In this document: in pieces, positions 1 through 57,923 of the stretch
Layout of the letters: the number at the start of each line of letters is the position of its first letter
How positions within the stretch are numbered: the first letter of the stretch is position 1
NCBI GenBank assembly: GCA_903871465.1
Contig: CAIQHB010000059.1
Coordinates: 1-57,923, forward strand
DNA length: 57,923 bases
Direction: 5' to 3'
Source: an uncultured Methanosarcinales archaeon
GTDB lineage: Archaea > Halobacteriota > Methanosarcinia > Methanotrichales > Methanotrichaceae
Made by a program: the position numbers and the translations under genes
The notes under the pieces: generated by a model
Told to the model about the DNA's origin: nothing
Database searches by the model: none
Seen by the model: the letters and a program-made list of their open reading frames with translations, nothing else

Positions 1-642
1 CGATACTGAAGCTGTATTATCCGTCGAGCCAGAACAGACTGATGAGGGTGCGGTTATTGTGCAGCGGCACTTGGACACAGCAGTCCCACAACTATAGCTC
101 CCCGGCGTGCAGGTATTGGCACTTGATATGAGATTGGACCCGTCGCCGAAATCTACTGTCTGCCCGGGTGTAATCACAACGGTCTTAGAAGGTAGTGACC
201 ATGCATTGTGGCAGGGGACATACAGGGGATCGTTGTTGACCTCAGAGACATGAAGGTACTCTGTAAGAGTATATGTCCCAGCTGGAACCCAATATTCTGT
301 CACATCGGGGCAGATTACAACATACCCCGATTGTTGAGTGCCACAATCATTGGCCACGATAGCTCCGGGATTGGTCCACGAAGCAGCTACCGTGGAATTA
401 GCGAACGTAACTGCATTAATGCATACCCCGTGCTCCCAATCGGTAGTTAGGCCACGGCAACTCGAATCCGGCTGGGTGGGGCAGTTATGGAAGTTGGGTT
501 CTGTGTTGTATGGGTGATCGTTCGAAACCTTTATCCACCCGCCATTGGCTTTCTGCCAGTCTTCATAGGTAGCAGAGGGTTGTGCTGAAGCAGCCGCTAT
601 CAGCAGCAAACCAACTAGTATTCCCACAAGGATCAATCTCAT
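1..642 (-). CDS. Secreted surface protein, 3' part beyond window
   Basis: The leftward reading frame is open from an ATG at 642 to the window edge (214 codons, no stop), so this is the N-terminal part of a longer protein. Residues 1-20 form a signal peptide (MRLILVGILVGLLLIAAASA). The mature part is rich in Cys, Asn, Thr and Pro. The last visible stretch (ITAPSSVCSGSTDNTASVS) resembles the start of an Ig/PKD-like repeat of methanogen surface proteins; that is inference. Nothing enzymatic is visible. It is probably a host cell-surface protein and marks chromosomal sequence left of the provirus. The start is fixed by the signal peptide; no clear ribosome-binding site is seen. Confidence 0.75.
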   Translation of the reverse strand, partial: MRLILVGILVGLLLIAAASAQPSATYEDWQKANGGWIKVSNDHPYNTEPNFHNCPTQPDSSCRGLTTDWEHGVCINAVTFANSTVAASWTNPGAIVANDCGTQQSGYVVICPDVTEYWVPAGTYTLTEYLHVSEVNNDPLYVPCHNAWSLPSKTVVITPGQTVDFGDGSNLISSANTCTPGSYSCGTAVSKCRCTITAPSSVCSGSTDNTASVS

Positions 643-1366
643 AGGATCGAATAAGTGATTGACGAATATATGCATATCGAGCTGGACGTTCATGGTCCAA
701 CTGGTCAAATTGATTGATGATTTGGTTAGAAAATCAAGCCTTATATCATAGATCGCTTTGCCTTGCACATACTATATTTGCATGTTGTATATACAGTCCT
801 ATACTGCTAAAAAGACCACTAACAGGGCCAGAATATTATTATATATACCATTCAGACCTCGTAAATACTGATGTTGCGCGGCGGATTCTACATCGCGTTC
901 TCTGTTTATCTGTTGCGGGTTAATCGATAGCGGACAATTGTCGAAATACATTCCATAAAGTATAGAATGGTCAGATAGACAAAGTGATTTAGGTTGTCTG
1001 GAAAAGGATGGAGCAAAGATGAAATCTTTGCAGGTTATACATACTCCAGAAGCTAAGATGTCCAGTATATCGCGGTTTAGCCCTGACTAACAAAATAGTT
1101 ACCATGAAATCGCCCTGAATAAAAAAAGTCAGCGGCTTTAACCGCGTTCAAGCATCCGTTCTTCCTCACCTGGTTTAAGAACATAGCTAACCGGCACAGA
1201 GGCACAACCCGAAAGGCCCCCTCCAAAGCCCCGGGCGGCCTCATCTCCGCCTCCCACTCAGGGCACGGTAGAAAGCCAAGACCCTCGCCTCCTGGGCATC
1301 CTTAGGCCTCGGTTTCTGCTAATTATATAAAAATAGGTAACCCGCCAAGGCAGTATGGAGGATCCT
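643..1366. other. Intergenic region at the left provirus edge
   Basis: No convincing gene is seen in about 720 bases. A short open frame at 714-923 has no family resemblance. The first half is AT-rich, as expected for a promoter of the leftward gene. The part after about 1130 is GC-rich, like the viral genes that follow, so the base-composition change near 1.1-1.3 kb may mark the left end of the mobile element. I found no obvious attachment repeat. Confidence 0.4.
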
Positions 1367-1657
1367 CTAAAACCTCCTCCCGTAGTACTCCTGCCGTTTC
1401 CTCTCTGCCTCCCGGAACTCGTCCAGAGCTTGCCGGACCTCTGGGGAGAGCTCCGCCTCCGGCCACCTGTCCAGGGCCTCCAGGTTCTTGCGGCTGACCG
1501 GTCCGTACCACTTCTGCCGGTCCCGATCCCATTTGAAGTGCATCCCCTCGAACCCCAGGGCCTTGCACCTCTGCCGGGTCTTGCCGCTAACGATTAGCGT
1601 GAGATCCTGGACGGCCACAAAAATAACGGGGAAGGTCTTAAGCCGTGGCAGTTGCAC
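1367..1657 (-). CDS. Small DUF5710-like protein
   Basis: A 96-residue protein with a GTG start at 1657, preceded by a purine-rich GGAGGGGAG stretch. Residues about 18-62 (GKTRQRCKALGFEGMHFKWD, then RDRQKWYG) match the pattern of DUF5710-type modules: a cofactor- or DNA-independent small domain with 'KALGxxWD..KKWY' spacing, often next to ArdC-like or plasmid primase proteins. The C-terminus is a charged helix. It overlaps the end of the ArdC-like gene by 20 nt and is the last gene of the leftward early operon. Function is unknown; the family assignment rests on pattern only. Confidence 0.55.
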   Translation of the reverse strand: MQLPRLKTFPVIFVAVQDLTLIVSGKTRQRCKALGFEGMHFKWDRDRQKWYGPVSRKNLEALDRWPEAELSPEVRQALDEFREAERKRQEYYGRRF

Positions 1658-2498
1658 GCCCTCTCCCCTCCGGAAGCTTGCCGGTTAAGACGAACTCCAC
1701 CGCCTCGCGGGCCTGCTTGCTGGCCTTCAAGACCCATTTAGGATTATTCTGTAGATGCTGGATCCAGGACTGAATATAGGCGGTCGAGTTTTGCAGGGTC
1801 TGGGATGTGTCGAGGGCGGCAATCTGGCAGAAGAAGGCGGCGCCCATCTCGGCGGTGAGCTCCTCCTGGCTCCTCACATCCTTGCCCATGTGGTAGTTGC
1901 TGATGCTATCCCGGCAGAGCCTCCCAGCTCCTCCCGTCCAGTGAGTCAACTCATGATAGGCGGTTGCATAATAAGCCTCACTGCTTTCGAACTGGTCGAG
2001 AGTGGGCAGATAAATCTTATCGCTATGCGGGCGATAATAGGCCTGCTCTGTGTCGATTTCGATGCAGGGGCCTCTCCGCCTCAATAGCTCCTCGGCGCCC
2101 GGGATCTGCTGATTATCCCTCTCCACAGGGAGCTTTTCCGGCAAGCCTTTGGTCTGGCACCAGTTGAAGACGGTGTAATATTTGAGGAAATGAATGGGCC
2201 TAAGAACTACTTGCCCTTCCTTGTTCGTCTCTTCCTTGACCATACGATCTACAAAGACGATTGGCGAGCCCTTCTCACCGACCCGGATGACTCCTCCCAT
2301 CTTCTGAGCCTGGCGGAAGGTGACCCAGTAAGGGCTCTCATAATTCGACTGCAAGAGGAGGGTATTGATTCCCTGATATTCTTTGTTGGTGGCGTAGGAT
2401 GTCGGGCCGTTGGAGGTCCAGGGCCGGCGCCAGGGAATTATTCCCTCGTTAAGCTGCTTTAGTATCTGGCCGGTCACGACCTCGAAGACGTCCTTCAT
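1638..2498 (-). CDS. ArdC-like antirestriction protein with zincin-like domain
   Basis: A 286-residue protein. The N-terminal about 120 residues (FEVVTGQILKQLNEGIIPWR) match the ArdC single-stranded-DNA-binding domain. The C-terminal part carries a zincin-like metallopeptidase motif, HELTHW at residues 182-187, with a downstream acidic ligand candidate in EELTAEMGAAF. ArdC-type proteins are carried by conjugative plasmids and viruses and are proposed to protect incoming DNA from restriction. The ATG at 2498 overlaps the previous stop (ATGA) and follows GGGAGG at an 8-base gap, so translation is coupled. This supports a mobile-element early operon. Family call is firm; the substrate is unknown. 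Confidence 0.85.
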   Translation of the reverse strand: MKDVFEVVTGQILKQLNEGIIPWRRPWTSNGPTSYATNKEYQGINTLLLQSNYESPYWVTFRQAQKMGGVIRVGEKGSPIVFVDRMVKEETNKEGQVVLRPIHFLKYYTVFNWCQTKGLPEKLPVERDNQQIPGAEELLRRRGPCIEIDTEQAYYRPHSDKIYLPTLDQFESSEAYYATAYHELTHWTGGAGRLCRDSISNYHMGKDVRSQEELTAEMGAAFFCQIAALDTSQTLQNSTAYIQSWIQHLQNNPKWVLKASKQAREAVEFVLTGKLPEGRGRATATA

Positions 2499-2635
2499 AT
2501 TGTTTGCCTCCCGGAGTCGTCATATCCCAGGGTCTGCAACTCTCCCAGGATGAGATAAGATAACGTGGTTGCTATTCTCTCCTGTTCGGAGAGAGAAAGC
2601 TTGAGGGCCTCCTCAAGGATCTCGGCAGGGCTCAA
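2495..2635 (-). CDS. Small acidic protein, 46 aa
   Basis: The frame could open at a GTG at 2695, but the better start is TTG at 2635. It overlaps the stop of the preceding 52-aa gene (TTGA) and follows AGGAGGT by 7 bases. The product is then 46 residues, with a helix around SPAEILEEALKLSLSEQER. It faintly resembles antitoxin-like helices of addiction modules, but no toxin partner is evident and I do not assign a function. The stop overlaps the ArdC-like start by 4 bases. Confidence 0.6.
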   Translation of the reverse strand: MSPAEILEEALKLSLSEQERIATTLSYLILGELQTLGYDDSGRQTI

Positions 2636-2790
2636 GGCTTCCACCTCCTGATTATATCCCGGTGCCTGGGGGCTTGGATCCAGGATTTCCACCACAAGTC
2701 AAAGGCGACAAGGGCCACGGTCACGAAGAGCAGGCCAAAAAGGAGAAGATTGGCGTCTACCGGCCAGGCCGAGGTATCAACTAATTGCAT
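2632..2790 (-). CDS. Small single-span membrane protein, 52 aa
   Basis: This gene is too short for usual ORF cut-offs. ATG at 2790 lies 2 bases after the stop of the SWIM gene, and TGA at 2634-2632 overlaps the next TTG start. The 52-residue product has one strong hydrophobic segment at about residues 14-32 (ANLLLFGLLFVTVALVAFDL), followed by a basic tail (RHRDIIRRWK), so an N-out/C-in membrane anchor is likely. The tight packing on both sides argues for a real gene. Function is unknown. Confidence 0.6.
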   Translation of the reverse strand: MQLVDTSAWPVDANLLLFGLLFVTVALVAFDLWWKSWIQAPRHRDIIRRWKP

Positions 2791-2792
2791 TT

Positions 2793-3536
2793 TCAATACC
2801 CCAGGCTGAGGCAGTAGCGGTTCTCTTCCCGCTCAAGGTCCTTGTATTCCTGGCAGTCCCACTGGCTGGCGTCTCCCAGGGCTTTTAGCCGGGCTTGTAT
2901 CTTTTCCAGCCTGTGGGCCGATTTGCAAAAATTTTTGTAATCCATGGGCTGGAATTCGCGGACCCGGTGGGCGGCGTGATCGTTCTGCAGGTATTCTTCG
3001 TACTCTTTGACCCTCTTGGAGTCGGCCAGGGCCGGAATGGATTCCGTATTCTTCCGGCCGGCTTTGGACTTTTGAGAAGGAGCCTTCACTTGGCGAACCT
3101 CCCGGCAGCTTTCTGAGACGTTCCCATCTTCTCGTTGGGCGACGAGTTCCGGGAATGCGGCCTTAAAGTGCCTGCACTTTCCGCGGTAGACAAAGCCCTT
3201 GCAGGTGCAACCCTGCGGAGTGACACGGTAGTAAAACTGGCCTGTAGAGGAGAGCACCAGGACAATTTGCTCGTAAGCTGTCTCCGGCATCTTAACCATA
3301 TCAGGCTTGGCCACTGTGGCCCGGACGGTCATGATTTCGACCAAGGCTTGAACGAACCTAACCTCAAACTTTCCTTCGCTTGCAGCGGGCGGAAGAGGCA
3401 GCTTTGCCGTTATCCTCTCGGCTTCGGCCTGGGCACCGGCCGCCATCTGGTCTGCTGCCTGCTTAATCCTCTGCTGCTCGGCAAGCATATCCTCAACCAT
3501 CCAGCTTGCCGATGTTGCTTTTGTCTCCGTTGTCAT
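2793..3536 (-). CDS. SWIM zinc-finger protein
   Basis: A 247-residue protein whose residues 101-128 hold a SWIM motif, CxCx(8)CxH: Cys110, Cys112, Cys121 and His123. The N-terminal part is an Ala/Glu-rich helix and the C-terminal part is charged and helical. SWIM fingers bind DNA or protein and are common in MuDR-type transposases, SWI2/SNF2 enzymes and plasmid/viral proteins. Here no enzyme domain accompanies it. The ATG at 3536 follows GGGAGGT by 7 bases. It is the first gene of the leftward five-gene operon that ends with the ArdC-like and DUF5710-like genes. A regulatory or replication-accessory role is an inference. Confidence 0.7.
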   Translation of the reverse strand: MTTETKATSASWMVEDMLAEQQRIKQAADQMAAGAQAEAERITAKLPLPPAASEGKFEVRFVQALVEIMTVRATVAKPDMVKMPETAYEQIVLVLSSTGQFYYRVTPQGCTCKGFVYRGKCRHFKAAFPELVAQREDGNVSESCREVRQVKAPSQKSKAGRKNTESIPALADSKRVKEYEEYLQNDHAAHRVREFQPMDYKNFCKSAHRLEKIQARLKALGDASQWDCQEYKDLEREENRYCLSLGY

Positions 3537-3592
3537 TTTTCGAACCTCCCAAAGTTCTTAGTATATACCCTACCTTCGGACTTATAAGAGTT

Positions 3593-3628
3593 ACGCTTAC
3601 GCCTACTCTTACTATTACGCTTACGCTT
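3593..3628 (+). repeat. Hexamer iterons (six ACGCTT-type units)
   Basis: Six consecutive 6-base units of consensus ACGCTT (ACGCTT, ACGCCT, ACTCTT, ACTATT, ACGCTT, ACGCTT) lie just upstream of the SWIM operon. The same hexamer in the same orientation recurs at 4308-4337. Such arrays often bind a small repressor or an initiator protein. Confidence 0.7.
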
Positions 3629-3896
3629 ACATAAGGCAGAAAACGGGCACTTTTTCGGCCAGGCAGACGGCAAAACAGCGACTCTGCGCGACAAGATCAC
3701 ACAGAAAACGATAGCAATAGACACAACTGGCGGAGCGAAAGCGCCCAGCGGCGGCGAGGCAGAATGGCATGCTCGAAGAGGCCCGCCCTCAAAAAAGTTC
3801 TTTGGCATTTTTTAACATTACTCATTGAATGTCATAGAACAAAATCCAGCCCCAGGGCAGACTCCGCCCGGCCATCTCGCTCGTCCGTCTCCGTCA

Positions 3897-3978
3897 GTAA
3901 ACCCCCGGAATGTGGGGGTCCGGGGGTTTACGTTAATTCCAACAGCGACGAGCACGGACCCCTACTGGTGGGGGTCCG
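3897..3978. repeat. Two adjacent GC-rich inverted repeats
   Basis: The first has 12-bp perfect arms (GTAAACCCCCGG at 3897-3908 and its complement at 3920-3931) around an 11-base loop. The second has 8-bp arms (CGGACCCC at 3955-3962, GGGGTCCG at 3971-3978). Both contain the shared word GGGGGTCCG. They sit in the centre of the divergent control region. They could be operators, origin hairpins or back-to-back terminators. Confidence 0.6.
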
Positions 3979-4307
3979 CGCACAGGAGCGTGCTTTCTCT
4001 CATGCCCGAATCAACCTAAAAAGAAGCCGTGACCGGAGATTTCATGCCCCCTGATTACTGGCAGAGGCCCTGTGCCCCCTGAATTGCGGCCGCAAATACT
4101 CCCGCCCGGAAACGTCCCCGAATCCAAGCCTTCCCGGCGTTGAGGGGGCCCCGCCCCTTCCCGCGCGTTTAACCGCGCGCGGCACCCCGTAAGAAGAAGC
4201 TCAAGCAGCAGCAGTTAGGTGGAGAGGCCCAAACTGGCCCTGGAGAGGGCCATCCAGGCCCTTCTCCTAACAGTACCGTAAAGATGCAAAAGCCTTAAAT
4301 GTAAGAT

Positions 4308-4337
4308 ACGCTTACGCTTACGCTTATGCCTACGCCT
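4308..4337 (+). repeat. Hexamer iterons (five ACGCTT-type units)
   Basis: The units are ACGCTT three times, then ATGCCT and ACGCCT, in direct orientation. The last two encode the first codons of the RHH gene whose ATG is at 4326. Their overlap with the start of a ribbon-helix-helix gene suggests autoregulation by that protein. Confidence 0.65.
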
Positions 4338-4535
4338 ACAAAGAGAGATAAAATCATTGAGCGACTCAATGTGACCGTCCTCGCTACTGCCAAGAATGTC
4401 CTGAGCGATTTTCAAGAGAAGGGAGGCTACGCTTCTCAAGGCGACGCCCTCAACGACCTTCTTTTAGACTACGGAAGGCTCCAGGAGAGAGTAAAGGAGC
4501 TAGAGGCTCAGCTGACCGAAGCGAAGAAGGAGTAA
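4326..4535 (+). CDS. Ribbon-helix-helix protein with C-terminal coiled coil
   Basis: A 69-residue protein. Residues 12-18 (ERLNVTV) fit the DNA-contacting beta-strand of an RHH fold, followed by helix A, the loop GGYASQGD and helix B (ALNDLLLDYGRL). The C-terminal 20 residues form a short coiled coil rich in Glu and Lys. RHH proteins bind tandem short repeats as dimer arrays, which fits the hexamers overlapping its own start. It begins the rightward early set. A frameshifted second copy lies at 8535-8763. Assignment is from pattern; target sites are inferred. Confidence 0.65.
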   Translation: MPTPTKRDKIIERLNVTVLATAKNVLSDFQEKGGYASQGDALNDLLLDYGRLQERVKELEAQLTEAKKE

Positions 4536-4584
4536 TAATTCCATCAGTTAATGCCTTAAAATCGCAAGAAAAACAGATTGTTGG

Positions 4585-4785
4585 ATGCAAATGCCCAAGC
4601 AACTTAGCGCTTATGTCCCCTGCCTCTACTGCCGGAGAGGCCCGAAAGGAGACGATCCGAACCCCTGCTCCGGAGTGCAGCACATCAGGTCCTTGCAGGC
4701 CGGCGGCTGCTTCCTGGGAGAGGTCACGCCGAGAAAAGAGAAGCTTCATGCCAGGTTCATAAAGACCCTGGAGGTGAAAGCCTGA
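4585..4785 (+). CDS. Small Cys-containing protein, 66 aa
   Basis: This is a 66-residue basic protein with CLYC near residue 13 and two later Cys residues (Cys28 and Cys41), possibly a zinc-binding site. ATG is at 4585; an alternative ATG is two codons later. The stop TGA at 4783-4785 overlaps a possible CTG start of the next gene, which follows GGAGGTG. No family is recognised. It lies between the RHH gene and another small viral protein, so an accessory viral function is likely. Confidence 0.45.
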   Translation: MQMPKQLSAYVPCLYCRRGPKGDDPNPCSGVQHIRSLQAGGCFLGEVTPRKEKLHARFIKTLEVKA

Positions 4786-4823
4786 AGATCGAGCGCAGGG
4801 ACGACCCCCAGACCCAGGAGCAT

Positions 4824-5090
4824 GTGATTACGATTACCCTGACCCGTGAAGAGATGCTGCGGGCAAGCGACGAGATGACCCCGGCCGAAAAGCAGGCCAC
4901 CTATCTCATGAGCCAGAGCCCGTTGATCTCCACCCAGCTCTGCTCTCTGTTCGAGATGGCATCCGCCCTTGAGAAAGCTGATGCAAAGACGGAGTACTTC
5001 GTCTGGGCGAGGAACCAGAGCGAGGCCAAAGCACGGCTGGCAGGTCTGCGAAAAGAGCAGGCTACAAGTCAGGGCCTCTCCAGAGGATAA
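4824..5090 (+). CDS. Hypothetical viral protein, 88 aa
   Basis: This is a mostly helical, charged 88-residue protein with a GTG start at 4824. An upstream CTG at 4782 is in frame, overlaps the previous stop (CTGA) and has GGAGGTG about 5 bases before it; it would add 14 residues (start LKIERRDDPQ). That coupled layout matches the TTGA and GTGA overlaps elsewhere in this element, so the longer form is possible. No recognisable domain is present. Confidence 0.5.
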   Translation: MITITLTREEMLRASDEMTPAEKQATYLMSQSPLISTQLCSLFEMASALEKADAKTEYFVWARNQSEAKARLAGLRKEQATSQGLSRG

Positions 5091-5272
5091 CAAAATGCAA
5101 GATGAAATGGCTAAACAATTTAGCGGTTATGCCATTATACTCCAGCTAAAGAGAGTCTAAAGGATACGACTAGGACACAAGCACCAGAACGCATCATATC
5201 AGATCTCTTCAGGCTGAGCGAAGATAGGTGTTAGGACAAGACCCAAGCAGATAGTAGTAGCAATCGCAAAGT

Positions 5273-5282
5273 TAATATTTAA
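5273..5282 (+). promoter_or_regulatory. TATA-like box of the TPR cassette
   Basis: An AATATTTAAT element lies about 29 bases upstream of the ATG at 5311. This spacing suits an archaeal TATA box with a short or absent leader. The AT-rich composition contrasts with the GC-rich viral genes to the left. Confidence 0.4.
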
Positions 5283-5310
5283 TGAATAAGAATTGTCTAA
5301 CGATGCATCT

Positions 5311-6642
5311 ATGAGAAGAGAGATCTTTCTAATCTTGATAATTTTCATAAATATGTGCATGCCGGTACTTGGGCAGATGACCGCAGAACATTGGTTAGAC
5401 AAGGGTAATGATCTCCTTTATCAAAGTAAATACAAAGAGGCTCTTGAAGCTTATAACAAATCTATCGAGATCAATTCAGACTTCACGGAAGCTTGGAGCA
5501 ACAGGGGTATTGCTCTTGGACACCTATACAGATACAACGAGTCCATTGAATCTTTCAACAAGGCTATTGAACTCAATCCGGATTTCGCGGACGCTTGGAA
5601 CAACAAAGGCAAGGTTCTCTCTGACCTGGGCGAATATGATGAAGCCATTCAGGCATTCAATATGGTAATCAAGATCAATCCACCAGAACTACAATTATTA
5701 GCGGGGGCTTGGTATAATAAAGGCCTTGCTTATTATAACCTGGAAAAGTATGATGCAGCGGTTAGGGCTTACTACATGGCCACCGTTATTTACCCGCGAT
5801 ATGCCGACGCCTGGAACAACATAGGCGTTGCTCTTATGGCTCAAGGAAAGGATGATGAAGCCCTCCAAGCTTATAACAAATCTATCGAGATCAACCCGAC
5901 ATATTATGCGTGGTACAACATGGGCAATGATCTCCTTAATAAAAGCAAATACATTGAGGCCATCCAAGCTTATAAAAAATCCATCGAAATAAATTCAAAA
6001 AATGCATATGCATGGAATAATAAAGGTTTAGCACTTCATGATCTGAGAAGAGATGGAGAAGCCCTTCAAGCTTACAACCAATCTATCAAGATCGATCAGA
6101 AATTAGAGGCTGCTTGGTTCAATAAAGGCTTAGCCCTCTATGAAAAGGCGTATTTCAACGAATCGATTCAGGCTTATGACCAGGCAATTAATCTAGATCC
6201 AACAGATTCAGAAGCATTGACCAATAAAGGTGCTTCTTACTATAAGCTTAAGAATTATCCCCAAGCCATTCAGACTCTTAATGATGCTATTAACATAACC
6301 CCAAACAATGCATACGCATGGTACAACAAAGGTCTAGCTCTGGGGGCACTGGGTGAGTTCGATAGCGCCATCCAAGCCTTTGATCTGGCCATCAAAATCA
6401 ATTCGAGCTATAAGGATGCCTGGTACAGCAAAGGAATGGCTCTCAATAACCTAGGCAAGTACGAAGAGGCCAACGAGTCTTTCGGCAAGGCTAACAAAAT
6501 CTGTACATCAAAGTTGGTAATTTGCAGCGCTACAAATAATACAAGTCGACAGAATAACACTTCATATATGTCATTAGGTGATGAAGTACCTGCCGTTTTC
6601 AATCTAAAAGTGTGTCCCACTACTGTGAGTATCCCTGGATAA
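5311..6642 (+). CDS. Secreted TPR-repeat protein
   Basis: A protein of 443 residues from ATG 5311; an in-frame TTG at 5293 is less likely because the signal peptide starts at MRREIFLILIIFINMCMPVLG. After the signal sequence come about 11 tandem 34-residue TPR units of the AWxNKGxALxxLGKYxEAIxAYxKAIEINP type. TPR arrays scaffold protein complexes. Here the protein is exported and probably cell-surface or periplasmic. It lies between viral modules, is AT-richer than them, and is followed 6 bases later by a second TPR gene. Residues from about 245 to 375 are nearly identical at DNA level to part of that gene. It looks like host-derived cargo. Confidence 0.85.
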   Translation: MRREIFLILIIFINMCMPVLGQMTAEHWLDKGNDLLYQSKYKEALEAYNKSIEINSDFTEAWSNRGIALGHLYRYNESIESFNKAIELNPDFADAWNNKGKVLSDLGEYDEAIQAFNMVIKINPPELQLLAGAWYNKGLAYYNLEKYDAAVRAYYMATVIYPRYADAWNNIGVALMAQGKDDEALQAYNKSIEINPTYYAWYNMGNDLLNKSKYIEAIQAYKKSIEINSKNAYAWNNKGLALHDLRRDGEALQAYNQSIKIDQKLEAAWFNKGLALYEKAYFNESIQAYDQAINLDPTDSEALTNKGASYYKLKNYPQAIQTLNDAINITPNNAYAWYNKGLALGALGEFDSAIQAFDLAIKINSSYKDAWYSKGMALNNLGKYEEANESFGKANKICTSKLVICSATNNTSRQNNTSYMSLGDEVPAVFNLKVCPTTVSIPG

Positions 6643-6648
6643 AAAACG

Positions 6649-8379
6649 ATGATATCAAATATTGACTTGATTGATCCACCTCTCAGCGAAATTGAGACAG
6701 AAAAGAACCCAGAGGATATCCATATTAGGTTAATATATCAAAAAATTTTTTATGTTTTTAAAATTGTCATAATCTTAATCTCATTAGTTATTATTGGTTT
6801 TTTGATTTTAGTTGCAATCGTTCCGGAGAACGGAATTATCATACAGCCGTTCGAAGGTAATCAAAAGAATCTTAGTGGAGTATTCACAGCCAATCATCTT
6901 AATTTCGAATTACTCGACATAAAAGATACTTATAGTAAGAAAATAGGTGACTCTGCATCTCAGTCTGATTATGGTAATGCACGTATAAGTATACCATCTA
7001 TTTTAATACAAGCACACTCTATAGATTACAGCATCACCGGTTTGGGTAATGTTGGCGTTGGAGGAACATCTCTTTCCGTAGGTCAATTAGTTTTATCAAT
7101 AAAGCAATTTACAGGTCATAGTACACCGATCCTCTATGGCTGTATCGAGAGATCTAGATCGAATTTACGCATTATTGGCATTTTAAACGATCCAGGTCTC
7201 TCTGGGGGAACTAAGGCTTGGGAAATATGTAAGAATCTTTCAGAAAGCAGTGATGCTAGCGAAGAAGACATACCTTTGATGATCGAAGACCTTGCATTTC
7301 AAATAGCTACTAGCTTAATAAATGAAGATAAATACCCTTGGTGGGATATCCTTCATTTCGTCCATTTATCGGAGACAGATTTCGGGAAAAATCCACAAAC
7401 TTGGGAGGCATTCAAGAATTTAACATTAAGCAGAAAAGCCTACATTAGATATACGGCTACTGGCAACATCAATGATCTAAACAGGGCCAGAGAATATGCA
7501 AGCATTGCAAATGAATCCGAACCCGGTTGCTCAGAAACTGCGGTTCTCTTTTCCCTCCTTGGTTCGTCCTATTTGAAGCTGCACGATTACTCAGAGGCAG
7601 AACAACTTTTCAAGAATGCTGTATATTTAAATCCTTCTGATAAAGTCTCCTGGTGTGGGATAGGCTTAGTTCTTCTCGAAAATAAAAATTTTGCAGAATC
7701 AATTCAAGCTTTTGACAAGGCAATAAGGATCGATCCGCGATATGCCGAGGCTTGGAACAACAAGGGCGTTACTCTTATGGCTCAAGGAAAGGATGATGAA
7801 GCCCTCCAAGCCTACAACCAATCTATCAAGTTCGATCAGAAATTAGAGACGGCTTGGTTCAATAAAGGCTTAGCCCTCTATGATAAAACATATTTCAACG
7901 AATCGATTAAAGCTTATGACCAGGCAATTAATCTAGATCCAACAGATTCAGACGCATTGACCAATAAAGGTGCTTCTTACTATAAGCTTAAGAATTATCC
8001 CCAAGCCATTCAGACTCTTAATGATGCTATTAACATAACTCCAAACAATGCATACGCATGGTACAACAAAGGTCTAGCTCTGGGGGCACAGGAAGAGTTC
8101 GATAGCGCCATCCAAGCCTTTGATCAGGCCATCAAAATAAATTCGAGCTATAAGAAGGAAGCCTGGTACCATAAAGGGGTGGTTCTCTATAACCAGGACA
8201 AGTGCGGAGAGGCCATCGAGGCTTTCGGTAAGGCCATCATGCTTGATCCCAACTATGCCAAGGAGCTTGAAAAGGACATGGCCGGCCAGGCACAAAGGAT
8301 ACCAATTCCCCCATGCATGGCAGCAACTTCCACCTTCTTGAACAAAAGGGACGCGAAGAACGAGAACCTGACCTGCTAG
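6649..8379 (+). CDS. Membrane-anchored TPR protein
   Basis: A 576-residue protein with a cytoplasmic N-terminus of about 35 residues and one transmembrane helix at about 36-58 (KIVIILISLVIIGFLILVAI). An extracellular domain of about 220 residues follows, with a Gly-rich element (ITGLGNVGVGGTSLSVGQL) near residue 125. About eight C-terminal TPR units start near residue 290. The globular domain is similar in style to domains of other TPR signalling or scaffolding proteins, but I cannot name it. It is probably co-transcribed with the preceding TPR gene. The block at 7800-8150 repeats sequence of that gene almost exactly, so recent duplication or gene conversion is likely. The last 30 residues leave the TPR pattern. 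Confidence 0.8.
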   Translation: MISNIDLIDPPLSEIETEKNPEDIHIRLIYQKIFYVFKIVIILISLVIIGFLILVAIVPENGIIIQPFEGNQKNLSGVFTANHLNFELLDIKDTYSKKIGDSASQSDYGNARISIPSILIQAHSIDYSITGLGNVGVGGTSLSVGQLVLSIKQFTGHSTPILYGCIERSRSNLRIIGILNDPGLSGGTKAWEICKNLSESSDASEEDIPLMIEDLAFQIATSLINEDKYPWWDILHFVHLSETDFGKNPQTWEAFKNLTLSRKAYIRYTATGNINDLNRAREYASIANESEPGCSETAVLFSLLGSSYLKLHDYSEAEQLFKNAVYLNPSDKVSWCGIGLVLLENKNFAESIQAFDKAIRIDPRYAEAWNNKGVTLMAQGKDDEALQAYNQSIKFDQKLETAWFNKGLALYDKTYFNESIKAYDQAINLDPTDSDALTNKGASYYKLKNYPQAIQTLNDAINITPNNAYAWYNKGLALGAQEEFDSAIQAFDQAIKINSSYKKEAWYHKGVVLYNQDKCGEAIEAFGKAIMLDPNYAKELEKDMAGQAQRIPIPPCMAATSTFLNKRDAKNENLTC

Positions 8380-8409
8380 CCGGAGCGAAAACCAAGCAAC
8401 GCGCGGAAT

Positions 8410-8763
8410 TCTATAAGAAGAAGCAACCAAACGCATTTAAGACGAGTGGCTCCCAAACTGCCTTATCCAGGGCTATCTAGGCCCTCATTCTAACAGTTCC
8501 ATAAAGATGCAAATACTTAAATTATTAAGATACGATGACATTTACAGATAAGCCTACACAAAGAAAGAAGAGCATTAGACCGGATCTATGTAGCCGTTCT
8601 TTGGACAGCCAAGAAGGTATTAACTGATTTTCAGGAAAAGGGACGCATCTCTCCTCAGGGAGATACGCTAAACGACTTGCTCTTGGATTGCAAGAAGGTC
8701 AAGGAGGGGATCAAGGAGCTAGAAATCCTACTAACTGAAGTAAAAGAGCAAACCGTCAATTGA
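8410..8763 (+). repeat. Duplicated RHH locus, copy B
   Basis: This is a diverged direct copy of 4193-4535, including the upstream noncoding part (CCCAAACTGCCTTATCCAGG, then CTAACAGTTCC and AAGATGCAAA) and a frameshifted RHH gene. The hexamer iterons are mostly eroded here. Confidence 0.65.
8535..8763 (+). pseudogene. Frameshifted copy of the RHH gene
   Basis: From ATG 8535 the frame reads TFTDKPTQRKKSI and then loses phase by one base. The other frame continues with DRIYVAVLWTAKKVLTDFQE, then GDTLNDLLLDCKKVKEGIKE, up to TGA at 8761-8763. Both halves align with the intact RHH protein at 4326-4535 along its whole length, so this is a decayed paralogue and not chance homology. If translated from an internal start, the C-terminal part could still form the helix and coiled coil. 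Confidence 0.75.
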
Positions 8764-8874
8764 ATTATATTAATTATATAATAAGTGATGACACTGCACT
8801 TCCAGCTATCCCGCCACAGCTGTGATCACCGAGGAGAGAGGGTGGGGTCCGGGGAAAGAAAGCTGAGGGCCTTC

Positions 8875-9279
8875 ATGACTGATGCCATATTCTCGATCAA
8901 ACACCGCTACGCAGAACGCATTTACAGCGGCCATAAGAGCGTAGAGCTGCGGTGGACGGCTCCGAAGACGCCCATAGAGCAGGCCTGGATCTACGAAACA
9001 GCGCCGGTGAAAAGGATTACAGGCTGGTTTGAACCCGGCCTGATTCATCCACCGATGGACTGCGAGGCCCTCCTGGAGAGGTTCGGAGAGGATAAATGCC
9101 TGGGAATGCAGGTCATCGGGACCAAGGAGGAGCGACTCCAGGCGATGATCGAGGCCCTGGGAGACAAGCCTCTGCATGCAATCAGCATCAAAAGAGCCCA
9201 ACGAATACGCCCTGTGGAGCTTCGCTTCAGGCCACCGCAAAGCTGGATGTACTGCAGGAAGACAGAAAAGCTCGGTTAG
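8875..9279 (+). CDS. ASCH/PUA-like domain protein
   Basis: 134 residues from ATG 8875; the frame is open further upstream to 8785, but the fold starts at DAIFSIKHRYAERIYSGHKS. That segment, with VELRW and the later AWIYETAPVKRITGWF, matches ASCH/PUA-like proteins of the predicted RNA-binding or regulatory type. Such small proteins occur in viruses and plasmids as well as hosts. It is rightward, beside the end of the virion operon, between the decayed RHH copy and a block of duplicated fragments. Biochemical role is unknown. Confidence 0.65.
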   Translation: MTDAIFSIKHRYAERIYSGHKSVELRWTAPKTPIEQAWIYETAPVKRITGWFEPGLIHPPMDCEALLERFGEDKCLGMQVIGTKEERLQAMIEALGDKPLHAISIKRAQRIRPVELRFRPPQSWMYCRKTEKLG

Positions 9280-9519
9280 AAGTGCCTCCAAAGATCGCAA
9301 GCGTGGTGCTGGGCGCTGAGCAGGCCATGAAGCACGAAATTATCCCGGCCTGCCAGAAACGGCTACATCCCGCACTCCCGGCTATCCCGCCGCCGCGGCC
9401 GTGACCATCGAGGAGAGAGAGTGGGGTCCGGGGAGGGGGAGAGGAGAAATGCCTCTGTATGCAATCAGCATCAAGGAGCCAAGTGAATTAGCCCGGTTTG
9501 GCTTCGCATCCGGTCACCA
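9280..9519. pseudogene. Mosaic of partial gene copies
   Basis: No intact gene is present. About 9300-9357 resembles part of the fibre-like gene at about 10030-10105 (shared GTGGTGCTGGG, GCTGAG, AGGCCA, TTATCCCGGCCTGC). About 9374-9445 repeats the region upstream of the ASCH gene (shared GAGTGGGGTCCGGGG-type words also at 8840-8855). About 9450-9530 repeats the 3' part of the ASCH gene around GCAATCAGCATCAA with an internal deletion. The stretch is thus made of broken duplications joined end to end. Confidence 0.6.
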
Positions 9520-10302
9520 TCACAAATACGCGCACACCGCCCTCACCTTCGTCTTCTGCTCGGTTCCCTTGAAAGTTATCGCCGTCATGGATGCCTGACC
9601 CGTCTTGCAGTTCAGGTAATACGTCCCCTTGGCCGCCAGATCCAACAGATAGCCATAGAGGCTAACAGACCCCCTCAGAGAGACACCGGAGCTGATGCCG
9701 ATCTTCGTCGTAGTCTCCTTATTCACCTCTGAATTGGCAGCCGTAGACAACGTTGCGAAGACATCAAGTGCTCCCGCCGCGGCCCTCGTGACTTCCAGCT
9801 CTGCAGCGTACTCTACCCTCCAGCGACCAATAGGAATCGTCAAAGATCCGCCCTTATTATACCAGGTTCCAGCCGCAGGCGACGCTTGAGAGCTATCCGA
9901 TGTCACCAGGCTCTCGACCCTCCATTTGGCTTCATCCACCGGGAATCCATAGGGCGCTTTTGCCATCGAGAAATAGGGCTCGATGATCCGGGAATTGGCC
10001 AGGCTGTAATCCGTGCCTGCATAGAGTGTAATCGTGGTGCTGGGTGCTGAGTAGGCCACGCCTGTGATGATGAAGTATGAAGTTATCCCGGCCTGCTGGA
10101 GCCTGACTCTCATTCCTTTTCCGTACTTCCAGGAGAGGTCTCCAGGCACGGTCAGAGTATAGGTCTTAACTGCAGCATCTGCGCCGGCATAAGTCCAGGA
10201 CTCCTCCACCGCCGAGATCCAGCCGCCATTATAGGCGTCCTCCAGGCGGCGGATTTTCTCCAGGAGGCTTTGCATCTGCTCAGATATCGCTTGCGAATCC
10301 AT
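9520..10302 (-). CDS. Probable tail fibre / receptor-binding virion protein
   Basis: This 260-residue protein starts with a short coiled coil (EQMQSLLEKIRRLEDAYNGG), a usual trimerisation element in virion fibres. It continues with a beta-rich region (WRVESLVTS, then WYNKGGSLTIPIGRWRVEYA). It is the last gene of the leftward virion operon, downstream of the hub-like gene, a position where fibre genes are common. The start at 10302 overlaps the hub-like gene by 23 bases. Fragments of it are duplicated at 9300-9357. The role is inferred from position and architecture, not from a named family. Confidence 0.5.
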   Translation of the reverse strand: MDSQAISEQMQSLLEKIRRLEDAYNGGWISAVEESWTYAGADAAVKTYTLTVPGDLSWKYGKGMRVRLQQAGITSYFIITGVAYSAPSTTITLYAGTDYSLANSRIIEPYFSMAKAPYGFPVDEAKWRVESLVTSDSSQASPAAGTWYNKGGSLTIPIGRWRVEYAAELEVTRAAAGALDVFATLSTAANSEVNKETTTKIGISSGVSLRGSVSLYGYLLDLAAKGTYYLNCKTGQASMTAITFKGTEQKTKVRAVCAYL

Positions 10303-11605
10303 CGTACAGGGTCAACTCCATCACATCAGAATTCAGGGCGCTCTCGAAGGCTTTGTTCAGGATCCTCATGTCGTACTGGCCGTTATAGGGAGGCGAGGAG
10401 ATCGTCACCCTCACGAAATCACCGCATTGCAGGGTGTAGTCCGGCCTGGTCCAAATCTTCAGATAACGCTCATCGCAGGTCTGGCCAATCATGGCCGAGG
10501 TGCAGCGGAAGACCTGATCATAGCTCATGGAAATGTCGCTGGTTACGTGCTCCTTCCAGACTCCGGCAGAAGGAGAGTAGTTGCCAGTATGATAATCCCG
10601 GCCAAAGCGTGCAGGCGGCCAGAAGCTGTAGCCAAAGGTGCAATCCCGGCCCTTCATGACCACGGAATCAAAGCCATAATTAGCAGCATCAAGAGTTCCA
10701 ACCTCGAAATCAACCAGATCTGCCTCAATGTAGGCCTTGACCGGGTTATCATACCAGCCGTTATAGAGCTGCAGATCACATCTCAGCTCCTGATCCCCAT
10801 CGGAGCGGTTGACAAAATTCCACTCCAGGCCCTCATGAGACATGACACGGTTGAGAGTGGTGATCAGCCTTTCATGCACAGCGGGAACGCCGGGACTGGA
10901 GAGATTCCAGGTGGGCATGGGCGAGCCTTTGCAAAGGTGTGCATTCTTGTAGTTCAAGACGTAGCAGGGATAGTTCTTGGGATTGCCCTCCGGATCAGCT
11001 ACGCCCGTTCTGACATACAGATAATCGGTATCTCTAAACCACTGATTAACGGCCATGCCGGCCAGAGATGCGGCCTGTGTCAGCAAAGTGGTGCCCAAAT
11101 AAACGGCGGGAGTGGGCACCGGGATTCTCTGAGGAAAGCCGGTCCCGGTGTAGTAAGGGGCGCTGTAGGTTCCTGCCGGCGCACCCATAGAGGAAGCATC
11201 CTGCCAATTTGGAGGCATGAGGGAACCGGCCTGGAAGAGTATTCCCTGGCTGGCCACAGTATCTCCGAAGATGTTGCTTATGGCGTCATTACTCGTATAG
11301 GCCCGCACATGCGGAAAACGATGATGCAGTATGGCCGAATGGCCCAGGCAGTGGTACTCCTGCGGCTTCTTTGACTTGAAAGACGGCCTCGAAATCTTAT
11401 CAAACCAGCCGCAGAAGACGGGCATGGTTTCACCGGCCTTGGTTACATTGATCTTGGCCCGCTCATCCACAGTCTGCCCGTCGAAGCACTGGAAAGAAAG
11501 CCTCTGGTGGCCCATATGCGGCCAATCGGCCCGGTACTCGATTGGCTTGAGGCTTAAGGTAGAGCCATCCGGATTGGTGGCCACGAAACTCAAATCAGTC
11601 GGCAT
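10280..11605 (-). CDS. Tail/baseplate hub-like virion protein
   Basis: A 441-residue protein with an N-terminal beta-rich region (PIEYRADWPHMGHQRLSFQC, then GWFDKISRP) and a C-terminal section ending RVTISSPPYNGQYDMRILNK and MELTLYDGF. This resembles minor tail or hub proteins of long-tailed phages, whose first domain builds a ring (tail-hub fold) and which use loop insertions of this kind. It sits between the Ig-domain tail protein and the fibre-like gene. I rate the structural-protein call as likely and the precise role as tentative. A long open frame on the opposite strand (10427-11374) is a shadow. Confidence 0.5.
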   Translation of the reverse strand: MPTDLSFVATNPDGSTLSLKPIEYRADWPHMGHQRLSFQCFDGQTVDERAKINVTKAGETMPVFCGWFDKISRPSFKSKKPQEYHCLGHSAILHHRFPHVRAYTSNDAISNIFGDTVASQGILFQAGSLMPPNWQDASSMGAPAGTYSAPYYTGTGFPQRIPVPTPAVYLGTTLLTQAASLAGMAVNQWFRDTDYLYVRTGVADPEGNPKNYPCYVLNYKNAHLCKGSPMPTWNLSSPGVPAVHERLITTLNRVMSHEGLEWNFVNRSDGDQELRCDLQLYNGWYDNPVKAYIEADLVDFEVGTLDAANYGFDSVVMKGRDCTFGYSFWPPARFGRDYHTGNYSPSAGVWKEHVTSDISMSYDQVFRCTSAMIGQTCDERYLKIWTRPDYTLQCGDFVRVTISSPPYNGQYDMRILNKAFESALNSDVMELTLYDGFASDI

Positions 11606-11613
11606 TTTTCACC

Positions 11614-12633
11614 TCAAGGCGCTATGGTGTAGCTGATTGTGGTCGTAGCGTCATAGCCGCCCTTTTCGGCGTGCTTTCCATCAATCACCTGCACCTTCAG
11701 GCCATTTGTCCCGCTGTCGGCCAGCGTGGGCTTCCAGCTCGTCCAGTTTCGACTCTGCCAGCCTGAGAGGTCCTTCCAATAAGAGGCTCCAGGCGGCTGA
11801 TGCAAGAACTTGTAAAACAGCTCGTTGCCATCAGCGTCCGTTGCGGTGCAGATCAGCTCGATCTCCAGGCCGGGAGGCTGGGGGCTGGCGAGCGAGGGCA
11901 TGAGACTCGTAATTGTTGGCACCGCCTGGGCGGTTGCAGTGATTGTGTAGCTTATCGACGTTGATTGATCCGCAGCCCCTTTGTTGATGCCTCCCCGGAT
12001 TTCTATGTAAATTGTGGATACACCTACATCGGCCTCAGTAGTCCTCCAGCTTAAGCTGTTTCTCGATTGCCACTCAGACATATCCCGCTTAACCCCACCA
12101 GTGCCAGGACCAGTTATGAGAAATCTATACTCAAGTCCTTGATTAGGAGACGCGATCGCTGTAAAAACAATCTCACTTGTTGCCGCTTTTGGGCTCGCCT
12201 GAGATGGAGTTATTGTTAAGGTAAAAGTGCTTTTGATATGACAAGACACTTCCATCTTGCACCTGTAGCCTTTGATTATGGCATCGTAGGCCACAACGCC
12301 AAATATTTTAGTAACTGTGACACCACTAAATCCATCATCAAGAATCTGGCGCACTGCATCGGCAATCAGAGCGCAATACTCAGCGCCGCCGTCGCCAGCA
12401 GTCCCTTTTCTAGTCCTGATATCCACGATAAAAACTTGATCTGCAGAGAGAATCTGGCCGTGCAAGTCCGAAAGTTCGCAGGAGATCTGGCTTTTATTTA
12501 CATCTCCACTCAAATCTACTACACTGGCAGAGATGGCTTTGTTCTTATAAATCTTTGAATTAACTAGCGTGCAGAGGGCCAAATTGCCGGTTAAGGCGGC
12601 AAGCAAATTATCAAGTGGTGTGTAGCCTGTCAT
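11614..12633 (-). CDS. Tail-terminator-like domain fused to two Ig-like domains
   Basis: 339 residues. The first about 130 (PLDNLLAALTGNLALCTLVN, then ADAVRQILDDG) have the length and helix-strand pattern of tail completion/terminator proteins. Residues about 135-235 and 240-339 are two related beta-sandwich domains with matching cores MSEWQSRNSLSWRTT and LSGWQSRNWTSWKPT and YTIT/YTIAP ends. This Ig-like type is common in surface proteins of methanogens, so a virion display or host-binding role is plausible. Spacing to the next genes is 7-8 bases, consistent with one operon. Confidence 0.55.
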   Translation of the reverse strand: MTGYTPLDNLLAALTGNLALCTLVNSKIYKNKAISASVVDLSGDVNKSQISCELSDLHGQILSADQVFIVDIRTRKGTAGDGGAEYCALIADAVRQILDDGFSGVTVTKIFGVVAYDAIIKGYRCKMEVSCHIKSTFTLTITPSQASPKAATSEIVFTAIASPNQGLEYRFLITGPGTGGVKRDMSEWQSRNSLSWRTTEADVGVSTIYIEIRGGINKGAADQSTSISYTITATAQAVPTITSLMPSLASPQPPGLEIELICTATDADGNELFYKFLHQPPGASYWKDLSGWQSRNWTSWKPTLADSGTNGLKVQVIDGKHAEKGGYDATTTISYTIAP

Positions 12634-12640
12634 CGTTTCC

Positions 12641-12961
12641 TCAGATCATTGATTGCCCTAAGTATGCCTTCCTCATCTGTTCCGTTCCCATGCTTGGGTC
12701 TTTGCCAAGGCCAATTACCGGCCAGGAGAAGCCGCCACGTGTGATTAGGTCGTCCTTTTGAATAGGGCTTGAGGTCAGGATATAGGCAATCTGTTGCAAC
12801 TGCCTGCCTTCGTCGCCCTGAAATGACTTGACCTCATCGTACCACAAAACAGTGATTGTAGAATCTGAGTAAACCGGATCAACATTTGCATCTACGCCGG
12901 TTTTGTGCCGCCAGATAACATATTCACCCATTGAATCAAGGTATGCATCCAATAAGCCCAT
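12641..12961 (-). CDS. Head-closure-like connector protein
   Basis: 106 residues, compact and beta-rich (EYVIWRHKTGVDANVDPVYS, DLITRGGFSWPVIG). Size, position after the adaptor and before the tail-terminator-like gene, and the start with a long helix are as for head-tail stopper/closure proteins of the HK97-type connector. No diagnostic motif is available, so this is positional inference. The gene ends 7 bases before the next start. Confidence 0.45.
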   Translation of the reverse strand: MGLLDAYLDSMGEYVIWRHKTGVDANVDPVYSDSTITVLWYDEVKSFQGDEGRQLQQIAYILTSSPIQKDDLITRGGFSWPVIGLGKDPSMGTEQMRKAYLGQSMI

Positions 12962-13015
12962 TGAATATCTCTCCCTAAAAATTATAGACGAGCATCGGGA
13001 AGTCCGAGAAGGCGC

Positions 13016-13288
13016 TCATACCTTTCCCACTATCCAACCGATTGCAGCGAAGGCTGAACCCACGAGCCCCCATTTCAAGACGCCGTTCCGGCCCAGCCAG
13101 GAGAATGTGCATCGGGAGGCTTTGAAAACGAAAAGATATTTGTCGCCTTCATCCAGTCGGGCAAATATCTTATCATGCTCATTCTTGTTGCTCGTTGTCA
13201 GGCAGTTGACAGCCTGCACGACCTGTCCGAGGATGATATCTCGGCTACATTCAGGAGGGATCTTGATGGCCGGGTCTTGGTCGTCCAT
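13016..13288 (-). CDS. Small protein with C-terminal membrane segment
   Basis: 90 residues. A soluble, charged N-terminal part with a heptad-like helix (NKNEHDKIFARLDEGDKYLF) is followed by a hydrophobic C-terminus (WGLVGSAFAAIGWIVGKV) that could span the membrane once. It lies directly downstream of a two-helix membrane protein inside the virion operon. The pair is a candidate lysis or egress module, but no lytic enzyme is visible. It could also be a virion membrane-contact protein. Confidence 0.5.
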   Translation of the reverse strand: MDDQDPAIKIPPECSRDIILGQVVQAVNCLTTSNKNEHDKIFARLDEGDKYLFVFKASRCTFSWLGRNGVLKWGLVGSAFAAIGWIVGKV

Positions 13289-13300
13289 GCGCCCTCATGC

Positions 13301-13495
13301 TCATGCATTGTGTGTGGCGGTGATCTTGCGCAGGCCTGCCATCAGCAGAGAACAAACTATGAGAATCGTCTGAGGCTCTATGCCTGTCTGCTGGCCCACG
13401 AAGGCAGCCGCGCCAGGATCGATGTAGCCTACCAGACCGATCAGAAAAAGGGCAGCAGCGGCGATGTAGGTCCTATATCCTTCCAGATTCATCAT
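13301..13495 (-). CDS. Holin-like two-helix membrane protein
   Basis: 64 residues with two hydrophobic helices (about 9-26 TYIAAAALFLIGLVGYID and about 41-55 TILIVCSLLMAGLRK) separated by a short polar loop, and a charged C-terminus. Size and layout fit small class II holins of tailed viruses; that is inference. It is packed between a one-span protein (12-base gap) and an unknown 68-aa gene (stop and start abut). Confidence 0.5.
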   Translation of the reverse strand: MMNLEGYRTYIAAAALFLIGLVGYIDPGAAAFVGQQTGIEPQTILIVCSLLMAGLRKITATHNA

Positions 13496-13702
13496 CTATT
13501 CCACCTCCCACACAAGCCATCCTTTGGCCACGTAGAATTCTATCTGCTCATCTGAGAAGTCGAGGGCATTGTACCATGGGCCCTTTTCACCGGTGCCCTC
13601 CAGGATAATTAGTTCCTCGTTCTCGTTCTTGCTCAGGCTCTTTGGGCCGAAATCGCCCCTATTGATTCCGCCTTTCTTTTGACAATAGAATTTTTGTGAC
13701 AT
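13496..13702 (-). CDS. Hypothetical virion-operon protein, 68 aa
   Basis: A compact 68-residue protein with an aromatic-rich C-terminus (GPWYNALDFSDEQIEFYVAK) and a basic N-terminus. No family recognised. It abuts the holin-like gene and lies 8 bases after the adaptor-like gene, so it is translated as part of the virion operon. The C-terminal pattern resembles small domains that cap head-tail connector operons, but I cannot assign a role. Confidence 0.55.
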   Translation of the reverse strand: MSQKFYCQKKGGINRGDFGPKSLSKNENEELIILEGTGEKGPWYNALDFSDEQIEFYVAKGWLVWEVE

Positions 13703-13710
13703 GTATCAAT

Positions 13711-14205
13711 TCACCTCATTCTCGCTCCCCGGTACTTTCTCAAAAGTTTCCTGGCCACTGAGCTAAGCAAGCACTGACTGCCCGCACCTACTACAAAAGT
13801 CTCTGACAGTTTGCCTGCGACTGTAAAGGACTGCACGCCCTCATCTTGTAACCTCTTGCGGCCTCCTATGCCGACACGGTAGATCTCTAATGCCTCTTCG
13901 ATGCACGCAGATTTCACATCCTGGGGGACTATTGCAAGCCCGCTGGTGCTGTTGTAGTCCAGAGTCACGCCATCGATAATTCTGGGGAATGCCCGTTTCT
14001 GATCCAGTACACCCGCGGTTATTCCTGGATCATATTTTTTGCCCCGATAATTCCAAGAATCAATAGCCTGAGTGGCTCTGTTTAAGTAAGAGGTCATCTG
14101 TTGATCTGCCAGTGCCTGGAATTCTGCGGCCCGGTCATCTCCTACTAAGTAGGTTGCAGTCTCGGCCAAAGTCACATAGGCGTCTAATACGGGTAGTTCG
14201 ACCAT
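13711..14205 (-). CDS. Head-tail adaptor (connector) protein
   Basis: A 164-residue, helical protein. The N-terminal section (LDAYVTLAETATYLVGDD), the central WNYRGKKYD, then QKRAFPR and VPQDVKSACIEEALEIYR match the adaptor family of HK97-type connectors (gp6/gp15-like, also annotated DnaT-like). These form the ring below the portal. It follows the capsid region, as expected. The start ATG at 14205 is the only good one. Family call is good; direct function is inferred. Confidence 0.7.
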   Translation of the reverse strand: MVELPVLDAYVTLAETATYLVGDDRAAEFQALADQQMTSYLNRATQAIDSWNYRGKKYDPGITAGVLDQKRAFPRIIDGVTLDYNSTSGLAIVPQDVKSACIEEALEIYRVGIGGRKRLQDEGVQSFTVAGKLSETFVVGAGSQCLLSSVARKLLRKYRGARMR

Positions 14206-14223
14206 GATGCACCTAAAAAAAGA

Positions 14224-14511
14224 TTATTTGCCGAGGCCGGTCTTGCTCGGCTTATCTTCCTTCTCGCCCTTGTCTATCTCTTTGGGATGATCTTCTTTTG
14301 CTGGCCTGATCTCATATTTCTCAGGATATTTCTGTAGGTGCTTGAGAGTGCCCTCATCTGAGATCTCCCAGACAGTCTTTTCGATCTTGTTAAAGACTCT
14401 GACTATCTTAACACCTTCAGAATGACCATAGTGGCCGTGGTTACGTTTGTAGTCGAGAACTTGAGATACTTGGTAGTGTTCAGGAACCGGGCTGACTCCA
14501 ACGGGCCGCAC
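14224..14511 (-). CDS. Hypothetical protein with uncertain start
   Basis: The frame is open from a GTG at 14511 (95 aa), but the first 35 residues overlap the secreted-protein gene and have no ribosome-binding site. The convincing part begins around KIVRVFNKIEKTVWEISDEG and ends in a Lys/Glu/Asp-rich tail. No ATG, GTG or TTG lies near that point; ATA or ATT, or frame slippage from the upstream gene (-1), would be needed. It lies between capsid-associated and adaptor genes, where small head proteins are common. Confidence 0.5.
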   Translation of the reverse strand: MRPVGVSPVPEHYQVSQVLDYKRNHGHYGHSEGVKIVRVFNKIEKTVWEISDEGTLKHLQKYPEKYEIRPAKEDHPKEIDKGEKEDKPSKTGLGK

Positions 14512-14849
14512 AGGACCGAGCGGTTGACTATAAGAGGGATTGCCAGGTTGCCTATCTCGGCCCGGAATGCAGGCGGGTTATTTCCGGCCAAGATGTTCAG
14601 TTTTGGACTTGTTCCTACAGTTGTAGCGTTGATAATCACGAAATACGTGTAGGCGCTATCGTAGGCGATATACTTTGTATTCGTGCTCGTGGGTGCAGCA
14701 CTCCAATAGGCAGCCGTGACATAACTATTCTCACCCGTTAGTGTCCCGGCAGCCGTGAGCGCGGTATCTGTAGCCTGTACCTCTGCCATACCGGCTAGAA
14801 GTAAAGCACCGGCTAGCAAAAAATATAGAATCCTATTCATCTTATCCAC
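14403..14849 (-). CDS. Exported protein encoded in the capsid cluster
   Basis: 148 residues with an N-terminal signal peptide (MNRILYFLLAGALLLAGMAE, cleavage probable after VQA). The rest is a beta-rich, Thr/Asn-rich domain with predicted glycosylation-type NTT/NVT sites. It sits directly after the major capsid gene, a place usually held by decoration proteins, yet the signal peptide predicts membrane or surface targeting. It might be a virion protein that matures at the membrane, or an envelope/surface protein altering the host during infection. Confidence 0.6.
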   Translation of the reverse strand: MDKMNRILYFLLAGALLLAGMAEVQATDTALTAAGTLTGENSYVTAAYWSAAPTSTNTKYIAYDSAYTYFVIINATTVGTSPKLNILAGNNPPAFRAEIGNLAIPLIVNRSVLCGPLESARFLNTTKYLKFSTTNVTTATMVILKVLR

Positions 14850-14853
14850 CTCT

Positions 14854-15723
14854 TTAGCTGAAGTTGCAGGTCATAACGCCCAAGCATGCCGGCTTCACTA
14901 CTTTTCTGCCGAACACGTACTCCCCATCTACCTTTCTGGCATACTGCTTTTCCATAGTCATGATACGAGTATCTTCTACCTGAGATGCGAAGGTTATGGC
15001 CTGCTTGGTGCCGAACAGGATCTTGTTCAATGTTCCGTTGGTGTTAGGCACGTTGTTGGATACCAGTAGCTCAAATCCTCCGATGCGGCCAATCGAGCCG
15101 TTTAAGATTGCCGGAGTTGCCACAGTTGGCGCGCTGGAACCCTGATCGTGCAGGTCGTTTACAATCAGTGCCTCCATCTCAGGAGGTATGATCATCCACT
15201 TGGGCATGGCTGCCGGCACTTTGGACTTTTTGAGCTTGGTTCCGCAGTCCGTGATTAACTTGAATATGTTGGAAGGATCGGCCTTCGTTACATTAGGAGT
15301 CTTGGGTGCTGCGTCCGTGCCCACCAGATTAGAGGCACTGGCATCGACATAAGAAGAAGCCACAGCCAAATCTACTGCATCAGCCACAGCATAAGCTGCC
15401 TCTATGTTGACCTCATCCATTAGGTTAATTAGGGTCTGCTCTTCATCTTTCTTGGGGATCTTGAAGTTGTAACCCTTATGAAAATCGATCACAAGATGGG
15501 TATCTGTATCCGCAATGATTTCAGGGTCGGGCATGTCGACATTATCAGTTACATCGAATACAGTAACTCCGCCGATGCCGGTTAGGCGCACACTCTTAGC
15601 GTACTTTACTGATCCCTCATAATTGCGATTAATCACGCCTTCCTGGGCAAAAACTAATACAGATTGTAGCTGGTGTTGAACTTCCAGCGCGACTCTTTCT
15701 TCTTTAAACGCTTCATAAGCCAA
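14854..15723 (-). CDS. Major capsid protein, HK97-type
   Basis: 289 residues with the features of small HK97-fold capsid proteins: N-terminal helix and arm (VALEVQHQLQSVLVFAQEGV), extended loop-like segment (VRLTGIGGVTVFDVTDNVDM), spine helix (EEQTLINLMDEVNIEAAYAV), P-domain region (MPKWMIIPPEMEALIV) and C-terminal core strands (GGFELLVSNNV). It is encoded next to the scaffold and portal genes in the standard order. It has no fused protease or delta domain. The family call rests on organisation and fold-like pattern. Confidence 0.8.
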   Translation of the reverse strand: MAYEAFKEERVALEVQHQLQSVLVFAQEGVINRNYEGSVKYAKSVRLTGIGGVTVFDVTDNVDMPDPEIIADTDTHLVIDFHKGYNFKIPKKDEEQTLINLMDEVNIEAAYAVADAVDLAVASSYVDASASNLVGTDAAPKTPNVTKADPSNIFKLITDCGTKLKKSKVPAAMPKWMIIPPEMEALIVNDLHDQGSSAPTVATPAILNGSIGRIGGFELLVSNNVPNTNGTLNKILFGTKQAITFASQVEDTRIMTMEKQYARKVDGEYVFGRKVVKPACLGVMTCNFS

Positions 15724-15732
15724 AGTACCACC

Positions 15733-16341
15733 TCATTCTCTTACTCGTCCTTCTGCTTCTGCTCGCTTAATATCGGCTAGCACTTCCGCAGTTATGGTTC
15801 CAGTCTTGCGAAGTTCCCGGACCTTTGCCGCAGTCCAAATTGTCTTTCCCTGCTGGTCTCCATTCTGCAATCCCTGGTTCCCAGCTCCGTGTGCATTTCC
15901 TCCACCTCCTTGTGCAGCCCCGTTACCCTGCTGGCCTTGCTGTTGCTGTCCTTCCTGGGGCAGCATTTTGGCCAGAGCCAGGGCTTCAAGGCTGGCGTTG
16001 ATCTCAGTAGGGGTCGTTCCGGCAATGTTCAGGAATTGCAGCAGTACCGGGATCTGACCCGATGGAACATTGCGCTGCATGAGGGCCTTCATCTTGGCCA
16101 GTTCCAGGTCAGCACCCTTTAGCGTCTCGCCCTTCGGCTCCTCTTTCGGCTTCTTGCCGGCTGCCAGGAGAGCCTTTGCTTCTGCTAGCGGCATTCCGAG
16201 CGCAGTTTCGAGGTCTGCTAAACTCATGTTATCCTCTTTTTGCTGATTCCCTTCTGGACCAGCTCCTTGGCCCTGGTCTACCTGGCCCTCTTCTTGACCC
16301 TGGTCTACCTGGCCGTCTCCTGCGTTTTCTTCATTTTCCAT
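15733..16341 (-). CDS. Capsid scaffolding protein
   Basis: A 202-residue acidic, low-complexity protein. The N-terminus holds near-identical repeats (DGQVDQGQEEGQVDQGQ), the middle a helical segment (ADLELAKMKALMQRNVP), then a Gln/Gly-rich stretch and a C-terminal charged helix (AKVRELRKTGTITAEVLADI), which in scaffolds contacts the capsid. It directly precedes the major capsid gene by 9 bases. Length and composition are usual for the DUF4355-type scaffold group. No separate maturation protease is apparent in the neighbourhood. Confidence 0.7.
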   Translation of the reverse strand: MENEENAGDGQVDQGQEEGQVDQGQGAGPEGNQQKEDNMSLADLETALGMPLAEAKALLAAGKKPKEEPKGETLKGADLELAKMKALMQRNVPSGQIPVLLQFLNIAGTTPTEINASLEALALAKMLPQEGQQQQGQQGNGAAQGGGGNAHGAGNQGLQNGDQQGKTIWTAAKVRELRKTGTITAEVLADIKRAEAEGRVRE

Positions 16342-16389
16342 TGGATTTTCTCCGTTCCTAACTTGTCGTATTCACTGTCTTTACTAACG

Positions 16390-16418
16390 AAAAAAAATAG
16401 AATTTATGATTTTAAAAA
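16390..16418 (-). promoter_or_regulatory. Possible promoter/terminator between head genes
   Basis: On the leftward strand a TTTTTAAAAT box (about 16410-16418) is followed by eight T residues (16397-16390). The gap of 83 bases between the minor head gene and the scaffold gene is the widest inside the virion operon. It could hold a TATA promoter for the capsid genes or a T-rich archaeal terminator that lowers readthrough. The sequence does not decide. Confidence 0.35.
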
Positions 16419-16424
16419 TGAGGC

Positions 16425-16736
16425 TTATAAGATCTGTATGTTGTGGATGCAACCGGGGTGAAATAGGCCCTCCTCTCTTGCTTCTTCAATCGAGGGAAAG
16501 CCCGGCACATCCCCAGTCAAGCTCACCACCTGGCCGGCCCATTTCAGGCATACTGAGCAGGTGTTTCCTGAGTGTCCTTCTGTGATCCTGCACAATGTCA
16601 TCCTTGCCTCTACCATGCCGTTTAGGTTGCCTTGCCGGAAGCTCTGGATAGTGGCCTCTGGCCCCAGGAGAGAGGCATAGCGGCCCATGTCCCACTTGTT
16701 GCCGGTCTTATCTACGAATCCTGTTAGCTCGTCCAT
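16425..16736 (-). CDS. Minor head protein, C-terminal half (MuF-like)
   Basis: 103 residues corresponding to the C-terminal half of phage minor capsid (MuF-like) proteins: LTGFVDKTGNKWDMGRYASL, then CSVCLKWAGQ and EEGLFHPGCIHN, which hold the conserved Cys/His zinc-type ligands. The ATG at 16736 overlaps the preceding gene by 13 bases and follows GGGAGG by 5 bases, so it appears to be translated separately. In most relatives both halves are one protein. Confidence 0.7.
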   Translation of the reverse strand: MDELTGFVDKTGNKWDMGRYASLLGPEATIQSFRQGNLNGMVEARMTLCRITEGHSGNTCSVCLKWAGQVVSLTGDVPGFPSIEEAREEGLFHPGCIHNIQIL

Positions 16737-17164
16737 GTGGGCCTCCCTGGTGCGGCCTTTTGCATAGCTGCTTTTAGGTGTGCAAGATTGTGCTGCTTGA
16801 TCATATCATCAATCTGCCTGCCTACTACATCCACCACACCGGCCAGCCTGGAAAATGTACTCTGAGCCAGAACATCCATCGTTTGCAGGTGCAGCGGGCT
16901 TAATGATGTTGGGTCTAAATTGCCCCGGGCTGCTCTCAGGCCGGCCAAATAACAGTCAGGTATGGCCTCCTCGACCCACTGCCGGGAGCCCGCCAGCAGT
17001 TCTGCTCTTATCTGCTTGATTCGTGCTACTCTCAAATCATCTGGTCCGATGATAGACGATTGCAAAAGAATGCAATTGCATTCTCTCAGTAGCTCTCGTT
17101 CTGCATCCTCGAATAGCTTAATGAGACGTTGGGCCTGGGGGCTGGTGGGGGGAAACTCAGGCAT
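16724..17164 (-). CDS. Minor head protein, N-terminal half (MuF-like)
   Basis: 146 residues, helical (RLIKLFEDAERELLRECNCI, then ARIKQIRAELLAGSRQWVEE), with the usual layout of the portal-binding N-terminal domain of MuF-like minor capsid proteins. It stops at TAA inside the start of the C-terminal half. Its start overlaps the end of the portal gene by 8 bases, as expected for coupled translation. The pair is either a true split gene or a frameshift, and the Shine-Dalgarno sequence of the second frame favours a split. Confidence 0.65.
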   Translation of the reverse strand: MPEFPPTSPQAQRLIKLFEDAERELLRECNCILLQSSIIGPDDLRVARIKQIRAELLAGSRQWVEEAIPDCYLAGLRAARGNLDPTSLSPLHLQTMDVLAQSTFSRLAGVVDVVGRQIDDMIKQHNLAHLKAAMQKAAPGRPTWTS

Positions 17165-18563
17165 TCTGCTCCACAGGCTGGACGGGCAGGACTGGTTGCA
17201 GCTTGATAATTGGCTCTGCCGGTGCTATCCTCTGTTGTGCACCCCGGATTCGTTCAAGCTCCTGGTTAAAGGCGTCAGATCCTTCTTTAAATCCCTGTAG
17301 CTCCAACTTGCGCTCTAATGAGAGTGCCCCAAGCGAATCCCAGATCTGGGCTGCTGTAGCAGTTTCGATCTGATCTACCGGCAGGCCGTCTTTCAGGATG
17401 ACGCTGATATTACTAATCTCGATTACAGGAGGATGCAACTGAGACCAGAGGTTCAGGACTTTTGGTATTGCCTTTTCCATGGCCCTGGCGTGCTTGTCCA
17501 CCTGAGACATAGTTGGAATGAGGCGGAAGCGCAAGGCTGTTCCGGATTCGGCTGTACCTGCATCTTTGCCAGCCAGTAGAACTCGGCTGAGTTGGAGCAT
17601 CTGAAGTAATTGGTCCATCTTTTGATCTATGGCAGCCTCAACATGGCCGAGCTGGGCGTCCCAGACCATGAGAGAAGGCGGTACGTCCCCCGGCATTGTA
17701 AATATGGGCTCCCCTGGTCGATAGACCCACTCTCCTAATCCGTGATCGAATACCTGGGCACTGTCCGGTATTACAGGAGTGGGTGCTGTGAAATTGCTCT
17801 GTACCGCGTCACGCTCAGAAAATGAGATTTCCAAAGACTCGATCAGAGAGAGGACCGATGGCTTGTAGTCCGAGCGCCCATAATATCGCTCGCTTGATAG
17901 CGCATTCTGAACATGGACAATTAAGGTATCATCCACATCTGTTTTCTGGACCCCATTTTCTTCTATGACAATATCTGCGAAGGCAGGGAAGCTGTTGAGC
18001 ACCAGAGGGCCACTTAGCTTTCCTCCCCTCAACTCAAATAATAGGTGCTGAATCTGACCCTTGCTGTGGATCGTGAACTTGATATATTCCAGCTCTTTGC
18101 CTTCGTCGTTCTTCTGCTTGAACTTGGCAAAGATCACAAAATGAGTTATGTGCTGAAGATATACCGGCGAGACCACCAGATACATGTTTTCGGGATTGAT
18201 GATATAAATCCCCTGGTTAGTGACTTCATAAGCCGCATGACCGTATCTACTGGCATCGATTACTACTTGCGAGTCTGGCCGATCCGGGATAACTTTCATA
18301 GGAGTCTTGATTTCGATAGGCTTACCAAAGCAGAGGTTCAAATATGTGGTTGTGGCCAATTGTGCCCAGTCCAGGATGATCTTTGGCTTATGCTGCCTCT
18401 CTGCCGTGTCGGCCAGGTAAGCTGCATACCGAGGGAAAATGCTATCGTGCAGGCCGTTATAGATCTGCCTCATGAGCACATGCTCAGCTATGCGGTTGGC
18501 CTCATCTTCGTCTTTAGGCGGCCACTGTCCCCCATCTATCAGAAAGTCCAGGTTATTTAGCAT
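17157..18563 (-). CDS. Portal protein
   Basis: 468 residues, the usual length for SPP1 gp6-like portals. Visible features are the N-terminal wing (RQIYNGLHDSIFPRYAAYLA), a helical stem region (IDQKMDQLLQMLQLSRVLLA), and the Ser/Gly segment AESGTALRFRLIPT typical for this family, then the long C-terminal crown helices. The portal ring forms the DNA channel of the head and docks the terminase. It lies between the small zinc-ribbon gene and the minor head gene in standard order. Confidence 0.85.
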   Translation of the reverse strand: MLNNLDFLIDGGQWPPKDEDEANRIAEHVLMRQIYNGLHDSIFPRYAAYLADTAERQHKPKIILDWAQLATTTYLNLCFGKPIEIKTPMKVIPDRPDSQVVIDASRYGHAAYEVTNQGIYIINPENMYLVVSPVYLQHITHFVIFAKFKQKNDEGKELEYIKFTIHSKGQIQHLLFELRGGKLSGPLVLNSFPAFADIVIEENGVQKTDVDDTLIVHVQNALSSERYYGRSDYKPSVLSLIESLEISFSERDAVQSNFTAPTPVIPDSAQVFDHGLGEWVYRPGEPIFTMPGDVPPSLMVWDAQLGHVEAAIDQKMDQLLQMLQLSRVLLAGKDAGTAESGTALRFRLIPTMSQVDKHARAMEKAIPKVLNLWSQLHPPVIEISNISVILKDGLPVDQIETATAAQIWDSLGALSLERKLELQGFKEGSDAFNQELERIRGAQQRIAPAEPIIKLQPVLPVQPVEQNA

Positions 18564-18777
18564 CTGGTATCTTCCCTGCCTCTTCGATTATCTCTTGGTC
18601 ATTCTTTTTTATGTCACCGTAACACTTTTGGCAGCTTAGGCGATCTGTTAAAATCGTGCTGCCGAGCTTGTTTGGCGTCACACCGGGCAGATAAGGTACT
18701 ACCGGCGTGAACTCAACAATTTTAACTGGCACAGGTAACTCTTTTCCTATATCACCCCCACAAAATAAGCACTTCAA
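18553..18777 (-). CDS. Small zinc-ribbon protein, 74 aa
   Basis: 74 residues with two pairs of Cys: CLFC at residues 3-6 and CQKC near residue 49, and a Pro/Val-rich middle. It probably folds around one zinc ion. It abuts the terminase nuclease gene (18777/18778) and overlaps the portal start by 11 bases. Zinc-ribbon proteins in this position are known in other viruses, but the function is not assigned. Confidence 0.6.
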   Translation of the reverse strand: MKCLFCGGDIGKELPVPVKIVEFTPVVPYLPGVTPNKLGSTILTDRLSCQKCYGDIKKNDQEIIEEAGKIPDAK

Positions 18778-19449
18778 TTATCTTTTCCTCCTATCGTTTT
18801 TGTCTACTGTTCTCCTGTGCCTGCGAGAATACCTGTATTCTCCGTACCAGGCAGATAGAGCCAGGCACAAAACCAGGTCGTCATGTTCAGATTCCCGCCA
18901 TGCTGAATAAGAATCATGGCCACTGGCGTTTATCTTGAGCTTGAGGTTGGTTAATTCTCCTTTCAGTGGCTCGGCTAGTGGCAATGCCTCCGCTACCTTA
19001 ATTCGCTGTGACTGGTAGATAGCCAGCAGGGCAAAGACCAGATCCCTTTTTGGTACATGGTAGCCCCCAATTACACGAGAGGGCGTATGGCCTGCTGTGA
19101 TGGTAATTTCTATGACTTCCTTGTTTAGCGCAATCAGGCCGCTAGTGTCAGGTTTCATGAGTTTGGGATTGAACATATCACAAACCGGAGCCCCTACCCC
19201 AGTTTTATCAATGATTAGCAGGGGCGGTTCGCTGGCTTGCAGTTCCGGCTTTTTCAATAGTGCCTCGACCTTATCCACAATCAGGGGGTAAGGCATCCCT
19301 CGCACTCGTTCTAAGTAAGGTAGTTCATACTCGAATCTGTGCCTCGACTCCACAAATTTCTGATGCAAAATCCCCAAAGCTGTGTAGTCGTTGGCCTGGC
19401 CCAAATCCAGGCCGACTAAATAGCGATGCTCTTCTTTAGGCGATTGCAA
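18778..19449 (-). CDS. Terminase large subunit, nuclease part
   Basis: 223 residues from TTG 19449, which follows GGAGGT (19463-19458) by 8 bases; the frame can also open at TTG 19482. It is the RNase H-like nuclease domain of TerL: first acidic residue in YLVGLDLGQANDYTALGI, second in LLIIDKTGVGAPV, third in HDDLVLCLALSAW near the C-terminus. The nuclease cuts concatemeric DNA at packaging. It overlaps the ATPase frame in +1 phase. In most tailed viruses both domains are one polypeptide. Confidence 0.85.
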   Translation of the reverse strand: MQSPKEEHRYLVGLDLGQANDYTALGILHQKFVESRHRFEYELPYLERVRGMPYPLIVDKVEALLKKPELQASEPPLLIIDKTGVGAPVCDMFNPKLMKPDTSGLIALNKEVIEITITAGHTPSRVIGGYHVPKRDLVFALLAIYQSQRIKVAEALPLAEPLKGELTNLKLKINASGHDSYSAWRESEHDDLVLCLALSAWYGEYRYSRRHRRTVDKNDRRKR

Positions 19450-20245
19450 GAACTTGTACCTCCGAAGTAAACGCTTGTGCAACTATATCGTAACTGAAGA
19501 GCTGGCTATCCGTATCTGTAAACTGGTTGAAATATTCCTGTTTCCAGAACAGCTCGGGCATGCCATCGTCAAGCTCCTGCTGCAAGAACTCCCTGGAGAT
19601 CCTGGGGCATTGGTGGGCACTAATCTCGTACTTCTCCCAGCCTTTAGCTGTGGTCCAGGTGTCATGGAAATGGCCCCTCTTTCCAAAGGGCGTGGACATC
19701 ATTATATACCGGCCACCTGAGACCGCCAACATGGGCGAGACTGAGCGTTTTAGGAGGTCATCCACCCAGGCCGCCTCGTCCTCCAGGAGGAGAGTTACGG
19801 CAGATTTACCGCGGGAGGTCTTAGCGGACCCTGGCCGAGCAATGAATCTGTTTCCATTGGCGAATTTGACGGCAAGCTTGGTGTCCGTATCCAGGTACTC
19901 GCTGGTCAGCTCCACTGCCTGGCGGAACTCGTCAAACTTCATCATTAGCTCGCCGGACTGGTCTTGAGAGGGAGCGATGGCCATTCCAAAAGACGGGCGC
20001 CTGTAAATGGACTCATGCAGGCCCAGGGCGGCGCAGATGGTGCTTTTCCCGCTTTGTCGGGAGCAGTTGAGGATAATGCGCTTTGCTCTGGACTGCAAAA
20101 GGTTAGCCTGCCAGGGGTCCGGTTTGATTCCCAGAACCTCCTTAATCCAGATGGCAGGATCGAGAGCATAAAGCAGGTCATCGCTATTTTTCCATTTTAT
20201 CCTGTGTACCTGCTTGCCGCTCTTTCTCCTGCGCTTGAACGTCAT
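19436..20245 (-). CDS. Terminase large subunit, ATPase part
   Basis: 269 residues with the packaging-motor ATPase: Walker A NCSRQSGKST at 60-69, Walker B LLLEDEAAW at about 152-160, and coupling motif MMSTPFGKRG at 182-191. It ends with TAA just past SQLFSYDIVAQAFTSEVQ, at the linker to the nuclease domain. The ATG at 20245 overlaps the terminase small subunit stop (ATGA). The nuclease is encoded in the +1 frame from an SD-preceded TTG inside the overlap. Thus the motor and nuclease may be two proteins or a frameshift product. Confidence 0.88.
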   Translation of the reverse strand: MTFKRRRKSGKQVHRIKWKNSDDLLYALDPAIWIKEVLGIKPDPWQANLLQSRAKRIILNCSRQSGKSTICAALGLHESIYRRPSFGMAIAPSQDQSGELMMKFDEFRQAVELTSEYLDTDTKLAVKFANGNRFIARPGSAKTSRGKSAVTLLLEDEAAWVDDLLKRSVSPMLAVSGGRYIMMSTPFGKRGHFHDTWTTAKGWEKYEISAHQCPRISREFLQQELDDGMPELFWKQEYFNQFTDTDSQLFSYDIVAQAFTSEVQVLAIA

Positions 20246-20793
20246 CCTCTGAGGTCCTTCAGAGCCTCAATGATCTTCTTTTGCACCTCTGGGTGGTCTT
20301 CAACTGCTTTCAGGATCGCTACTCTGGCATCCTCCCAGTCAGACATAGCCTGAGCAATAATTCCTTCTGCATCGTCCCCTGAAAGCTCCATCTCCAGTTT
20401 TGCTGCTTGAAAGAGTATGTTCATCCCAGTTGGCCAGTAAACCGAGGCCGACCCCAGGGTTAAGGTGTGCTCGGACCCATCCGAGACCAGGAATTTATCA
20501 CCTATATTCACTTCAAGGAGCTGCTTAGCTCTCTTCAGTCCCAGGTGCAGCACATCCAGAGTCTTTACCACTTCTTCGACTGCCTGGCCTCTGGCCTCTT
20601 CATGCTTCTGGGCCCTGATATCTTTGGCATCCTTCACCAGTCCTTTTAATCCCCAGACCGCCACCTTGTAACGGTTGATTGTCGAGTAGAGGTTAGGGTT
20701 CCCTAGTTCCCTAGCTATCGCCCTGGGACTTTTCTTGTCAGCAAATCCTTTCTCGATCAGGTCGATAAAAGGAGCCAGGGATTCGAATGCCAT
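20242..20793 (-). CDS. Terminase small subunit
   Basis: 183 residues from ATG 20793, preceded by AAGGA with an 8-base gap; an in-frame ATG at 20862 lies within repeated TGATGCAAA words and is less likely. The N-terminal part (FADKKSPRAIARELGNPNLY) has an HTH-type region. The centre is a coiled helical segment (QAVEEVVKTLDVLHLGLKRA) suited to ring oligomerisation. The C-terminus (EVQKKIIEALKDLRG) would contact TerL. The gene directly precedes TerL with a 4-base overlap. Identity is from position plus architecture. Confidence 0.65.
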   Translation of the reverse strand: MAFESLAPFIDLIEKGFADKKSPRAIARELGNPNLYSTINRYKVAVWGLKGLVKDAKDIRAQKHEEARGQAVEEVVKTLDVLHLGLKRAKQLLEVNIGDKFLVSDGSEHTLTLGSASVYWPTGMNILFQAAKLEMELSGDDAEGIIAQAMSDWEDARVAILKAVEDHPEVQKKIIEALKDLRG

Positions 20794-20811
20794 AGATATG
20801 TCCTTAGGTAG

Positions 20812-21096
20812 TGATGCAAAGAAATTCGTGATGCAGGACTGTAGTGATGCAAACTGATGCAAAGCAATTCGTGTGGCTGTGACACAATTTAGTATTCTGA
20901 TTCACTGGTGCAAAATGATGCAAGGTTAAGGCTTGCCCGTTTTAGAGGCTTCCCTTAAAATGTGCTGCTCAAGATGGATCAGGAAGTTGATGAGCTTGCG
21001 GATTGCTTTTACTCGCCATGCTGTCGTAGCTGGCACCTTTGCACTCGTCTTGCAATCCGTTTGCATGCTTGCATCACTCTGCATCAATTTGCATCA
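20812..21096. repeat. Inverted clusters of TGATGCAA motifs, candidate pac site
   Basis: TGATGCA(A) occurs at 20812, 20829, 20845, 20855 and 20916 on the plus strand, and its complement TTGCATCA (or CTGCATCA) at 21069, 21079 and 21089. A related TGGTGCAAA occurs at 20907. The two clusters face each other across about 145 bases in the noncoding stretch just upstream of the terminase small subunit. Terminase small subunits commonly recognise repeats next to or inside their own gene, so this may be the packaging-initiation site; an operator is the alternative. Confidence 0.6.
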
Positions 21097-21145
21097 TAGC
21101 TCGACATTTACATCAGCCGGAACGGACTTTTCATGAAGAGATGTC
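20924..21145. other. Noncoding stretch upstream of terminase genes
   Basis: No gene is supported here. The frame at 20933-21136 on the plus strand shows only shadows of the repeat words. The motif clusters described separately occupy both flanks. Confidence 0.4.
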
Positions 21146-21409
21146 TTATCCCTTCACATGTTTCAGCAAGCCCCAGATCATATCAAGAAGTGTACGAGCC
21201 GCTCCGTAGTTTGTTGCCTTCTCCAGGCAAGCAGTGATTTCCTCGGCGGTCACATTATCGTCATCTGTGACATTGTCCAGTTCTGTTGAACCCACAGCCA
21301 CGGCATGAAGGCCAACCTTGAATGCACCCCAAGCAGCAGGGTTGGTCTTCTTCAATACGATGATTCCGTTATTAACCAGCAATGCGCCGGCATTTTCTAT
21401 TGGTCCCAT
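21146..21409 (-). CDS. Hypothetical viral protein, 87 aa
   Basis: 87 residues with ATG at 21409. A hydrophobic N-terminal part (NAGALLVNNGIIVLKKTNPA) is followed by an acidic loop (DNVTDDDNVTAEE) and a C-terminal helix (AARTLLDMIWGLLKHV). No family recognised. A perfect 8-bp stem hairpin lies 14 bases upstream on its strand (21424-21442), next to a GAGAAGG ribosome-site-like segment, so translation may be structure-controlled. It is encoded between the small-protein operon and the terminase genes. Confidence 0.55.
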   Translation of the reverse strand: MGPIENAGALLVNNGIIVLKKTNPAAWGAFKVGLHAVAVGSTELDNVTDDDNVTAEEITACLEKATNYGAARTLLDMIWGLLKHVKG

Positions 21410-21423
21410 GTTTCAAACCTTCT

Positions 21424-21442
21424 CCCAGGGTTATACCCTGGG
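21424..21442 (-). promoter_or_regulatory. Hairpin in 5' leader (CCCAGGG stem)
   Basis: The 19-base sequence has arms CCCAGGGT (21424-21431) and ACCCTGGG (21435-21442) around TAT. It lies immediately upstream of the ribosome-binding area of the 87-aa gene. Its CCAGGG/CCCTGG core is shared with hairpins at 27224 and 27562. Confidence 0.5.
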
Positions 21443-21667
21443 CAATTCTGGGCTGAAGTCCGGAAAAAGGATAATGGCAAGTTATTATTAGAGAAAACCA
21501 GGCTTCAGCTATCCAGTGAGTTTTAAAAGCAAGACCGCCCAGAGGTAAGACGGAGGCCCTGAATAGATCTTTTCTAGCGCACAACCCCAATGCTTTACGG
21601 GTAGGAAAATATGTTTATAAAATTGTGCTGAATAGAATTGGCACGATAATCGCTATGAAGAGCCACA

Positions 21668-21961
21668 TTACAGAGGCAGTCCGCGAGCCATGCGAAACTC
21701 AATCCGATTTTTCTTGTAGTGATCCCTCAGAACAGAGAAATGAGTGCCTCTGCCCCAGACATTACGGCGCTTGCGGTAATCGATTTTGCGCTTCCCCTCA
21801 AATTTGAGCACTCCAGCGACCTGCAAGACCTTAGCTATGCCCTGGGTCGGAAGACCCAACTCTATGTAATCGGCCTTTTCCTGACGCTCCATCAAGAGCG
21901 AATCAAGGTCAGCGCCAGCGTCCGCTAGCTTTCGTAAAGTATCCTTTGGCCTGAAAGACAT
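21668..21961 (-). CDS. Hypothetical basic viral protein, 97 aa
   Basis: 97 residues. The N-terminal helical part (DTLRKLADAGADLDSLLMER) and a segment GIAKVLQVAGVLKFEGKRKI could form a winged-helix-like unit; the C-terminus is strongly basic. No named family. It follows a 64-aa gene by 9 bases in the leftward operon. Its character suggests a nucleic-acid-binding protein; this is inference. Confidence 0.55.
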   Translation of the reverse strand: MSFRPKDTLRKLADAGADLDSLLMERQEKADYIELGLPTQGIAKVLQVAGVLKFEGKRKIDYRKRRNVWGRGTHFSVLRDHYKKNRIEFRMARGLPL

Positions 21962-21970
21962 AAAAACCTC

Positions 21971-22165
21971 TTATTTCTGTTTTGCCAACTCTGCAGCCTT
22001 TTCCCAATCTTCCGGCGTTGGGGCTCGTGGGAGGTAGAGAACAGAGCCGGAAGCTTCGCCCATCTCTTCGGCATAGATCTCCTCCAGCTCTGGATCATCC
22101 GCAATCATGGCCTGCAGCTCCCTGTCGAGCTTGGCCATCTCACTGAAGATCGTCTCTACTTCCAT
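21971..22165 (-). CDS. Hypothetical acidic protein, 64 aa
   Basis: 64 acidic residues, mostly helical (FSEMAKLDRELQAMIADDPE), ending in a second helix (PEDWEKAAELAKQK). No family recognised. Spacing of 22 bases to the upstream zinc-ribbon gene and 9 to the next gene indicates a common transcript. Confidence 0.55.
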   Translation of the reverse strand: MEVETIFSEMAKLDRELQAMIADDPELEEIYAEEMGEASGSVLYLPRAPTPEDWEKAAELAKQK

Positions 22166-22187
22166 TAAAGAACATATCTGAGCTTCA

Positions 22188-22487
22188 TTATTTATATATT
22201 ATTCTGCCTGTCTTTTGCGCTTTCAACCTCCTGTATTGCTCAATATCTTGCCGTGATCTCCTCTTTGGCTGGGCCTTGAAAGGTTCATTGCCACAGCTAG
22301 GACAATAGGGAAAATCTAGCTCGTCGAAAACTACGTCCCCCTGCTTGCAATGCGGGCACTTTCTGGGCCGGAAGATGGTGATATCCTCAAGCACTACCTT
22401 TTCAAAGCCCCAGAAACGACCAGCTTTGCCTCCATGATATTCGGTGGCAAGTCGTGTCCCAGGCTCCCGGAGGGGCTCAAGAAACAT
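22188..22487 (-). CDS. Zinc-ribbon protein, 99 aa
   Basis: 99 residues with a central zinc ribbon, CPHCKQGD around residue 44-51 and CPSC around residue 62-65, and a basic C-terminal helix (KAQPKRRSRQDIEQYRRLKA). Small zinc ribbons of this kind bind nucleic acid or transcription machinery in archaeal viruses. It lies in the leftward operon. The 108-base gap to the gene before it, with an AT-rich TATTATATTTAAAG-like stretch on the opposite strand near 22558-22571, may contain a promoter. Confidence 0.65.
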   Translation of the reverse strand: MFLEPLREPGTRLATEYHGGKAGRFWGFEKVVLEDITIFRPRKCPHCKQGDVVFDELDFPYCPSCGNEPFKAQPKRRSRQDIEQYRRLKAQKTGRIIYK

Positions 22488-22595
22488 CGATAGGGTCCCC
22501 CGAAAAGAGTCTGCTCACGAGCTGAGAAGCCTGAACATTATGCAAAATTGTAATTCTTATTATATTTAAAGATTTGTAATAAGAGGATGTCCAAT

Positions 22596-22865
22596 TCAAC
22601 ACTGCACCCCCAAGCATTTCTCAGATAGATCGGCATGGAGGGGCTCCACCTGATCCATGAAGGCCTTGGATAAGTCTTCGATATCGCTATCTAGCCCTTG
22701 AAGGTGCATCATGCGGGCCATCTCGGCCATGACCATGAAGCTCATCCTAAGATCTGAGGGAACGCTATGCATGTCATATTCGTCTTCCCTGAGACGGCCT
22801 GTGATCTCTACCAGAGCGGTCCTGGTGCTCTCCAATGCCGCGGAGCAGGGGCGACACATCCTCAT
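22596..22865 (-). CDS. Hypothetical Cys/Met-rich protein, 89 aa
   Basis: 89 residues with a CRPC motif at the N-terminus and a single C-terminal Cys, and a Met-rich middle (SFMVMAEMARMMHLQGLDSD). ATG at 22865 overlaps the stop of the 55-aa gene before it (ATGA). No family recognised. The early position in the long leftward operon suggests a regulatory or takeover function, but there is no direct evidence. Confidence 0.55.
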   Translation of the reverse strand: MRMCRPCSAALESTRTALVEITGRLREDEYDMHSVPSDLRMSFMVMAEMARMMHLQGLDSDIEDLSKAFMDQVEPLHADLSEKCLGVQC

Positions 22866-23029
22866 GCTGTCACCTCCTGGGTCTCGACAGTCACCAGAAC
22901 ACGTTTTCCAATGGCTCCTTCCAGGAACTGGTTTGTGTCTCCGAGGGAGCCGGGCACATTCAGGCAGAAATGAACTGTGCCCATCATGCCGAAACTGGTC
23001 TGGAGAGTTCCTGCAAACTCTTTTCTCAC
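22862..23029 (-). CDS. Small protein, 55 aa, with coupled GTG start
   Basis: 55 residues; GTG at 23029 overlaps a preceding stop (GTGA) and TGA at 22864-22862 overlaps the next ATG. The product (MRKEFAGTLQTSFGMMGTVH, then VTVETQEVTA) looks like a small compact beta-rich protein. Coupling on both sides argues that it is real although it is short. No family recognised. Confidence 0.5.
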   Translation of the reverse strand: MRKEFAGTLQTSFGMMGTVHFCLNVPGSLGDTNQFLEGAIGKRVLVTVETQEVTA

Positions 23030-23112
23030 GCGGTCGCCCCCATTAAAGCGGCCTTTTGCCTAAGCTCAAGATTCTCAGCGCTTAGGCTATTGACACCCAC
23101 AATATGGCACAT
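23026..23112 (-). CDS. Very small ORF upstream of coupled genes
   Basis: From ATG 23112 a 28-codon frame ends at TGA overlapping the GTG start of the next gene. The peptide (ENLELRQKAALMGATA at its end) is helical. GTG codons further upstream would give up to 37 residues. Its only support is the GTGA overlap, so it may be a coupling leader and not a functional protein. Confidence 0.3.
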   Translation of the reverse strand: MCHIVGVNSLSAENLELRQKAALMGATA

Positions 23113-23161
23113 CTCGCTTCTCACCACACTACTCTGCGATATATTCCCGGTGAAACGTCAT

Positions 23162-23260
23162 CTACAGAAGGGAACATGTTCCTGCCCGGCGCCCACACGC
23201 CAGGCAGAAACGAAGACGCATCTCACCTAATTATCGAACAAATTACGACTATTTAAATAT
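23162..23260 (-). promoter_or_regulatory. Promoter of the leftward virion operon, with leader ORF
   Basis: On the leftward strand an ATATTTAAAT box (23260-23251) lies 30 bases before an ATG at 23221. That ATG opens a 19-codon frame (MRLRFCLACGRRAGTCSLL, stop at 23162) with a GGTGAG sequence just before it. The spacing fits an archaeal TATA box. This is the most plausible start point of the transcript that runs through the small genes and virion genes. Confidence 0.45.
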
Positions 23261-23375
23261 TGTAGCAGTAAGTCTGATCAACTAGACCTTAGTTTTGATC
23301 AAGTAAAAATTTGTAAATAGTGGCAAATGACCTCTACATTCTCCATGTTATCGATTTTCTTGAATATCATCTTTT

Positions 23376-24137
23376 CTATCCCTTCTTCATCTCAGCCAGA
23401 TCATTGATAATCTCGACGTACTGCCGGACCAGGGATTTACTCATCTCCAGCTCCGAAGCGATATTCTCCGCAGGAATCCCATCTCCATGAAGCTTTAGAA
23501 CCTTTTTGTAACCTTTGATGTACCTATCGCATGCCTCTTCGCTATGGGAAGTTCTCCGCGCGATCTCAGGAGTAGGGATGTTCCTAACAAACTGCTGGAT
23601 GATTATCTTCTTGTGAGTTAACGTTGGACCAATATCATGAATAGTCCCACGATACGGCAGGATAACCCCGCGCTCCAGTTGGAACTCTCTGATGTCCTTG
23701 CCAATAGTGCCTGCACTCACTCCGATCAAGAGACTCACATCAGCTTGATTCAGAACTCCATCCTGCTCATATGCTTCACGAAGTAACCTGGCAACCTTAC
23801 ACTTGCGTATCTCTTTGGCAGAGTAACCATCAAGCCTCAGCTTCAAGTCATCCTGGTTAGCGATGGACAAAATAACCGGAACCATCTTGGTGTTCTCGAT
23901 AGTCTTATTCCGTCCTGGATATTCATCTTTATGTGCCGCCCACCATACAACCTGACCGGCATCAAGCTTCCATCCGTCTTTCAGATGCCTATTAAACTCT
24001 TCAAGCAAGTCTTTGATGAACATATCCTGGATTTTGTCACCTCCAAGAAACTTGTATTCCTGATTGAGCATCTGCTTTACGGAGTTGGCGAACCCTTTGT
24101 ACTTCCGGAGCATTCGCTCTGCATTCGAATCTTTCAT
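23376..24137 (-). CDS. DUF1670-like HTH protein, second of pair
   Basis: 253 residues related along its length to the upstream neighbour. It has a basic central HTH (VLNQADVSLLIGVSAGTIGK) followed by LPYRGTIHDIGPTLTHKKII and a second HTH-like unit (EIARRTSHSEEACDRYIKGY), then a third (NIASELEMSKSLVRQYVEII). This pattern matches the DUF1670 family of methanogens, for which no function is established. ATG overlaps the stop of the first copy (ATGA). Two paralogues made in equal amounts suggest a heteromeric DNA-binding regulator or recombination factor. Confidence 0.6.
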   Translation of the reverse strand: MKDSNAERMLRKYKGFANSVKQMLNQEYKFLGGDKIQDMFIKDLLEEFNRHLKDGWKLDAGQVVWWAAHKDEYPGRNKTIENTKMVPVILSIANQDDLKLRLDGYSAKEIRKCKVARLLREAYEQDGVLNQADVSLLIGVSAGTIGKDIREFQLERGVILPYRGTIHDIGPTLTHKKIIIQQFVRNIPTPEIARRTSHSEEACDRYIKGYKKVLKLHGDGIPAENIASELEMSKSLVRQYVEIINDLAEMKKG

Positions 24138-25066
24138 GGGTTCATCACTCCGCTGCCCTCGTGTAAAGGTATTGAGTTTTTTTTCAATGGCAACGGCTCA
24201 GCGAGAATCTGTTGAAGCCTGATTTGGGATTCAGGATGATCTTTGCAGGTCTCGTAGAGATCAAGATAGTCCTTAACGAGCCTTTCGGACATGTCGGTTA
24301 GTTCGCGTATTTCAGGCAAAGAATATCCGCGACAGTGGAATCGGACTGACTTAGCGAAGCCCGTGAGATACCTTTGAACAGAAAAGCCGGAGTGGCCAGT
24401 CTTGCGCTCGATGTCTGTGTATTCATATCCTTCAAGCCACATCTTAACAACTTTCGATTTATGTGTTACTCCGGGACCAATATCTTGAAGTGTTCCACGA
24501 GTAGGAACATCGATTCCCTGTTGTTTCAGCTCCTTGACATCACGCCGGATCGTTCTTCTGGAGCTGCAGAGAAGAACCGCCAGATCCTCTTGCGTCAGAA
24601 GACCGTCTTGATCCAAAGCCTCGCTAGACATGCGAAGAATCTTATGTTTTCGCAGACCGGAAGTGCCTTTCTCGGTTAGGATGTTCATATCATTTCTATC
24701 ATGAAACGTTAGGTGGACTGGGACCGATTTTATCTCTGAGAGCCTTTTTCCGGGAGGTTCTGATGCAGAGGCGGCATAGAAAGTTATCTGGCCTTCATGA
24801 AGCTTCTCGCCAAAGGTTTCGTTGAGAAAATCCCACATCAGATTCACAAGGGATCGGCAAGTAGCCTTCGGGAAGCTGTAGTCCGCTTCAAGTGTTTGGA
24901 ATAACCTTTGCTGAGCACTTCTCACCCAAGGGCCTTTGTAAACCAGATCAGTCTCATCTACTTGTACCATCTGTCCCACCAGTGCTTGAATTTGCACGCG
25001 AAGATACTTTAATGTAGGGGACATTTGGACGAATAGTAAAACACGCGAAGCATAACGATTAATCAA
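24134..25066 (-). CDS. DUF1670-like HTH protein, first of pair
   Basis: 310 residues with the same layout as the next gene: N-terminal unknown domain, HTH (LLTQEDLAVLLCSSRRTIRR), the shared block VPTRGTLQDIGPGVTHKSKV, then further HTH units (DIERKTGHSGFSVQRYLTGF and EIRELTDMSERLVKDYLDLY). An earlier Met (MSPTLKYLRV) at residue 15 is an alternative start. The shared core DIGPxxTHKxxxxxxx between the two copies shows duplication. A palindrome upstream (25142-25158) may be its operator. The virion operon lies downstream in the same direction but has its own promoter. Confidence 0.6.
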   Translation of the reverse strand: MINRYASRVLLFVQMSPTLKYLRVQIQALVGQMVQVDETDLVYKGPWVRSAQQRLFQTLEADYSFPKATCRSLVNLMWDFLNETFGEKLHEGQITFYAASASEPPGKRLSEIKSVPVHLTFHDRNDMNILTEKGTSGLRKHKILRMSSEALDQDGLLTQEDLAVLLCSSRRTIRRDVKELKQQGIDVPTRGTLQDIGPGVTHKSKVVKMWLEGYEYTDIERKTGHSGFSVQRYLTGFAKSVRFHCRGYSLPEIRELTDMSERLVKDYLDLYETCKDHPESQIRLQQILAEPLPLKKNSIPLHEGSGVMNP

Positions 25067-25141
25067 GTAGATATTAATGCCAATAGCATGTAAATATGTG
25101 GCAAAACAGTTTTATATTTTGCTGACAAACGCCCGAAATAG

Positions 25142-25158
25142 GAACAGTAATACTGTTC
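25142..25158. promoter_or_regulatory. Perfect palindrome, candidate operator
   Basis: GAACAGT AAT ACTGTTC has 7-bp perfect arms and a 3-base centre. It lies between the leftward DUF1670-like pair and rightward genes, the standard place for a repressor site controlling both sides. A TTTTATATTT sequence lies about 35 bases to its left. Confidence 0.55.
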
Positions 25159-25172
25159 AAAGACACTGAGGG

Positions 25173-25316
25173 ATGAAGGCAGAAGAATTATGTCTTAGCG
25201 ACGAAAGAGTATGGGCTCTTTCGCCGCGAAGAGTTGCCAACGCCATTGGTGAGATGGCGATGTGCCAAACCGACCTGCCTGACATCTGGTGCCGAGACCT
25301 ATCAAGCCATGGCTAA
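25173..25316 (+). CDS. Possible small protein, 47 aa
   Basis: An open frame from ATG 25173 (start MKAEELCLSDERVWALSPRR) to TAA at 25314-25316. GAGGG directly precedes the ATG, too close for a usual ribosome site. It includes an 8-bp stem hairpin (25202-25223: CGAAAGAG, TATGGG, CTCTTTCG), which raises the alternative that this stretch is a structured leader RNA and not a gene. Confidence 0.3.
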   Translation: MKAEELCLSDERVWALSPRRVANAIGEMAMCQTDLPDIWCRDLSSHG

Positions 25317-25333
25317 CTAGAAGAGGCAAGTCT

Positions 25334-25582
25334 ATGACATATGTAGAGCAACAAGATAAAAGGCTTTGCGCTCCAAACGGATGCACTGCTAAAAGCTTTT
25401 TTGGCCTTTCTGCTGTGCTAAATCAGAAGGCTAAGGCGTATCTTAGCAGCAAGCCTCAGGGTATTACATTCAAAATTAAGATTGAAAGATTGACACGGAG
25501 AGCTGCCCTTGCTCTCCGAGGCCTGTTTGCGATTCTTGGGAGGTTCGCAAAACCACAGCACGCACCGGAGTTGCATTCATGA
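25334..25582 (+). CDS. Hypothetical basic protein, 82 aa
   Basis: 82 residues from ATG 25334, preceded by AGAGG with an 8-base gap. It contains CAPNGC and a basic, hydrophobic C-terminal helix (RRAALALRGLFAILGRFAKP). A second stem-loop (CGGAGAGC/GCTCTCCG, 25496-25518) lies inside the frame. No family recognised, and a noncoding reading of the region is possible. Confidence 0.35.
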   Translation: MTYVEQQDKRLCAPNGCTAKSFFGLSAVLNQKAKAYLSSKPQGITFKIKIERLTRRAALALRGLFAILGRFAKPQHAPELHS

Positions 25583-25610
25583 ATCTAGGGACGGGCTGGA
25601 GTTTTCAGGC

Positions 25611-26564
25611 ATGAATAAGCTTGCTGCCCATGATATAAACTCTTTTCGCACTGCGCAGGAGCTTTCTTCATCGGAGCCGGCTAAGCTCAAGAGAACTATC
25701 GCAGAGCTCGAGGCCAGAATCAGCAATCAAGATATACTCATTGCCCAGCAGAACGAAGGCATCCTAAGCCTGTCCCAGGAGCTTCAACAGAAAGAAGATG
25801 AGCTTCACGCCATTAAGAAAATGGGCGGCAAACCGGACCAAGGATTCTACGATATTCCTGAGGGCTTCGAGCACTTTCTGGAAAAAGAGAGGCTGGAAAA
25901 GGCTAACAAGAAAATGGAGGAGCTAATCGAAGAGTTCGAGGAGGGCTTCTGGACTCTATTCTCCGAGCAATGCCAGGGATTGGATGAATGCCTGAAAGCC
26001 CTGGAGCAGCTCCCCGCCACCCGAGAGACGAAGAGCCTCTACGCCCATGTCAAGAAAGAGTGGAAGGCCATAGAGGCGGCCAAAAAACGAGGCATAATAT
26101 CTCCCGTAAACGCCTTGCGGCAATTGGCCGACCTGGAGCGGGCCGTTGTAACATTCATCCTGGGCAGGCCAAGGCTGAGTTTGACTACTGTCGAGACCTG
26201 GCGGGCCGAGGTCCTCCGAGAGGCTTTTGTAACGGATCGCAAATTGAAACAGCTAAACACTAACGATTCTGTAAGGATCATCTCCGCCAAAGAGGAGAGG
26301 AAGATCTACCGGGAGCAGGGCCTACGAGCCATGCGCCGGGCCGCCTCGCTTTTCCCAGATAAAGTCAATTTTGAGAAGAAGGGCAAAGCTGCCAGGCTCA
26401 TCAAGATCGAAGAGGGCTTCAGCGCGAATTTGGCCCACCGATGCATAATAACAGTCTGTTACATGATTTATGCCAGTCACTGTTTGTTACAATCATTCGA
26501 CGACATACCAGAAGGAATAATTTGTACAATAGGGGGAATCTTCCGGGATATATTTGCCTTTTGA
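25611..26564 (+). CDS. Coiled-coil protein with C-terminal domain shared with 27618 gene
   Basis: 317 residues from ATG 25611. A heptad-rich coiled coil runs over about residues 18-85 (LKRTIAELEARISNQDILIA onward), followed by a helical middle (FEEGFWTLFSEQCQGLDECL). A C-terminal part (KEERKIYREQGLRAMRRAAS, then LFPDKV) aligns with the 3' part of the protein at 27618-28334. The last about 45 residues are hydrophobic with Cys residues and may be a recent extension. No named family. Two copies near a ParA gene suggest a replicon-maintenance or regulatory role. Confidence 0.55.
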   Translation: MNKLAAHDINSFRTAQELSSSEPAKLKRTIAELEARISNQDILIAQQNEGILSLSQELQQKEDELHAIKKMGGKPDQGFYDIPEGFEHFLEKERLEKANKKMEELIEEFEEGFWTLFSEQCQGLDECLKALEQLPATRETKSLYAHVKKEWKAIEAAKKRGIISPVNALRQLADLERAVVTFILGRPRLSLTTVETWRAEVLREAFVTDRKLKQLNTNDSVRIISAKEERKIYREQGLRAMRRAASLFPDKVNFEKKGKAARLIKIEEGFSANLAHRCIITVCYMIYASHCLLQSFDDIPEGIICTIGGIFRDIFAF

Positions 26565-27021
26565 GAAAAATTAATTGATTAATATGGCAGGTAACAGGAT
26601 GTTATGTTAGTTTACGGTTTATTTGTCTCGGGGTTTTAGGTCGGGGAGTATGAGGGGTCTAGAGAGATACCGCGGATATAACAAACTGTTACAAAAGTTA
26701 TTACGACGCAGGGAAAATCCAAGTCTATGCATTCAACATCAATGGGCTTGCTACAAAAGGGAACTCATTCTTTCCCAAGAGCCTTAAGATATTATCGCGA
26801 ATTACTGAGCCCTCATGTTAAGGTCAACATTCTTTAACTAAACTAGGTCCACTATTAAAATTCATTAATTTTAAACCCATGAAGGCCTATTGTAAGCCAC
26901 TGATGCGTATTAACGCAAGTTGGACAATCTTTATTTATATAATAAATGAGTTTTATATTATATTACTTTATATTCATTTTAGAAATAAACTTAAATATGA
27001 CAGCAAAATACAGTGTAATAC
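26565..27021. other. AT-rich noncoding region with RHH promoter
   Basis: No gene is seen. The last 100 bases are very AT-rich (TTTATATAATAAATGAG-like), with a TTAAATATGA box at 26991-27000 about 22 bases before the ATG of the RHH gene. That spacing predicts a leaderless or nearly leaderless transcript. Confidence 0.5.
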
Positions 27022-27180
27022 ATGGGCGAAGGGAAGACATCCATTTGTGCAAGGGTGGATGACGAGTTAGTCGGCTGGATAGATCAACAAATTGAAGTGA
27101 AGCGATTTAACAATAGGACCCATGCCCTTAACTACGCTTTGTATGCGCTAAAACAAGCAGAAAGCGCTAACACCTCATAA
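27022..27180 (+). CDS. Ribbon-helix-helix repressor, 52 aa
   Basis: 52 residues forming one CopG/MetJ-type RHH unit: strand TSICARVDD, helix A (ELVGWIDQQIEVKRF), loop NNRTH and helix B (ALNYALYALKQAE). The Thr-Ser-Ile-x-Ala-Arg strand contains the usual base-contacting positions. RHH proteins control copy number, partition or toxin genes in plasmids and viruses. It has its own TATA box and lies upstream of the two hairpin-led genes. The target is unknown. Confidence 0.75.
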   Translation: MGEGKTSICARVDDELVGWIDQQIEVKRFNNRTHALNYALYALKQAESANTS

Positions 27181-27223
27181 AAATAGGATGGGATCTAAGA
27201 GAAAAATAAAGAAATACTGCTCA

Positions 27224-27245
27224 GTCCAGGGCTGGCACCCTGGGC
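27224..27245 (+). promoter_or_regulatory. Conserved 5' hairpin, copy 1
   Basis: Stem GTCCAGGG (27224-27231) pairs with CCCTGGGC (27238-27245), with one G-T pair, around a 6-base loop. It lies 26 bases before the ATG at 27272. The same stem recurs at 27562-27583 upstream of the next gene. Confidence 0.6.
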
Positions 27246-27271
27246 CGAACTAAGCATTAAAGGGACTACTT

Positions 27272-27541
27272 ATGATAAACGTAGCTATTGCTAGGATATA
27301 TAATTTTGCATCGGGAGTGCAAAAGCAGAAGCCATTAGAGGAAATTCCCGGTAAACTTAGCTCGCAAAATGAAAAAATCACTAATTTTAGAAAATATAAG
27401 GGGATGCCCTTGCGAAAAGAGACATTGTTCTTGGCAAGAGAAGAATTAGGTGCATCCCGGACAGGCTCATCAACGCATTTTCAGAAAACTAACCACTCTG
27501 AGAGAGGATATTATAATTTAGAATATAATAGTACCAAATAA
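27272..27541 (+). CDS. Hypothetical protein, start duplicated from 27618 gene
   Basis: 89 basic residues. The first 13 (MINVAIARIYNFA) resemble the first 13 of the next gene (MIEIASARINTFG), and the leaders share a hairpin. After that the sequences differ completely: here a Lys/Glu/Ser/Thr-rich tail without a recognisable fold. It may be a truncated and rearranged paralogue, or a leader-peptide gene. The start ATG is preceded by AAAGGGA with a 6-base gap. Confidence 0.4.
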   Translation: MINVAIARIYNFASGVQKQKPLEEIPGKLSSQNEKITNFRKYKGMPLRKETLFLAREELGASRTGSSTHFQKTNHSERGYYNLEYNSTK

Positions 27542-27561
27542 TAGTTGAAAAACTAGGTCCG

Positions 27562-27583
27562 GTCCAGGGTTGCCGCCCTGGAC
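27562..27583 (+). promoter_or_regulatory. Conserved 5' hairpin, copy 2
   Basis: Stem GTCCAGGG (27562-27569) and CCCTGGAC (27576-27583) pair perfectly around a 6-base loop. It precedes the ATG at 27618 by 34 bases. Compared with copy 1, loop bases differ while the stem is kept and one G-T pair becomes A-T, which suggests that structure matters. Confidence 0.6.
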
Positions 27584-27617
27584 AGGAATACTCCCTAGAA
27601 CGCAGGAGCTTTACCTT

Positions 27618-28334
27618 ATGATAGAAATAGCCTCAGCTAGGATAAATACCTTTGGGCCTTCACCCAAAGCCGATTTTGTACCGCCAGATGATCCTATTCT
27701 TGAAATCCATGCCTCCGAGCTACAAGCCCTCTTTAACTCCTCAGTGGCCTTATTCAATGATATCTTGGACATTGCCAGGGAGGAGCGACTACTGGATAAG
27801 AAGAACTCAGCCGAAATACTAATCAATGCTCAAAACACTATCAAAAACGAAAAATCGCCTATACAGAAGCTTATTTTGCTCAATGTCTTCATACAAAAAG
27901 CTTTCAAGCCCATCAGAGTGGCCATAAGCCAAAGGCCAGCCGCAAATGCCACAGAAAAAATAATTCAGGCATCCACAAAAATCAAGCTCCGGGCCATGAT
28001 GCTTTTTGAGCATGTAAAGACCATCGCGAAAAGTGAGAATAGAAAGAAAGATTTTGTGTTTGGCTCACCAGATGTCCGCACCTTTCTAGCAGGCAAAGAA
28101 GGCCAGGCTCCTAGCCGACGTGACGCAATCAGGGCAATGGAGAAAGCAGAAAGTCTTTTCCCTGCTTTGCGATGTGAACATACCCCCAACGATGGCCGCC
28201 AGACCATGCGCATTATCGCCAAGATTGATGATTTAGATAATAGCAATATTATAGAAGCAGACTGTGAACGTAGCAAATGGCAACGGTTCAGAATGACTGA
28301 GGTACTGCCCTTTATGAACCCTAATCCATTATGA
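27618..28334 (+). CDS. Helical protein related to 25611 gene
   Basis: 238 residues from ATG 27618, chosen because of its match with the start of the 27272 gene and the GGAG upstream. It is mostly helical (FNSSVALFNDILDIAREERL). The C-terminal part (RRDAIRAMEKAESLFPALRC, then QTMRIIAKI) aligns with the C-terminal domain of the coiled-coil protein at 25611-26564. This domain may bind DNA, as it is basic and compact, but no named family was recognised. Confidence 0.55.
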   Translation: MIEIASARINTFGPSPKADFVPPDDPILEIHASELQALFNSSVALFNDILDIAREERLLDKKNSAEILINAQNTIKNEKSPIQKLILLNVFIQKAFKPIRVAISQRPAANATEKIIQASTKIKLRAMMLFEHVKTIAKSENRKKDFVFGSPDVRTFLAGKEGQAPSRRDAIRAMEKAESLFPALRCEHTPNDGRQTMRIIAKIDDLDNSNIIEADCERSKWQRFRMTEVLPFMNPNPL

Positions 28335-28758
28335 GGATATAAGTACCATATTAAAATTTGTCTTTGAAATATAAATCCGAGAAGGATATAATTATGCTTG
28401 ATGCTTGCTTTAGTTGATCTGCTACTACCGTTTCGGTTTCGTTTCTATTATAATAGCAGGAGAATATTATATCTTAGGCAAGATAGATGTTCTCTTCAGA
28501 CCGTTGCCAAAGGGAACGTAATATAAAGTTTAAAAATGCTTTATAGAACCCCTCCAGCATGGCAGGCATAAACTATCCGTTTGAGAGTGTGCCCTCTGGC
28601 CAGGAAGATCAAGAGCAGTAAAGTAAATGGATCATAAGATCCGGCCATACTTACCATCCTGCTTTTATGTTATTTCTCTTTTCCGTTTGTGTAAAAATGG
28701 TCTGCTGCTATCTTTTTCCGGCCAAACTACTTATTCTCGTAAGGGCAATAGACTTACT
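28335..28758. other. Noncoding region with possible 20-aa ORF
   Basis: No long gene. A strong AT-rich promoter-like stretch (ATATAAAGTTTAAAAATG, 28521-28538) lies about 30 bases before ATG 28559. That ATG opens a 20-codon frame (MAGINYPFESVPSGQEDQEQ, stop 28619-28621). The spacing suits a leaderless message, so a tiny gene is possible, but there is no other support. Confidence 0.3.
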
Positions 28759-29001
28759 ATGGCAGGAGTTCTTGAGCGGATGTTGGGTTCTAAGAGGCGG
28801 CTGGTAAGGCATTCCGGAAAAGCTCCCTGGGTGAATCCCAAAGTTCTGGAGCTCCAGACGGCCAAAGAGATACTGGCCGAGGTCTTCGGTGTGAGGATCT
28901 CAGATGTGGAGGAGATGCTCAATCAGCGCTGTGAGGTTGTGGTCCAATCATACAGCAGGGAAGAGGGGCTTTGGCAGGAGAGCTTCTGTCTGGCGGAATG
29001 A
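28759..29001 (+). CDS. Hypothetical protein, 80 aa
   Basis: 80 residues from ATG 28759; the frame is open to 28627, but the earlier part is Leu/Phe/Cys-rich without protein character. The likely protein begins MAGVLERMLGSKRRLVRHSG and has a helix AKEILAEVFGVRISDVEEML, typical of a small alpha/beta protein. It precedes the partition locus by 210 bases. No family recognised. Confidence 0.5.
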   Translation: MAGVLERMLGSKRRLVRHSGKAPWVNPKVLELQTAKEILAEVFGVRISDVEEMLNQRCEVVVQSYSREEGLWQESFCLAE

Positions 29002-29038
29002 TACACTTTATCTTCACATTAGCAACCACGAAATTTAT

Positions 29039-29160
29039 GGCTGAAATTCAGCCTTCATTTCTCAAATGACGAAAGTCTGTTGTCAGTATATGATATTCTG
29101 CACGAGTCTTCCTGATACCAATCACTCTGTATTTCAGAAAAATGAATGCTGAAACTCAGC
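29039..29160. repeat. GCTGA-TCAGC palindromes upstream of parA
   Basis: Two sites: GGCTGAA A TTCAGCC (29039-29053, perfect 7-bp arms) and GCTGA AAC TCAGC (29148-29160). A third, TTGCTGA ATC TCAGCAA, occurs within the partner gene at 30231-30247. Related words TGAAACTCAGCA and TGAATTTCAGCA start the two tandem repeats at 32.3-32.7 kb. They are candidate partition or operator sites. Confidence 0.55.
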
Positions 29161-29211
29161 TAAAGATAAACGAAAAACATAAATAAGATATCATCAATTG
29201 CACTCTGAATT

Positions 29212-29961
29212 ATGAAAGTCATAGGAGTAGCTATTCAAAAGGGAGGGGTTGGGAAAACCACTACGGCCATCAATCTCTCTGCAGCTTTGGCCATTAAGGG
29301 CAAGCGCGTTCTCATCGTGGACATAGACCCACAGGCGCATGTGACGCTCAGTTTGGGATTCGATGTCTGGAACCAGTCTGCAACTATCTACGATGTCATG
29401 GTAAAAGGGAAGCCAATCAAGGACATAATTCAATCCACAGAGACGCCCGGTCTAGATGTGGCGCCCAGCACCTACGACCTTGCAGGAGCAGAGATGGAGC
29501 TGGCCACGAGATTTGGGCGAGAGTATATTCTGAGAGATCATATCAGTCAGCTTTCCGGATATGATTACGTGATAATCGACACGCCTCCCAGTCTGGGAGT
29601 TCTCGTAGCTAATGCGATTATTGCCAGTTCCATGCTGATAATACCAATGCAAGTAGAGTTTCTTCCCATGACCGGCTATGCTCATCTCATCAAAACGCTC
29701 AATCTCATAGCCACACATCTGAAACACGATCCTGAGCAGCGCATATTGCTAACCATGTACGACGGCCGGACTAAGACCAGTGAAGATGTAGCTAAGGAGA
29801 TTCGTGGATATTTCAAGGAAAAGGTTTTCAAGACGATGATTCCCAGGAATATAGACCTCTCTCGAGCTCCAAGCCATGGCAAGACCATATTCCAATACGC
29901 TCCCGATTCTTCTGGCGCTTTAGCTTACTCTCAGCTTGCGGAGGAGATCCTGAATGCTTGA
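29212..29961 (+). CDS. parA: ParA-family partition ATPase
   Basis: 249 residues. Deviant Walker A KGGVGKTTTAINLS at 10-23 with the signature first Lys, Walker A' region RVLIVDIDPQAH, and Walker B DYVIIDTPPS. This is the Soj/ParA type without an N-terminal HTH. ParA ATPases distribute plasmids, proviruses or chromosomes on the nucleoid, together with a site-binding partner. The next gene overlaps by 8 bases and is the obvious partner candidate. Palindromes upstream may be the target. An archaeal chromosomal ParA is possible, but the surroundings favour the mobile element. Confidence 0.85.
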   Translation: MKVIGVAIQKGGVGKTTTAINLSAALAIKGKRVLIVDIDPQAHVTLSLGFDVWNQSATIYDVMVKGKPIKDIIQSTETPGLDVAPSTYDLAGAEMELATRFGREYILRDHISQLSGYDYVIIDTPPSLGVLVANAIIASSMLIIPMQVEFLPMTGYAHLIKTLNLIATHLKHDPEQRILLTMYDGRTKTSEDVAKEIRGYFKEKVFKTMIPRNIDLSRAPSHGKTIFQYAPDSSGALAYSQLAEEILNA

Positions 29962-30778
29962 GCGAAAATCATCTCTGGGGAGGGGTGCAGCATCGATCTT
30001 CTCAGGAGTTTCTCAGCAATCAGAAGACGAGAGACGAATCTCCGAAGAAAAGGAAAGGATAGCTGAAAAGCTAGAATCACAATCTGATATTCAGAATCCG
30101 AATGACAGAGGCTTAACTGCAGATATTCGGCAATCGTCTGCTGAGACGCAGAGTCTGAAAGATGTAACCAGTGGTGATGAATCTCATCATTCACCTGTAG
30201 ATACTCCTTTAGGTGAAAATCTACAAATTCTTGCTGAATCTCAGCAATCCTCGGTCATAATTCCGAAGACGAAGGATGAGGTTCAGGACATCGACATGGT
30301 TGCTTTGGAGCTGGCTGTAAAAGAGGGAATGAAATATCCCAAAGTCACTGTTTACTCTCCGCTCATTGCTTCATTCATGCGCTACAAGGAGATCACAATC
30401 CCCCGCTTCAAGTTGAGCCCCCAAGCAGAAGGCCGGCTGGAAAAGGTACTGAAGAGAGAAAATCCTGAGCTTTGGAAGGCCGCTGAAGAGGGTGTGAAGT
30501 GGAATAAAAAGAAAGAACCTCAAAGGCCGAAAGAAGAGGCTAATGCAGTTGATCCGGCATTTGTGGAGCAGTCCATCGAAGAGGGAATGAAATATCCGAA
30601 GGTGACGATATACTCGCCTATCATCGCAGCCTTCATGAGATATTCGGAGATCACTATCCCTCGGTTTAAGCTCAGCCCTGCGGTGGAAGGCCGTTTAGAG
30701 AAGGTCCTGAAGAGGGAGGATGCAGAGCTGTGGAAGGCTATTGAAGAGCGAATCTCGTGGAGGAAGCGGAAGAGATAG
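29954..30778 (+). CDS. Putative ParA partner with duplicated domain
   Basis: 274 residues, overlapping parA by 8 bases. The first 110 residues are a polar, Ser/Gln/Glu-rich region that could interact with ParA. Two homologous units of about 60 residues follow (about 115-180 and 210-272), each with EGMKYPKVT, YSPxIAxFMRY, EITIPRFKLSP, EGRLEKVLKRE and ELWKA. This unit is not a ParB Spo0J domain. The basic helical ends suggest DNA binding. It is the natural candidate for a centromere-binding protein; I know of no characterised homologue. Confidence 0.6.
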   Translation: MLERKSSLGRGAASIFSGVSQQSEDERRISEEKERIAEKLESQSDIQNPNDRGLTADIRQSSAETQSLKDVTSGDESHHSPVDTPLGENLQILAESQQSSVIIPKTKDEVQDIDMVALELAVKEGMKYPKVTVYSPLIASFMRYKEITIPRFKLSPQAEGRLEKVLKRENPELWKAAEEGVKWNKKKEPQRPKEEANAVDPAFVEQSIEEGMKYPKVTIYSPIIAAFMRYSEITIPRFKLSPAVEGRLEKVLKREDAELWKAIEERISWRKRKR

Positions 30779-30809
30779 CGAATGTCTCTGCCTTCTTACT
30801 TCTTTTTTC

Positions 30810-32236
30810 GTACGTGTTTAGCTCCGACTTAAGCTCCTTAAAATTTGCAGCAAAATGTGTGTAGACCATAAAAATTAAATAATACAACTATGATACTTGT
30901 CCATTGGGAGTATGGACGAAGGAGAAACTAACAAGCAACTTCACGAAGAGAATGAGCAATTAAAGAACGAGAATAAGTTGCTTAAGGCCAAAATCATTGA
31001 GCTTGAAGCCCGGCTAGCCCAATATGAGAATGCACATACTCCACCAAGTTTAAGACGTGGCCGCAATCGCAAAAAAGATCAGGATAAGAACAACAAGGGA
31101 AATCCTGGTCAGAAAGTCGGTCATAAAGGCTTAACGAGACCCTATGCCACTCCGGATAGGCAAGTAGAAGTCACAATGGATCGTTGCCCAGATTGCGGGA
31201 CTGATCTAGGTGCTCCTTTTCGAATAGACTCGAAGATTGTCGAGGAAATTCCCGAACCGCAACCGATCATCGTCACTGAATACAAGATAGCGCATTACAG
31301 ATGTCCTTGCTGCCGGAAGGAAGTTGCTGCAAAAGATCCAAGCTGCCCACATGAAGGTAAATTTGGAAACTATGTAATTGCGCAGGCGACACTACTGAAA
31401 TATGAGGATAGAATACCTCACAGAAAGATCCACGACGCAATGATGAGAATATTTGGGTTGAAAATAAGTCCTGCCACGATATTCGATTTGACCCGTCGCG
31501 CTGCCGATGCGATTCGATCGGAATACGATGCGATCTTGAGCAAGATTCGTAGTGCTCCGATCCTGTACGTAGATGAAACGTCAATCCATGTACAGGGAGA
31601 GAGACATTGGATTTGGACCTTTTCCACACCATCGGAGTCGTTTTTCGTGATTCGAAAGAGCCGAGGCATGAAGGTTCTGATGGAAGTCTTAACTCGGAGA
31701 TTCAAGGGAATAATCGTATGCGATGGGTGGAAACCTTATGCCCGATTCACAAAACGCATTCAGCGATGTTGGGCACATCTACTTCGAGAGTCGAAAGACA
31801 TTTCTGAGAAGTTCGAGGAAGCGATCCCACTGCATAACGCGCTCAAAGAGCTTTACGAGATACTAACCGAAGCTCTGGAAAAAGATCCCCCGCCAGAAGT
31901 CAGAAAGACTTTATGGCAATTGGCTCGAGAAGCGCTTCGGCACTGGATCATGAAAGAGTACTCTATCGAGAAAGTCCGAAAATTCATCGGGAAAATTAAC
32001 AACGGCTTTGACTATTGGTTCACGTTTATCATCAATCCTGGGGTGGAGCCGACCAATAATAGAGCCGAAAGAGCATTGCGGCCCCACGTCGTTTTGAGAA
32101 AGATCTTGGGCACACTGCGCAATGAAAAAGGTACTTCGATTCATGAGCGAATCATGACGACTCTGGCAACTTGGGGACAGAGAGGGCTGGACAGTCTACA
32201 AATGCTAACCGCAAAACTGGCCAGCTAAACACATAC
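30810..32236 (+). mobile_element. IS66-family insertion sequence, complete
   Basis: Terminal inverted repeats GTACGTGTTTAGCTCC (30810-30825) and the complement of GTATGTGTTTAGCTGG (32221-32236) match at 13 of 16 positions. They are flanked by a perfect 8-bp direct repeat CTTTTTTC (30802-30809 and 32237-32244), the target-site length expected for IS66. The right end overlaps the last codons of the transposase. It is 1427 bp with one gene, as in the IS66 subgroup lacking tnpA and tnpB. It is inserted between the ParA-partner gene and the tandem repeats. Confidence 0.9.
30912..32228 (+). CDS. tnpC: IS66-family transposase
   Basis: 438 residues from ATG 30912 (TTG 30897 is also in frame). It has an N-terminal coiled coil (LHEENEQLKNENKLLKAKII), a zinc-finger domain (CPDC, then CPCC), and a DDE domain with YVDETS, then VCDGWKPYARF, then EPTNNRAERALRPHVVLRKI, the family signature. 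Catalytic acidic residues are seen in order: Asp of YVDET, Asp of CDGW, Glu of NNRAER. The reading frame is intact, and perfect target duplication suggests a recent move. Confidence 0.92.
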   Translation: MDEGETNKQLHEENEQLKNENKLLKAKIIELEARLAQYENAHTPPSLRRGRNRKKDQDKNNKGNPGQKVGHKGLTRPYATPDRQVEVTMDRCPDCGTDLGAPFRIDSKIVEEIPEPQPIIVTEYKIAHYRCPCCRKEVAAKDPSCPHEGKFGNYVIAQATLLKYEDRIPHRKIHDAMMRIFGLKISPATIFDLTRRAADAIRSEYDAILSKIRSAPILYVDETSIHVQGERHWIWTFSTPSESFFVIRKSRGMKVLMEVLTRRFKGIIVCDGWKPYARFTKRIQRCWAHLLRESKDISEKFEEAIPLHNALKELYEILTEALEKDPPPEVRKTLWQLAREALRHWIMKEYSIEKVRKFIGKINNGFDYWFTFIINPGVEPTNNRAERALRPHVVLRKILGTLRNEKGTSIHERIMTTLATWGQRGLDSLQMLTAKLAS

Positions 32237-32297
32237 CTTTTTTCCAGGGATCCTTATTTTATTTTTCTCATAACAGTGGTGCAAAAACAGATGAACA

Positions 32298-32724
32298 ATG
32301 AAACAAGATTGATGAAACTCAGCAATAGTTATTATGTTTTCTGAAAGATGAATAACTATTGACTAATCTCGATTTTCTGGAAAAATATTACTAATAACTA
32401 TTCGCTACAAATAATTTTTGATATTAGTTATTTATCATTCATATGTAGTTATTCATCTTACGGGAAAAGATTAACTATCTTTGTAATTCGACTATCTATT
32501 TATGCCTGTTATGAAAAAAGATTGATGAATTTCAGCAGTAGTAATTAATTTAACTGAAAGATGAATAACTATTAACTAATATCGATTTTCGGAATAATAT
32601 TACTAAAAACTATTAACTACAAGCAGATTTTGATAATAGTCATTCATAATTCATACGTTGATATTCAGCTTATGAAAGTAGATTAACTATGTTCGTAATT
32701 CAATTTTCTATTTATGCCTTCTGT
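32298..32724. repeat. Two tandem 213-base AT-rich repeats
   Basis: Copy 1 is 32298-32510 and copy 2 is 32511-32724, starting ATGAAACAAGATTGATGAA and ATGAAAAAAGATTGATGAA and ending TCTATTTATGCC followed by TGTTAT or TTCTGT. Both hold GAAAGATGAATAACTATT, TAACTAAT, ATTAGTTATTTATCATTCAT-like and TTAACTAT words. They do not code for protein. Before the IS66 insertion they lay directly after the ParA partner, so they may be a centromere. Confidence 0.7.
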
Positions 32725-33019
32725 ATTCTGGAAGATGAGATTCTGAAAAATGATATTATCAAGTCCCGGGCCGGGCGAGCGTAGATCCACAGCGTCCTTT
32801 GCTGAGGGACCGATCACCGAAGTGACGGCCTGACCTGCACCCAAGAAAATCATCTCGATGTGTGGCCTGCGCTTGCACCCGGCAGGCACCAGCTTGATTT
32901 TTATGCCGCGTCCTGGGCCTAAGCGAGGATTCCGGATCCTAAGGCTGACCAACGACATGCTGCGCTCGTTACGGCGAGTTGTTTGCGGTTGACCAAATGG
33001 AGCTGCGGGCCTGGGCCAG
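32725..33019. other. Noncoding segment, partly a copy of 46140-46226
   Basis: About 32752-32838 matches 46140-46226 (shared ATCAAGTCCC, CACAGCG, CCGATCAC, GAAGTGA, GGCCTGAC). The remainder is GC-rich without a gene. About 33007-33075 resembles codons of the tyrosine recombinase at 45417-45490 (shared GGCCGGAGCTCCGGACA and CACCAAGA), so this is a junction with an integrase relic. Confidence 0.5.
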
Positions 33020-33316
33020 TTGTGGCTCTTCCTCGGCCGGAGCTCCGGACACCTGAGCACCAAGAAGGAGATGCGGGCAATAGACGTGGTTCGGCAGACT
33101 AGCGATGACGGCTATATTCTGGCCGGACAGACTAATGAAGGTGATACACCTGTTGCCTTGGTGATTAAGACCGATTCTTTAGGGAATCAAATATGGGATA
33201 GAACTTTCGGAACCTATGGAAATTCAGCACAGGATATCCAGCAAATAAGCGACGGAGGATACATTATTGCTGGATATGGCTTTGGCCCCTGGATAGCAAA
33301 AGTTGGTAGTAATTAA
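33007..33316 (+). pseudogene. Chimeric relic: integrase fragment joined to propeller fragment
   Basis: The start (WLFLGRSSGHLSTKKEMRAI) matches the recombinase segment WLLPGRSSGHLCTKTVLRTI in the intact integrase. From about 33085 the frame continues with propeller repeats (QTSDDGYILAGQTNEGDTPV, then IKTDSLGNQIWDRTFG, DGGYIIAGYGFG), as in the C-terminal part of the gene at 36644. Both parts are fragments. The open frame (97-98 codons to TAA at 33314) is a fusion of unrelated pieces and is unlikely to be functional. Confidence 0.7.
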
Positions 33317-33542
33317 AGTATAACGAAGCAAAGTTTGCTTACTTGCAGGTATATACAACCTGCAAGTCATCGGTGGGGAATATATTTTACGACATTATGA
33401 TCATGACGAGATACTAGTGCTGTTCTTGGCAAACCCTCCAAAACAGAGAGCTTCCGCAGAAGGTAAAGAGACGTGAACTTTATACTTGATGAGATAGGTT
33501 AGTTATTTAATTTGGGTCAAATTTGGGCTGGCGGATACATCT

Positions 33543-34643
33543 ATGAGATTGATATATGCTACGTTCATCCTCTTGCTAGCATTAATGACATCAGCACAAT
33601 GTCAACAGACTGCAGGAGATTGGGTTAATAAAGGTAACGATTTTATGGGCAAGTCTTTTTACGATTTAGCAATCAAGTGCTATGATAAAGCCATCGAGAT
33701 CGATTCAAACAATGCCTCGATCTGGTGCAGCAAAGGCGAAGCTCTCTTATTTCAGGGCAAGCACGATGATGCCATCAAAGCTTATAACGAGTCCATTAGG
33801 CTAGATCCCAATAATGCCAGGGCCTGGTACGATAAAGGAGAATGTCTCGATTTTCAGGGTAAGCATGATGATGCCATCAAGGCTTTTGATGAGGCCATAA
33901 TAATAGATCCAAAATTTGTCTCGGCCTGGTACGGCAAAGGCCGCGCTCTCGAAATGCAGTTCAAGCTCGATGAAGCCATCAAGGCTTTCGACGAGGGCAT
34001 CAGGCTAGATCCGAAAGATGACGAAAATTGGGAGCAGAAAGCCGGATGTCTTATTATATTGGGTAGGTACAATGAGTCTATCGCTGTCCTTGATGATGCT
34101 ATCCAGATAGTTCCGGGTGATGCAGCATACCTGAACTATATGAAAGGCACGGTCTTTGAGTCCACTGGCAGATACAACGAGTCTATTGTTGCCTTTGACG
34201 AAGCTATCCGGACAGATTCAGCGTATGCGGACTTGAATAGTTTAATAGGCGATGCATTCTATGGATTGGGTAAGTACGAGACTGCCCTGGAATATTACAA
34301 CAAATCTATTGAGCAAAATCAGTCGATTAGCTACAATTGGTACAAAACAGGTCTTTCCCTTCAGGCACTTGGGCATGATTCAGAATCTCAGCATGCATTC
34401 ACGAAAGCTAAAGAATTGGGGTTGAGCGATGCAGCGGCGATGGCTGTCAACGGTGATGCGTTCCGCTTATCTGGTAAGTACAATGAATCTCTTGAAGCCT
34501 ATAACAAAGCTATCGAGCTGGATCCCAAATTAGGAGGAGCATGGTTCGGCAAAATTACGACTATCAGAGCGCTTCATCGTGATTCCGAGGCTAATGCGAC
34601 CCTCACCAAGGTAGCAAGAGCTGAGGCGCTCTCACCAAGGTAG
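33543..34643 (+). CDS. Secreted TPR protein
   Basis: 366 residues with signal peptide (MRLIYATFILLLALMTSAQC) and about nine TPR units. The last residues come from a 27-base tandem duplication (CTCACCAAGGTAGCAAGAGC repeated, 34609-34656) that has shifted the C-terminus. The unit AxAMAVNGDAFRLSGKYNES and the later ALHRDSEANA closely match the TPR gene at 39464, so the two are paralogues. It is likely exported and a scaffold for surface complexes; no enzyme domain is present. Confidence 0.8.
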   Translation: MRLIYATFILLLALMTSAQCQQTAGDWVNKGNDFMGKSFYDLAIKCYDKAIEIDSNNASIWCSKGEALLFQGKHDDAIKAYNESIRLDPNNARAWYDKGECLDFQGKHDDAIKAFDEAIIIDPKFVSAWYGKGRALEMQFKLDEAIKAFDEGIRLDPKDDENWEQKAGCLIILGRYNESIAVLDDAIQIVPGDAAYLNYMKGTVFESTGRYNESIVAFDEAIRTDSAYADLNSLIGDAFYGLGKYETALEYYNKSIEQNQSISYNWYKTGLSLQALGHDSESQHAFTKAKELGLSDAAAMAVNGDAFRLSGKYNESLEAYNKAIELDPKLGGAWFGKITTIRALHRDSEANATLTKVARAEALSPR

Positions 34644-34988
34644 CAAGAGCCGGGGCTCTAACAGAGCAGGGGGCGTAGTGGATAGGGTGCAGTCCTATCC
34701 ACATTTCTCAGGAGGCCCTCCTGGCGTAAAGGCAATAGAATGCGAAATGGCCATCCGGTGAGACTCCGGAAGCTGAAGGCAAGGTCATGGCGAGTTTACT
34801 GGTACTCTTCAGCTAGGCAAGCGAGGATAACGCCTATAAATGTCGTTTCCGTATCTGGGATTACGTGCGGTGGATGAGAACCCCGCACTCCAATCATCAC
34901 AAACTATACCGCTCCTGTCTTAGCAACCGACCAAACGTAGATAGTAGCCAAAAAAAATAGAGGAAACAAATTCAATAGACTTTAGAGT
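34644..34988. other. Noncoding region with strong hairpins, possible structured RNA
   Basis: It begins with the tandem duplication of the TPR gene end. GTGGATAGG (34678-34686) pairs with CCTATCCAC (34694-34702), and GTGCGG pairs with CCGCAC near 34866-34890. The part about 34746-34840 (GGTGAGACTCCGGAAGCTGA, GGCAAGGTCATGGCGAG) is reminiscent of group II intron 5' regions, but no reverse transcriptase or domain V-like hairpin was recognised. It could be an intron relic, a structured RNA, or chance. Confidence 0.35.
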
Positions 34989-36428
34989 CTACATAGAGTT
35001 ATTACCCACCATTTCGTTCCTATATATGTAATATCTAAGAGTATCATTGTCAGCAGTTCGAATATGTATATCAGTCATCAGTCCGATATCACTTTTCCGC
35101 GTAAGAGTGATCGGGTTATCCTTGTTGTCCATAGTGATGGTGCCGGCTGTGGCATCAACGATCCTTATGGTCATCTTGTCGTATTGGGAATCTGGTGATA
35201 TGGATATAGGATTCTCGGAGATCTGCCATATTCCATCGGCCGTGGCTTGCGCCCACTCTCCGACTTTATTAGCGTTCCTGAAGTGCACTGCTATAGTAAC
35301 AAGGTTATTCTGGGCGCCCACTTTCGGATTTCTGTAATAATAGGTCCTATCAAGCTCGGTAGCACCATCTTTGGATGGTGCCAAGAACGAGCTGTCGACC
35401 ACGTTTCCACCCTTTTGAAGTTCGAGGTACATCATTCCGTCGTCATTCATTCCTTTGAGGACGAGTTCGTACCCTTCTTTGAGCTTAATGGATTCTCCAG
35501 TCTTGACTTTCATATTAGATTTTTCATTCATCAGGATCTTCTCGAGCTGCTCGCTGGATAGCGAATTCTTGTCGGTGGACTCCGCGGAGAAGATGTCGGA
35601 CCCGGACTGTTCATCGACGCCCCAGTTGTATCCGGCAAAATATCCATTGCCCATGAACCCGATCACTCTGTAGCTGCCCCAGAGATCGCGTTCAAATGCC
35701 TTGTTCTGGACGGTTGTGGTGTAAGTAACACCGTAGGGTGCATCGCCACTGAGCTTGTTACCATCGTCCCCGGAGAGAACGAACTTGAGGTTCTCAGTGC
35801 CCAGATCTTTCTTTATATCATAGTAGAACCCTGCGAAGTTCTGAGGATTCCAGGTGAAGGTGTTATCAACCAAGTTGCTCCAACCGTTGATTGTGCCAGC
35901 TACCGATCCTCGAAGTTCATATGTTCCCGGTTCAGTTATATTTTTATATATATAATACCTCAGAGTGTCATTGTCTGCTGTTCTAATGTAAATTCCAGGC
36001 ATGATCTCGATGTTTTTGTTCTTACTGAGGCGGAAGGCGTTGTCTCTGTTGTCCAATGTGATCGTGCCAGTAGTAGAGTCAATAGTGCGAACTCTCAATT
36101 TGCCATATTTCATCCCTAATTGGGCATTCTCGAACGCCTTTATCCGGTTGCTAGCTTCGTAGACTATACCATAAGGAGCATCTCCGCTTAGCTTGTTATT
36201 CTCGGTCAGATTTGTGGTCAACAAGTTTTCATTACCTACATCGTGATCTATGTCATAGTCAAATCCTGCGAAGGTCTGCGCGTTCCATGTGAATGTGTTG
36301 TCCACAAGATTACTTGCGCCGTTCACTGTGCCAGCCACAGCACCTCTGATCTCCAGCGCATGTACCGGAATAGCTATGAACGATATCAACAACAAGATAG
36401 CAAACCAGTTTATATTATATGATCTCAA
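34989..36428 (-). CDS. S-layer-domain protein, shortened
   Basis: 479 residues with signal peptide (LLISFIAIPVHA) and two related S-layer units of the Methanosarcinales type: GAVAGTVNGASNLVDNTFTW and GSVAGTINGWSNLVDNTFTW, each with NKLSGDAPYG and a C-terminal TxxNDTLRYYIY block. The first unit has lost the middle portion that the second unit retains (FMGNGYFAGYNWGVDEQSGS). It also lacks the C-terminal membrane anchor seen in full S-layer proteins. It may be a secreted paralogue or a part of the sheath system. Confidence 0.75.
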   Translation of the reverse strand: MRSYNINWFAILLLISFIAIPVHALEIRGAVAGTVNGASNLVDNTFTWNAQTFAGFDYDIDHDVGNENLLTTNLTENNKLSGDAPYGIVYEASNRIKAFENAQLGMKYGKLRVRTIDSTTGTITLDNRDNAFRLSKNKNIEIMPGIYIRTADNDTLRYYIYKNITEPGTYELRGSVAGTINGWSNLVDNTFTWNPQNFAGFYYDIKKDLGTENLKFVLSGDDGNKLSGDAPYGVTYTTTVQNKAFERDLWGSYRVIGFMGNGYFAGYNWGVDEQSGSDIFSAESTDKNSLSSEQLEKILMNEKSNMKVKTGESIKLKEGYELVLKGMNDDGMMYLELQKGGNVVDSSFLAPSKDGATELDRTYYYRNPKVGAQNNLVTIAVHFRNANKVGEWAQATADGIWQISENPISISPDSQYDKMTIRIVDATAGTITMDNKDNPITLTRKSDIGLMTDIHIRTADNDTLRYYIYRNEMVGNNSM

Positions 36429-36643
36429 ATTAAATCCCTCAATACCACTTACTTGGCTGAAGATATGAAAAGGTTTGTGTAGCTTTGTCTTTTGGTTTGA
36501 TGCGCTAAGTTCTACTCGTGTTTACTCGTGTGTCAGCTATTATATTATATATTATATTTTTCAAAGACAAGAAGGGTAATAAGCTAAAAGATTTATCCAA
36601 CTCTGATGATTGTAGATAACATAATGAACTAGGAGGCGAGTAG

Positions 36644-39097
36644 ATGCGATTAAGTTATGTAAAATTAGGTTTTCTGGCAATAATAGCTGTTTTTTTTCTT
36701 CAGTCGATCACTTTTGCGACAGATCAATCCACTTCATCATGGCCTAGTGTGACAGACCATTTCATTCTACCACCAAATGGGCAAAAAATAAATGCATTTC
36801 ATATGGTTGTAATTGGAGATTCGGTTGCCTGGGGCAACGGATTGAATACAGAGGATAAATACTATCATTTGGTAGCAGATTGGCTTCAAAATAAGTTAAA
36901 TAAACCTGTTGATGTGACAGTTTACGCTCATTCGGGAGCAACAATATCAGGAGAAACTGGTAGATCCATCGATCCAAACCTTAATAGTGGATATCCCACG
37001 TTAATGGATCAGGCAGATAATATTCAAAATGCAGATGATGTAGACCTCATTTTGATATCAGGAGGAATAAATGATGTAGATGTTATGAAAATTATTAACG
37101 TGTACACTCCTGCCGAAGAGATAGACCAACGTGCCCAGTCTATCAAAGATCCTATGAAGAACTTACTCTCATCTCTATTGAGTAAATGTAAAAATACCAA
37201 AATTATTGTGACGAACTATTATCCGATAGTTTCCGAGGACAGCAACATAGACGGAATTGCCGCTCTTTACGGACTAGGAGTATATTTTATTAACGATGTA
37301 ACGAATAAAAATGTTTTGGATGCCGTTACCGTAAAGGAAAGACTAACTGAAAATTCATATATGTTCAATGGCGGCAGCCTAACAGCTTTAACTAATGCAG
37401 TACTAGAAGCAGACAACGGTGCAAAACGCATAACCTTAGCCATGGTAAATTTCCAACCAAACAATTGTTATGCTGCAAGTCAAACATGGTTATGGAAGTT
37501 AGAGGGACTCAAGACCAATGACGATCAATTTGATTATCGTTCTTCATTAACTTCGGATCCAATTAATAAAATTAATGCGATAGGGCATCCGAATAGAGAT
37601 GGTGCAATAGAGTATGCTCGTGCAATAGGATCTACCATAGAATCTAAGGGACTAAGCTGGCTGCAAAATGATGTCACCGTCAGTTCTGGAACTAATGATA
37701 CACAGGAATCCAGCCAACCAGTGTCTTCAACAGCAAGTGCACAATCTACCAACTCACCTCGCATAGCATGGAGAAGAGACTTTGCAGGAGGATACTCGGA
37801 TGCATCCTCCATCCAGCAGACTAGTGATGGGGGGTACATGATCGCTGGAACAGATGGTGGTGACGTTCGCCTCATTAAAACTGATGCGAAAGGCAATGTG
37901 ATTTTGGATAAGAGATTCAAAGGACCTGAAGAATCAGAAACACAGAAGACAGCGGACCAAGCATACTCCATCCAGAAAACGAGCGACGGAGGATACATCA
38001 TTGTTGGCAATACCTGGACTATTAACGGGAATAATGACGCCTGGCTAATCAAGACTGATTCTTCGGGTAACGAAGCTTGGAATAAGACGGTTGAAGGACC
38101 AGGTGATGAATGGGATTCTTCAGGCCAACAAACCAGCGATGGTGGATATATTATCGTTGGCAAGACTAACTCGAATCATGCAAGCAAATTCGATCTCTGG
38201 CTAGCCAAGACCGACTCTAACGGCAACAAACTTTGGGACAAGACATTAAGTGCAGAAGTTAGTGCAGAAGTTAGTAGTTTCCCGTCCATCCAGCAGACGA
38301 AAGATGACGGTTATATAATCGCTAGCACAACCCCAGAGGTCTCGGTTGAATCGGCTGCTAGCCTAATTAAGACAGATATGGAAGGAAATGTGCTATGGAA
38401 CAAAATATTTTCCTACCCAAGACCATCAATAAGTCACTGGGGTGATAGTGCTTCCTCAGTACAGCAGACGAACGACAATGGATACATTATTGTTGGCACG
38501 GCCTCGATTACACGTAAGGACGTAGAGAAGGTAGGGGAAAATAAGTACGATGATGATGTCTGGATAATCAAGACTGATTCTTCGGGTAACGAAGCTTGGA
38601 ATAAGACTTTTGACTCTTTTAGCGGCTCAGAGGATCATGGGGATTCCATCCAGCAGACTAGTGATGGGGGCTATGTTCTAGCTGGACATGCCAGTGCACC
38701 AGGGTCGCGTACTTGGGTGATCAAGACCGATTCTTCAGGGAACATGGAATGGGACAAGAAAATTACCCAAAAAATCGGTAATTCCGATCAAATCAGCGGT
38801 ATTAATCCATCCGCGATCCAGCAGACAAGCGATGGTGGATACATTACCGTTGGCTACAACAATTGGGGTGGTTTTTGGCTAGTCAAAATTGGTGGTAGCG
38901 AAGATGTCACTGGCACAGAGAACAACCAAATCCCCAGAACAGATACACAAAAGCAAGAAGCAAACGCAGAGAACGATTCAGGAAAAACTCAGTCTGGTAC
39001 ACAAGAGGAAGCAACGACAGTTAAGGCATCTGGGTTTGGCGGAATTCTCGCTGTTACAGCGTTACTTTTCAACTACATCTTGTGGAGAAAGGATTGA
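36644..39097 (+). CDS. GDSL/SGNH hydrolase fused to beta-propeller repeats
   Basis: 817 residues: signal peptide (IIAVFFLQSITFA); SGNH hydrolase domain at about 50-330 with Ser in VVIGDSVAWG (Ser60), block III SGGIND (Asn143) and His in GHPNRDGA (about 315); then six to seven repeats of the form QQTSDGGYIIVG...WLIKTDSSGNxxWNKT, as in beta-propellers; a Thr/Gln/Glu-rich spacer; and a C-terminal hydrophobic helix with basic end (GFGGILAVTALLFNYILWRK). It is probably a surface-anchored esterase or deacetylase. ATG follows AGGAGG by 6 bases. Confidence 0.82.
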   Translation: MRLSYVKLGFLAIIAVFFLQSITFATDQSTSSWPSVTDHFILPPNGQKINAFHMVVIGDSVAWGNGLNTEDKYYHLVADWLQNKLNKPVDVTVYAHSGATISGETGRSIDPNLNSGYPTLMDQADNIQNADDVDLILISGGINDVDVMKIINVYTPAEEIDQRAQSIKDPMKNLLSSLLSKCKNTKIIVTNYYPIVSEDSNIDGIAALYGLGVYFINDVTNKNVLDAVTVKERLTENSYMFNGGSLTALTNAVLEADNGAKRITLAMVNFQPNNCYAASQTWLWKLEGLKTNDDQFDYRSSLTSDPINKINAIGHPNRDGAIEYARAIGSTIESKGLSWLQNDVTVSSGTNDTQESSQPVSSTASAQSTNSPRIAWRRDFAGGYSDASSIQQTSDGGYMIAGTDGGDVRLIKTDAKGNVILDKRFKGPEESETQKTADQAYSIQKTSDGGYIIVGNTWTINGNNDAWLIKTDSSGNEAWNKTVEGPGDEWDSSGQQTSDGGYIIVGKTNSNHASKFDLWLAKTDSNGNKLWDKTLSAEVSAEVSSFPSIQQTKDDGYIIASTTPEVSVESAASLIKTDMEGNVLWNKIFSYPRPSISHWGDSASSVQQTNDNGYIIVGTASITRKDVEKVGENKYDDDVWIIKTDSSGNEAWNKTFDSFSGSEDHGDSIQQTSDGGYVLAGHASAPGSRTWVIKTDSSGNMEWDKKITQKIGNSDQISGINPSAIQQTSDGGYITVGYNNWGGFWLVKIGGSEDVTGTENNQIPRTDTQKQEANAENDSGKTQSGTQEEATTVKASGFGGILAVTALLFNYILWRKD

Positions 39098-39149
39098 TAG
39101 AGTCAAATTTGGGGCTTTTTCAATTGGCCCTGCCTCTAATTTCTTTGTT

Positions 39150-39226
39150 GTATGTATAACCTGCGATCCATCCCCACTTTTTTTCCGTTATGCTTTAAAC
39201 GACTAGAAATTATTATAAGGACACAT
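39150..39226 (+). repeat. Dispersed noncoding repeat, copy 1
   Basis: Shares TATGTATAACCTG and, further on, TTTTTC, TTAAAC and TATAAGGA with 40800-40870. Each follows a surface-protein gene (36644 propeller gene here, TPR relic there). Confidence 0.5.
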
Positions 39227-39228
39227 TC

Positions 39229-39376
39229 TGGAGTGAACCCCTCCAAGTGGACAATGAGTTAAGCAACATCAACTCATGGAGGGAAGCATATGGAAAAGCC
39301 GAGGCGGCGCTACGACCGAGCATTCAAGATATCAGTAGTAGCTGAACTTGAGAGTGGCAAACCCCCGCACATATAA
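39229..39376 (+). mobile_element. IS3-type element remnant
   Basis: An end-like sequence (TGGAGTGAACCCCTCCAAGT at 39229-39248) precedes a short frame from ATG 39290, MEKPRRRYDRAFKISVVAEL, which is the usual N-terminus of IS3-family OrfA transposases. It stops after 28 codons. The rest of OrfA, OrfB and the right end are missing. It is a decayed insertion. Confidence 0.7.
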
Positions 39377-39463
39377 GTGGGCTGCTACGCAAACTTTTTC
39401 ATTAGGTATGTCTAAATAAGCGCTCATGGAGGACTGCCTATAAGAGCTAAGTCTATTGTCATT

Positions 39464-40588
39464 TTGATAGCTCTATTAGCATTATGTATGTTTGCTTTTG
39501 GAGCTGAATATACTGCAGCATATTGGTTTCAAAAAGGCAACGAGTTTTATAACAATGGGTATTATGAATTGGCGCTGGATTGCTATAATAAATCTATAGA
39601 GCTTGATCCACTAAATACCTCTACCTTGACCGCCATAGAGAGCGTCAATTTGGGCCTGTCCAAGATTAATAGCTCCCAATTCTATGACAAAGCCATTATG
39701 ATAGATCCTACATCAGCTGGTGCATGGGCCGGTAAAGGCAATATTCTCCAGGAACAGGGCAAATACGACGAAGCCATAAAAGCATACAATAATGCTATTG
39801 CAATCGATCCAAATGATTCTTGTACCTTGTGGGACAAAGGGATGGCTCTTAACAACCAGGGCAAGTTCGATGATGCCATACAGGCTTTTGATAGAGGCAT
39901 CCAAATAGATCCGAAAGATGACGAATTATGGGAGCAGAAAGTATGGGATCTTTATATTATGGGCAGGTATAATGAGTCTATCGCTGTCCTTGATAATGCT
40001 ATCCAGATAGTTCCGGGTGATGCATCATACCTGAACTTTATGAAAGGCACGGTCTTTGAGTCCTCTGGCAGATACAACGAGGAAATTGCTGCTTTAAATG
40101 AATCAAATGGATCTTGGGACTCTGATAAAGGCGATGCATTCTACGGACTAGGCAAATACAGATCTGCTATTGAATCGTACAACAAATCTATTGAGCAGAA
40201 TCAGTCGATTAGCGACAATTGGTATAAAATAGGTCTTTCCCTTCAGGCGCTTGGGCTCAATTCAGATGCCCAAGAAGCATTCACAAAGGCTAAAAGATTG
40301 GGATTGAGTGAGGCAGCGGCGCTTGTCGATAAGGGAAATGCATTGCGCTTATCTGGTAGGTACAACGAATCTATTGAAGCTTATAACAGAGCTATCGATC
40401 TAGATCCCAAATGTGGGGGCTGGTTTAGCAAAATCATATCTCTTAGAGCACTCCACCGTGATGTCGAGACTAATGCGGTTTTTCACCAAATGTTGACGGC
40501 GATTAACCCCATTTCTACAGAAATTTGTTGGCCTAACCTCCCGGGTCACCCCTCCGTTATCATCCCTACAAAATCTTCGCGTGATTGA
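39464..40588 (+). CDS. TPR protein, 3' disrupted
   Basis: 374 codons from TTG 39464. The natural start seems to have been ATA 39440 (GGAGG 9 bases upstream, then IRAKSIVILIALLALCMFAF as signal peptide), so an ATG-to-ATA change may have weakened it. About eight TPR units follow. After VETNAVFHQMLTA the sequence leaves the TPR pattern for about 30 residues, ends at TGA (40586-40588), and TPR repeats resume in the same frame downstream. The product is probably truncated. It is a paralogue of the gene at 33543. Confidence 0.6.
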   Translation: MIALLALCMFAFGAEYTAAYWFQKGNEFYNNGYYELALDCYNKSIELDPLNTSTLTAIESVNLGLSKINSSQFYDKAIMIDPTSAGAWAGKGNILQEQGKYDEAIKAYNNAIAIDPNDSCTLWDKGMALNNQGKFDDAIQAFDRGIQIDPKDDELWEQKVWDLYIMGRYNESIAVLDNAIQIVPGDASYLNFMKGTVFESSGRYNEEIAALNESNGSWDSDKGDAFYGLGKYRSAIESYNKSIEQNQSISDNWYKIGLSLQALGLNSDAQEAFTKAKRLGLSEAAALVDKGNALRLSGRYNESIEAYNRAIDLDPKCGGWFSKIISLRALHRDVETNAVFHQMLTAINPISTEICWPNLPGHPSVIIPTKSSRD

Positions 40589-40800
40589 GTTAATGAAGCT
40601 ATTACGCTCTATAACCAGGCCAAATACAATGAGTCCATTCAAGCATTTGACAATGCCATCCAGATCTATCCATGCAATGGAAACGCTTGGTACTGGAATG
40701 CCTTAGCCCTCAAGTTGCTTAATCGCACTACGGAAGCCGATGACGCTTTTGCCAAGGCCAAGGAGCTAGGTATACTGGCCGAATCCCATCGGTTAGCAGT
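40589..40800 (+). pseudogene. TPR relic continuing after in-frame TGA
   Basis: In the same frame as the gene before it, the sequence codes VNEAITLYNQAKYNESIQAF, then AWYWNALALKLLNRTTEADD, two further TPR units. No ribosome-binding site or start precedes them. This is the tail of the interrupted TPR gene. Confidence 0.65.
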
Positions 40801-41358
40801 ATGTATAACCTGTAAATCAATTCCTCTTTTTTCGGTATCTATTAAACCGCAAGACATTTTTATAAGGATACTTTCCGGCTCAAACTCCATGCCCTTGCGC
40901 TCCAAGTTTCACATTTTCGAAATCGATATCACTAAAATCAATTGACCAATATCAGCAACCACTCAAGGAAACTTGATTGCGATTCTCATAGTGACCAGAA
41001 TGGGTAGTTGGTCCAAAACGCTTTTTGGGTTGTTGGGAAGATCTGCGAAGATAATATGGATAACTTGAGGTTAGTTTTAAGGAGGGAGGCAAAAGTCTTG
41101 AGGGGAAAATAGGAGGAGGAAAGAAATAAGAGTTTCGACTTTTGCCGGATACTATATAGTCAATTGCCGAGATATATAGTTTTCGATTTAGGCAAGACAA
41201 AGAAGGAATAGATTCTGAGGCAGCCCTGTAAGAGGCCAGAGTGCCGAAGGCGAGGTTGTGATAAATCAAGTTGCAAATCAGGTTCTAACCTAAAAAATAT
41301 TAGACACTTCCGTGCAGCTTAATCGTCTATATATTTCTTGGAAAGTACATTGTTGGCT
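40800..41358. other. Noncoding region with dispersed repeats
   Basis: Holds copy 2 of the TATGTATAACCTG repeat (40800-40870) and a MITE-like element (41078-41187). An open frame over 40715-40945 in this area has no family features beyond the TPR relic. Confidence 0.5.
41078..41187. repeat. MITE-like element, copy 1
   Basis: Starts TAAGGAGGGAGGCAAAAGTC and ends ATATATAGTTTTCGAT. It contains the 10-bp perfect inverted arms GGCAAAAGTC (41088-41097) and GACTTTTGCC (41137-41146). A 101-base relative lies at 45992-46092. It has no coding capacity. Confidence 0.65.
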
Positions 41359-41631
41359 ATGAGATGGGTGAGCGCGATAATAACAGCCTGCATAATAATG
41401 GTCTCCTTAAACACAGCATCTGCTCTGGGAGGAGACATCTCAGAACTGAAGAAACTTATCTCAACCAATGAAGATACACGCACGAATTCCCAAGACCTAG
41501 CGTTCTTTCTCGCCACCCATAACTACAACGCTGAACCCGAGGACAGTTATGTAGAGCTCAATCTCAACGACAAGATTTACAAACTCATCCCAAATGGCGA
41601 TAAACCAGGGCTATGTGATATAATGTCTTAA
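41359..41631 (+). CDS. Small secreted protein, 90 aa
   Basis: 90 residues from ATG 41359; the in-frame ATG at 41338 is less fitting because the signal peptide starts at MRWVSAIITACIIMVSLNTA (cleavage near SALG). The mature part is acidic with a sequence ELKKLISTNEDTRTNSQDLA and ends in KPGLCDIMS. No family recognised. It is likely exported or surface-bound. Confidence 0.55.
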   Translation: MRWVSAIITACIIMVSLNTASALGGDISELKKLISTNEDTRTNSQDLAFFLATHNYNAEPEDSYVELNLNDKIYKLIPNGDKPGLCDIMS

Positions 41632-41783
41632 CTATGTGGTGGGAGTAATAATGCGATCAAAAATAAGGTCCAACGACATGGTCAAAACTCAGATTCTAAA
41701 AGCATGTAATCAGCAAGACAATTATGTAAGACTTCTATAACATAGCACCATAAAGATATTTATATGTTGAGCATATATCTCTG

Positions 41784-42953
41784 ATGGATACATTAGCAAT
41801 GAAGGGGATTATTATGCCTAAGGGTCGAAGGTTCGTCTTGCCATTAGTTATTTTGATAGCTCTCAGCTCTGCCTTTTTCTGGAACGCCTACGGTAAGACC
41901 ACTACCGAGCAGCATCTGTTCGTAGAACCGGACGCTGGAAATAAGCCCGTCCTGGACGCACTAAACAATTCAAAACAATCTATCTGGATGGAGATTTATT
42001 TGCTCTCTGATAAAGGCGTCCTCCAGGCTCTTAAGGATGCCAGATCCCGAGGAGTCGACGTTCGAATACTGCTAGAGGAGCATCCGTTTGGAGGTTCAGG
42101 CAGCATTAAAGCCGTCCTTGATGAACTCAACAGGTCTAACATCTCTGTCAGACCGAGCAGCCCTGCCTTCCGCCTCACACATGAAAAGGGCATAGTGATC
42201 GATCAAAAGACAGCCTTGATCATGACCCTCAACCAGGATTTTTCGGCATTTAACAGTAATCGAGAGTTCGGCATAATCGATACTGACCCGGAGGACGTGT
42301 CAGAAGTGGCAAAGGTATTCGAAGACGATTGGGACCGAACCACTCCAAATCTAACCGATTCTAGGCTTGTCTGGAGCCCCGTCAACTCACGCCAGCGCAT
42401 TCTTGGCTTGATAGACAGCGCCAAGCATACTCTTAGAATAGAGAACGAGGAGATGCAGGACAACCAAACGGAGGACCACTTGATAGCAGCCGCCTCAAAG
42501 GGTGTTGATGTCGAGGTCGTTATGTCACCGGGACAAACCGGAAAAGATGCCAACGCACCAGGGCTAAAGAAGATCGAAGTTGGCGGAGTAAAAGTCAATC
42601 TGGTTAAATCTCCCTATATCCACGCTAAAATCATAGTGGCAGATAATTCAACCGCTTTCGTAGGCTCTGAGAACTTCTCTCCTACATCCCTGGATCGTAA
42701 CAGAGAGCTTGGAGTATTGACTCAGGACCCAGGGGTAATCAGCCAATTAACTACCAGCTTCAAAAAGGACTGGAACGAATACAAAGGGGTTAAACAGATC
42801 TCCACACAGACTACGAACCATAAATCTGTAGAGACAACGACGAATCATCGCCTTTTGTCTCAATCAAGACTACGCCATCTCCCCCAGAAGAACAAGCCTA
42901 AAAAACCAAATAAACTTCTGCCTTTATGGTCTTGGCTGCAAGCTGGCAGCTAA
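41784..42953 (+). CDS. Exported phospholipase D-family protein
   Basis: 389 residues; ATG 41784 or 41814 (MPKGRRF). A signal/anchor segment (LPLVILIALSSAFFW) precedes two HKD motifs: THEKGIVID (His133, Lys135, Asp140) and HAKIIVAD (His280, Lys282, Asp287). In PLD-superfamily enzymes the two motifs make one active site for phosphodiester bonds; substrates may be lipid or nucleic acid. The second motif is followed by GSENFSPTSLDRNRELG, typical of the Nuc-like subgroup. The C-terminal about 60 residues are Gln/Thr/Lys-rich. Confidence 0.85.
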   Translation: MDTLAMKGIIMPKGRRFVLPLVILIALSSAFFWNAYGKTTTEQHLFVEPDAGNKPVLDALNNSKQSIWMEIYLLSDKGVLQALKDARSRGVDVRILLEEHPFGGSGSIKAVLDELNRSNISVRPSSPAFRLTHEKGIVIDQKTALIMTLNQDFSAFNSNREFGIIDTDPEDVSEVAKVFEDDWDRTTPNLTDSRLVWSPVNSRQRILGLIDSAKHTLRIENEEMQDNQTEDHLIAAASKGVDVEVVMSPGQTGKDANAPGLKKIEVGGVKVNLVKSPYIHAKIIVADNSTAFVGSENFSPTSLDRNRELGVLTQDPGVISQLTTSFKKDWNEYKGVKQISTQTTNHKSVETTTNHRLLSQSRLRHLPQKNKPKKPNKLLPLWSWLQAGS

Positions 42954-43120
42954 CTTTTGCCAGAAAACATAACCAAGAACCATTTTTACAAATAGAAAGT
43001 ACGATTAAGATACAAGTATGAAATAGTCCTGCGAATGCTCAGAAACCATCCAAGGCCCAAGAGTTACATGTAGAAACTGATACTATTTATTCTACCTCTG
43101 ACATTAGTGCGATCGAGGAA

Positions 43121-44596
43121 ATGGAAATGGGAAAAAAAACGCTTTTCGCTTTAGTGGCAATGGCTGCTTTTTGCGTGACAGCCCTGGCGCAGACGATGCC
43201 AATACAAATTTTTGAGAATTCTCAATCAGCTCCTTTGTGGAAACAAGATGGAGATGCCTTCAGCTCTCAGGGTCAATTTGAGGACGCGATAAAGTGCTAC
43301 GATACCGCCCTTCAGATGGCGCCTTCGGACGCAGAAATATTGACTGGAAAAGGCTTCGCTCTCTGTGACCTGGGTAAGTTCAACGAGTCGTTGAAATGCA
43401 TGGACAGAGCTATTGAGCTGGGCCCCAGGAAGCAAGCCGCCTGGAACAACAAGGGGACTGTTTTCGATGCCATGGGGAACTATGAAGAGGCCTTAAAGTG
43501 TCGCGAGATAGCTCTGAAGATAGATCCTGGTTACATAATGGGCTGGCTCAATAACGGCAGCACCCTTGCAACGATGGGCAGGTATGATGAAGCATTAAAG
43601 AGCTACGATGAGGCCGCCAGGCTAGACCCGAATTCTGAGGATGCATGGTACAACCGAGCGGTCGTACTGGGTAATATGAGCCGATTCGAGGAAGCGGTGC
43701 AGAGCAGCGATAGGGCTCTCGAGCTGAACCCTCGGGATGCTGAAGCCTGGTCGAACAAAGCCCGATTCTTAATTGCTCTTGAGAGATACGAATAAAGCAT
43801 CCAGGCCTGTGACAAAGCTTTGGAGATAGATCCAAATTATGCTATGGCTTGGTCTAACAAAGGCAACGCCCTCTGTGGTCTTGGTAAGTATGACGAGGGT
43901 GTAAAGTGCTGTGAGAAGGCCATCGAGCTCTCTCCAGGAATTGGCCCAGCCTGGTCTGGCAAAGGAGTAGGACTGATCGGCCTGGGCCGGTACCAAGAGG
44001 CACTGGATGCCCTTGACAAGGCTACTGAGGTAGATCCAAACTGTGACATGAGTTGGCTCAACAGGGGTGTAGCTCTAAAGAATCTGGGTCGAAGTGAAGA
44101 GGCTCTTGCATCCTATGACCGCGCAATGGAACTTGATCCAGGATTGGCTGCAACCGCCTGGAGCAACAAGGCCAACGTCTTCTATGGCCAACGAAAGTAT
44201 GACGAGGCCATTTCTAGTATGGACAAAGCCATTGAACTTGATTCTAATAGCTCAGATCTCTGGTATGGCAAGGGCGAAATATTGGCAGACGCTGGTAAAA
44301 ACGAGGAGGCTCTGAAGTGCTATGATAAAGCCTTAGAGCTAAACCCAGGGCAAGCGATGGCCTGGAGTGGCAAGGCTTACGTGCTTTGTAACCTCAAAAG
44401 ATATGATGAAGCTCTGCAGGCAGTTGGAAAAGCTATTGAACTTGATCCTCAGAATGCAGGCCTGTGGAATAACAAGAGCTTGGTTTTAGAGGCTCTGGGA
44501 AGAAAAGATGAGGCCAACGAATGTCACAATAAGACCATCGAACTTGGTCTTGAATCAGAAGAGGGAGACCGGCTTTTGTCCGTGGTTGGACAATAG
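43121..44596 (+). pseudogene. TPR protein gene interrupted by a nonsense codon
   Basis: A signal peptide (FALVAMAAFCVTALAQT) and about six TPR units are followed by an in-frame TAA at 43793-43795, directly after RFLIALERYE. The frame continues without shift with SIQACDKALEIDPNYAMAWS and eight further TPR units to a stop at 44596. The expected residue at the stop is Glu (ERYEESI in the repeat pattern), so a single G-to-T change explains it. TAA is not a pyrrolysine codon. A truncated N-terminal product of 224 residues might still be made. Confidence 0.8.
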
Positions 44597-45164
44597 GACC
44601 ACACATTCATGTCTCCACTGGAAATAGAATAAAAGAAAGGTAGATAAAATTACGGAAAGTAGGACCCGGCCACAGACGTAGATATCCGGCCATGACAAAG
44701 AGCGAAACAAGACGGCCTAGGAGAAATGTCTTAAGCGCCGTGACTACAGGAACTGACCCGGAGAATTAACGACCATGTATTTAGGAGAAACTGATTCTCC
44801 GGGCTAATTTAGATATAATACAGTATGTGTATATTAAGGCTGTGGTATGTCTGATTATTGATCTACATCAAATGATTATTATCTAATTTGACTCATAGAA
44901 TTGATGAGAATTGTGTTATGTCCTCCAGACTACAGGCTTAAGGCAACTCTCCTATTCTACCGTTTCCAAGGTCACGATAGCTCATTAATGGCGCATTCTT
45001 CAAACTTTTTTATGTAATCCGAGCCGAGCCCGTAAAATGCCCTACAATCGAGGATCTACCTCGTCCATGGGATTTACTACCTCCAAGTTGGGAAAAGATG
45101 AATGTCTCTTTTTCAGTGGAAAAGAGACATCGATATATAGCACCTCTGTCAAACAGGACCTCAG
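44597..45164. other. Noncoding region upstream of integrase
   Basis: No gene seen. It is AT-rich in 44800-44930. It ends with a perfect 11-bp stem hairpin at 45102-45130 and a TATA-like ATATATAGC (about 45134), 30 bases before the recombinase start. Confidence 0.45.
45102..45130. repeat. 11-bp perfect inverted repeat upstream of integrase
   Basis: ATGTCTCTTTT (45102-45112) and AAAAGAGACAT (45120-45130) flank a 7-base loop TCAGTGG. The position beside a tyrosine recombinase gene suggests a recombinase-binding or attachment site; an operator or terminator is the alternative. Confidence 0.5.
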
Positions 45165-45746
45165 ATGGACTCGATTAAGTACCTAGATAGTATAGGAATA
45201 AGTTCCCTGTTCTCTGTTGCAAAAGGTAGAGACAGACTGGTGCTCCTCTGCCTCTATGACCTGGGCTGCCGGGTGGGGGAGCTGGTCACCACTCGCATCT
45301 CAGACATAGATTTTCATAATGGGTTCGTCAGAATCCAGAGCAACAGGACCAAGACTCGTCACTTCCGGGCCTCCCGTGTGTGCCAGACCACTCTGCAGGC
45401 CATCCAGGAGAGCATTGAGCCTGGCCAGAAGTGGCTCCTTCCCGGCCGGAGCTCCGGACATCTGTGCACCAAGACGGTTCTCCGGACCATAGACCGACTG
45501 GCTGAGGAGGCCGGGATCCAGGAGGTCTCGCCCAGGGAGAAGCTTACCAGGAAGAAGGTCACGCCCCACATCCTGAGGCATAGTCATGTGGTTAATGCGC
45601 TGATGGCTGGCGTGCCCGTGCCGATGATCCAGAAGCAGGTGGGGCACAAGAGGCTGTCCACGACGGAGATCTATGCCACCGTGGCGCCGGCGCTGGTGAA
45701 GGAGGCATATGATCTGCACGGATTCGGGCCGAGCCCCATTTTATAA
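45165..45746 (+). CDS. Tyrosine recombinase, catalytic domain only
   Basis: 193 residues. Catalytic residues are visible: Arg36 in LGCRVGEL, Lys about 63 in SNRTKTRHF, His135 and Arg138 in HILRHSH, His161 in VGHKRLSTTEIY, and Tyr170. It has the complete catalytic fold but lacks the usual N-terminal core-binding domain (about 90 residues) of XerA/Int proteins. A fragment of this gene is duplicated at 33007-33075. It could be a small archaeal integrase or a truncated but intact-looking remnant. Confidence 0.85.
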   Translation: MDSIKYLDSIGISSLFSVAKGRDRLVLLCLYDLGCRVGELVTTRISDIDFHNGFVRIQSNRTKTRHFRASRVCQTTLQAIQESIEPGQKWLLPGRSSGHLCTKTVLRTIDRLAEEAGIQEVSPREKLTRKKVTPHILRHSHVVNALMAGVPVPMIQKQVGHKRLSTTEIYATVAPALVKEAYDLHGFGPSPIL

Positions 45747-46758
45747 AAACTCATTAGACTCCAACTCCCTGATAGTGAGAGCAGCGAGCCCATAAAATCG
45801 ATTATGCTAAATGAGATAAATGGGAGCTGCAGGCCTGGCCAGTCCTCAAGCCCAATAACTCCGACTTAATTGCCTCTCCTCCTTATGGCTGGCGTTCTGG
45901 AGGAAATAAGGACGAGTCAGGCTATAAGTCTTTTGGGAAGCTGAGGATGGATGAAACCGGATGATGTAGGACCTCATGAGAGATTGAATAATAAGGAGGG
46001 AGGCAAAAGTCAATTTGATGTAGGAGGGGAAAATAGCCATCGACTTTCGCCGAATACTAGATAGTCAATTGCCGAGATATATAGTTTTCGATCCTAGTTA
46101 AAAAAGACCATCTCTACCCAAAAGAAATCATCACGAGAATGAGATATCAAGTCCCAGGCAGGCCAGCGCCGATTCACAGCGCCCTTTTAGAGGAGCCGAT
46201 CACGCGAAGTGATGGCCTGACCCTGCCCGAAGCTCGACTTAATAAGCCGGGCTCGAAGGCGGCACAAGCGCTGGAATCTCACACAGCGTCCGTTTTAAGA
46301 GAACCCTTTCTCATGGGGCCTCGTGTTCGCCCTCTCGCCGTTGGTTTGACTTGTGCCGCCTCATGCCCCGACCGTGTATTAGCGTGAGATCCGGCAGATT
46401 ACTGCGCCTGTTACAGCGCGCAACTTTTTCAGCCCGCCGAAATTTTAGTCTCACAGGCTCGTAGCCAAATGCAGTGCCACGAAGGCATGCATCTCCTGTA
46501 CCAAGGGATCAATACCCGTCAGCCTTTAGGAGCTAGCGGCATGTTGCTCCATGGTGAAGCAAATACCCCTTGTCATCAGAGCATCATCAGATACGTTAAG
46601 CCCACGGCACGCCCGCCACCCGATCATGGCATGAAGCGGCAAACTATCTATATAATCGTTATAGATATTTGTAGTTGGCGGTCGAGAGCCTCCCGAGCTG
46701 GAAAATCGACCAATAATAAAATGGGAGGGGGTTAGCTGAGCCGGCACAGCGTGCGGGC
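45747..46758. other. Noncoding region with dispersed repeats
   Basis: About 1 kb without a convincing gene. It contains the second MITE-like element (45992-46092), the block shared with 32752-32838 (46140-46226), and inverted arms GGCGGCACAAG (46258-46268) and CTTGTGCCGCC (46350-46360). An 82-codon frame at 46139-46387 overlaps these repeats and is not supported. Confidence 0.5.
45992..46092. repeat. MITE-like element, copy 2
   Basis: Shares TAAGGAGGGAGGCAAAAGTC, AGGGGAAAATAG, ATAGTCAATTGCCGAGATAT and ATAGTTTTCGAT with 41078-41187. Its inverted arms are GGCAAAAGTC (46002-46011) and GACTTTCGCC (46042-46051), with one mismatch. Confidence 0.65.
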
Positions 46759-47166
46759 TCAAGAGGTAATCTTGGTCCTGGCGATGTACTTGATCAGCTC
46801 TGAGCCAATCCTGGCCTTCTTCTGAATCTGATTGGCCACATCGTCTGCGGATACGCCGCTGGCGGCCAGGGCGCGAATCTCCTCAAGCGTTGAGTCGTCC
46901 ACGGTGAAGTACTCATCCAGGTCTTTCCTGTGGCCCCACACGTCGCCTTCCAGCATCTCCACGCCCTGCATCTCCAGGAATACCTGGATGGCATTTGACA
47001 TGGTCTTGTGGTAGGATGGCGGGACCTGAACCATTCTCAGCCGGGGGCATCTTTGCATCAGGTTAAGGAAATCTACATTGCTGGCCCGGAATGCCAGGTG
47101 AACTGTCTTCTCATTTGGGTTCAAATTGGGGATCTCATTTCTGGCGCTAATTACTCTAAGTCTCAT
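46759..47166 (-). CDS. DUF1699-type conserved archaeal protein
   Basis: 135 residues, beginning MRLRVISARNEIPNLNPNEK, followed by VHLAFRASNVDFLNLMQRCP and a C-terminal helical part (EIRALAASGVSADDVANQIQ). This matches the DUF1699 family described in methanogens; no biochemical function is known to me. The C-terminal segment looks like a small helix-turn-helix. It is a stand-alone leftward gene, probably host chromosomal, right of the repeat-rich area. Confidence 0.65.
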   Translation of the reverse strand: MRLRVISARNEIPNLNPNEKTVHLAFRASNVDFLNLMQRCPRLRMVQVPPSYHKTMSNAIQVFLEMQGVEMLEGDVWGHRKDLDEYFTVDDSTLEEIRALAASGVSADDVANQIQKKARIGSELIKYIARTKITS

Positions 47167-47313
47167 TTTTGCACTCCTGACCTTAAGATGTATTTCCTAA
47201 TATTAATAGACACTTCCGCGTAATATCATCATTAAAATTATGGATTTAGCACTGAGCTGGAGCGAGGGGATTAATATCCAGTTCAACAATCTGAGAAGGG
47301 AGATTGGACAAGA

Positions 47314-47544
47314 TTGGCTAAGAAGGCGAAGCATAGCGATGCCGTCATGACTGGCATACTCGTTACCAAGTTCAAGATGGGCCTGATTGGCGTCGAGGAC
47401 CTGGCGGAGATGGCGGCGGATACTACCAGGGCGGAGAGGTGCTCGGCGGCGAAAAAGGTGCTGGTGGCGGTGAAGGATTCGCCTGATCTTCCATGCCAGC
47501 AGCCTGCTCTCCCGATATCAGGTCCTCTGCTTCAAAAACGCTAA
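47314..47544 (+). CDS. Hypothetical protein, 76 aa
   Basis: From TTG 47314 (LAKKAKHSDAVMTGILVTKF) the frame reads a Lys- and Ala-rich helical protein with DLAEMAADTTRAERCSAAKK; the last 20 residues are of random character. There is an AAGGGAGATTGGACAAGA sequence upstream (AGGGAG). No family recognised; the gene ends 10 bases before the convergent MC1 gene. Confidence 0.4.
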   Translation: MAKKAKHSDAVMTGILVTKFKMGLIGVEDLAEMAADTTRAERCSAAKKVLVAVKDSPDLPCQQPALPISGPLLQKR

Positions 47545-47554
47545 AAACGGGGCT

Positions 47555-47833
47555 TCAAACCTCTTCCAGCTTCTCGACACCCACCTTCTTGACTATGGGC
47601 TTCCAGATCTTGTCAGGCATCCAGGCCGGAGCACTCTTGGGCTTGTCCATCTGCACCCGCTCGCCTGTGAATATATGCACCTTCTTCGTGCCCCGCTCCC
47701 GGAGTTTGATGTCCGTGTGGCCCCGATTGGCCGCCTTGAGGGCCGCCTGGCGGGGCGATTTGCCCGTGAAAACACCTATCTCATTGCCGTTCTCGTCCCG
47801 CAGGGCGAAGTTTCTCATCTCTTTCTCGGCCAT
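47555..47833 (-). CDS. mc1: Chromosomal protein MC1
   Basis: 92 residues with the full MC1 signature: RNFALRDENGNEIGVFTGKS, PRQAALKAANRG, IKLRERGTKKVHIFTGE and MPDKIWKPIVKKVGVEKLEE. MC1 is the monomeric chromatin protein of Methanosarcinales and haloarchaea that bends DNA and protects it. It has no partners here and is transcribed leftward from ATG 47833 with a TAACGGAGGG-type ribosome site (GGAGGGAAATATT before ATG). It is strong evidence for the host lineage. Confidence 0.92.
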   Translation of the reverse strand: MAEKEMRNFALRDENGNEIGVFTGKSPRQAALKAANRGHTDIKLRERGTKKVHIFTGERVQMDKPKSAPAWMPDKIWKPIVKKVGVEKLEEV

Positions 47834-47882
47834 AATATTTCCCTCCGTAAAAGCTCAGATAGCCATTGCACCTGAAATGATA

Positions 47883-48119
47883 TCAACCTTGTTTTCCCTG
47901 CAACAGCGCCTGGGCATCTGCATGCATGCGGGAGAGCTTCTTGGTGATCGGGTGTTGAGGACCATATTCCTGCTCCGCCAGCCCTTTGATCCGCCAGATC
48001 TCGGAAAGAAGCTTGCAGATCTCCTTCTTTATGTACTTGCGATTTGCTCGGTCATGGCGGATGTGACTCAATCGCTCTGGAGCGAAGACAGAGAGAATGT
48101 GGCCGCAAGTTTTTGTCAT
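47883..48119 (-). CDS. Hypothetical basic helical protein, 78 aa
   Basis: 78 residues from ATG 48119; the frame can extend to 48197. The protein is mostly alpha-helical (RKYIKKEICKLLSEIWRIKG) and positively charged, with LSRMHADAQALLQGKQG at the end. No family recognised. It is upstream of MC1 by 50 bases in the same direction and diverges from the CRISPR-Cas operon. Confidence 0.5.
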   Translation of the reverse strand: MTKTCGHILSVFAPERLSHIRHDRANRKYIKKEICKLLSEIWRIKGLAEQEYGPQHPITKKLSRMHADAQALLQGKQG

Positions 48120-48237
48120 TACTTTCGGCCCAGAGCGGTAGGCTTTTTGTGGAATAAGAATCCAATTTTTAAAAGTTATTTGCATTACTGAAAACACTTA
48201 TCTATGCGCAATTATATCCTGAGTGGAGGAAAGTAAA

Positions 48238-50802
48238 TTGGTATCTGGGATATCCGAGGGAGAACTTAGCTTCGACTCTTTCTTTAGGGGAGCAACGGGA
48301 CAGGAAGTGGGATATACACCCTATCCATTTCAAAGGAGATTTGCGACCTCGGAAAGTCTCCCTGAGCTAATCGATATCCCTACGGGCATGGGCAAGACTG
48401 ATGCCGTAATTCTGGGATGGTTATGGCGCAGGCGCTTCGATCCTCGGCCCGCGATCCGGGCGGCTACGCCGAGGCGGCTGGTCTACTGCCTGCCCATGCG
48501 GGTTCTAGTGGAGCAGACACAGGACAAGGCCGAGATGTGGCTGAAGAACCTGGGCCTCTTTTCAGAAAAGCCATGCGACAGCGAGCCTGTGGAGACTAGC
48601 AGAGGGAGCAAGTGGACTGAAAAAGCGGGCCAAGATAAAACTCGTATCGCCGTCACGGTGCTCATGGGAGGCGAATGCAAGGATGAATGGGATCTTTGCC
48701 CGGAGAGGGACGCCATCATCATCGGCACGCAGGACATGTTGCTCTCGAGGGCTCTCAATCGAGGCTACGGCATGAGCCGGTTCAAGTGGCCGATACACTT
48801 CGGTCTGCTTAATAACGACTGCCTATGGGTGATGGACGAGGTGCAGCTAATGGGCGTAGGCGTAGAGACGTCTGCGCAAATGCAAGCGTTTTGCAAGTCT
48901 TTTGGAACCATAAATACTGTTCAGTACATCTGGATGAGCGCCACTGTGGGAGACAAGCAGCTTGACACCGTGGACCATCCTCAACCCTCGGGCGGATGGC
49001 AGAAGCTGTCACTAGAGTCGGATGAAAAGGGGCTCACAGAGGTGCGAAAAAAGTTTGAGGCTCCAAAATCTTTGAAGAAAGCCAATCTGACGCTCTTCAA
49101 GGACAATGAAAAGAAATCCTATGCCAAGGAGCTGGCTGGTTTAATTAAATCGAAACATAGGAATGGAACGCTTACTCTCGTCGTAGTCAATCGCGTTGAT
49201 CGCGCTCAAGATATCTACAAAGAGCTTCTTGAGCAAGGTCGCACTGAAAAAGACGCGACTGTCCTTCATTCTCGTTTCCGGGAAGGGGATCGAAAGGCAC
49301 GAATGCGGCTTCTCGATGAGAAACATGACCGCATTATTGTAGCTACTCAGGTCGTTGAGGCTGGCGTGGATATTTCGGCTCACACACTCATCACCGAGCT
49401 TGCTCCTTGGCCCTCTCTTGTTCAGAGATTTGGGCGATGTAACCGGAGAGGCGAGTATAATGATGCAGAGATTGTATGGATTGATATCGATTCCGGCGAG
49501 GAAGCAAGCGGTCTTGTGCTGCCTTACGAATCTGAATCCCTTGAGATAGCCAGGAGTTTAATCAAGACCATTACGGATGCAGGGCCGATGTCATTGGCTC
49601 AAGCCTCCCTGAGCTATATTGAACCGGATGTCATCAGGGCCGTCGTGCGTAGGAAGGATTTCATTGACCTTTTCGATACCACACCCGACCTTACAGGAAA
49701 TGACCTGGATGTCTCCCGTTTCATTCGGGAAGGAGAGGATAAGGATGTTCAGGTCTTCTGGAGAGATTTTCCAAAAGATAGACCTGCTGGATCGCTTGAT
49801 CCGGCCAGGCGGGAAGAGCTTTGTTCGGTGTCCATCAGCATGATGAAAGAATACCTAAAGAAGCACGTCAGCTGGATTTGGGATCCTCTGGAAGAGCGCT
49901 GGAAGGGAGTTGGAGAAAAGGGCGAGGTAAAGAGCTGTCGTCCTGGGCAGGTATTGCTGCTGCATCCGGAAAATGGCGGTTATTCGCCCACCTTAGGGTG
50001 GACTGGCGAAGATGACAAAAACGGCACTTTGGTCGAGGTCATTTCTGCAAAAAACAAATGTCAAAACAGGGATGATCTGTCAATGAACGGAGATCAGCGA
50101 TCCAGGATCGGCAGTTGGGTTACACTCAAGGATCATATCGATCATGTTCGCAATGAGGTGCTGTGTCTATCTGAATGCCTTGACCTTCCTCAAAATTACG
50201 AAAATGCGCTTCAGAATGCAGCTTTTTGGCACGATGTTGGGAAAGCGCACCCCGCCTTCCAGAACATGCTCCTGGCTGGCAAATCCGATGGGGAAAGCTG
50301 GAGGGCTGGCGGACCATGGGCAAAGTCAAAAGGCAATAACGGTAGAGCAAGATACTGGGTCGAATCGAACGATGGCAGAGTAATTGAAAGACCCTACTTC
50401 CGGCATGAGCTGGTTTCGGCCCTAGCCTGGCTGCAAACGCAGGAACGGAATGGAAAGGATGTGGACCTGGTAGCTTATTTGATTGCAGCCCATCATGGCA
50501 AGATTCGAATGTCGATACGATCTCTTGATCAAGAATATCGGCCAACAGATCCCAACCGGCTTTTTGCCAGAGGGGTATGGGATGGTGATCGTCTGGCACA
50601 TGTAAACGGTATCCTAGAAGAGGATATTCTCTTAAATCTCTCGATCATGCAAATGGGCGAAGGAAGCTGGTTGGAAAGGATGACTGGACTTAGAGATAAT
50701 TCCTGGATTGGTCCGTTTAGGCTGACATTATTGGAGAGCGTTCTCCGTATTGCCGATTGGAGAGCCTCAAGGATGGAAGAGGCTGAAACGGTGGTCCGAT
50801 GA
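48238..50802 (+). CDS. cas3: Cas3 helicase-nuclease of type I-G
   Basis: 854 residues from TTG 48238, which follows GGAGG (48225-48229) by 8 bases; GTG 48223 is the alternative. Superfamily 2 helicase motifs: I DIPTGMGKT, II MDEVQLM, III SAT, VI QRFGRCNRRGE, with TQVVEAGVDIS. The HD nuclease follows at the C-terminus (FWHDVGKAHPAFQ at about 665, HELVSALAWL, AAHHGKIR). The helicase-then-HD order marks type I-G/I-U, opposite to most type I Cas3. It degrades target DNA after Cascade binding. The last 4 bases overlap csx17. Confidence 0.92.
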   Translation: MVSGISEGELSFDSFFRGATGQEVGYTPYPFQRRFATSESLPELIDIPTGMGKTDAVILGWLWRRRFDPRPAIRAATPRRLVYCLPMRVLVEQTQDKAEMWLKNLGLFSEKPCDSEPVETSRGSKWTEKAGQDKTRIAVTVLMGGECKDEWDLCPERDAIIIGTQDMLLSRALNRGYGMSRFKWPIHFGLLNNDCLWVMDEVQLMGVGVETSAQMQAFCKSFGTINTVQYIWMSATVGDKQLDTVDHPQPSGGWQKLSLESDEKGLTEVRKKFEAPKSLKKANLTLFKDNEKKSYAKELAGLIKSKHRNGTLTLVVVNRVDRAQDIYKELLEQGRTEKDATVLHSRFREGDRKARMRLLDEKHDRIIVATQVVEAGVDISAHTLITELAPWPSLVQRFGRCNRRGEYNDAEIVWIDIDSGEEASGLVLPYESESLEIARSLIKTITDAGPMSLAQASLSYIEPDVIRAVVRRKDFIDLFDTTPDLTGNDLDVSRFIREGEDKDVQVFWRDFPKDRPAGSLDPARREELCSVSISMMKEYLKKHVSWIWDPLEERWKGVGEKGEVKSCRPGQVLLLHPENGGYSPTLGWTGEDDKNGTLVEVISAKNKCQNRDDLSMNGDQRSRIGSWVTLKDHIDHVRNEVLCLSECLDLPQNYENALQNAAFWHDVGKAHPAFQNMLLAGKSDGESWRAGGPWAKSKGNNGRARYWVESNDGRVIERPYFRHELVSALAWLQTQERNGKDVDLVAYLIAAHHGKIRMSIRSLDQEYRPTDPNRLFARGVWDGDRLAHVNGILEEDILLNLSIMQMGEGSWLERMTGLRDNSWIGPFRLTLLESVLRIADWRASRMEEAETVVR

Positions 50803-53027
50803 ATGCTGAATCAAACGTCCTGGATCTCAAAGGCTGTGCACCTGTACCGCTCGCCCACTACCTAAAGGCGTTGGGGATCTTCAGGATTCTAGCCGAACAG
50901 GTTGAACCGGGTGCCAAAAGCTACTGGATAGGCGATTCTTTCCGGCTTAAAACTACAATAGATAGCGAATCTCTGAGAACATTCTTTTTGGAAAAATACA
51001 GTCCGACGCCGATCGTGGCTCCTTGGAATGGAGGCAGCGGATTTTACTTTCAGGAAGAGAAGCTCAAGGAAAAAGACCCTCTGACAGGAAAACGAAAGAA
51101 GACAGGACGCAGGATTCAGCCGACAGCGGCAACGAAAGCTGTGCAAGATATTCTGGATTCAACTACTGAGAGGCTTTCAGGTTATAGCGAGTCCCTCCGG
51201 ATCATCAAGAACCTGATCGAAAAGATGGGACTAGAAGAAGCGCCGTCTAAGGAGAAAAAAGAGGAGCTTATCCTGGCAGTTAGAAATAATCTTCCGGATT
51301 CATCAATCGACTGGCTTGATGCATCCGTGATTTTGACAACTGAAAATGCAAGATTTCCTCCGCTCCTCGGTACAGGTGGAAACGACGGAAATTTGGATTT
51401 TAGCAGTAATTTCATGCAACGTCTCAAAGATGTCTTCGAATTTAGTGGTGGAAATCCGATGAGTTCCTCTGAGGCATGGCTTGATGGGGCGCTGTTTGCA
51501 GAAAACTCTGACGGCTTGGTCAGCGGAATTTCTATTGGTCAATTTTATCCAGGTGCTGTAGGCGGTCCCAATTCCGCACCGGGATTTGTCTCGGACTCGC
51601 CGGTAAATCCCTGGGATTACCTACTAATGATTGAAGGCGCATTATTTTTCGCATCTGCTACAGTCAAGCGGCTGCAAGCAAATATGCCTGGGGTTCTCAG
51701 TTATCCATTCAGCGTTCGCCTCTCGGGTGTAGGATACGGCAGCGCTTCTGAGAGTGATGAGAAAAGCGCAAGAGCAGAGATCTGGATGCCCTTCTGGGAG
51801 AAGCCCACGGGATTATCTGAACTGAAGGCCCTCATGAGTGAAGGGCGTGCTCAGGTGGGAACCAGGCCGGCCAGAAATGGAGTAGATTTTGCCAGGGCAG
51901 TTGCCTCTCTCGGAGTAGATAGAGGGCTAAAATCGTTCCAAAGATACGGTTTTCTGGAAAGAAATGGTCGCAACTTCTTTTCAGTTCCCCTTGAGCGGAT
52001 CGTGGTAAGCCGCCAGATCCAGGTGGAGTTATTGAACGAGGTGGATAGCTGGCTGGATTCATTCCACGAAAAAGCTCGATCAGAGAAAGCGCCTGCATCT
52101 GTTGGACGCGCTCTGCACGTTCTCGAATCGTCCATTTTGGCTCTCTGCAAAGAGAGCAGCAATGATCAGGTCCAAACATGGCGTGTGCAGAATGTATTGA
52201 TCGCCCTCGGAGGGTGCGAAAAAGTCATCGTCCGAAGCTCTCGCTGGGCAAAAGAGGCTTTCGTTAAGCCGGTAAATCCTCTTTCAAAAAATTGGCTTAT
52301 CATGGCAGATGATCAATCCCCGGAATTTTTCCTGGCGGCAAGTCTAGCTTCTACCTTTGGCCATTACAAAGACCAGAAGGATCGCGATTTTACCATGTGG
52401 CTGCGCTCCCAAATGGAGCCCATCAATCACTGGAATGCTAGTTTATTTGATGATACTTTGGGAAGAGACGTCGTCTGGTCTGAGAGAGATCCCATCTCAG
52501 TAATGAACGATATAATTTCACGCCGAATCACGATGGCGGTTCGCTCCGGAGCAAATGGCTATCCAGATGATGCAAAAATTAAAGCAGATCTTGAGGATAT
52601 TGCTGCATTTATAGAAGATCGGGTCAATTTAAGCCGAATGATGGATCTTCTCTGGGGTTTGATTTTAGTAGACTGGCCTTCTGTATCCAGGAATTTTATA
52701 AAAAGACAATTCGAATCAGATAACATATTCCCGTCTGCCAGCTATGGTCTTCTCAAGCTCTGCCTTGCAGGCGGGCCTGTATGCGATATAGAGGTTCCTC
52801 TCGTGCCCCAAATACACAGGATAGCCTCCATTGGCGATGGTTTTGGTTCGTTGCAGTTAGCTGAGAGACGTTTAAGAGGCAGCAATCTCCCTGTTGCTAA
52901 GATTAGTAGCAATATTTCGTCTAATTTAATGAAACGAATTGCAGCAGCACTGCTATTTTCCATTAATGAAAGTCAGATCGAGCATTTAGCAAGCAGTGTT
53001 CTAAGGCCGAGAGTCGTCCAGGAATAA
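50799..53027 (+). CDS. csx17: Csx17-type large subunit (Cas8-like)
   Basis: 742 residues starting with the family hallmark LDLKGCAPVPLAHYLKALGI, followed by YWIGDSFRLKT and a Gly-rich FYFQEEKLKEKDPL. It is the putative large subunit (Cas8u2) of type I-G effector complexes, thought to help recognise the protospacer-adjacent motif. It overlaps cas3 by 4 bases (ATGA) and precedes csb1 by 34 bases to its ATG. No obvious disruption is present. Confidence 0.85.
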   Translation: MNAESNVLDLKGCAPVPLAHYLKALGIFRILAEQVEPGAKSYWIGDSFRLKTTIDSESLRTFFLEKYSPTPIVAPWNGGSGFYFQEEKLKEKDPLTGKRKKTGRRIQPTAATKAVQDILDSTTERLSGYSESLRIIKNLIEKMGLEEAPSKEKKEELILAVRNNLPDSSIDWLDASVILTTENARFPPLLGTGGNDGNLDFSSNFMQRLKDVFEFSGGNPMSSSEAWLDGALFAENSDGLVSGISIGQFYPGAVGGPNSAPGFVSDSPVNPWDYLLMIEGALFFASATVKRLQANMPGVLSYPFSVRLSGVGYGSASESDEKSARAEIWMPFWEKPTGLSELKALMSEGRAQVGTRPARNGVDFARAVASLGVDRGLKSFQRYGFLERNGRNFFSVPLERIVVSRQIQVELLNEVDSWLDSFHEKARSEKAPASVGRALHVLESSILALCKESSNDQVQTWRVQNVLIALGGCEKVIVRSSRWAKEAFVKPVNPLSKNWLIMADDQSPEFFLAASLASTFGHYKDQKDRDFTMWLRSQMEPINHWNASLFDDTLGRDVVWSERDPISVMNDIISRRITMAVRSGANGYPDDAKIKADLEDIAAFIEDRVNLSRMMDLLWGLILVDWPSVSRNFIKRQFESDNIFPSASYGLLKLCLAGGPVCDIEVPLVPQIHRIASIGDGFGSLQLAERRLRGSNLPVAKISSNISSNLMKRIAAALLFSINESQIEHLASSVLRPRVVQE

Positions 53028-53037
53028 AAGTTGATAA

Positions 53038-54009
<972 letters not shown>

Positions 54010-54013
54010 TGGT

Positions 54014-55636
54014 ATGCTCGCCATCGAGATGAGGTTCCCTGCCGGAAAATATCACGCCACACCTTGGAACCGTCAGGTTAATGAAGGCGCAGTGGAGTGG
54101 CCGCCGTCGCCCTGGCGAATACAAAGAGCCCTAATTTCAACCTGGTACCACAAGTTGGTGGCAGAGATAGATGAGAATACAATCCGCAGAATTATCGAGA
54201 AGCTGAGCGCCACCCCACAGTTTTCCCTTCCTCAAGCCTCTTTGGGACATACCAGGCACTACATGCCACTTTACCGGGAGGCCACTACGATGGTTATCGA
54301 TACTTTTGCTGCGATTGACAGCGAAAGCCGACTTATTATTGTATGGCCACAGGTCGATCTCTCCAGCGAAGAAAATTCAGCTCTCTTGATGCTAATCGAC
54401 CGAATGGGATACCTAGGGAGAGCAGAGTCATGGGTTGAAGCCAGATTGGCAGAAGACTCTTCGGATCAGGTCAACTGCATTCCTTTGCAGGAGGGCGCAG
54501 TTCTGCCAGAGGGATTTGAAAGTGTTCAAACTCTCGTTGCAATGACTCCGCAAGAATATTTGAGATGGAGGGAGACAAAACTTGAAGCGCGAAAATCTCG
54601 AAAGCTTGCCGAGTTGCATGATACGGCTAAGACCAATGGAAAATCAGATGATACGGCAAAGCTGAAGAAAAAGGACCTTGAAAAGATAGAGCAAAGCCTT
54701 CCTATTGATCTTTTCAGTGCGCTTCATGCTGACACCGGCGATCTCAAAAAAGCAGGATGGAGCCAACCACCTGGAAGCGTCTGGGTCTTGTACAATAGGC
54801 CAAGAAGCTCATTTGAGGTGGCGCCCCGAGCAGGAAAAAGGGCATATTCTAGAAAGAAGCCAACCGTAGCTCGCTTTGCCGTGGCCAGCCAGGTATTACC
54901 AAGGCTTACAGATGCAATCAGTTTTGCCGAGAGAATTCATATGGCTCTGGTCAGCCGCTCCAATGGTTCATCTTTGTTTACCGGTTGCGACGAATCAGGC
55001 AACCCCCTCGAAGGACACGGGCATGCATTCATTCTGTGTGAATCCAGCTTGGGCTTAGGCAAAGGCATGAGAGGAGAGATTACTCACGTAGTCATTCACG
55101 CTCCTAGGGGATTCCAGCTGCAGGATCGGCAAGCACTAGACAGCCTAACTCGTGTCTGGGGCCATGGAGGACATGATGTTCAGCTTATTCTCCTCGGAGT
55201 CGGTCAACCGGAGGACTTCGCCGGACTGGATACGGCCAAGGGAGCCTGTCCTATTCTGGCAAAGTCTCAAAGCTGGGTCTCCAGGACGCCTTTTGTATCT
55301 ACCAGACATCCCAAGGCCACGAAGACAGGAGTTCCCAAGGTTGATGGGAATGGTTTACAGATCGGAAGTCCGGAACATGAACTTAGAAGGCTGCTAATGC
55401 TCGCGGGATTTCTTTCGCCATCTTCCGTCGAAGCCGTTCCTTCCACAGATCTGGCGGGCCATGAGACAAGGTGGCTTAGCTTTAGGCGGCAGAGGAATCA
55501 AGGGAACGGAAGGAAAGTTGCCAGCGGGCTAGGCTATGGATTTCGCATTAAATTTCCAGACGTGGTCAGTGGTCCCATCGCTATCGGCTACGGTGCTCAC
55601 TTCGGCCTGGGCCTCTTCGTCCCCGAATCGACTTGA
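54014..55636 (+). CDS. csb2: Csb2 (fused Cas5-Cas6 subunit)
   Basis: 540 residues with the hallmark N-terminus MRFPAGKYHATPWNRQVNEG, followed by WPPSPWRIQRALISTW, and a C-terminal RAMP-type Gly-rich loop (GPIAIGYGAHFGLGLF). Csb2 (GSU0054 family) combines Cas5 and Cas6 roles: crRNA processing and 5'-handle capping in type I-G. His residues in GLGYGFRI and GHETRWL regions may serve catalysis, but I cannot assign which. It is the last gene of the four-gene operon, followed by the CRISPR leader. Confidence 0.88.
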   Translation: MLAIEMRFPAGKYHATPWNRQVNEGAVEWPPSPWRIQRALISTWYHKLVAEIDENTIRRIIEKLSATPQFSLPQASLGHTRHYMPLYREATTMVIDTFAAIDSESRLIIVWPQVDLSSEENSALLMLIDRMGYLGRAESWVEARLAEDSSDQVNCIPLQEGAVLPEGFESVQTLVAMTPQEYLRWRETKLEARKSRKLAELHDTAKTNGKSDDTAKLKKKDLEKIEQSLPIDLFSALHADTGDLKKAGWSQPPGSVWVLYNRPRSSFEVAPRAGKRAYSRKKPTVARFAVASQVLPRLTDAISFAERIHMALVSRSNGSSLFTGCDESGNPLEGHGHAFILCESSLGLGKGMRGEITHVVIHAPRGFQLQDRQALDSLTRVWGHGGHDVQLILLGVGQPEDFAGLDTAKGACPILAKSQSWVSRTPFVSTRHPKATKTGVPKVDGNGLQIGSPEHELRRLLMLAGFLSPSSVEAVPSTDLAGHETRWLSFRRQRNQGNGRKVASGLGYGFRIKFPDVVSGPIAIGYGAHFGLGLFVPEST

Positions 55637-55988
55637 TCCGCCACATCTCTCTTGCAGTCGACAGCTCAGATGCCACACCCCTACCGTCTGGGAACGCCGA
55701 CCGGCCGAATGGGCTCTTTCAAAGCGCGATTCTTTTTTTTGCAGCTGAGGTCCCCCTTCGTTCCAGGCACCGAAAACTCCTGCAATTTAAGCGAAAGATA
55801 AATTAATAGAGAGAGGTCTTTGCGAGAGGTTAGGTGGTTCCGGGAGGACCGGGGTGCGCTCGAAACACCTCTAAATAGCGAAAACTCCCGTGAAGACAGA
55901 CGCAGTTTGAAAAGATACTACGTTAGTTGGTGAGCCTCTCGAAAACGGCCAATTTTTCGATATCTACAGAGGGCGAAAAATGGCCGCC
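55637..55988 (+). promoter_or_regulatory. Leader region of the CRISPR array
   Basis: 352 noncoding bases between csb2 and the first repeat. The last 43 hold an inverted repeat, CGGCCAATTTTTCG (55946-55959) and CGAAAAATGGCCG (55974-55986), with one bulged base, ending two bases before repeat 1. The direction (repeats ending ATTGAAGC on the plus strand) suggests transcription left to right. There is a poly-T run at about 55732-55739, possibly the operon terminator. Confidence 0.5.
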
Positions 55989-56241
55989 ATTTCCACGGTT
56001 GGAAAGTCGTGGCCCCATTGAAGCATATTATTAAAATGACGATACCAAGAGAGATGCGGTAATTTCCACGGCTAAAAAGTCGTGGCCCCATTGAAGCTAA
56101 ACATAGTGGTAATGACGAGGCTTATGCCATATTATTTCCACGGCTAAAAAGTCGTGGCCCCATTGAAGCTGGACCACAATCAGATCACAGAAAGGCAGAG
56201 GCGGTATTTCTACGGCTGGAAAGTCGTGGCCCCATTGAAGC
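55989..56241 (+). CRISPR. Short CRISPR array, 4 repeats and 3 spacers
   Basis: 36-base repeats at 55989-56024, 56062-56097, 56134-56169 and 56206-56241, separated by spacers of 37, 36 and 36 bases. Repeats 2 and 3 are identical; 1 and 4 differ at a few positions but keep the dyad CCACGG...CCGTGG-like stem (8 bp including G-T pairs) and the shared end CGTGGCCCCATTGAAGC. It lies downstream of the type I-G operon. Orientation is inferred from the ATTGAAGC end. I saw no obvious match of the spacers within the window, but did not search exhaustively. Confidence 0.95.
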
Positions 56242-56361
56242 TGTCGCCAGGGAGGACGCGCTGGCCCGCTCTCGCCTTATTTCATAGCAGAAAATCTAAT
56301 CCAATTGTATTATTGACGCGAGTGCAGGCATACTTGTTTTAGAATTTTAGATATTATATAA

Positions 56362-56586
56362 ATAATAGATATCCTTATTGTTAAATCGAAGAAGAGAGTG
56401 CCTATCCCCTTTGATGACGCCCTGGTGAGCAGAACCAAGAACCTCATCGCGGCGCTCAGAACCACGGCGGAGCGAGGAAAGATGCCGCCCCCCCTGGAGC
56501 ATAGCCCTAAATGCTTCCGATGCTCTTTGGCCGGCTCTTCAGAGATTCGTGAATTTTTGTTAAAAGCTGGCGAATATAGGCATTGA
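56362..56586 (+). pseudogene. cas4: Cas4 C-terminal remnant
   Basis: The frame (start lost, open from ATA 56362; GTG 56398 is the first usual start) reads VKSKKRVPIPFDDALVSRTK, then GKMPPPLEHSPKCFRCSLAG. This is the conserved C-terminus of Cas4, including the two-Cys motif CxxC that binds the iron-sulphur cluster. The N-terminal nuclease is missing, and after SLAG the usual CLPDE is replaced by unrelated sequence ending at TGA 56584-56586. In type I-G systems Cas4 is often fused to Cas1, so this may be the relic of a deleted cas4-cas1 gene. Confidence 0.75.
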
Positions 56587-56690
56587 GTAAATCCGAAGGA
56601 GTGCGAAATAATTTCAGGCCCACACGTTCGAAGAAAATAAAGAAAAGTATATAAACCGGGCATGATATCTGAGTGTGAGGTGTCGGGATT

Positions 56691-57299
56691 ATGACAGGAG
56701 TCCGGAAATGGGCCGCAATCGCTGTGGTCTTTATGATAGTGGCCATCACCCAGATGGCATTCGCGGCGGATCAGGACCCCAGCGTTCATCTGAAGCAATT
56801 GGGCAAGGATCTGCAAAATGTGACCGTAGATCTGAAAGATAAGCTCTCTCATTTTGATAAAGCAGGCTCAACGGTCACAACAGGAAAAGAGAATGTATCC
56901 GGAATGCAGTTGGATGTTACGACATACACGGATAAAAGTGGATATGTTCTTAAGATCTATGCAGCCCCGACCGGCAAAGATGCCATGGTCAAGTTAATCT
57001 CCCCAGCCAGTGGGCCGGTACTGACCATAACTAATAATCCTGATGGCACTGTTGCGAAGGAAGAGACATTCCAGCCCTTTGGATTGAAGAAGGAGACTGT
57101 CATTTACAATTCAGATGGTACCAAGACTATCATGGTGCAAGATGCATCTCTTGCCGCCAATAATACATTGACCTACCAGGAAGACAAGAATGGGAATGTA
57201 GTTCCCGGGTCAGAGACCATCAGCACTACGCCAGGTTTGCCGCCAGGGTCTGTATACTGCCAGGTTACTGGGCAATATCAAGAGGCTAAACCCAAGTGA
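56691..57299 (+). CDS. Secreted protein of unknown function, 202 aa
   Basis: 202 residues with a signal peptide (IAVVFMIVAITQMAFA). A short helical part (HLKQLGKDLQNVTVDLKDKL) is followed by beta-rich repeats: GTVAKEETFQPFGLKKETVI, YNSDGTKTIMV, KNGNVVPGSETIS. ATG at 56691 has GGTGTCGGG upstream. No named family. The gene is probably part of the host's exported repertoire and not of the CRISPR locus. Confidence 0.65.
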   Translation: MTGVRKWAAIAVVFMIVAITQMAFAADQDPSVHLKQLGKDLQNVTVDLKDKLSHFDKAGSTVTTGKENVSGMQLDVTTYTDKSGYVLKIYAAPTGKDAMVKLISPASGPVLTITNNPDGTVAKEETFQPFGLKKETVIYNSDGTKTIMVQDASLAANNTLTYQEDKNGNVVPGSETISTTPGLPPGSVYCQVTGQYQEAKPK

Positions 57300-57358
57300 A
57301 GAAGGCCGAAACTCAATTTTTTGGGATGTATTGTCCCTAGCTCTAAGGAGAGATTCTG

Positions 57359-57923
57359 TTGTCCAAATTTCTGCTGATTTCGTTGTTGCTCATGACCGTC
57401 TATAGCCCTTTAGCATTCGGTCAGATTTTGCCGAATGGATCTGATTTTGCCAGTTTAACAGGAAACTATTCCGACGGGGGCATTGACATCAATCGGGATG
57501 GAAAGTTCGAATATCTGAATGTTGACGTTGGTGTTCACATAGAATATCCTGGAGAATATAGCCTCAATGGATATCTATACGACCGCAATAACAAAGAAGT
57601 AATCTGGTCTGTGGATCACAGAAACTTTACTTATGGAGATCATACAATGCAGCTTGCCTTTGATGGCAAGACCATACAGAAGCGAGGGCTGAACGGACCG
57701 TATCGACTGGGTAATCTCTCCTTCACCTGGGGTTCGGCGACCACGGGGCTGATTCCGTGTGCGAGGCTCGATGATGCCTATGAGACAGGTTTCTACAACT
57801 CCAGCGATTTTGTAGATCCGGTTAGCAAAGACAAGATCCTCTCGGGATCTGGAAAAGGTGAGGTGCTCTTGACCCTGTCCATAGAAACCATTGTACCCAC
57901 ATTTTCTGGGAGATACATGTACG
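57359..57923 (+). CDS. Secreted protein, 3' part beyond window
   Basis: TTG at 57359 follows AAGGAG with an 8-base gap. The frame is open to the window end (188 codons). A signal peptide (MSKFLLISLLLMTVYSPLAF) is followed by a beta-rich domain with a Ca-type loop (DINRDGKFEYLNVDVGV). A second similar element cannot be excluded beyond the edge. It is likely an exported surface protein; no name can be given. It lies 59 bases after the previous secreted-protein gene, same direction. Confidence 0.6.
   Translation, partial: MSKFLLISLLLMTVYSPLAFGQILPNGSDFASLTGNYSDGGIDINRDGKFEYLNVDVGVHIEYPGEYSLNGYLYDRNNKEVIWSVDHRNFTYGDHTMQLAFDGKTIQKRGLNGPYRLGNLSFTWGSATTGLIPCARLDDAYETGFYNSSDFVDPVSKDKILSGSGKGEVLLTLSIETIVPTFSGRYMY

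What the first reader, a model, noticed from the sequence alone, without database searches (positions are those of the whole stretch)
56362..56586. Cas4 stub: the adaptation module of this type I-G locus seems to have been deleted
Downstream of the array a decayed reading frame retains the Cas4 C-terminus (PFDDAL..., GKMPPPLE, SPKCFRCSLAG) but no nuclease residues and no cas1 or cas2 in the 1.7 kb that follow. The locus may rely on adaptation proteins in trans or be frozen in its spacer content.
Basis: partly seen in the sequence, partly recalled or inferred. Interest (0 to 1): 0.72.

Follow-up and report, generated by a model that had tools for sequence, protein, structure and literature searches.

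The report
CRISPR locus that lost spacer-capture genes
In this methane-producing archaeon a CRISPR defence locus keeps its attack genes and a tiny memory array, but two clean deletions have removed all of its memory-writing genes except a 157-base scrap; the array shows signs of no longer gaining memories, which is a tidy example of a known kind of decay.

Summary
The observation and the reading both hold, with corrections. Window 56378-56535 encodes residues 136-187 of a Cas4g-Cas1g fusion (NCBIfam NF049935, E=5e-12, 45 bits against a 560-bit cut-off). It lies downstream of a 4-repeat array beside an intact type I-G effector operon (cas3g, cas8g, cas7g, csb2). Two Methanothrix relatives carry the intact locus in the order effector - leader - array - cas4/1 - cas2, so the scrap sits where cas4/1 should start. 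The gene was not eroded by point mutations; it was cut at two junctions. J1 (56377/56378) joins the cas4/1 upstream region to codon ~136 and removes ~460 bp, including the Cas4 nuclease motifs. J2 (56535/56536) removes the third C-terminal cysteine, all of Cas1 and cas2 (at least 1.44 kb). The genome still has two intact cas4g-cas1g/cas2 sets, both beside type III genes and from a different clade, with related but distinct repeats. Trans adaptation is therefore possible, but the window's first and second repeats differ by 3 nt; in 13 leader-bearing intact arrays they are identical. That favours a dormant array. A well-resolved new example of a known kind.

The parts
48223..50802 (+). cas3g helicase-nuclease, intact (859 aa)
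   Evidence: TIGR02621 797 bits, cut-off 400; Walker A, DEVQ, SAT, HD motifs present; dN/dS 0.18 against G021
50799..53027 (+). cas8g/csx17, type I-G signature, intact (742 aa)
   Evidence: TIGR04113 673.5 bits, cut-off 150; dN/dS 0.14 against G021
53041..54009 (+). cas7g/csb1, intact (322 aa)
   Evidence: TIGR02570 E=3.4e-36, PF09617 E=3.8e-44
54014..55636 (+). csb2 (Cas5-Cas6 fusion), intact (540 aa)
   Evidence: TIGR02165 E=1.3e-52 full length
55820..55988 (+). leader; the last 54 nt are identical to the leader of G001 (upstream limit approximate)
   Evidence: 54/54 identity; 78% identity over 55691-56241 including repeats
55989..56024 (+). R1, leader-proximal repeat, 3 nt different from R2
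   Evidence: weaker hairpin, -7.2 kcal/mol against -11.5
56025..56061 (+). spacer 1 (37 nt), no target found
56062..56097 (+). R2
56098..56133 (+). spacer 2 (36 nt), no target found
56134..56169 (+). R3
56170..56205 (+). spacer 3 (36 nt), no target found
56206..56241 (+). R4, terminal repeat, 3 nt different from R2/R3
56330..56377 (+). retained cas4/1 upstream region (38/48 to G012; AT-rich, TATA-like)
   Evidence: left side of junction J1
56378..56535 (+). the scrap: cas4g-cas1g codons ~136-187 (52 aa)
   Evidence: NF049935 E=5.4e-12; 88% DNA identity to G012, 82-84% to G001/G020/G021
56536..56587 (-). unrelated sequence right of junction J2: start, antisense, of an ORF also seen in G009
   Evidence: 87% over 52 bp to G009:C80:8168-8219

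Best explanation
A type I-G CRISPR locus of the layout effector - leader - array - cas4/1 - cas2 lost its adaptation module by deletion, leaving a 157-bp island of cas4/1. One deletion runs from the cas4/1 upstream region to codon ~136 and removes the Fe-S N-terminal Cys and all RecB-type nuclease motifs. The other runs from codon 187 through Cas1 and cas2 into a neighbouring gene. Short (micro)homologies at both joints suggest replication slippage or end joining (inferred). The effector genes remain intact and under purifying selection, so the three existing spacers can probably still be used for defence (inferred). New spacers are most likely not being added: the array is dormant (inferred from repeat divergence). 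The genome's two other Cas4-Cas1/Cas2 sets serve their own arrays (inferred).
For: Scrap profile hits. Intact syntenic loci in G001 and G020 with the same repeat, and array-before-cas4/1 order in six clade A loci. The scrap is closest to clade A cas4/1: 45/52 to G012 and 36-42/52 to the others, against 30/52 and 33/52 for the host's own C81 and C10 copies. Junctions with matched flanks on both sides: J1 removes 459-465 bp by comparison with G012/G001; J2 shows shared GGCCGG. Cas4 catalytic and most Cys positions lie outside the retained segment (alignment; the Cas4 active-site residue used experimentally is E101 in M. barkeri Cas4/1, PMC10504553). No cas1/cas2 on C59 or C54. R1 differs from R2 by 3 nt; 13 of 13 leader-bearing intact arrays of at least 4 repeats have R1=R2. 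Effector dN/dS 0.11-0.18.
Against: The leader's last 54 nt are fully conserved, which could mean it is still used, though the divergence time may be short. R1 differing from R2 could in principle come from recombination among diverged repeats. No strain of the same species was available to test spacer turnover. The scrap carries few changes of its own (3 synonymous, 2 non-synonymous among polarised sites), so it cannot show relaxed selection by itself. Reads were not available to confirm the joints.
Confidence: 0.85

Rival explanations
1. The deletion is real, but the array is still fed in trans by the C10 or C81 Cas4g-Cas1g/Cas2 complex, which recognises the related leader and repeat.
For: Two intact cas4g-cas1g/cas2 sets in the genome. 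The C10 variant repeat GTCTCCATGACTGAAAAGTCGTGGCCCAATTGAAAC is close to the window repeat. The leaders share a TTTTTCGATATC...AGG block. Trans adaptation across types was shown in Flavobacterium (PMC8092290).
Against: R1 differs from R2 by 3 nt and only 3 spacers remain, whereas arrays with local adaptation genes have R1=R2. The host's copies belong to another Cas4/1 clade with arrays on the other side of the genes.
Confidence: 0.15
2. Assembly or binning error: the joints are chimeric and the true locus is intact.
For: The scrap lies 1.3 kb from a contig end in an 81-contig assembly; contigs often break at arrays.
Against: The joints are inside the contig. No other clade A cas4/1 fragment exists in the assembly. 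Separate matched segments in the expected order would have to be joined by chance. Estimated completeness is 99.6%.
Confidence: 0.05
3. The 62-aa frame is a functional small protein, for example a regulator that binds Cas1-Cas2.
For: The frame is open; an AT-rich TATA-like stretch from the cas4/1 upstream region is retained; pN/pS 0.24 against G012.
Against: No other listed match among 61 genomes shows this form (the list was cut short); the C-terminal 17 codons are unrelated sequence; half of the Fe-S Cys are missing; the low pN/pS mostly predates the deletion.
Confidence: 0.03
4. The locus never had its own module; the scrap arrived separately by recombination from another cas4/1 locus.
For: The scrap's closest relative, G012, carries a different I-G effector variant.
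Against: The scrap lies after the array, behind the cas4/1-type upstream region, exactly where G001 and G020 have the gene.
Confidence: 0.04

Closest known systems
Type I-G CRISPR-Cas (formerly I-U) with Cas4/1 fusion, for example Methanosarcina barkeri and Geobacter sulfurreducens (PMC10504553)
   Same: Same effector genes and the same Cas4-Cas1 fusion family; Cas2 beside it in intact relatives
   Different: Here the fusion is cut to 52 residues and cas2 is gone; in this Methanothrix lineage the array lies before cas4/1, whereas most other I-G loci fetched have it after cas2
CRISPR loci without adaptation genes that acquire in trans (Flavobacterium VI-B with II-C, Sulfolobus III-B; PMC8092290)
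   Same: Effector and array without cas1/cas2, with other adaptation genes in the genome
   Different: No evidence of acquisition here; the first repeat has diverged
Arrays with substituted repeats that rarely gain spacers (as noted for type VII loci, PMC12669027)
   Same: No adaptation module and repeats with substitutions
   Different: Here the loss is secondary and its joints can be read

Membership tests
Cas4g-Cas1g fusion (NF049935) | full-length match above curated cut-off (560 bits) | tested here: not met
   45 bits over positions 143-187: a remnant, not a member
Cas4g-Cas1g fusion (NF049935) | Cas4 nuclease motifs and four Fe-S cysteines | tested here: not met
   only two of the four Cys lie in the retained segment; the D, D/E-x-K and Q motif region is upstream of J1
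Cas4g-Cas1g fusion (NF049935) | Cas1 integrase domain | tested here: not met
   no Cas1 hit on C59
Type I-G CRISPR-Cas | cas8g, cas7g, csb2 and cas3g effector genes | tested here: met
   all four above NCBIfam cut-offs
Type I-G CRISPR-Cas | array with leader and lineage-typical repeat | tested here: met
   4 repeats, leader, repeat as in G001/G020
Type I-G CRISPR-Cas | own adaptation module cas4/1-cas2 | tested here: not met
   only the 52-codon scrap
Locus with trans adaptation | adaptation genes elsewhere in the genome | tested here: met
   C81 and C10 sets intact; compatibility itself untested
Locus with trans adaptation | evidence of continued spacer gain | tested here: inconclusive
   R1 differs from R2 by 3 nt argues against; no strain comparison available

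The most novel reading that the evidence does not exclude
After losing its own module, the I-G array is maintained by Cas4g-Cas1g/Cas2 hubs that are physically part of type III loci in the same cell, so that several effector types in Methanothrix share I-G-type adaptation and I-G-like repeats.
Probability: 0.15. Interest if true: 0.5.

Novelty: new member of a known kind. Interest (0 to 1): 0.3.

Why it matters
Loss of adaptation modules is usually inferred from absence. Here the joints, the remnant and the intact relatives are all readable, so the loss is shown directly, and the first-repeat test gives an independent sign of dormancy. The genome, with one orphaned I-G array and two intact Cas4/1 sets, is a natural setting to test how strictly Cas4/1-Cas2 recognises leader and repeat.

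Tried and rejected
Pfam gave nothing for the scrap; NCBIfam and PADLOC did. I first suspected that the deletion lay between csb2 and the leader, because in C81 and in most other I-G loci the leader follows cas2; rejected when G001, G020 and four further clade A loci showed array before cas4/1. A tree including the scrap was not possible (too few columns), so placement rests on identity. Spacer targets: none for 5'-end 22-23-mers in IMG/VR, and none within 3 mismatches in 51 genomes apart from the array itself. Selection on the scrap: too few polarised changes to test. Contigs of the closest relative, G021 (88% Cas8g), break in csb2 and at the start of cas4/1, so it gave no direct view of the joints.

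Full report
What is in the sequence. The window is the whole of contig C59 of an 81-contig, 3.13-Mb archaeal genome. The named closest relatives are Methanothrix/Methanosaeta (L075, L079, L080).

The scrap. The frame matches NF049935 (Cas4g/Cas1g) at positions 143-187 with E=5.4e-12; a genome scan extends this to 136-187 at 56380-56535. DNA comparison with intact genes gives sharp ends: 56378-56535 is 88% identical to G012, 84% to G001 and 82% to G020 and G021. The alignment shows that the Cas4 N-terminal Cys, the nuclease motif region and the third C-terminal Cys lie outside it. The last 17 codons, SSEIREFLLKAGEYRH and the stop, come from unrelated DNA: 56536-56587 is 87% identical, over 52 bp, to the antisense start of an ORF in G009.

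Intact relatives. In G001 (L033) and G020 (L035) the order is cas3g-cas8g-cas7g-csb2, leader, array with repeat ATTTCCACGGCTGAAAAGTCGTGGCCCCATTGAAGC, cas4/1, cas2. Six loci (clade A) share array-before-cas4/1; G012 and G013 carry it beside other I-G effector variants. The host's own cas4/1 genes on C81 and C10 fall in another clade with arrays after cas2 and repeats ending ATTGAAAC. The scrap is closest to clade A (36-45 of 52 residues, against 30 and 33 for C81 and C10).

The joints. The region 56330-56377 aligns to the stretch before cas4/1 (38/48 to G012), and at 56378 the sequence jumps to codon ~136, removing 459 bp by comparison with G012 or 465 bp with G001. The two sides in G001 read CTTTATTAA and CTTTGTTAA, an imperfect short homology. 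At J2 the cas4/1 side (GGCCGGC) and the G009-like side (GGCCGGT) share GGCCGG; at least 1134 bp to the cas4/1 stop and 1443 bp to the cas2 stop are gone by comparison with G001. No cas1 or cas2 is found on C59, or on C54, whose start overlaps the C59 end by 106 bp.

Dormant or fed in trans. The genome has four cas1-cas2 sites, two of them intact Cas4g-Cas1g plus Cas2 (C81, C10), near type III genes. Their leaders share a block with the window leader and their repeats are related, and trans adaptation between types is proven elsewhere (PMC8092290), so it is possible here. Each acquisition copies the first repeat (established knowledge), so in an active array R1 equals R2. That holds in all 13 leader-bearing comparison arrays of four or more repeats; a two-repeat array in G019 differs by one. 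The window's R1 and R2 differ by three and R1 folds less well. I therefore favour a dormant array. The effector genes are under purifying selection against G021 (dN/dS 0.11-0.18), so defence with the old spacers is probably still in use (inferred).

Novelty. Loci without adaptation modules are well known, as are substituted repeats in arrays that rarely gain spacers (PMC12669027). This case is a new, unusually readable example, not a new kind of system.

Noticed in passing
L005:6646-7434 (G000:C81); L064:4243-5082 (G002:C56); L066:15567-16370 (G020:C28): Stand-alone genes of 262-279 aa that match only the C-terminal Cas6-like half of Csb2 (TIGR02165 positions ~250-487), in C81 directly before a type III-B Cmr operon and in G002 before type III-like genes. 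The Csb2 C-terminal domain is the crRNA-processing nuclease (PMC9638904), so these may be I-G-derived Cas6 genes serving type III loci.
   Followed up: partly
L005 (C81), L006 (C10), L067, L069: Cas4g-Cas1g fusions and Cas2 sit beside type III (Cmr) operons rather than I-G effectors in several Methanothrix genomes, with arrays of I-G-like repeats.
   Followed up: partly
L061:854-1318 (G013:C18): An N-terminal cas3g fragment (63% identical to the window's Cas3g residues 11-94) directly precedes a different I-G effector variant, which looks like an effector swap beside a retained array-cas4/1-cas2 module.
   Followed up: partly
L006:2939-6272 (G000:C10): The array switches repeat type: 36 leader-side repeats CAATCCATGTCTGAAAAGACGTGGCCCAATTGAAAC, then 10 leader-distal GTCTCCATGACTGAAAAGTCGTGGCCCAATTGAAAC; the paired stem positions change together.
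   Followed up: no
window 57818-57923: The contig end is identical to C54:1-106 over 106 bp, so C54 is the likely next contig.
   Followed up: partly
window 5437-8073, 33086-44596: Many TPR-like repeats and beta-propeller-like repeats in large genes.
   Followed up: no
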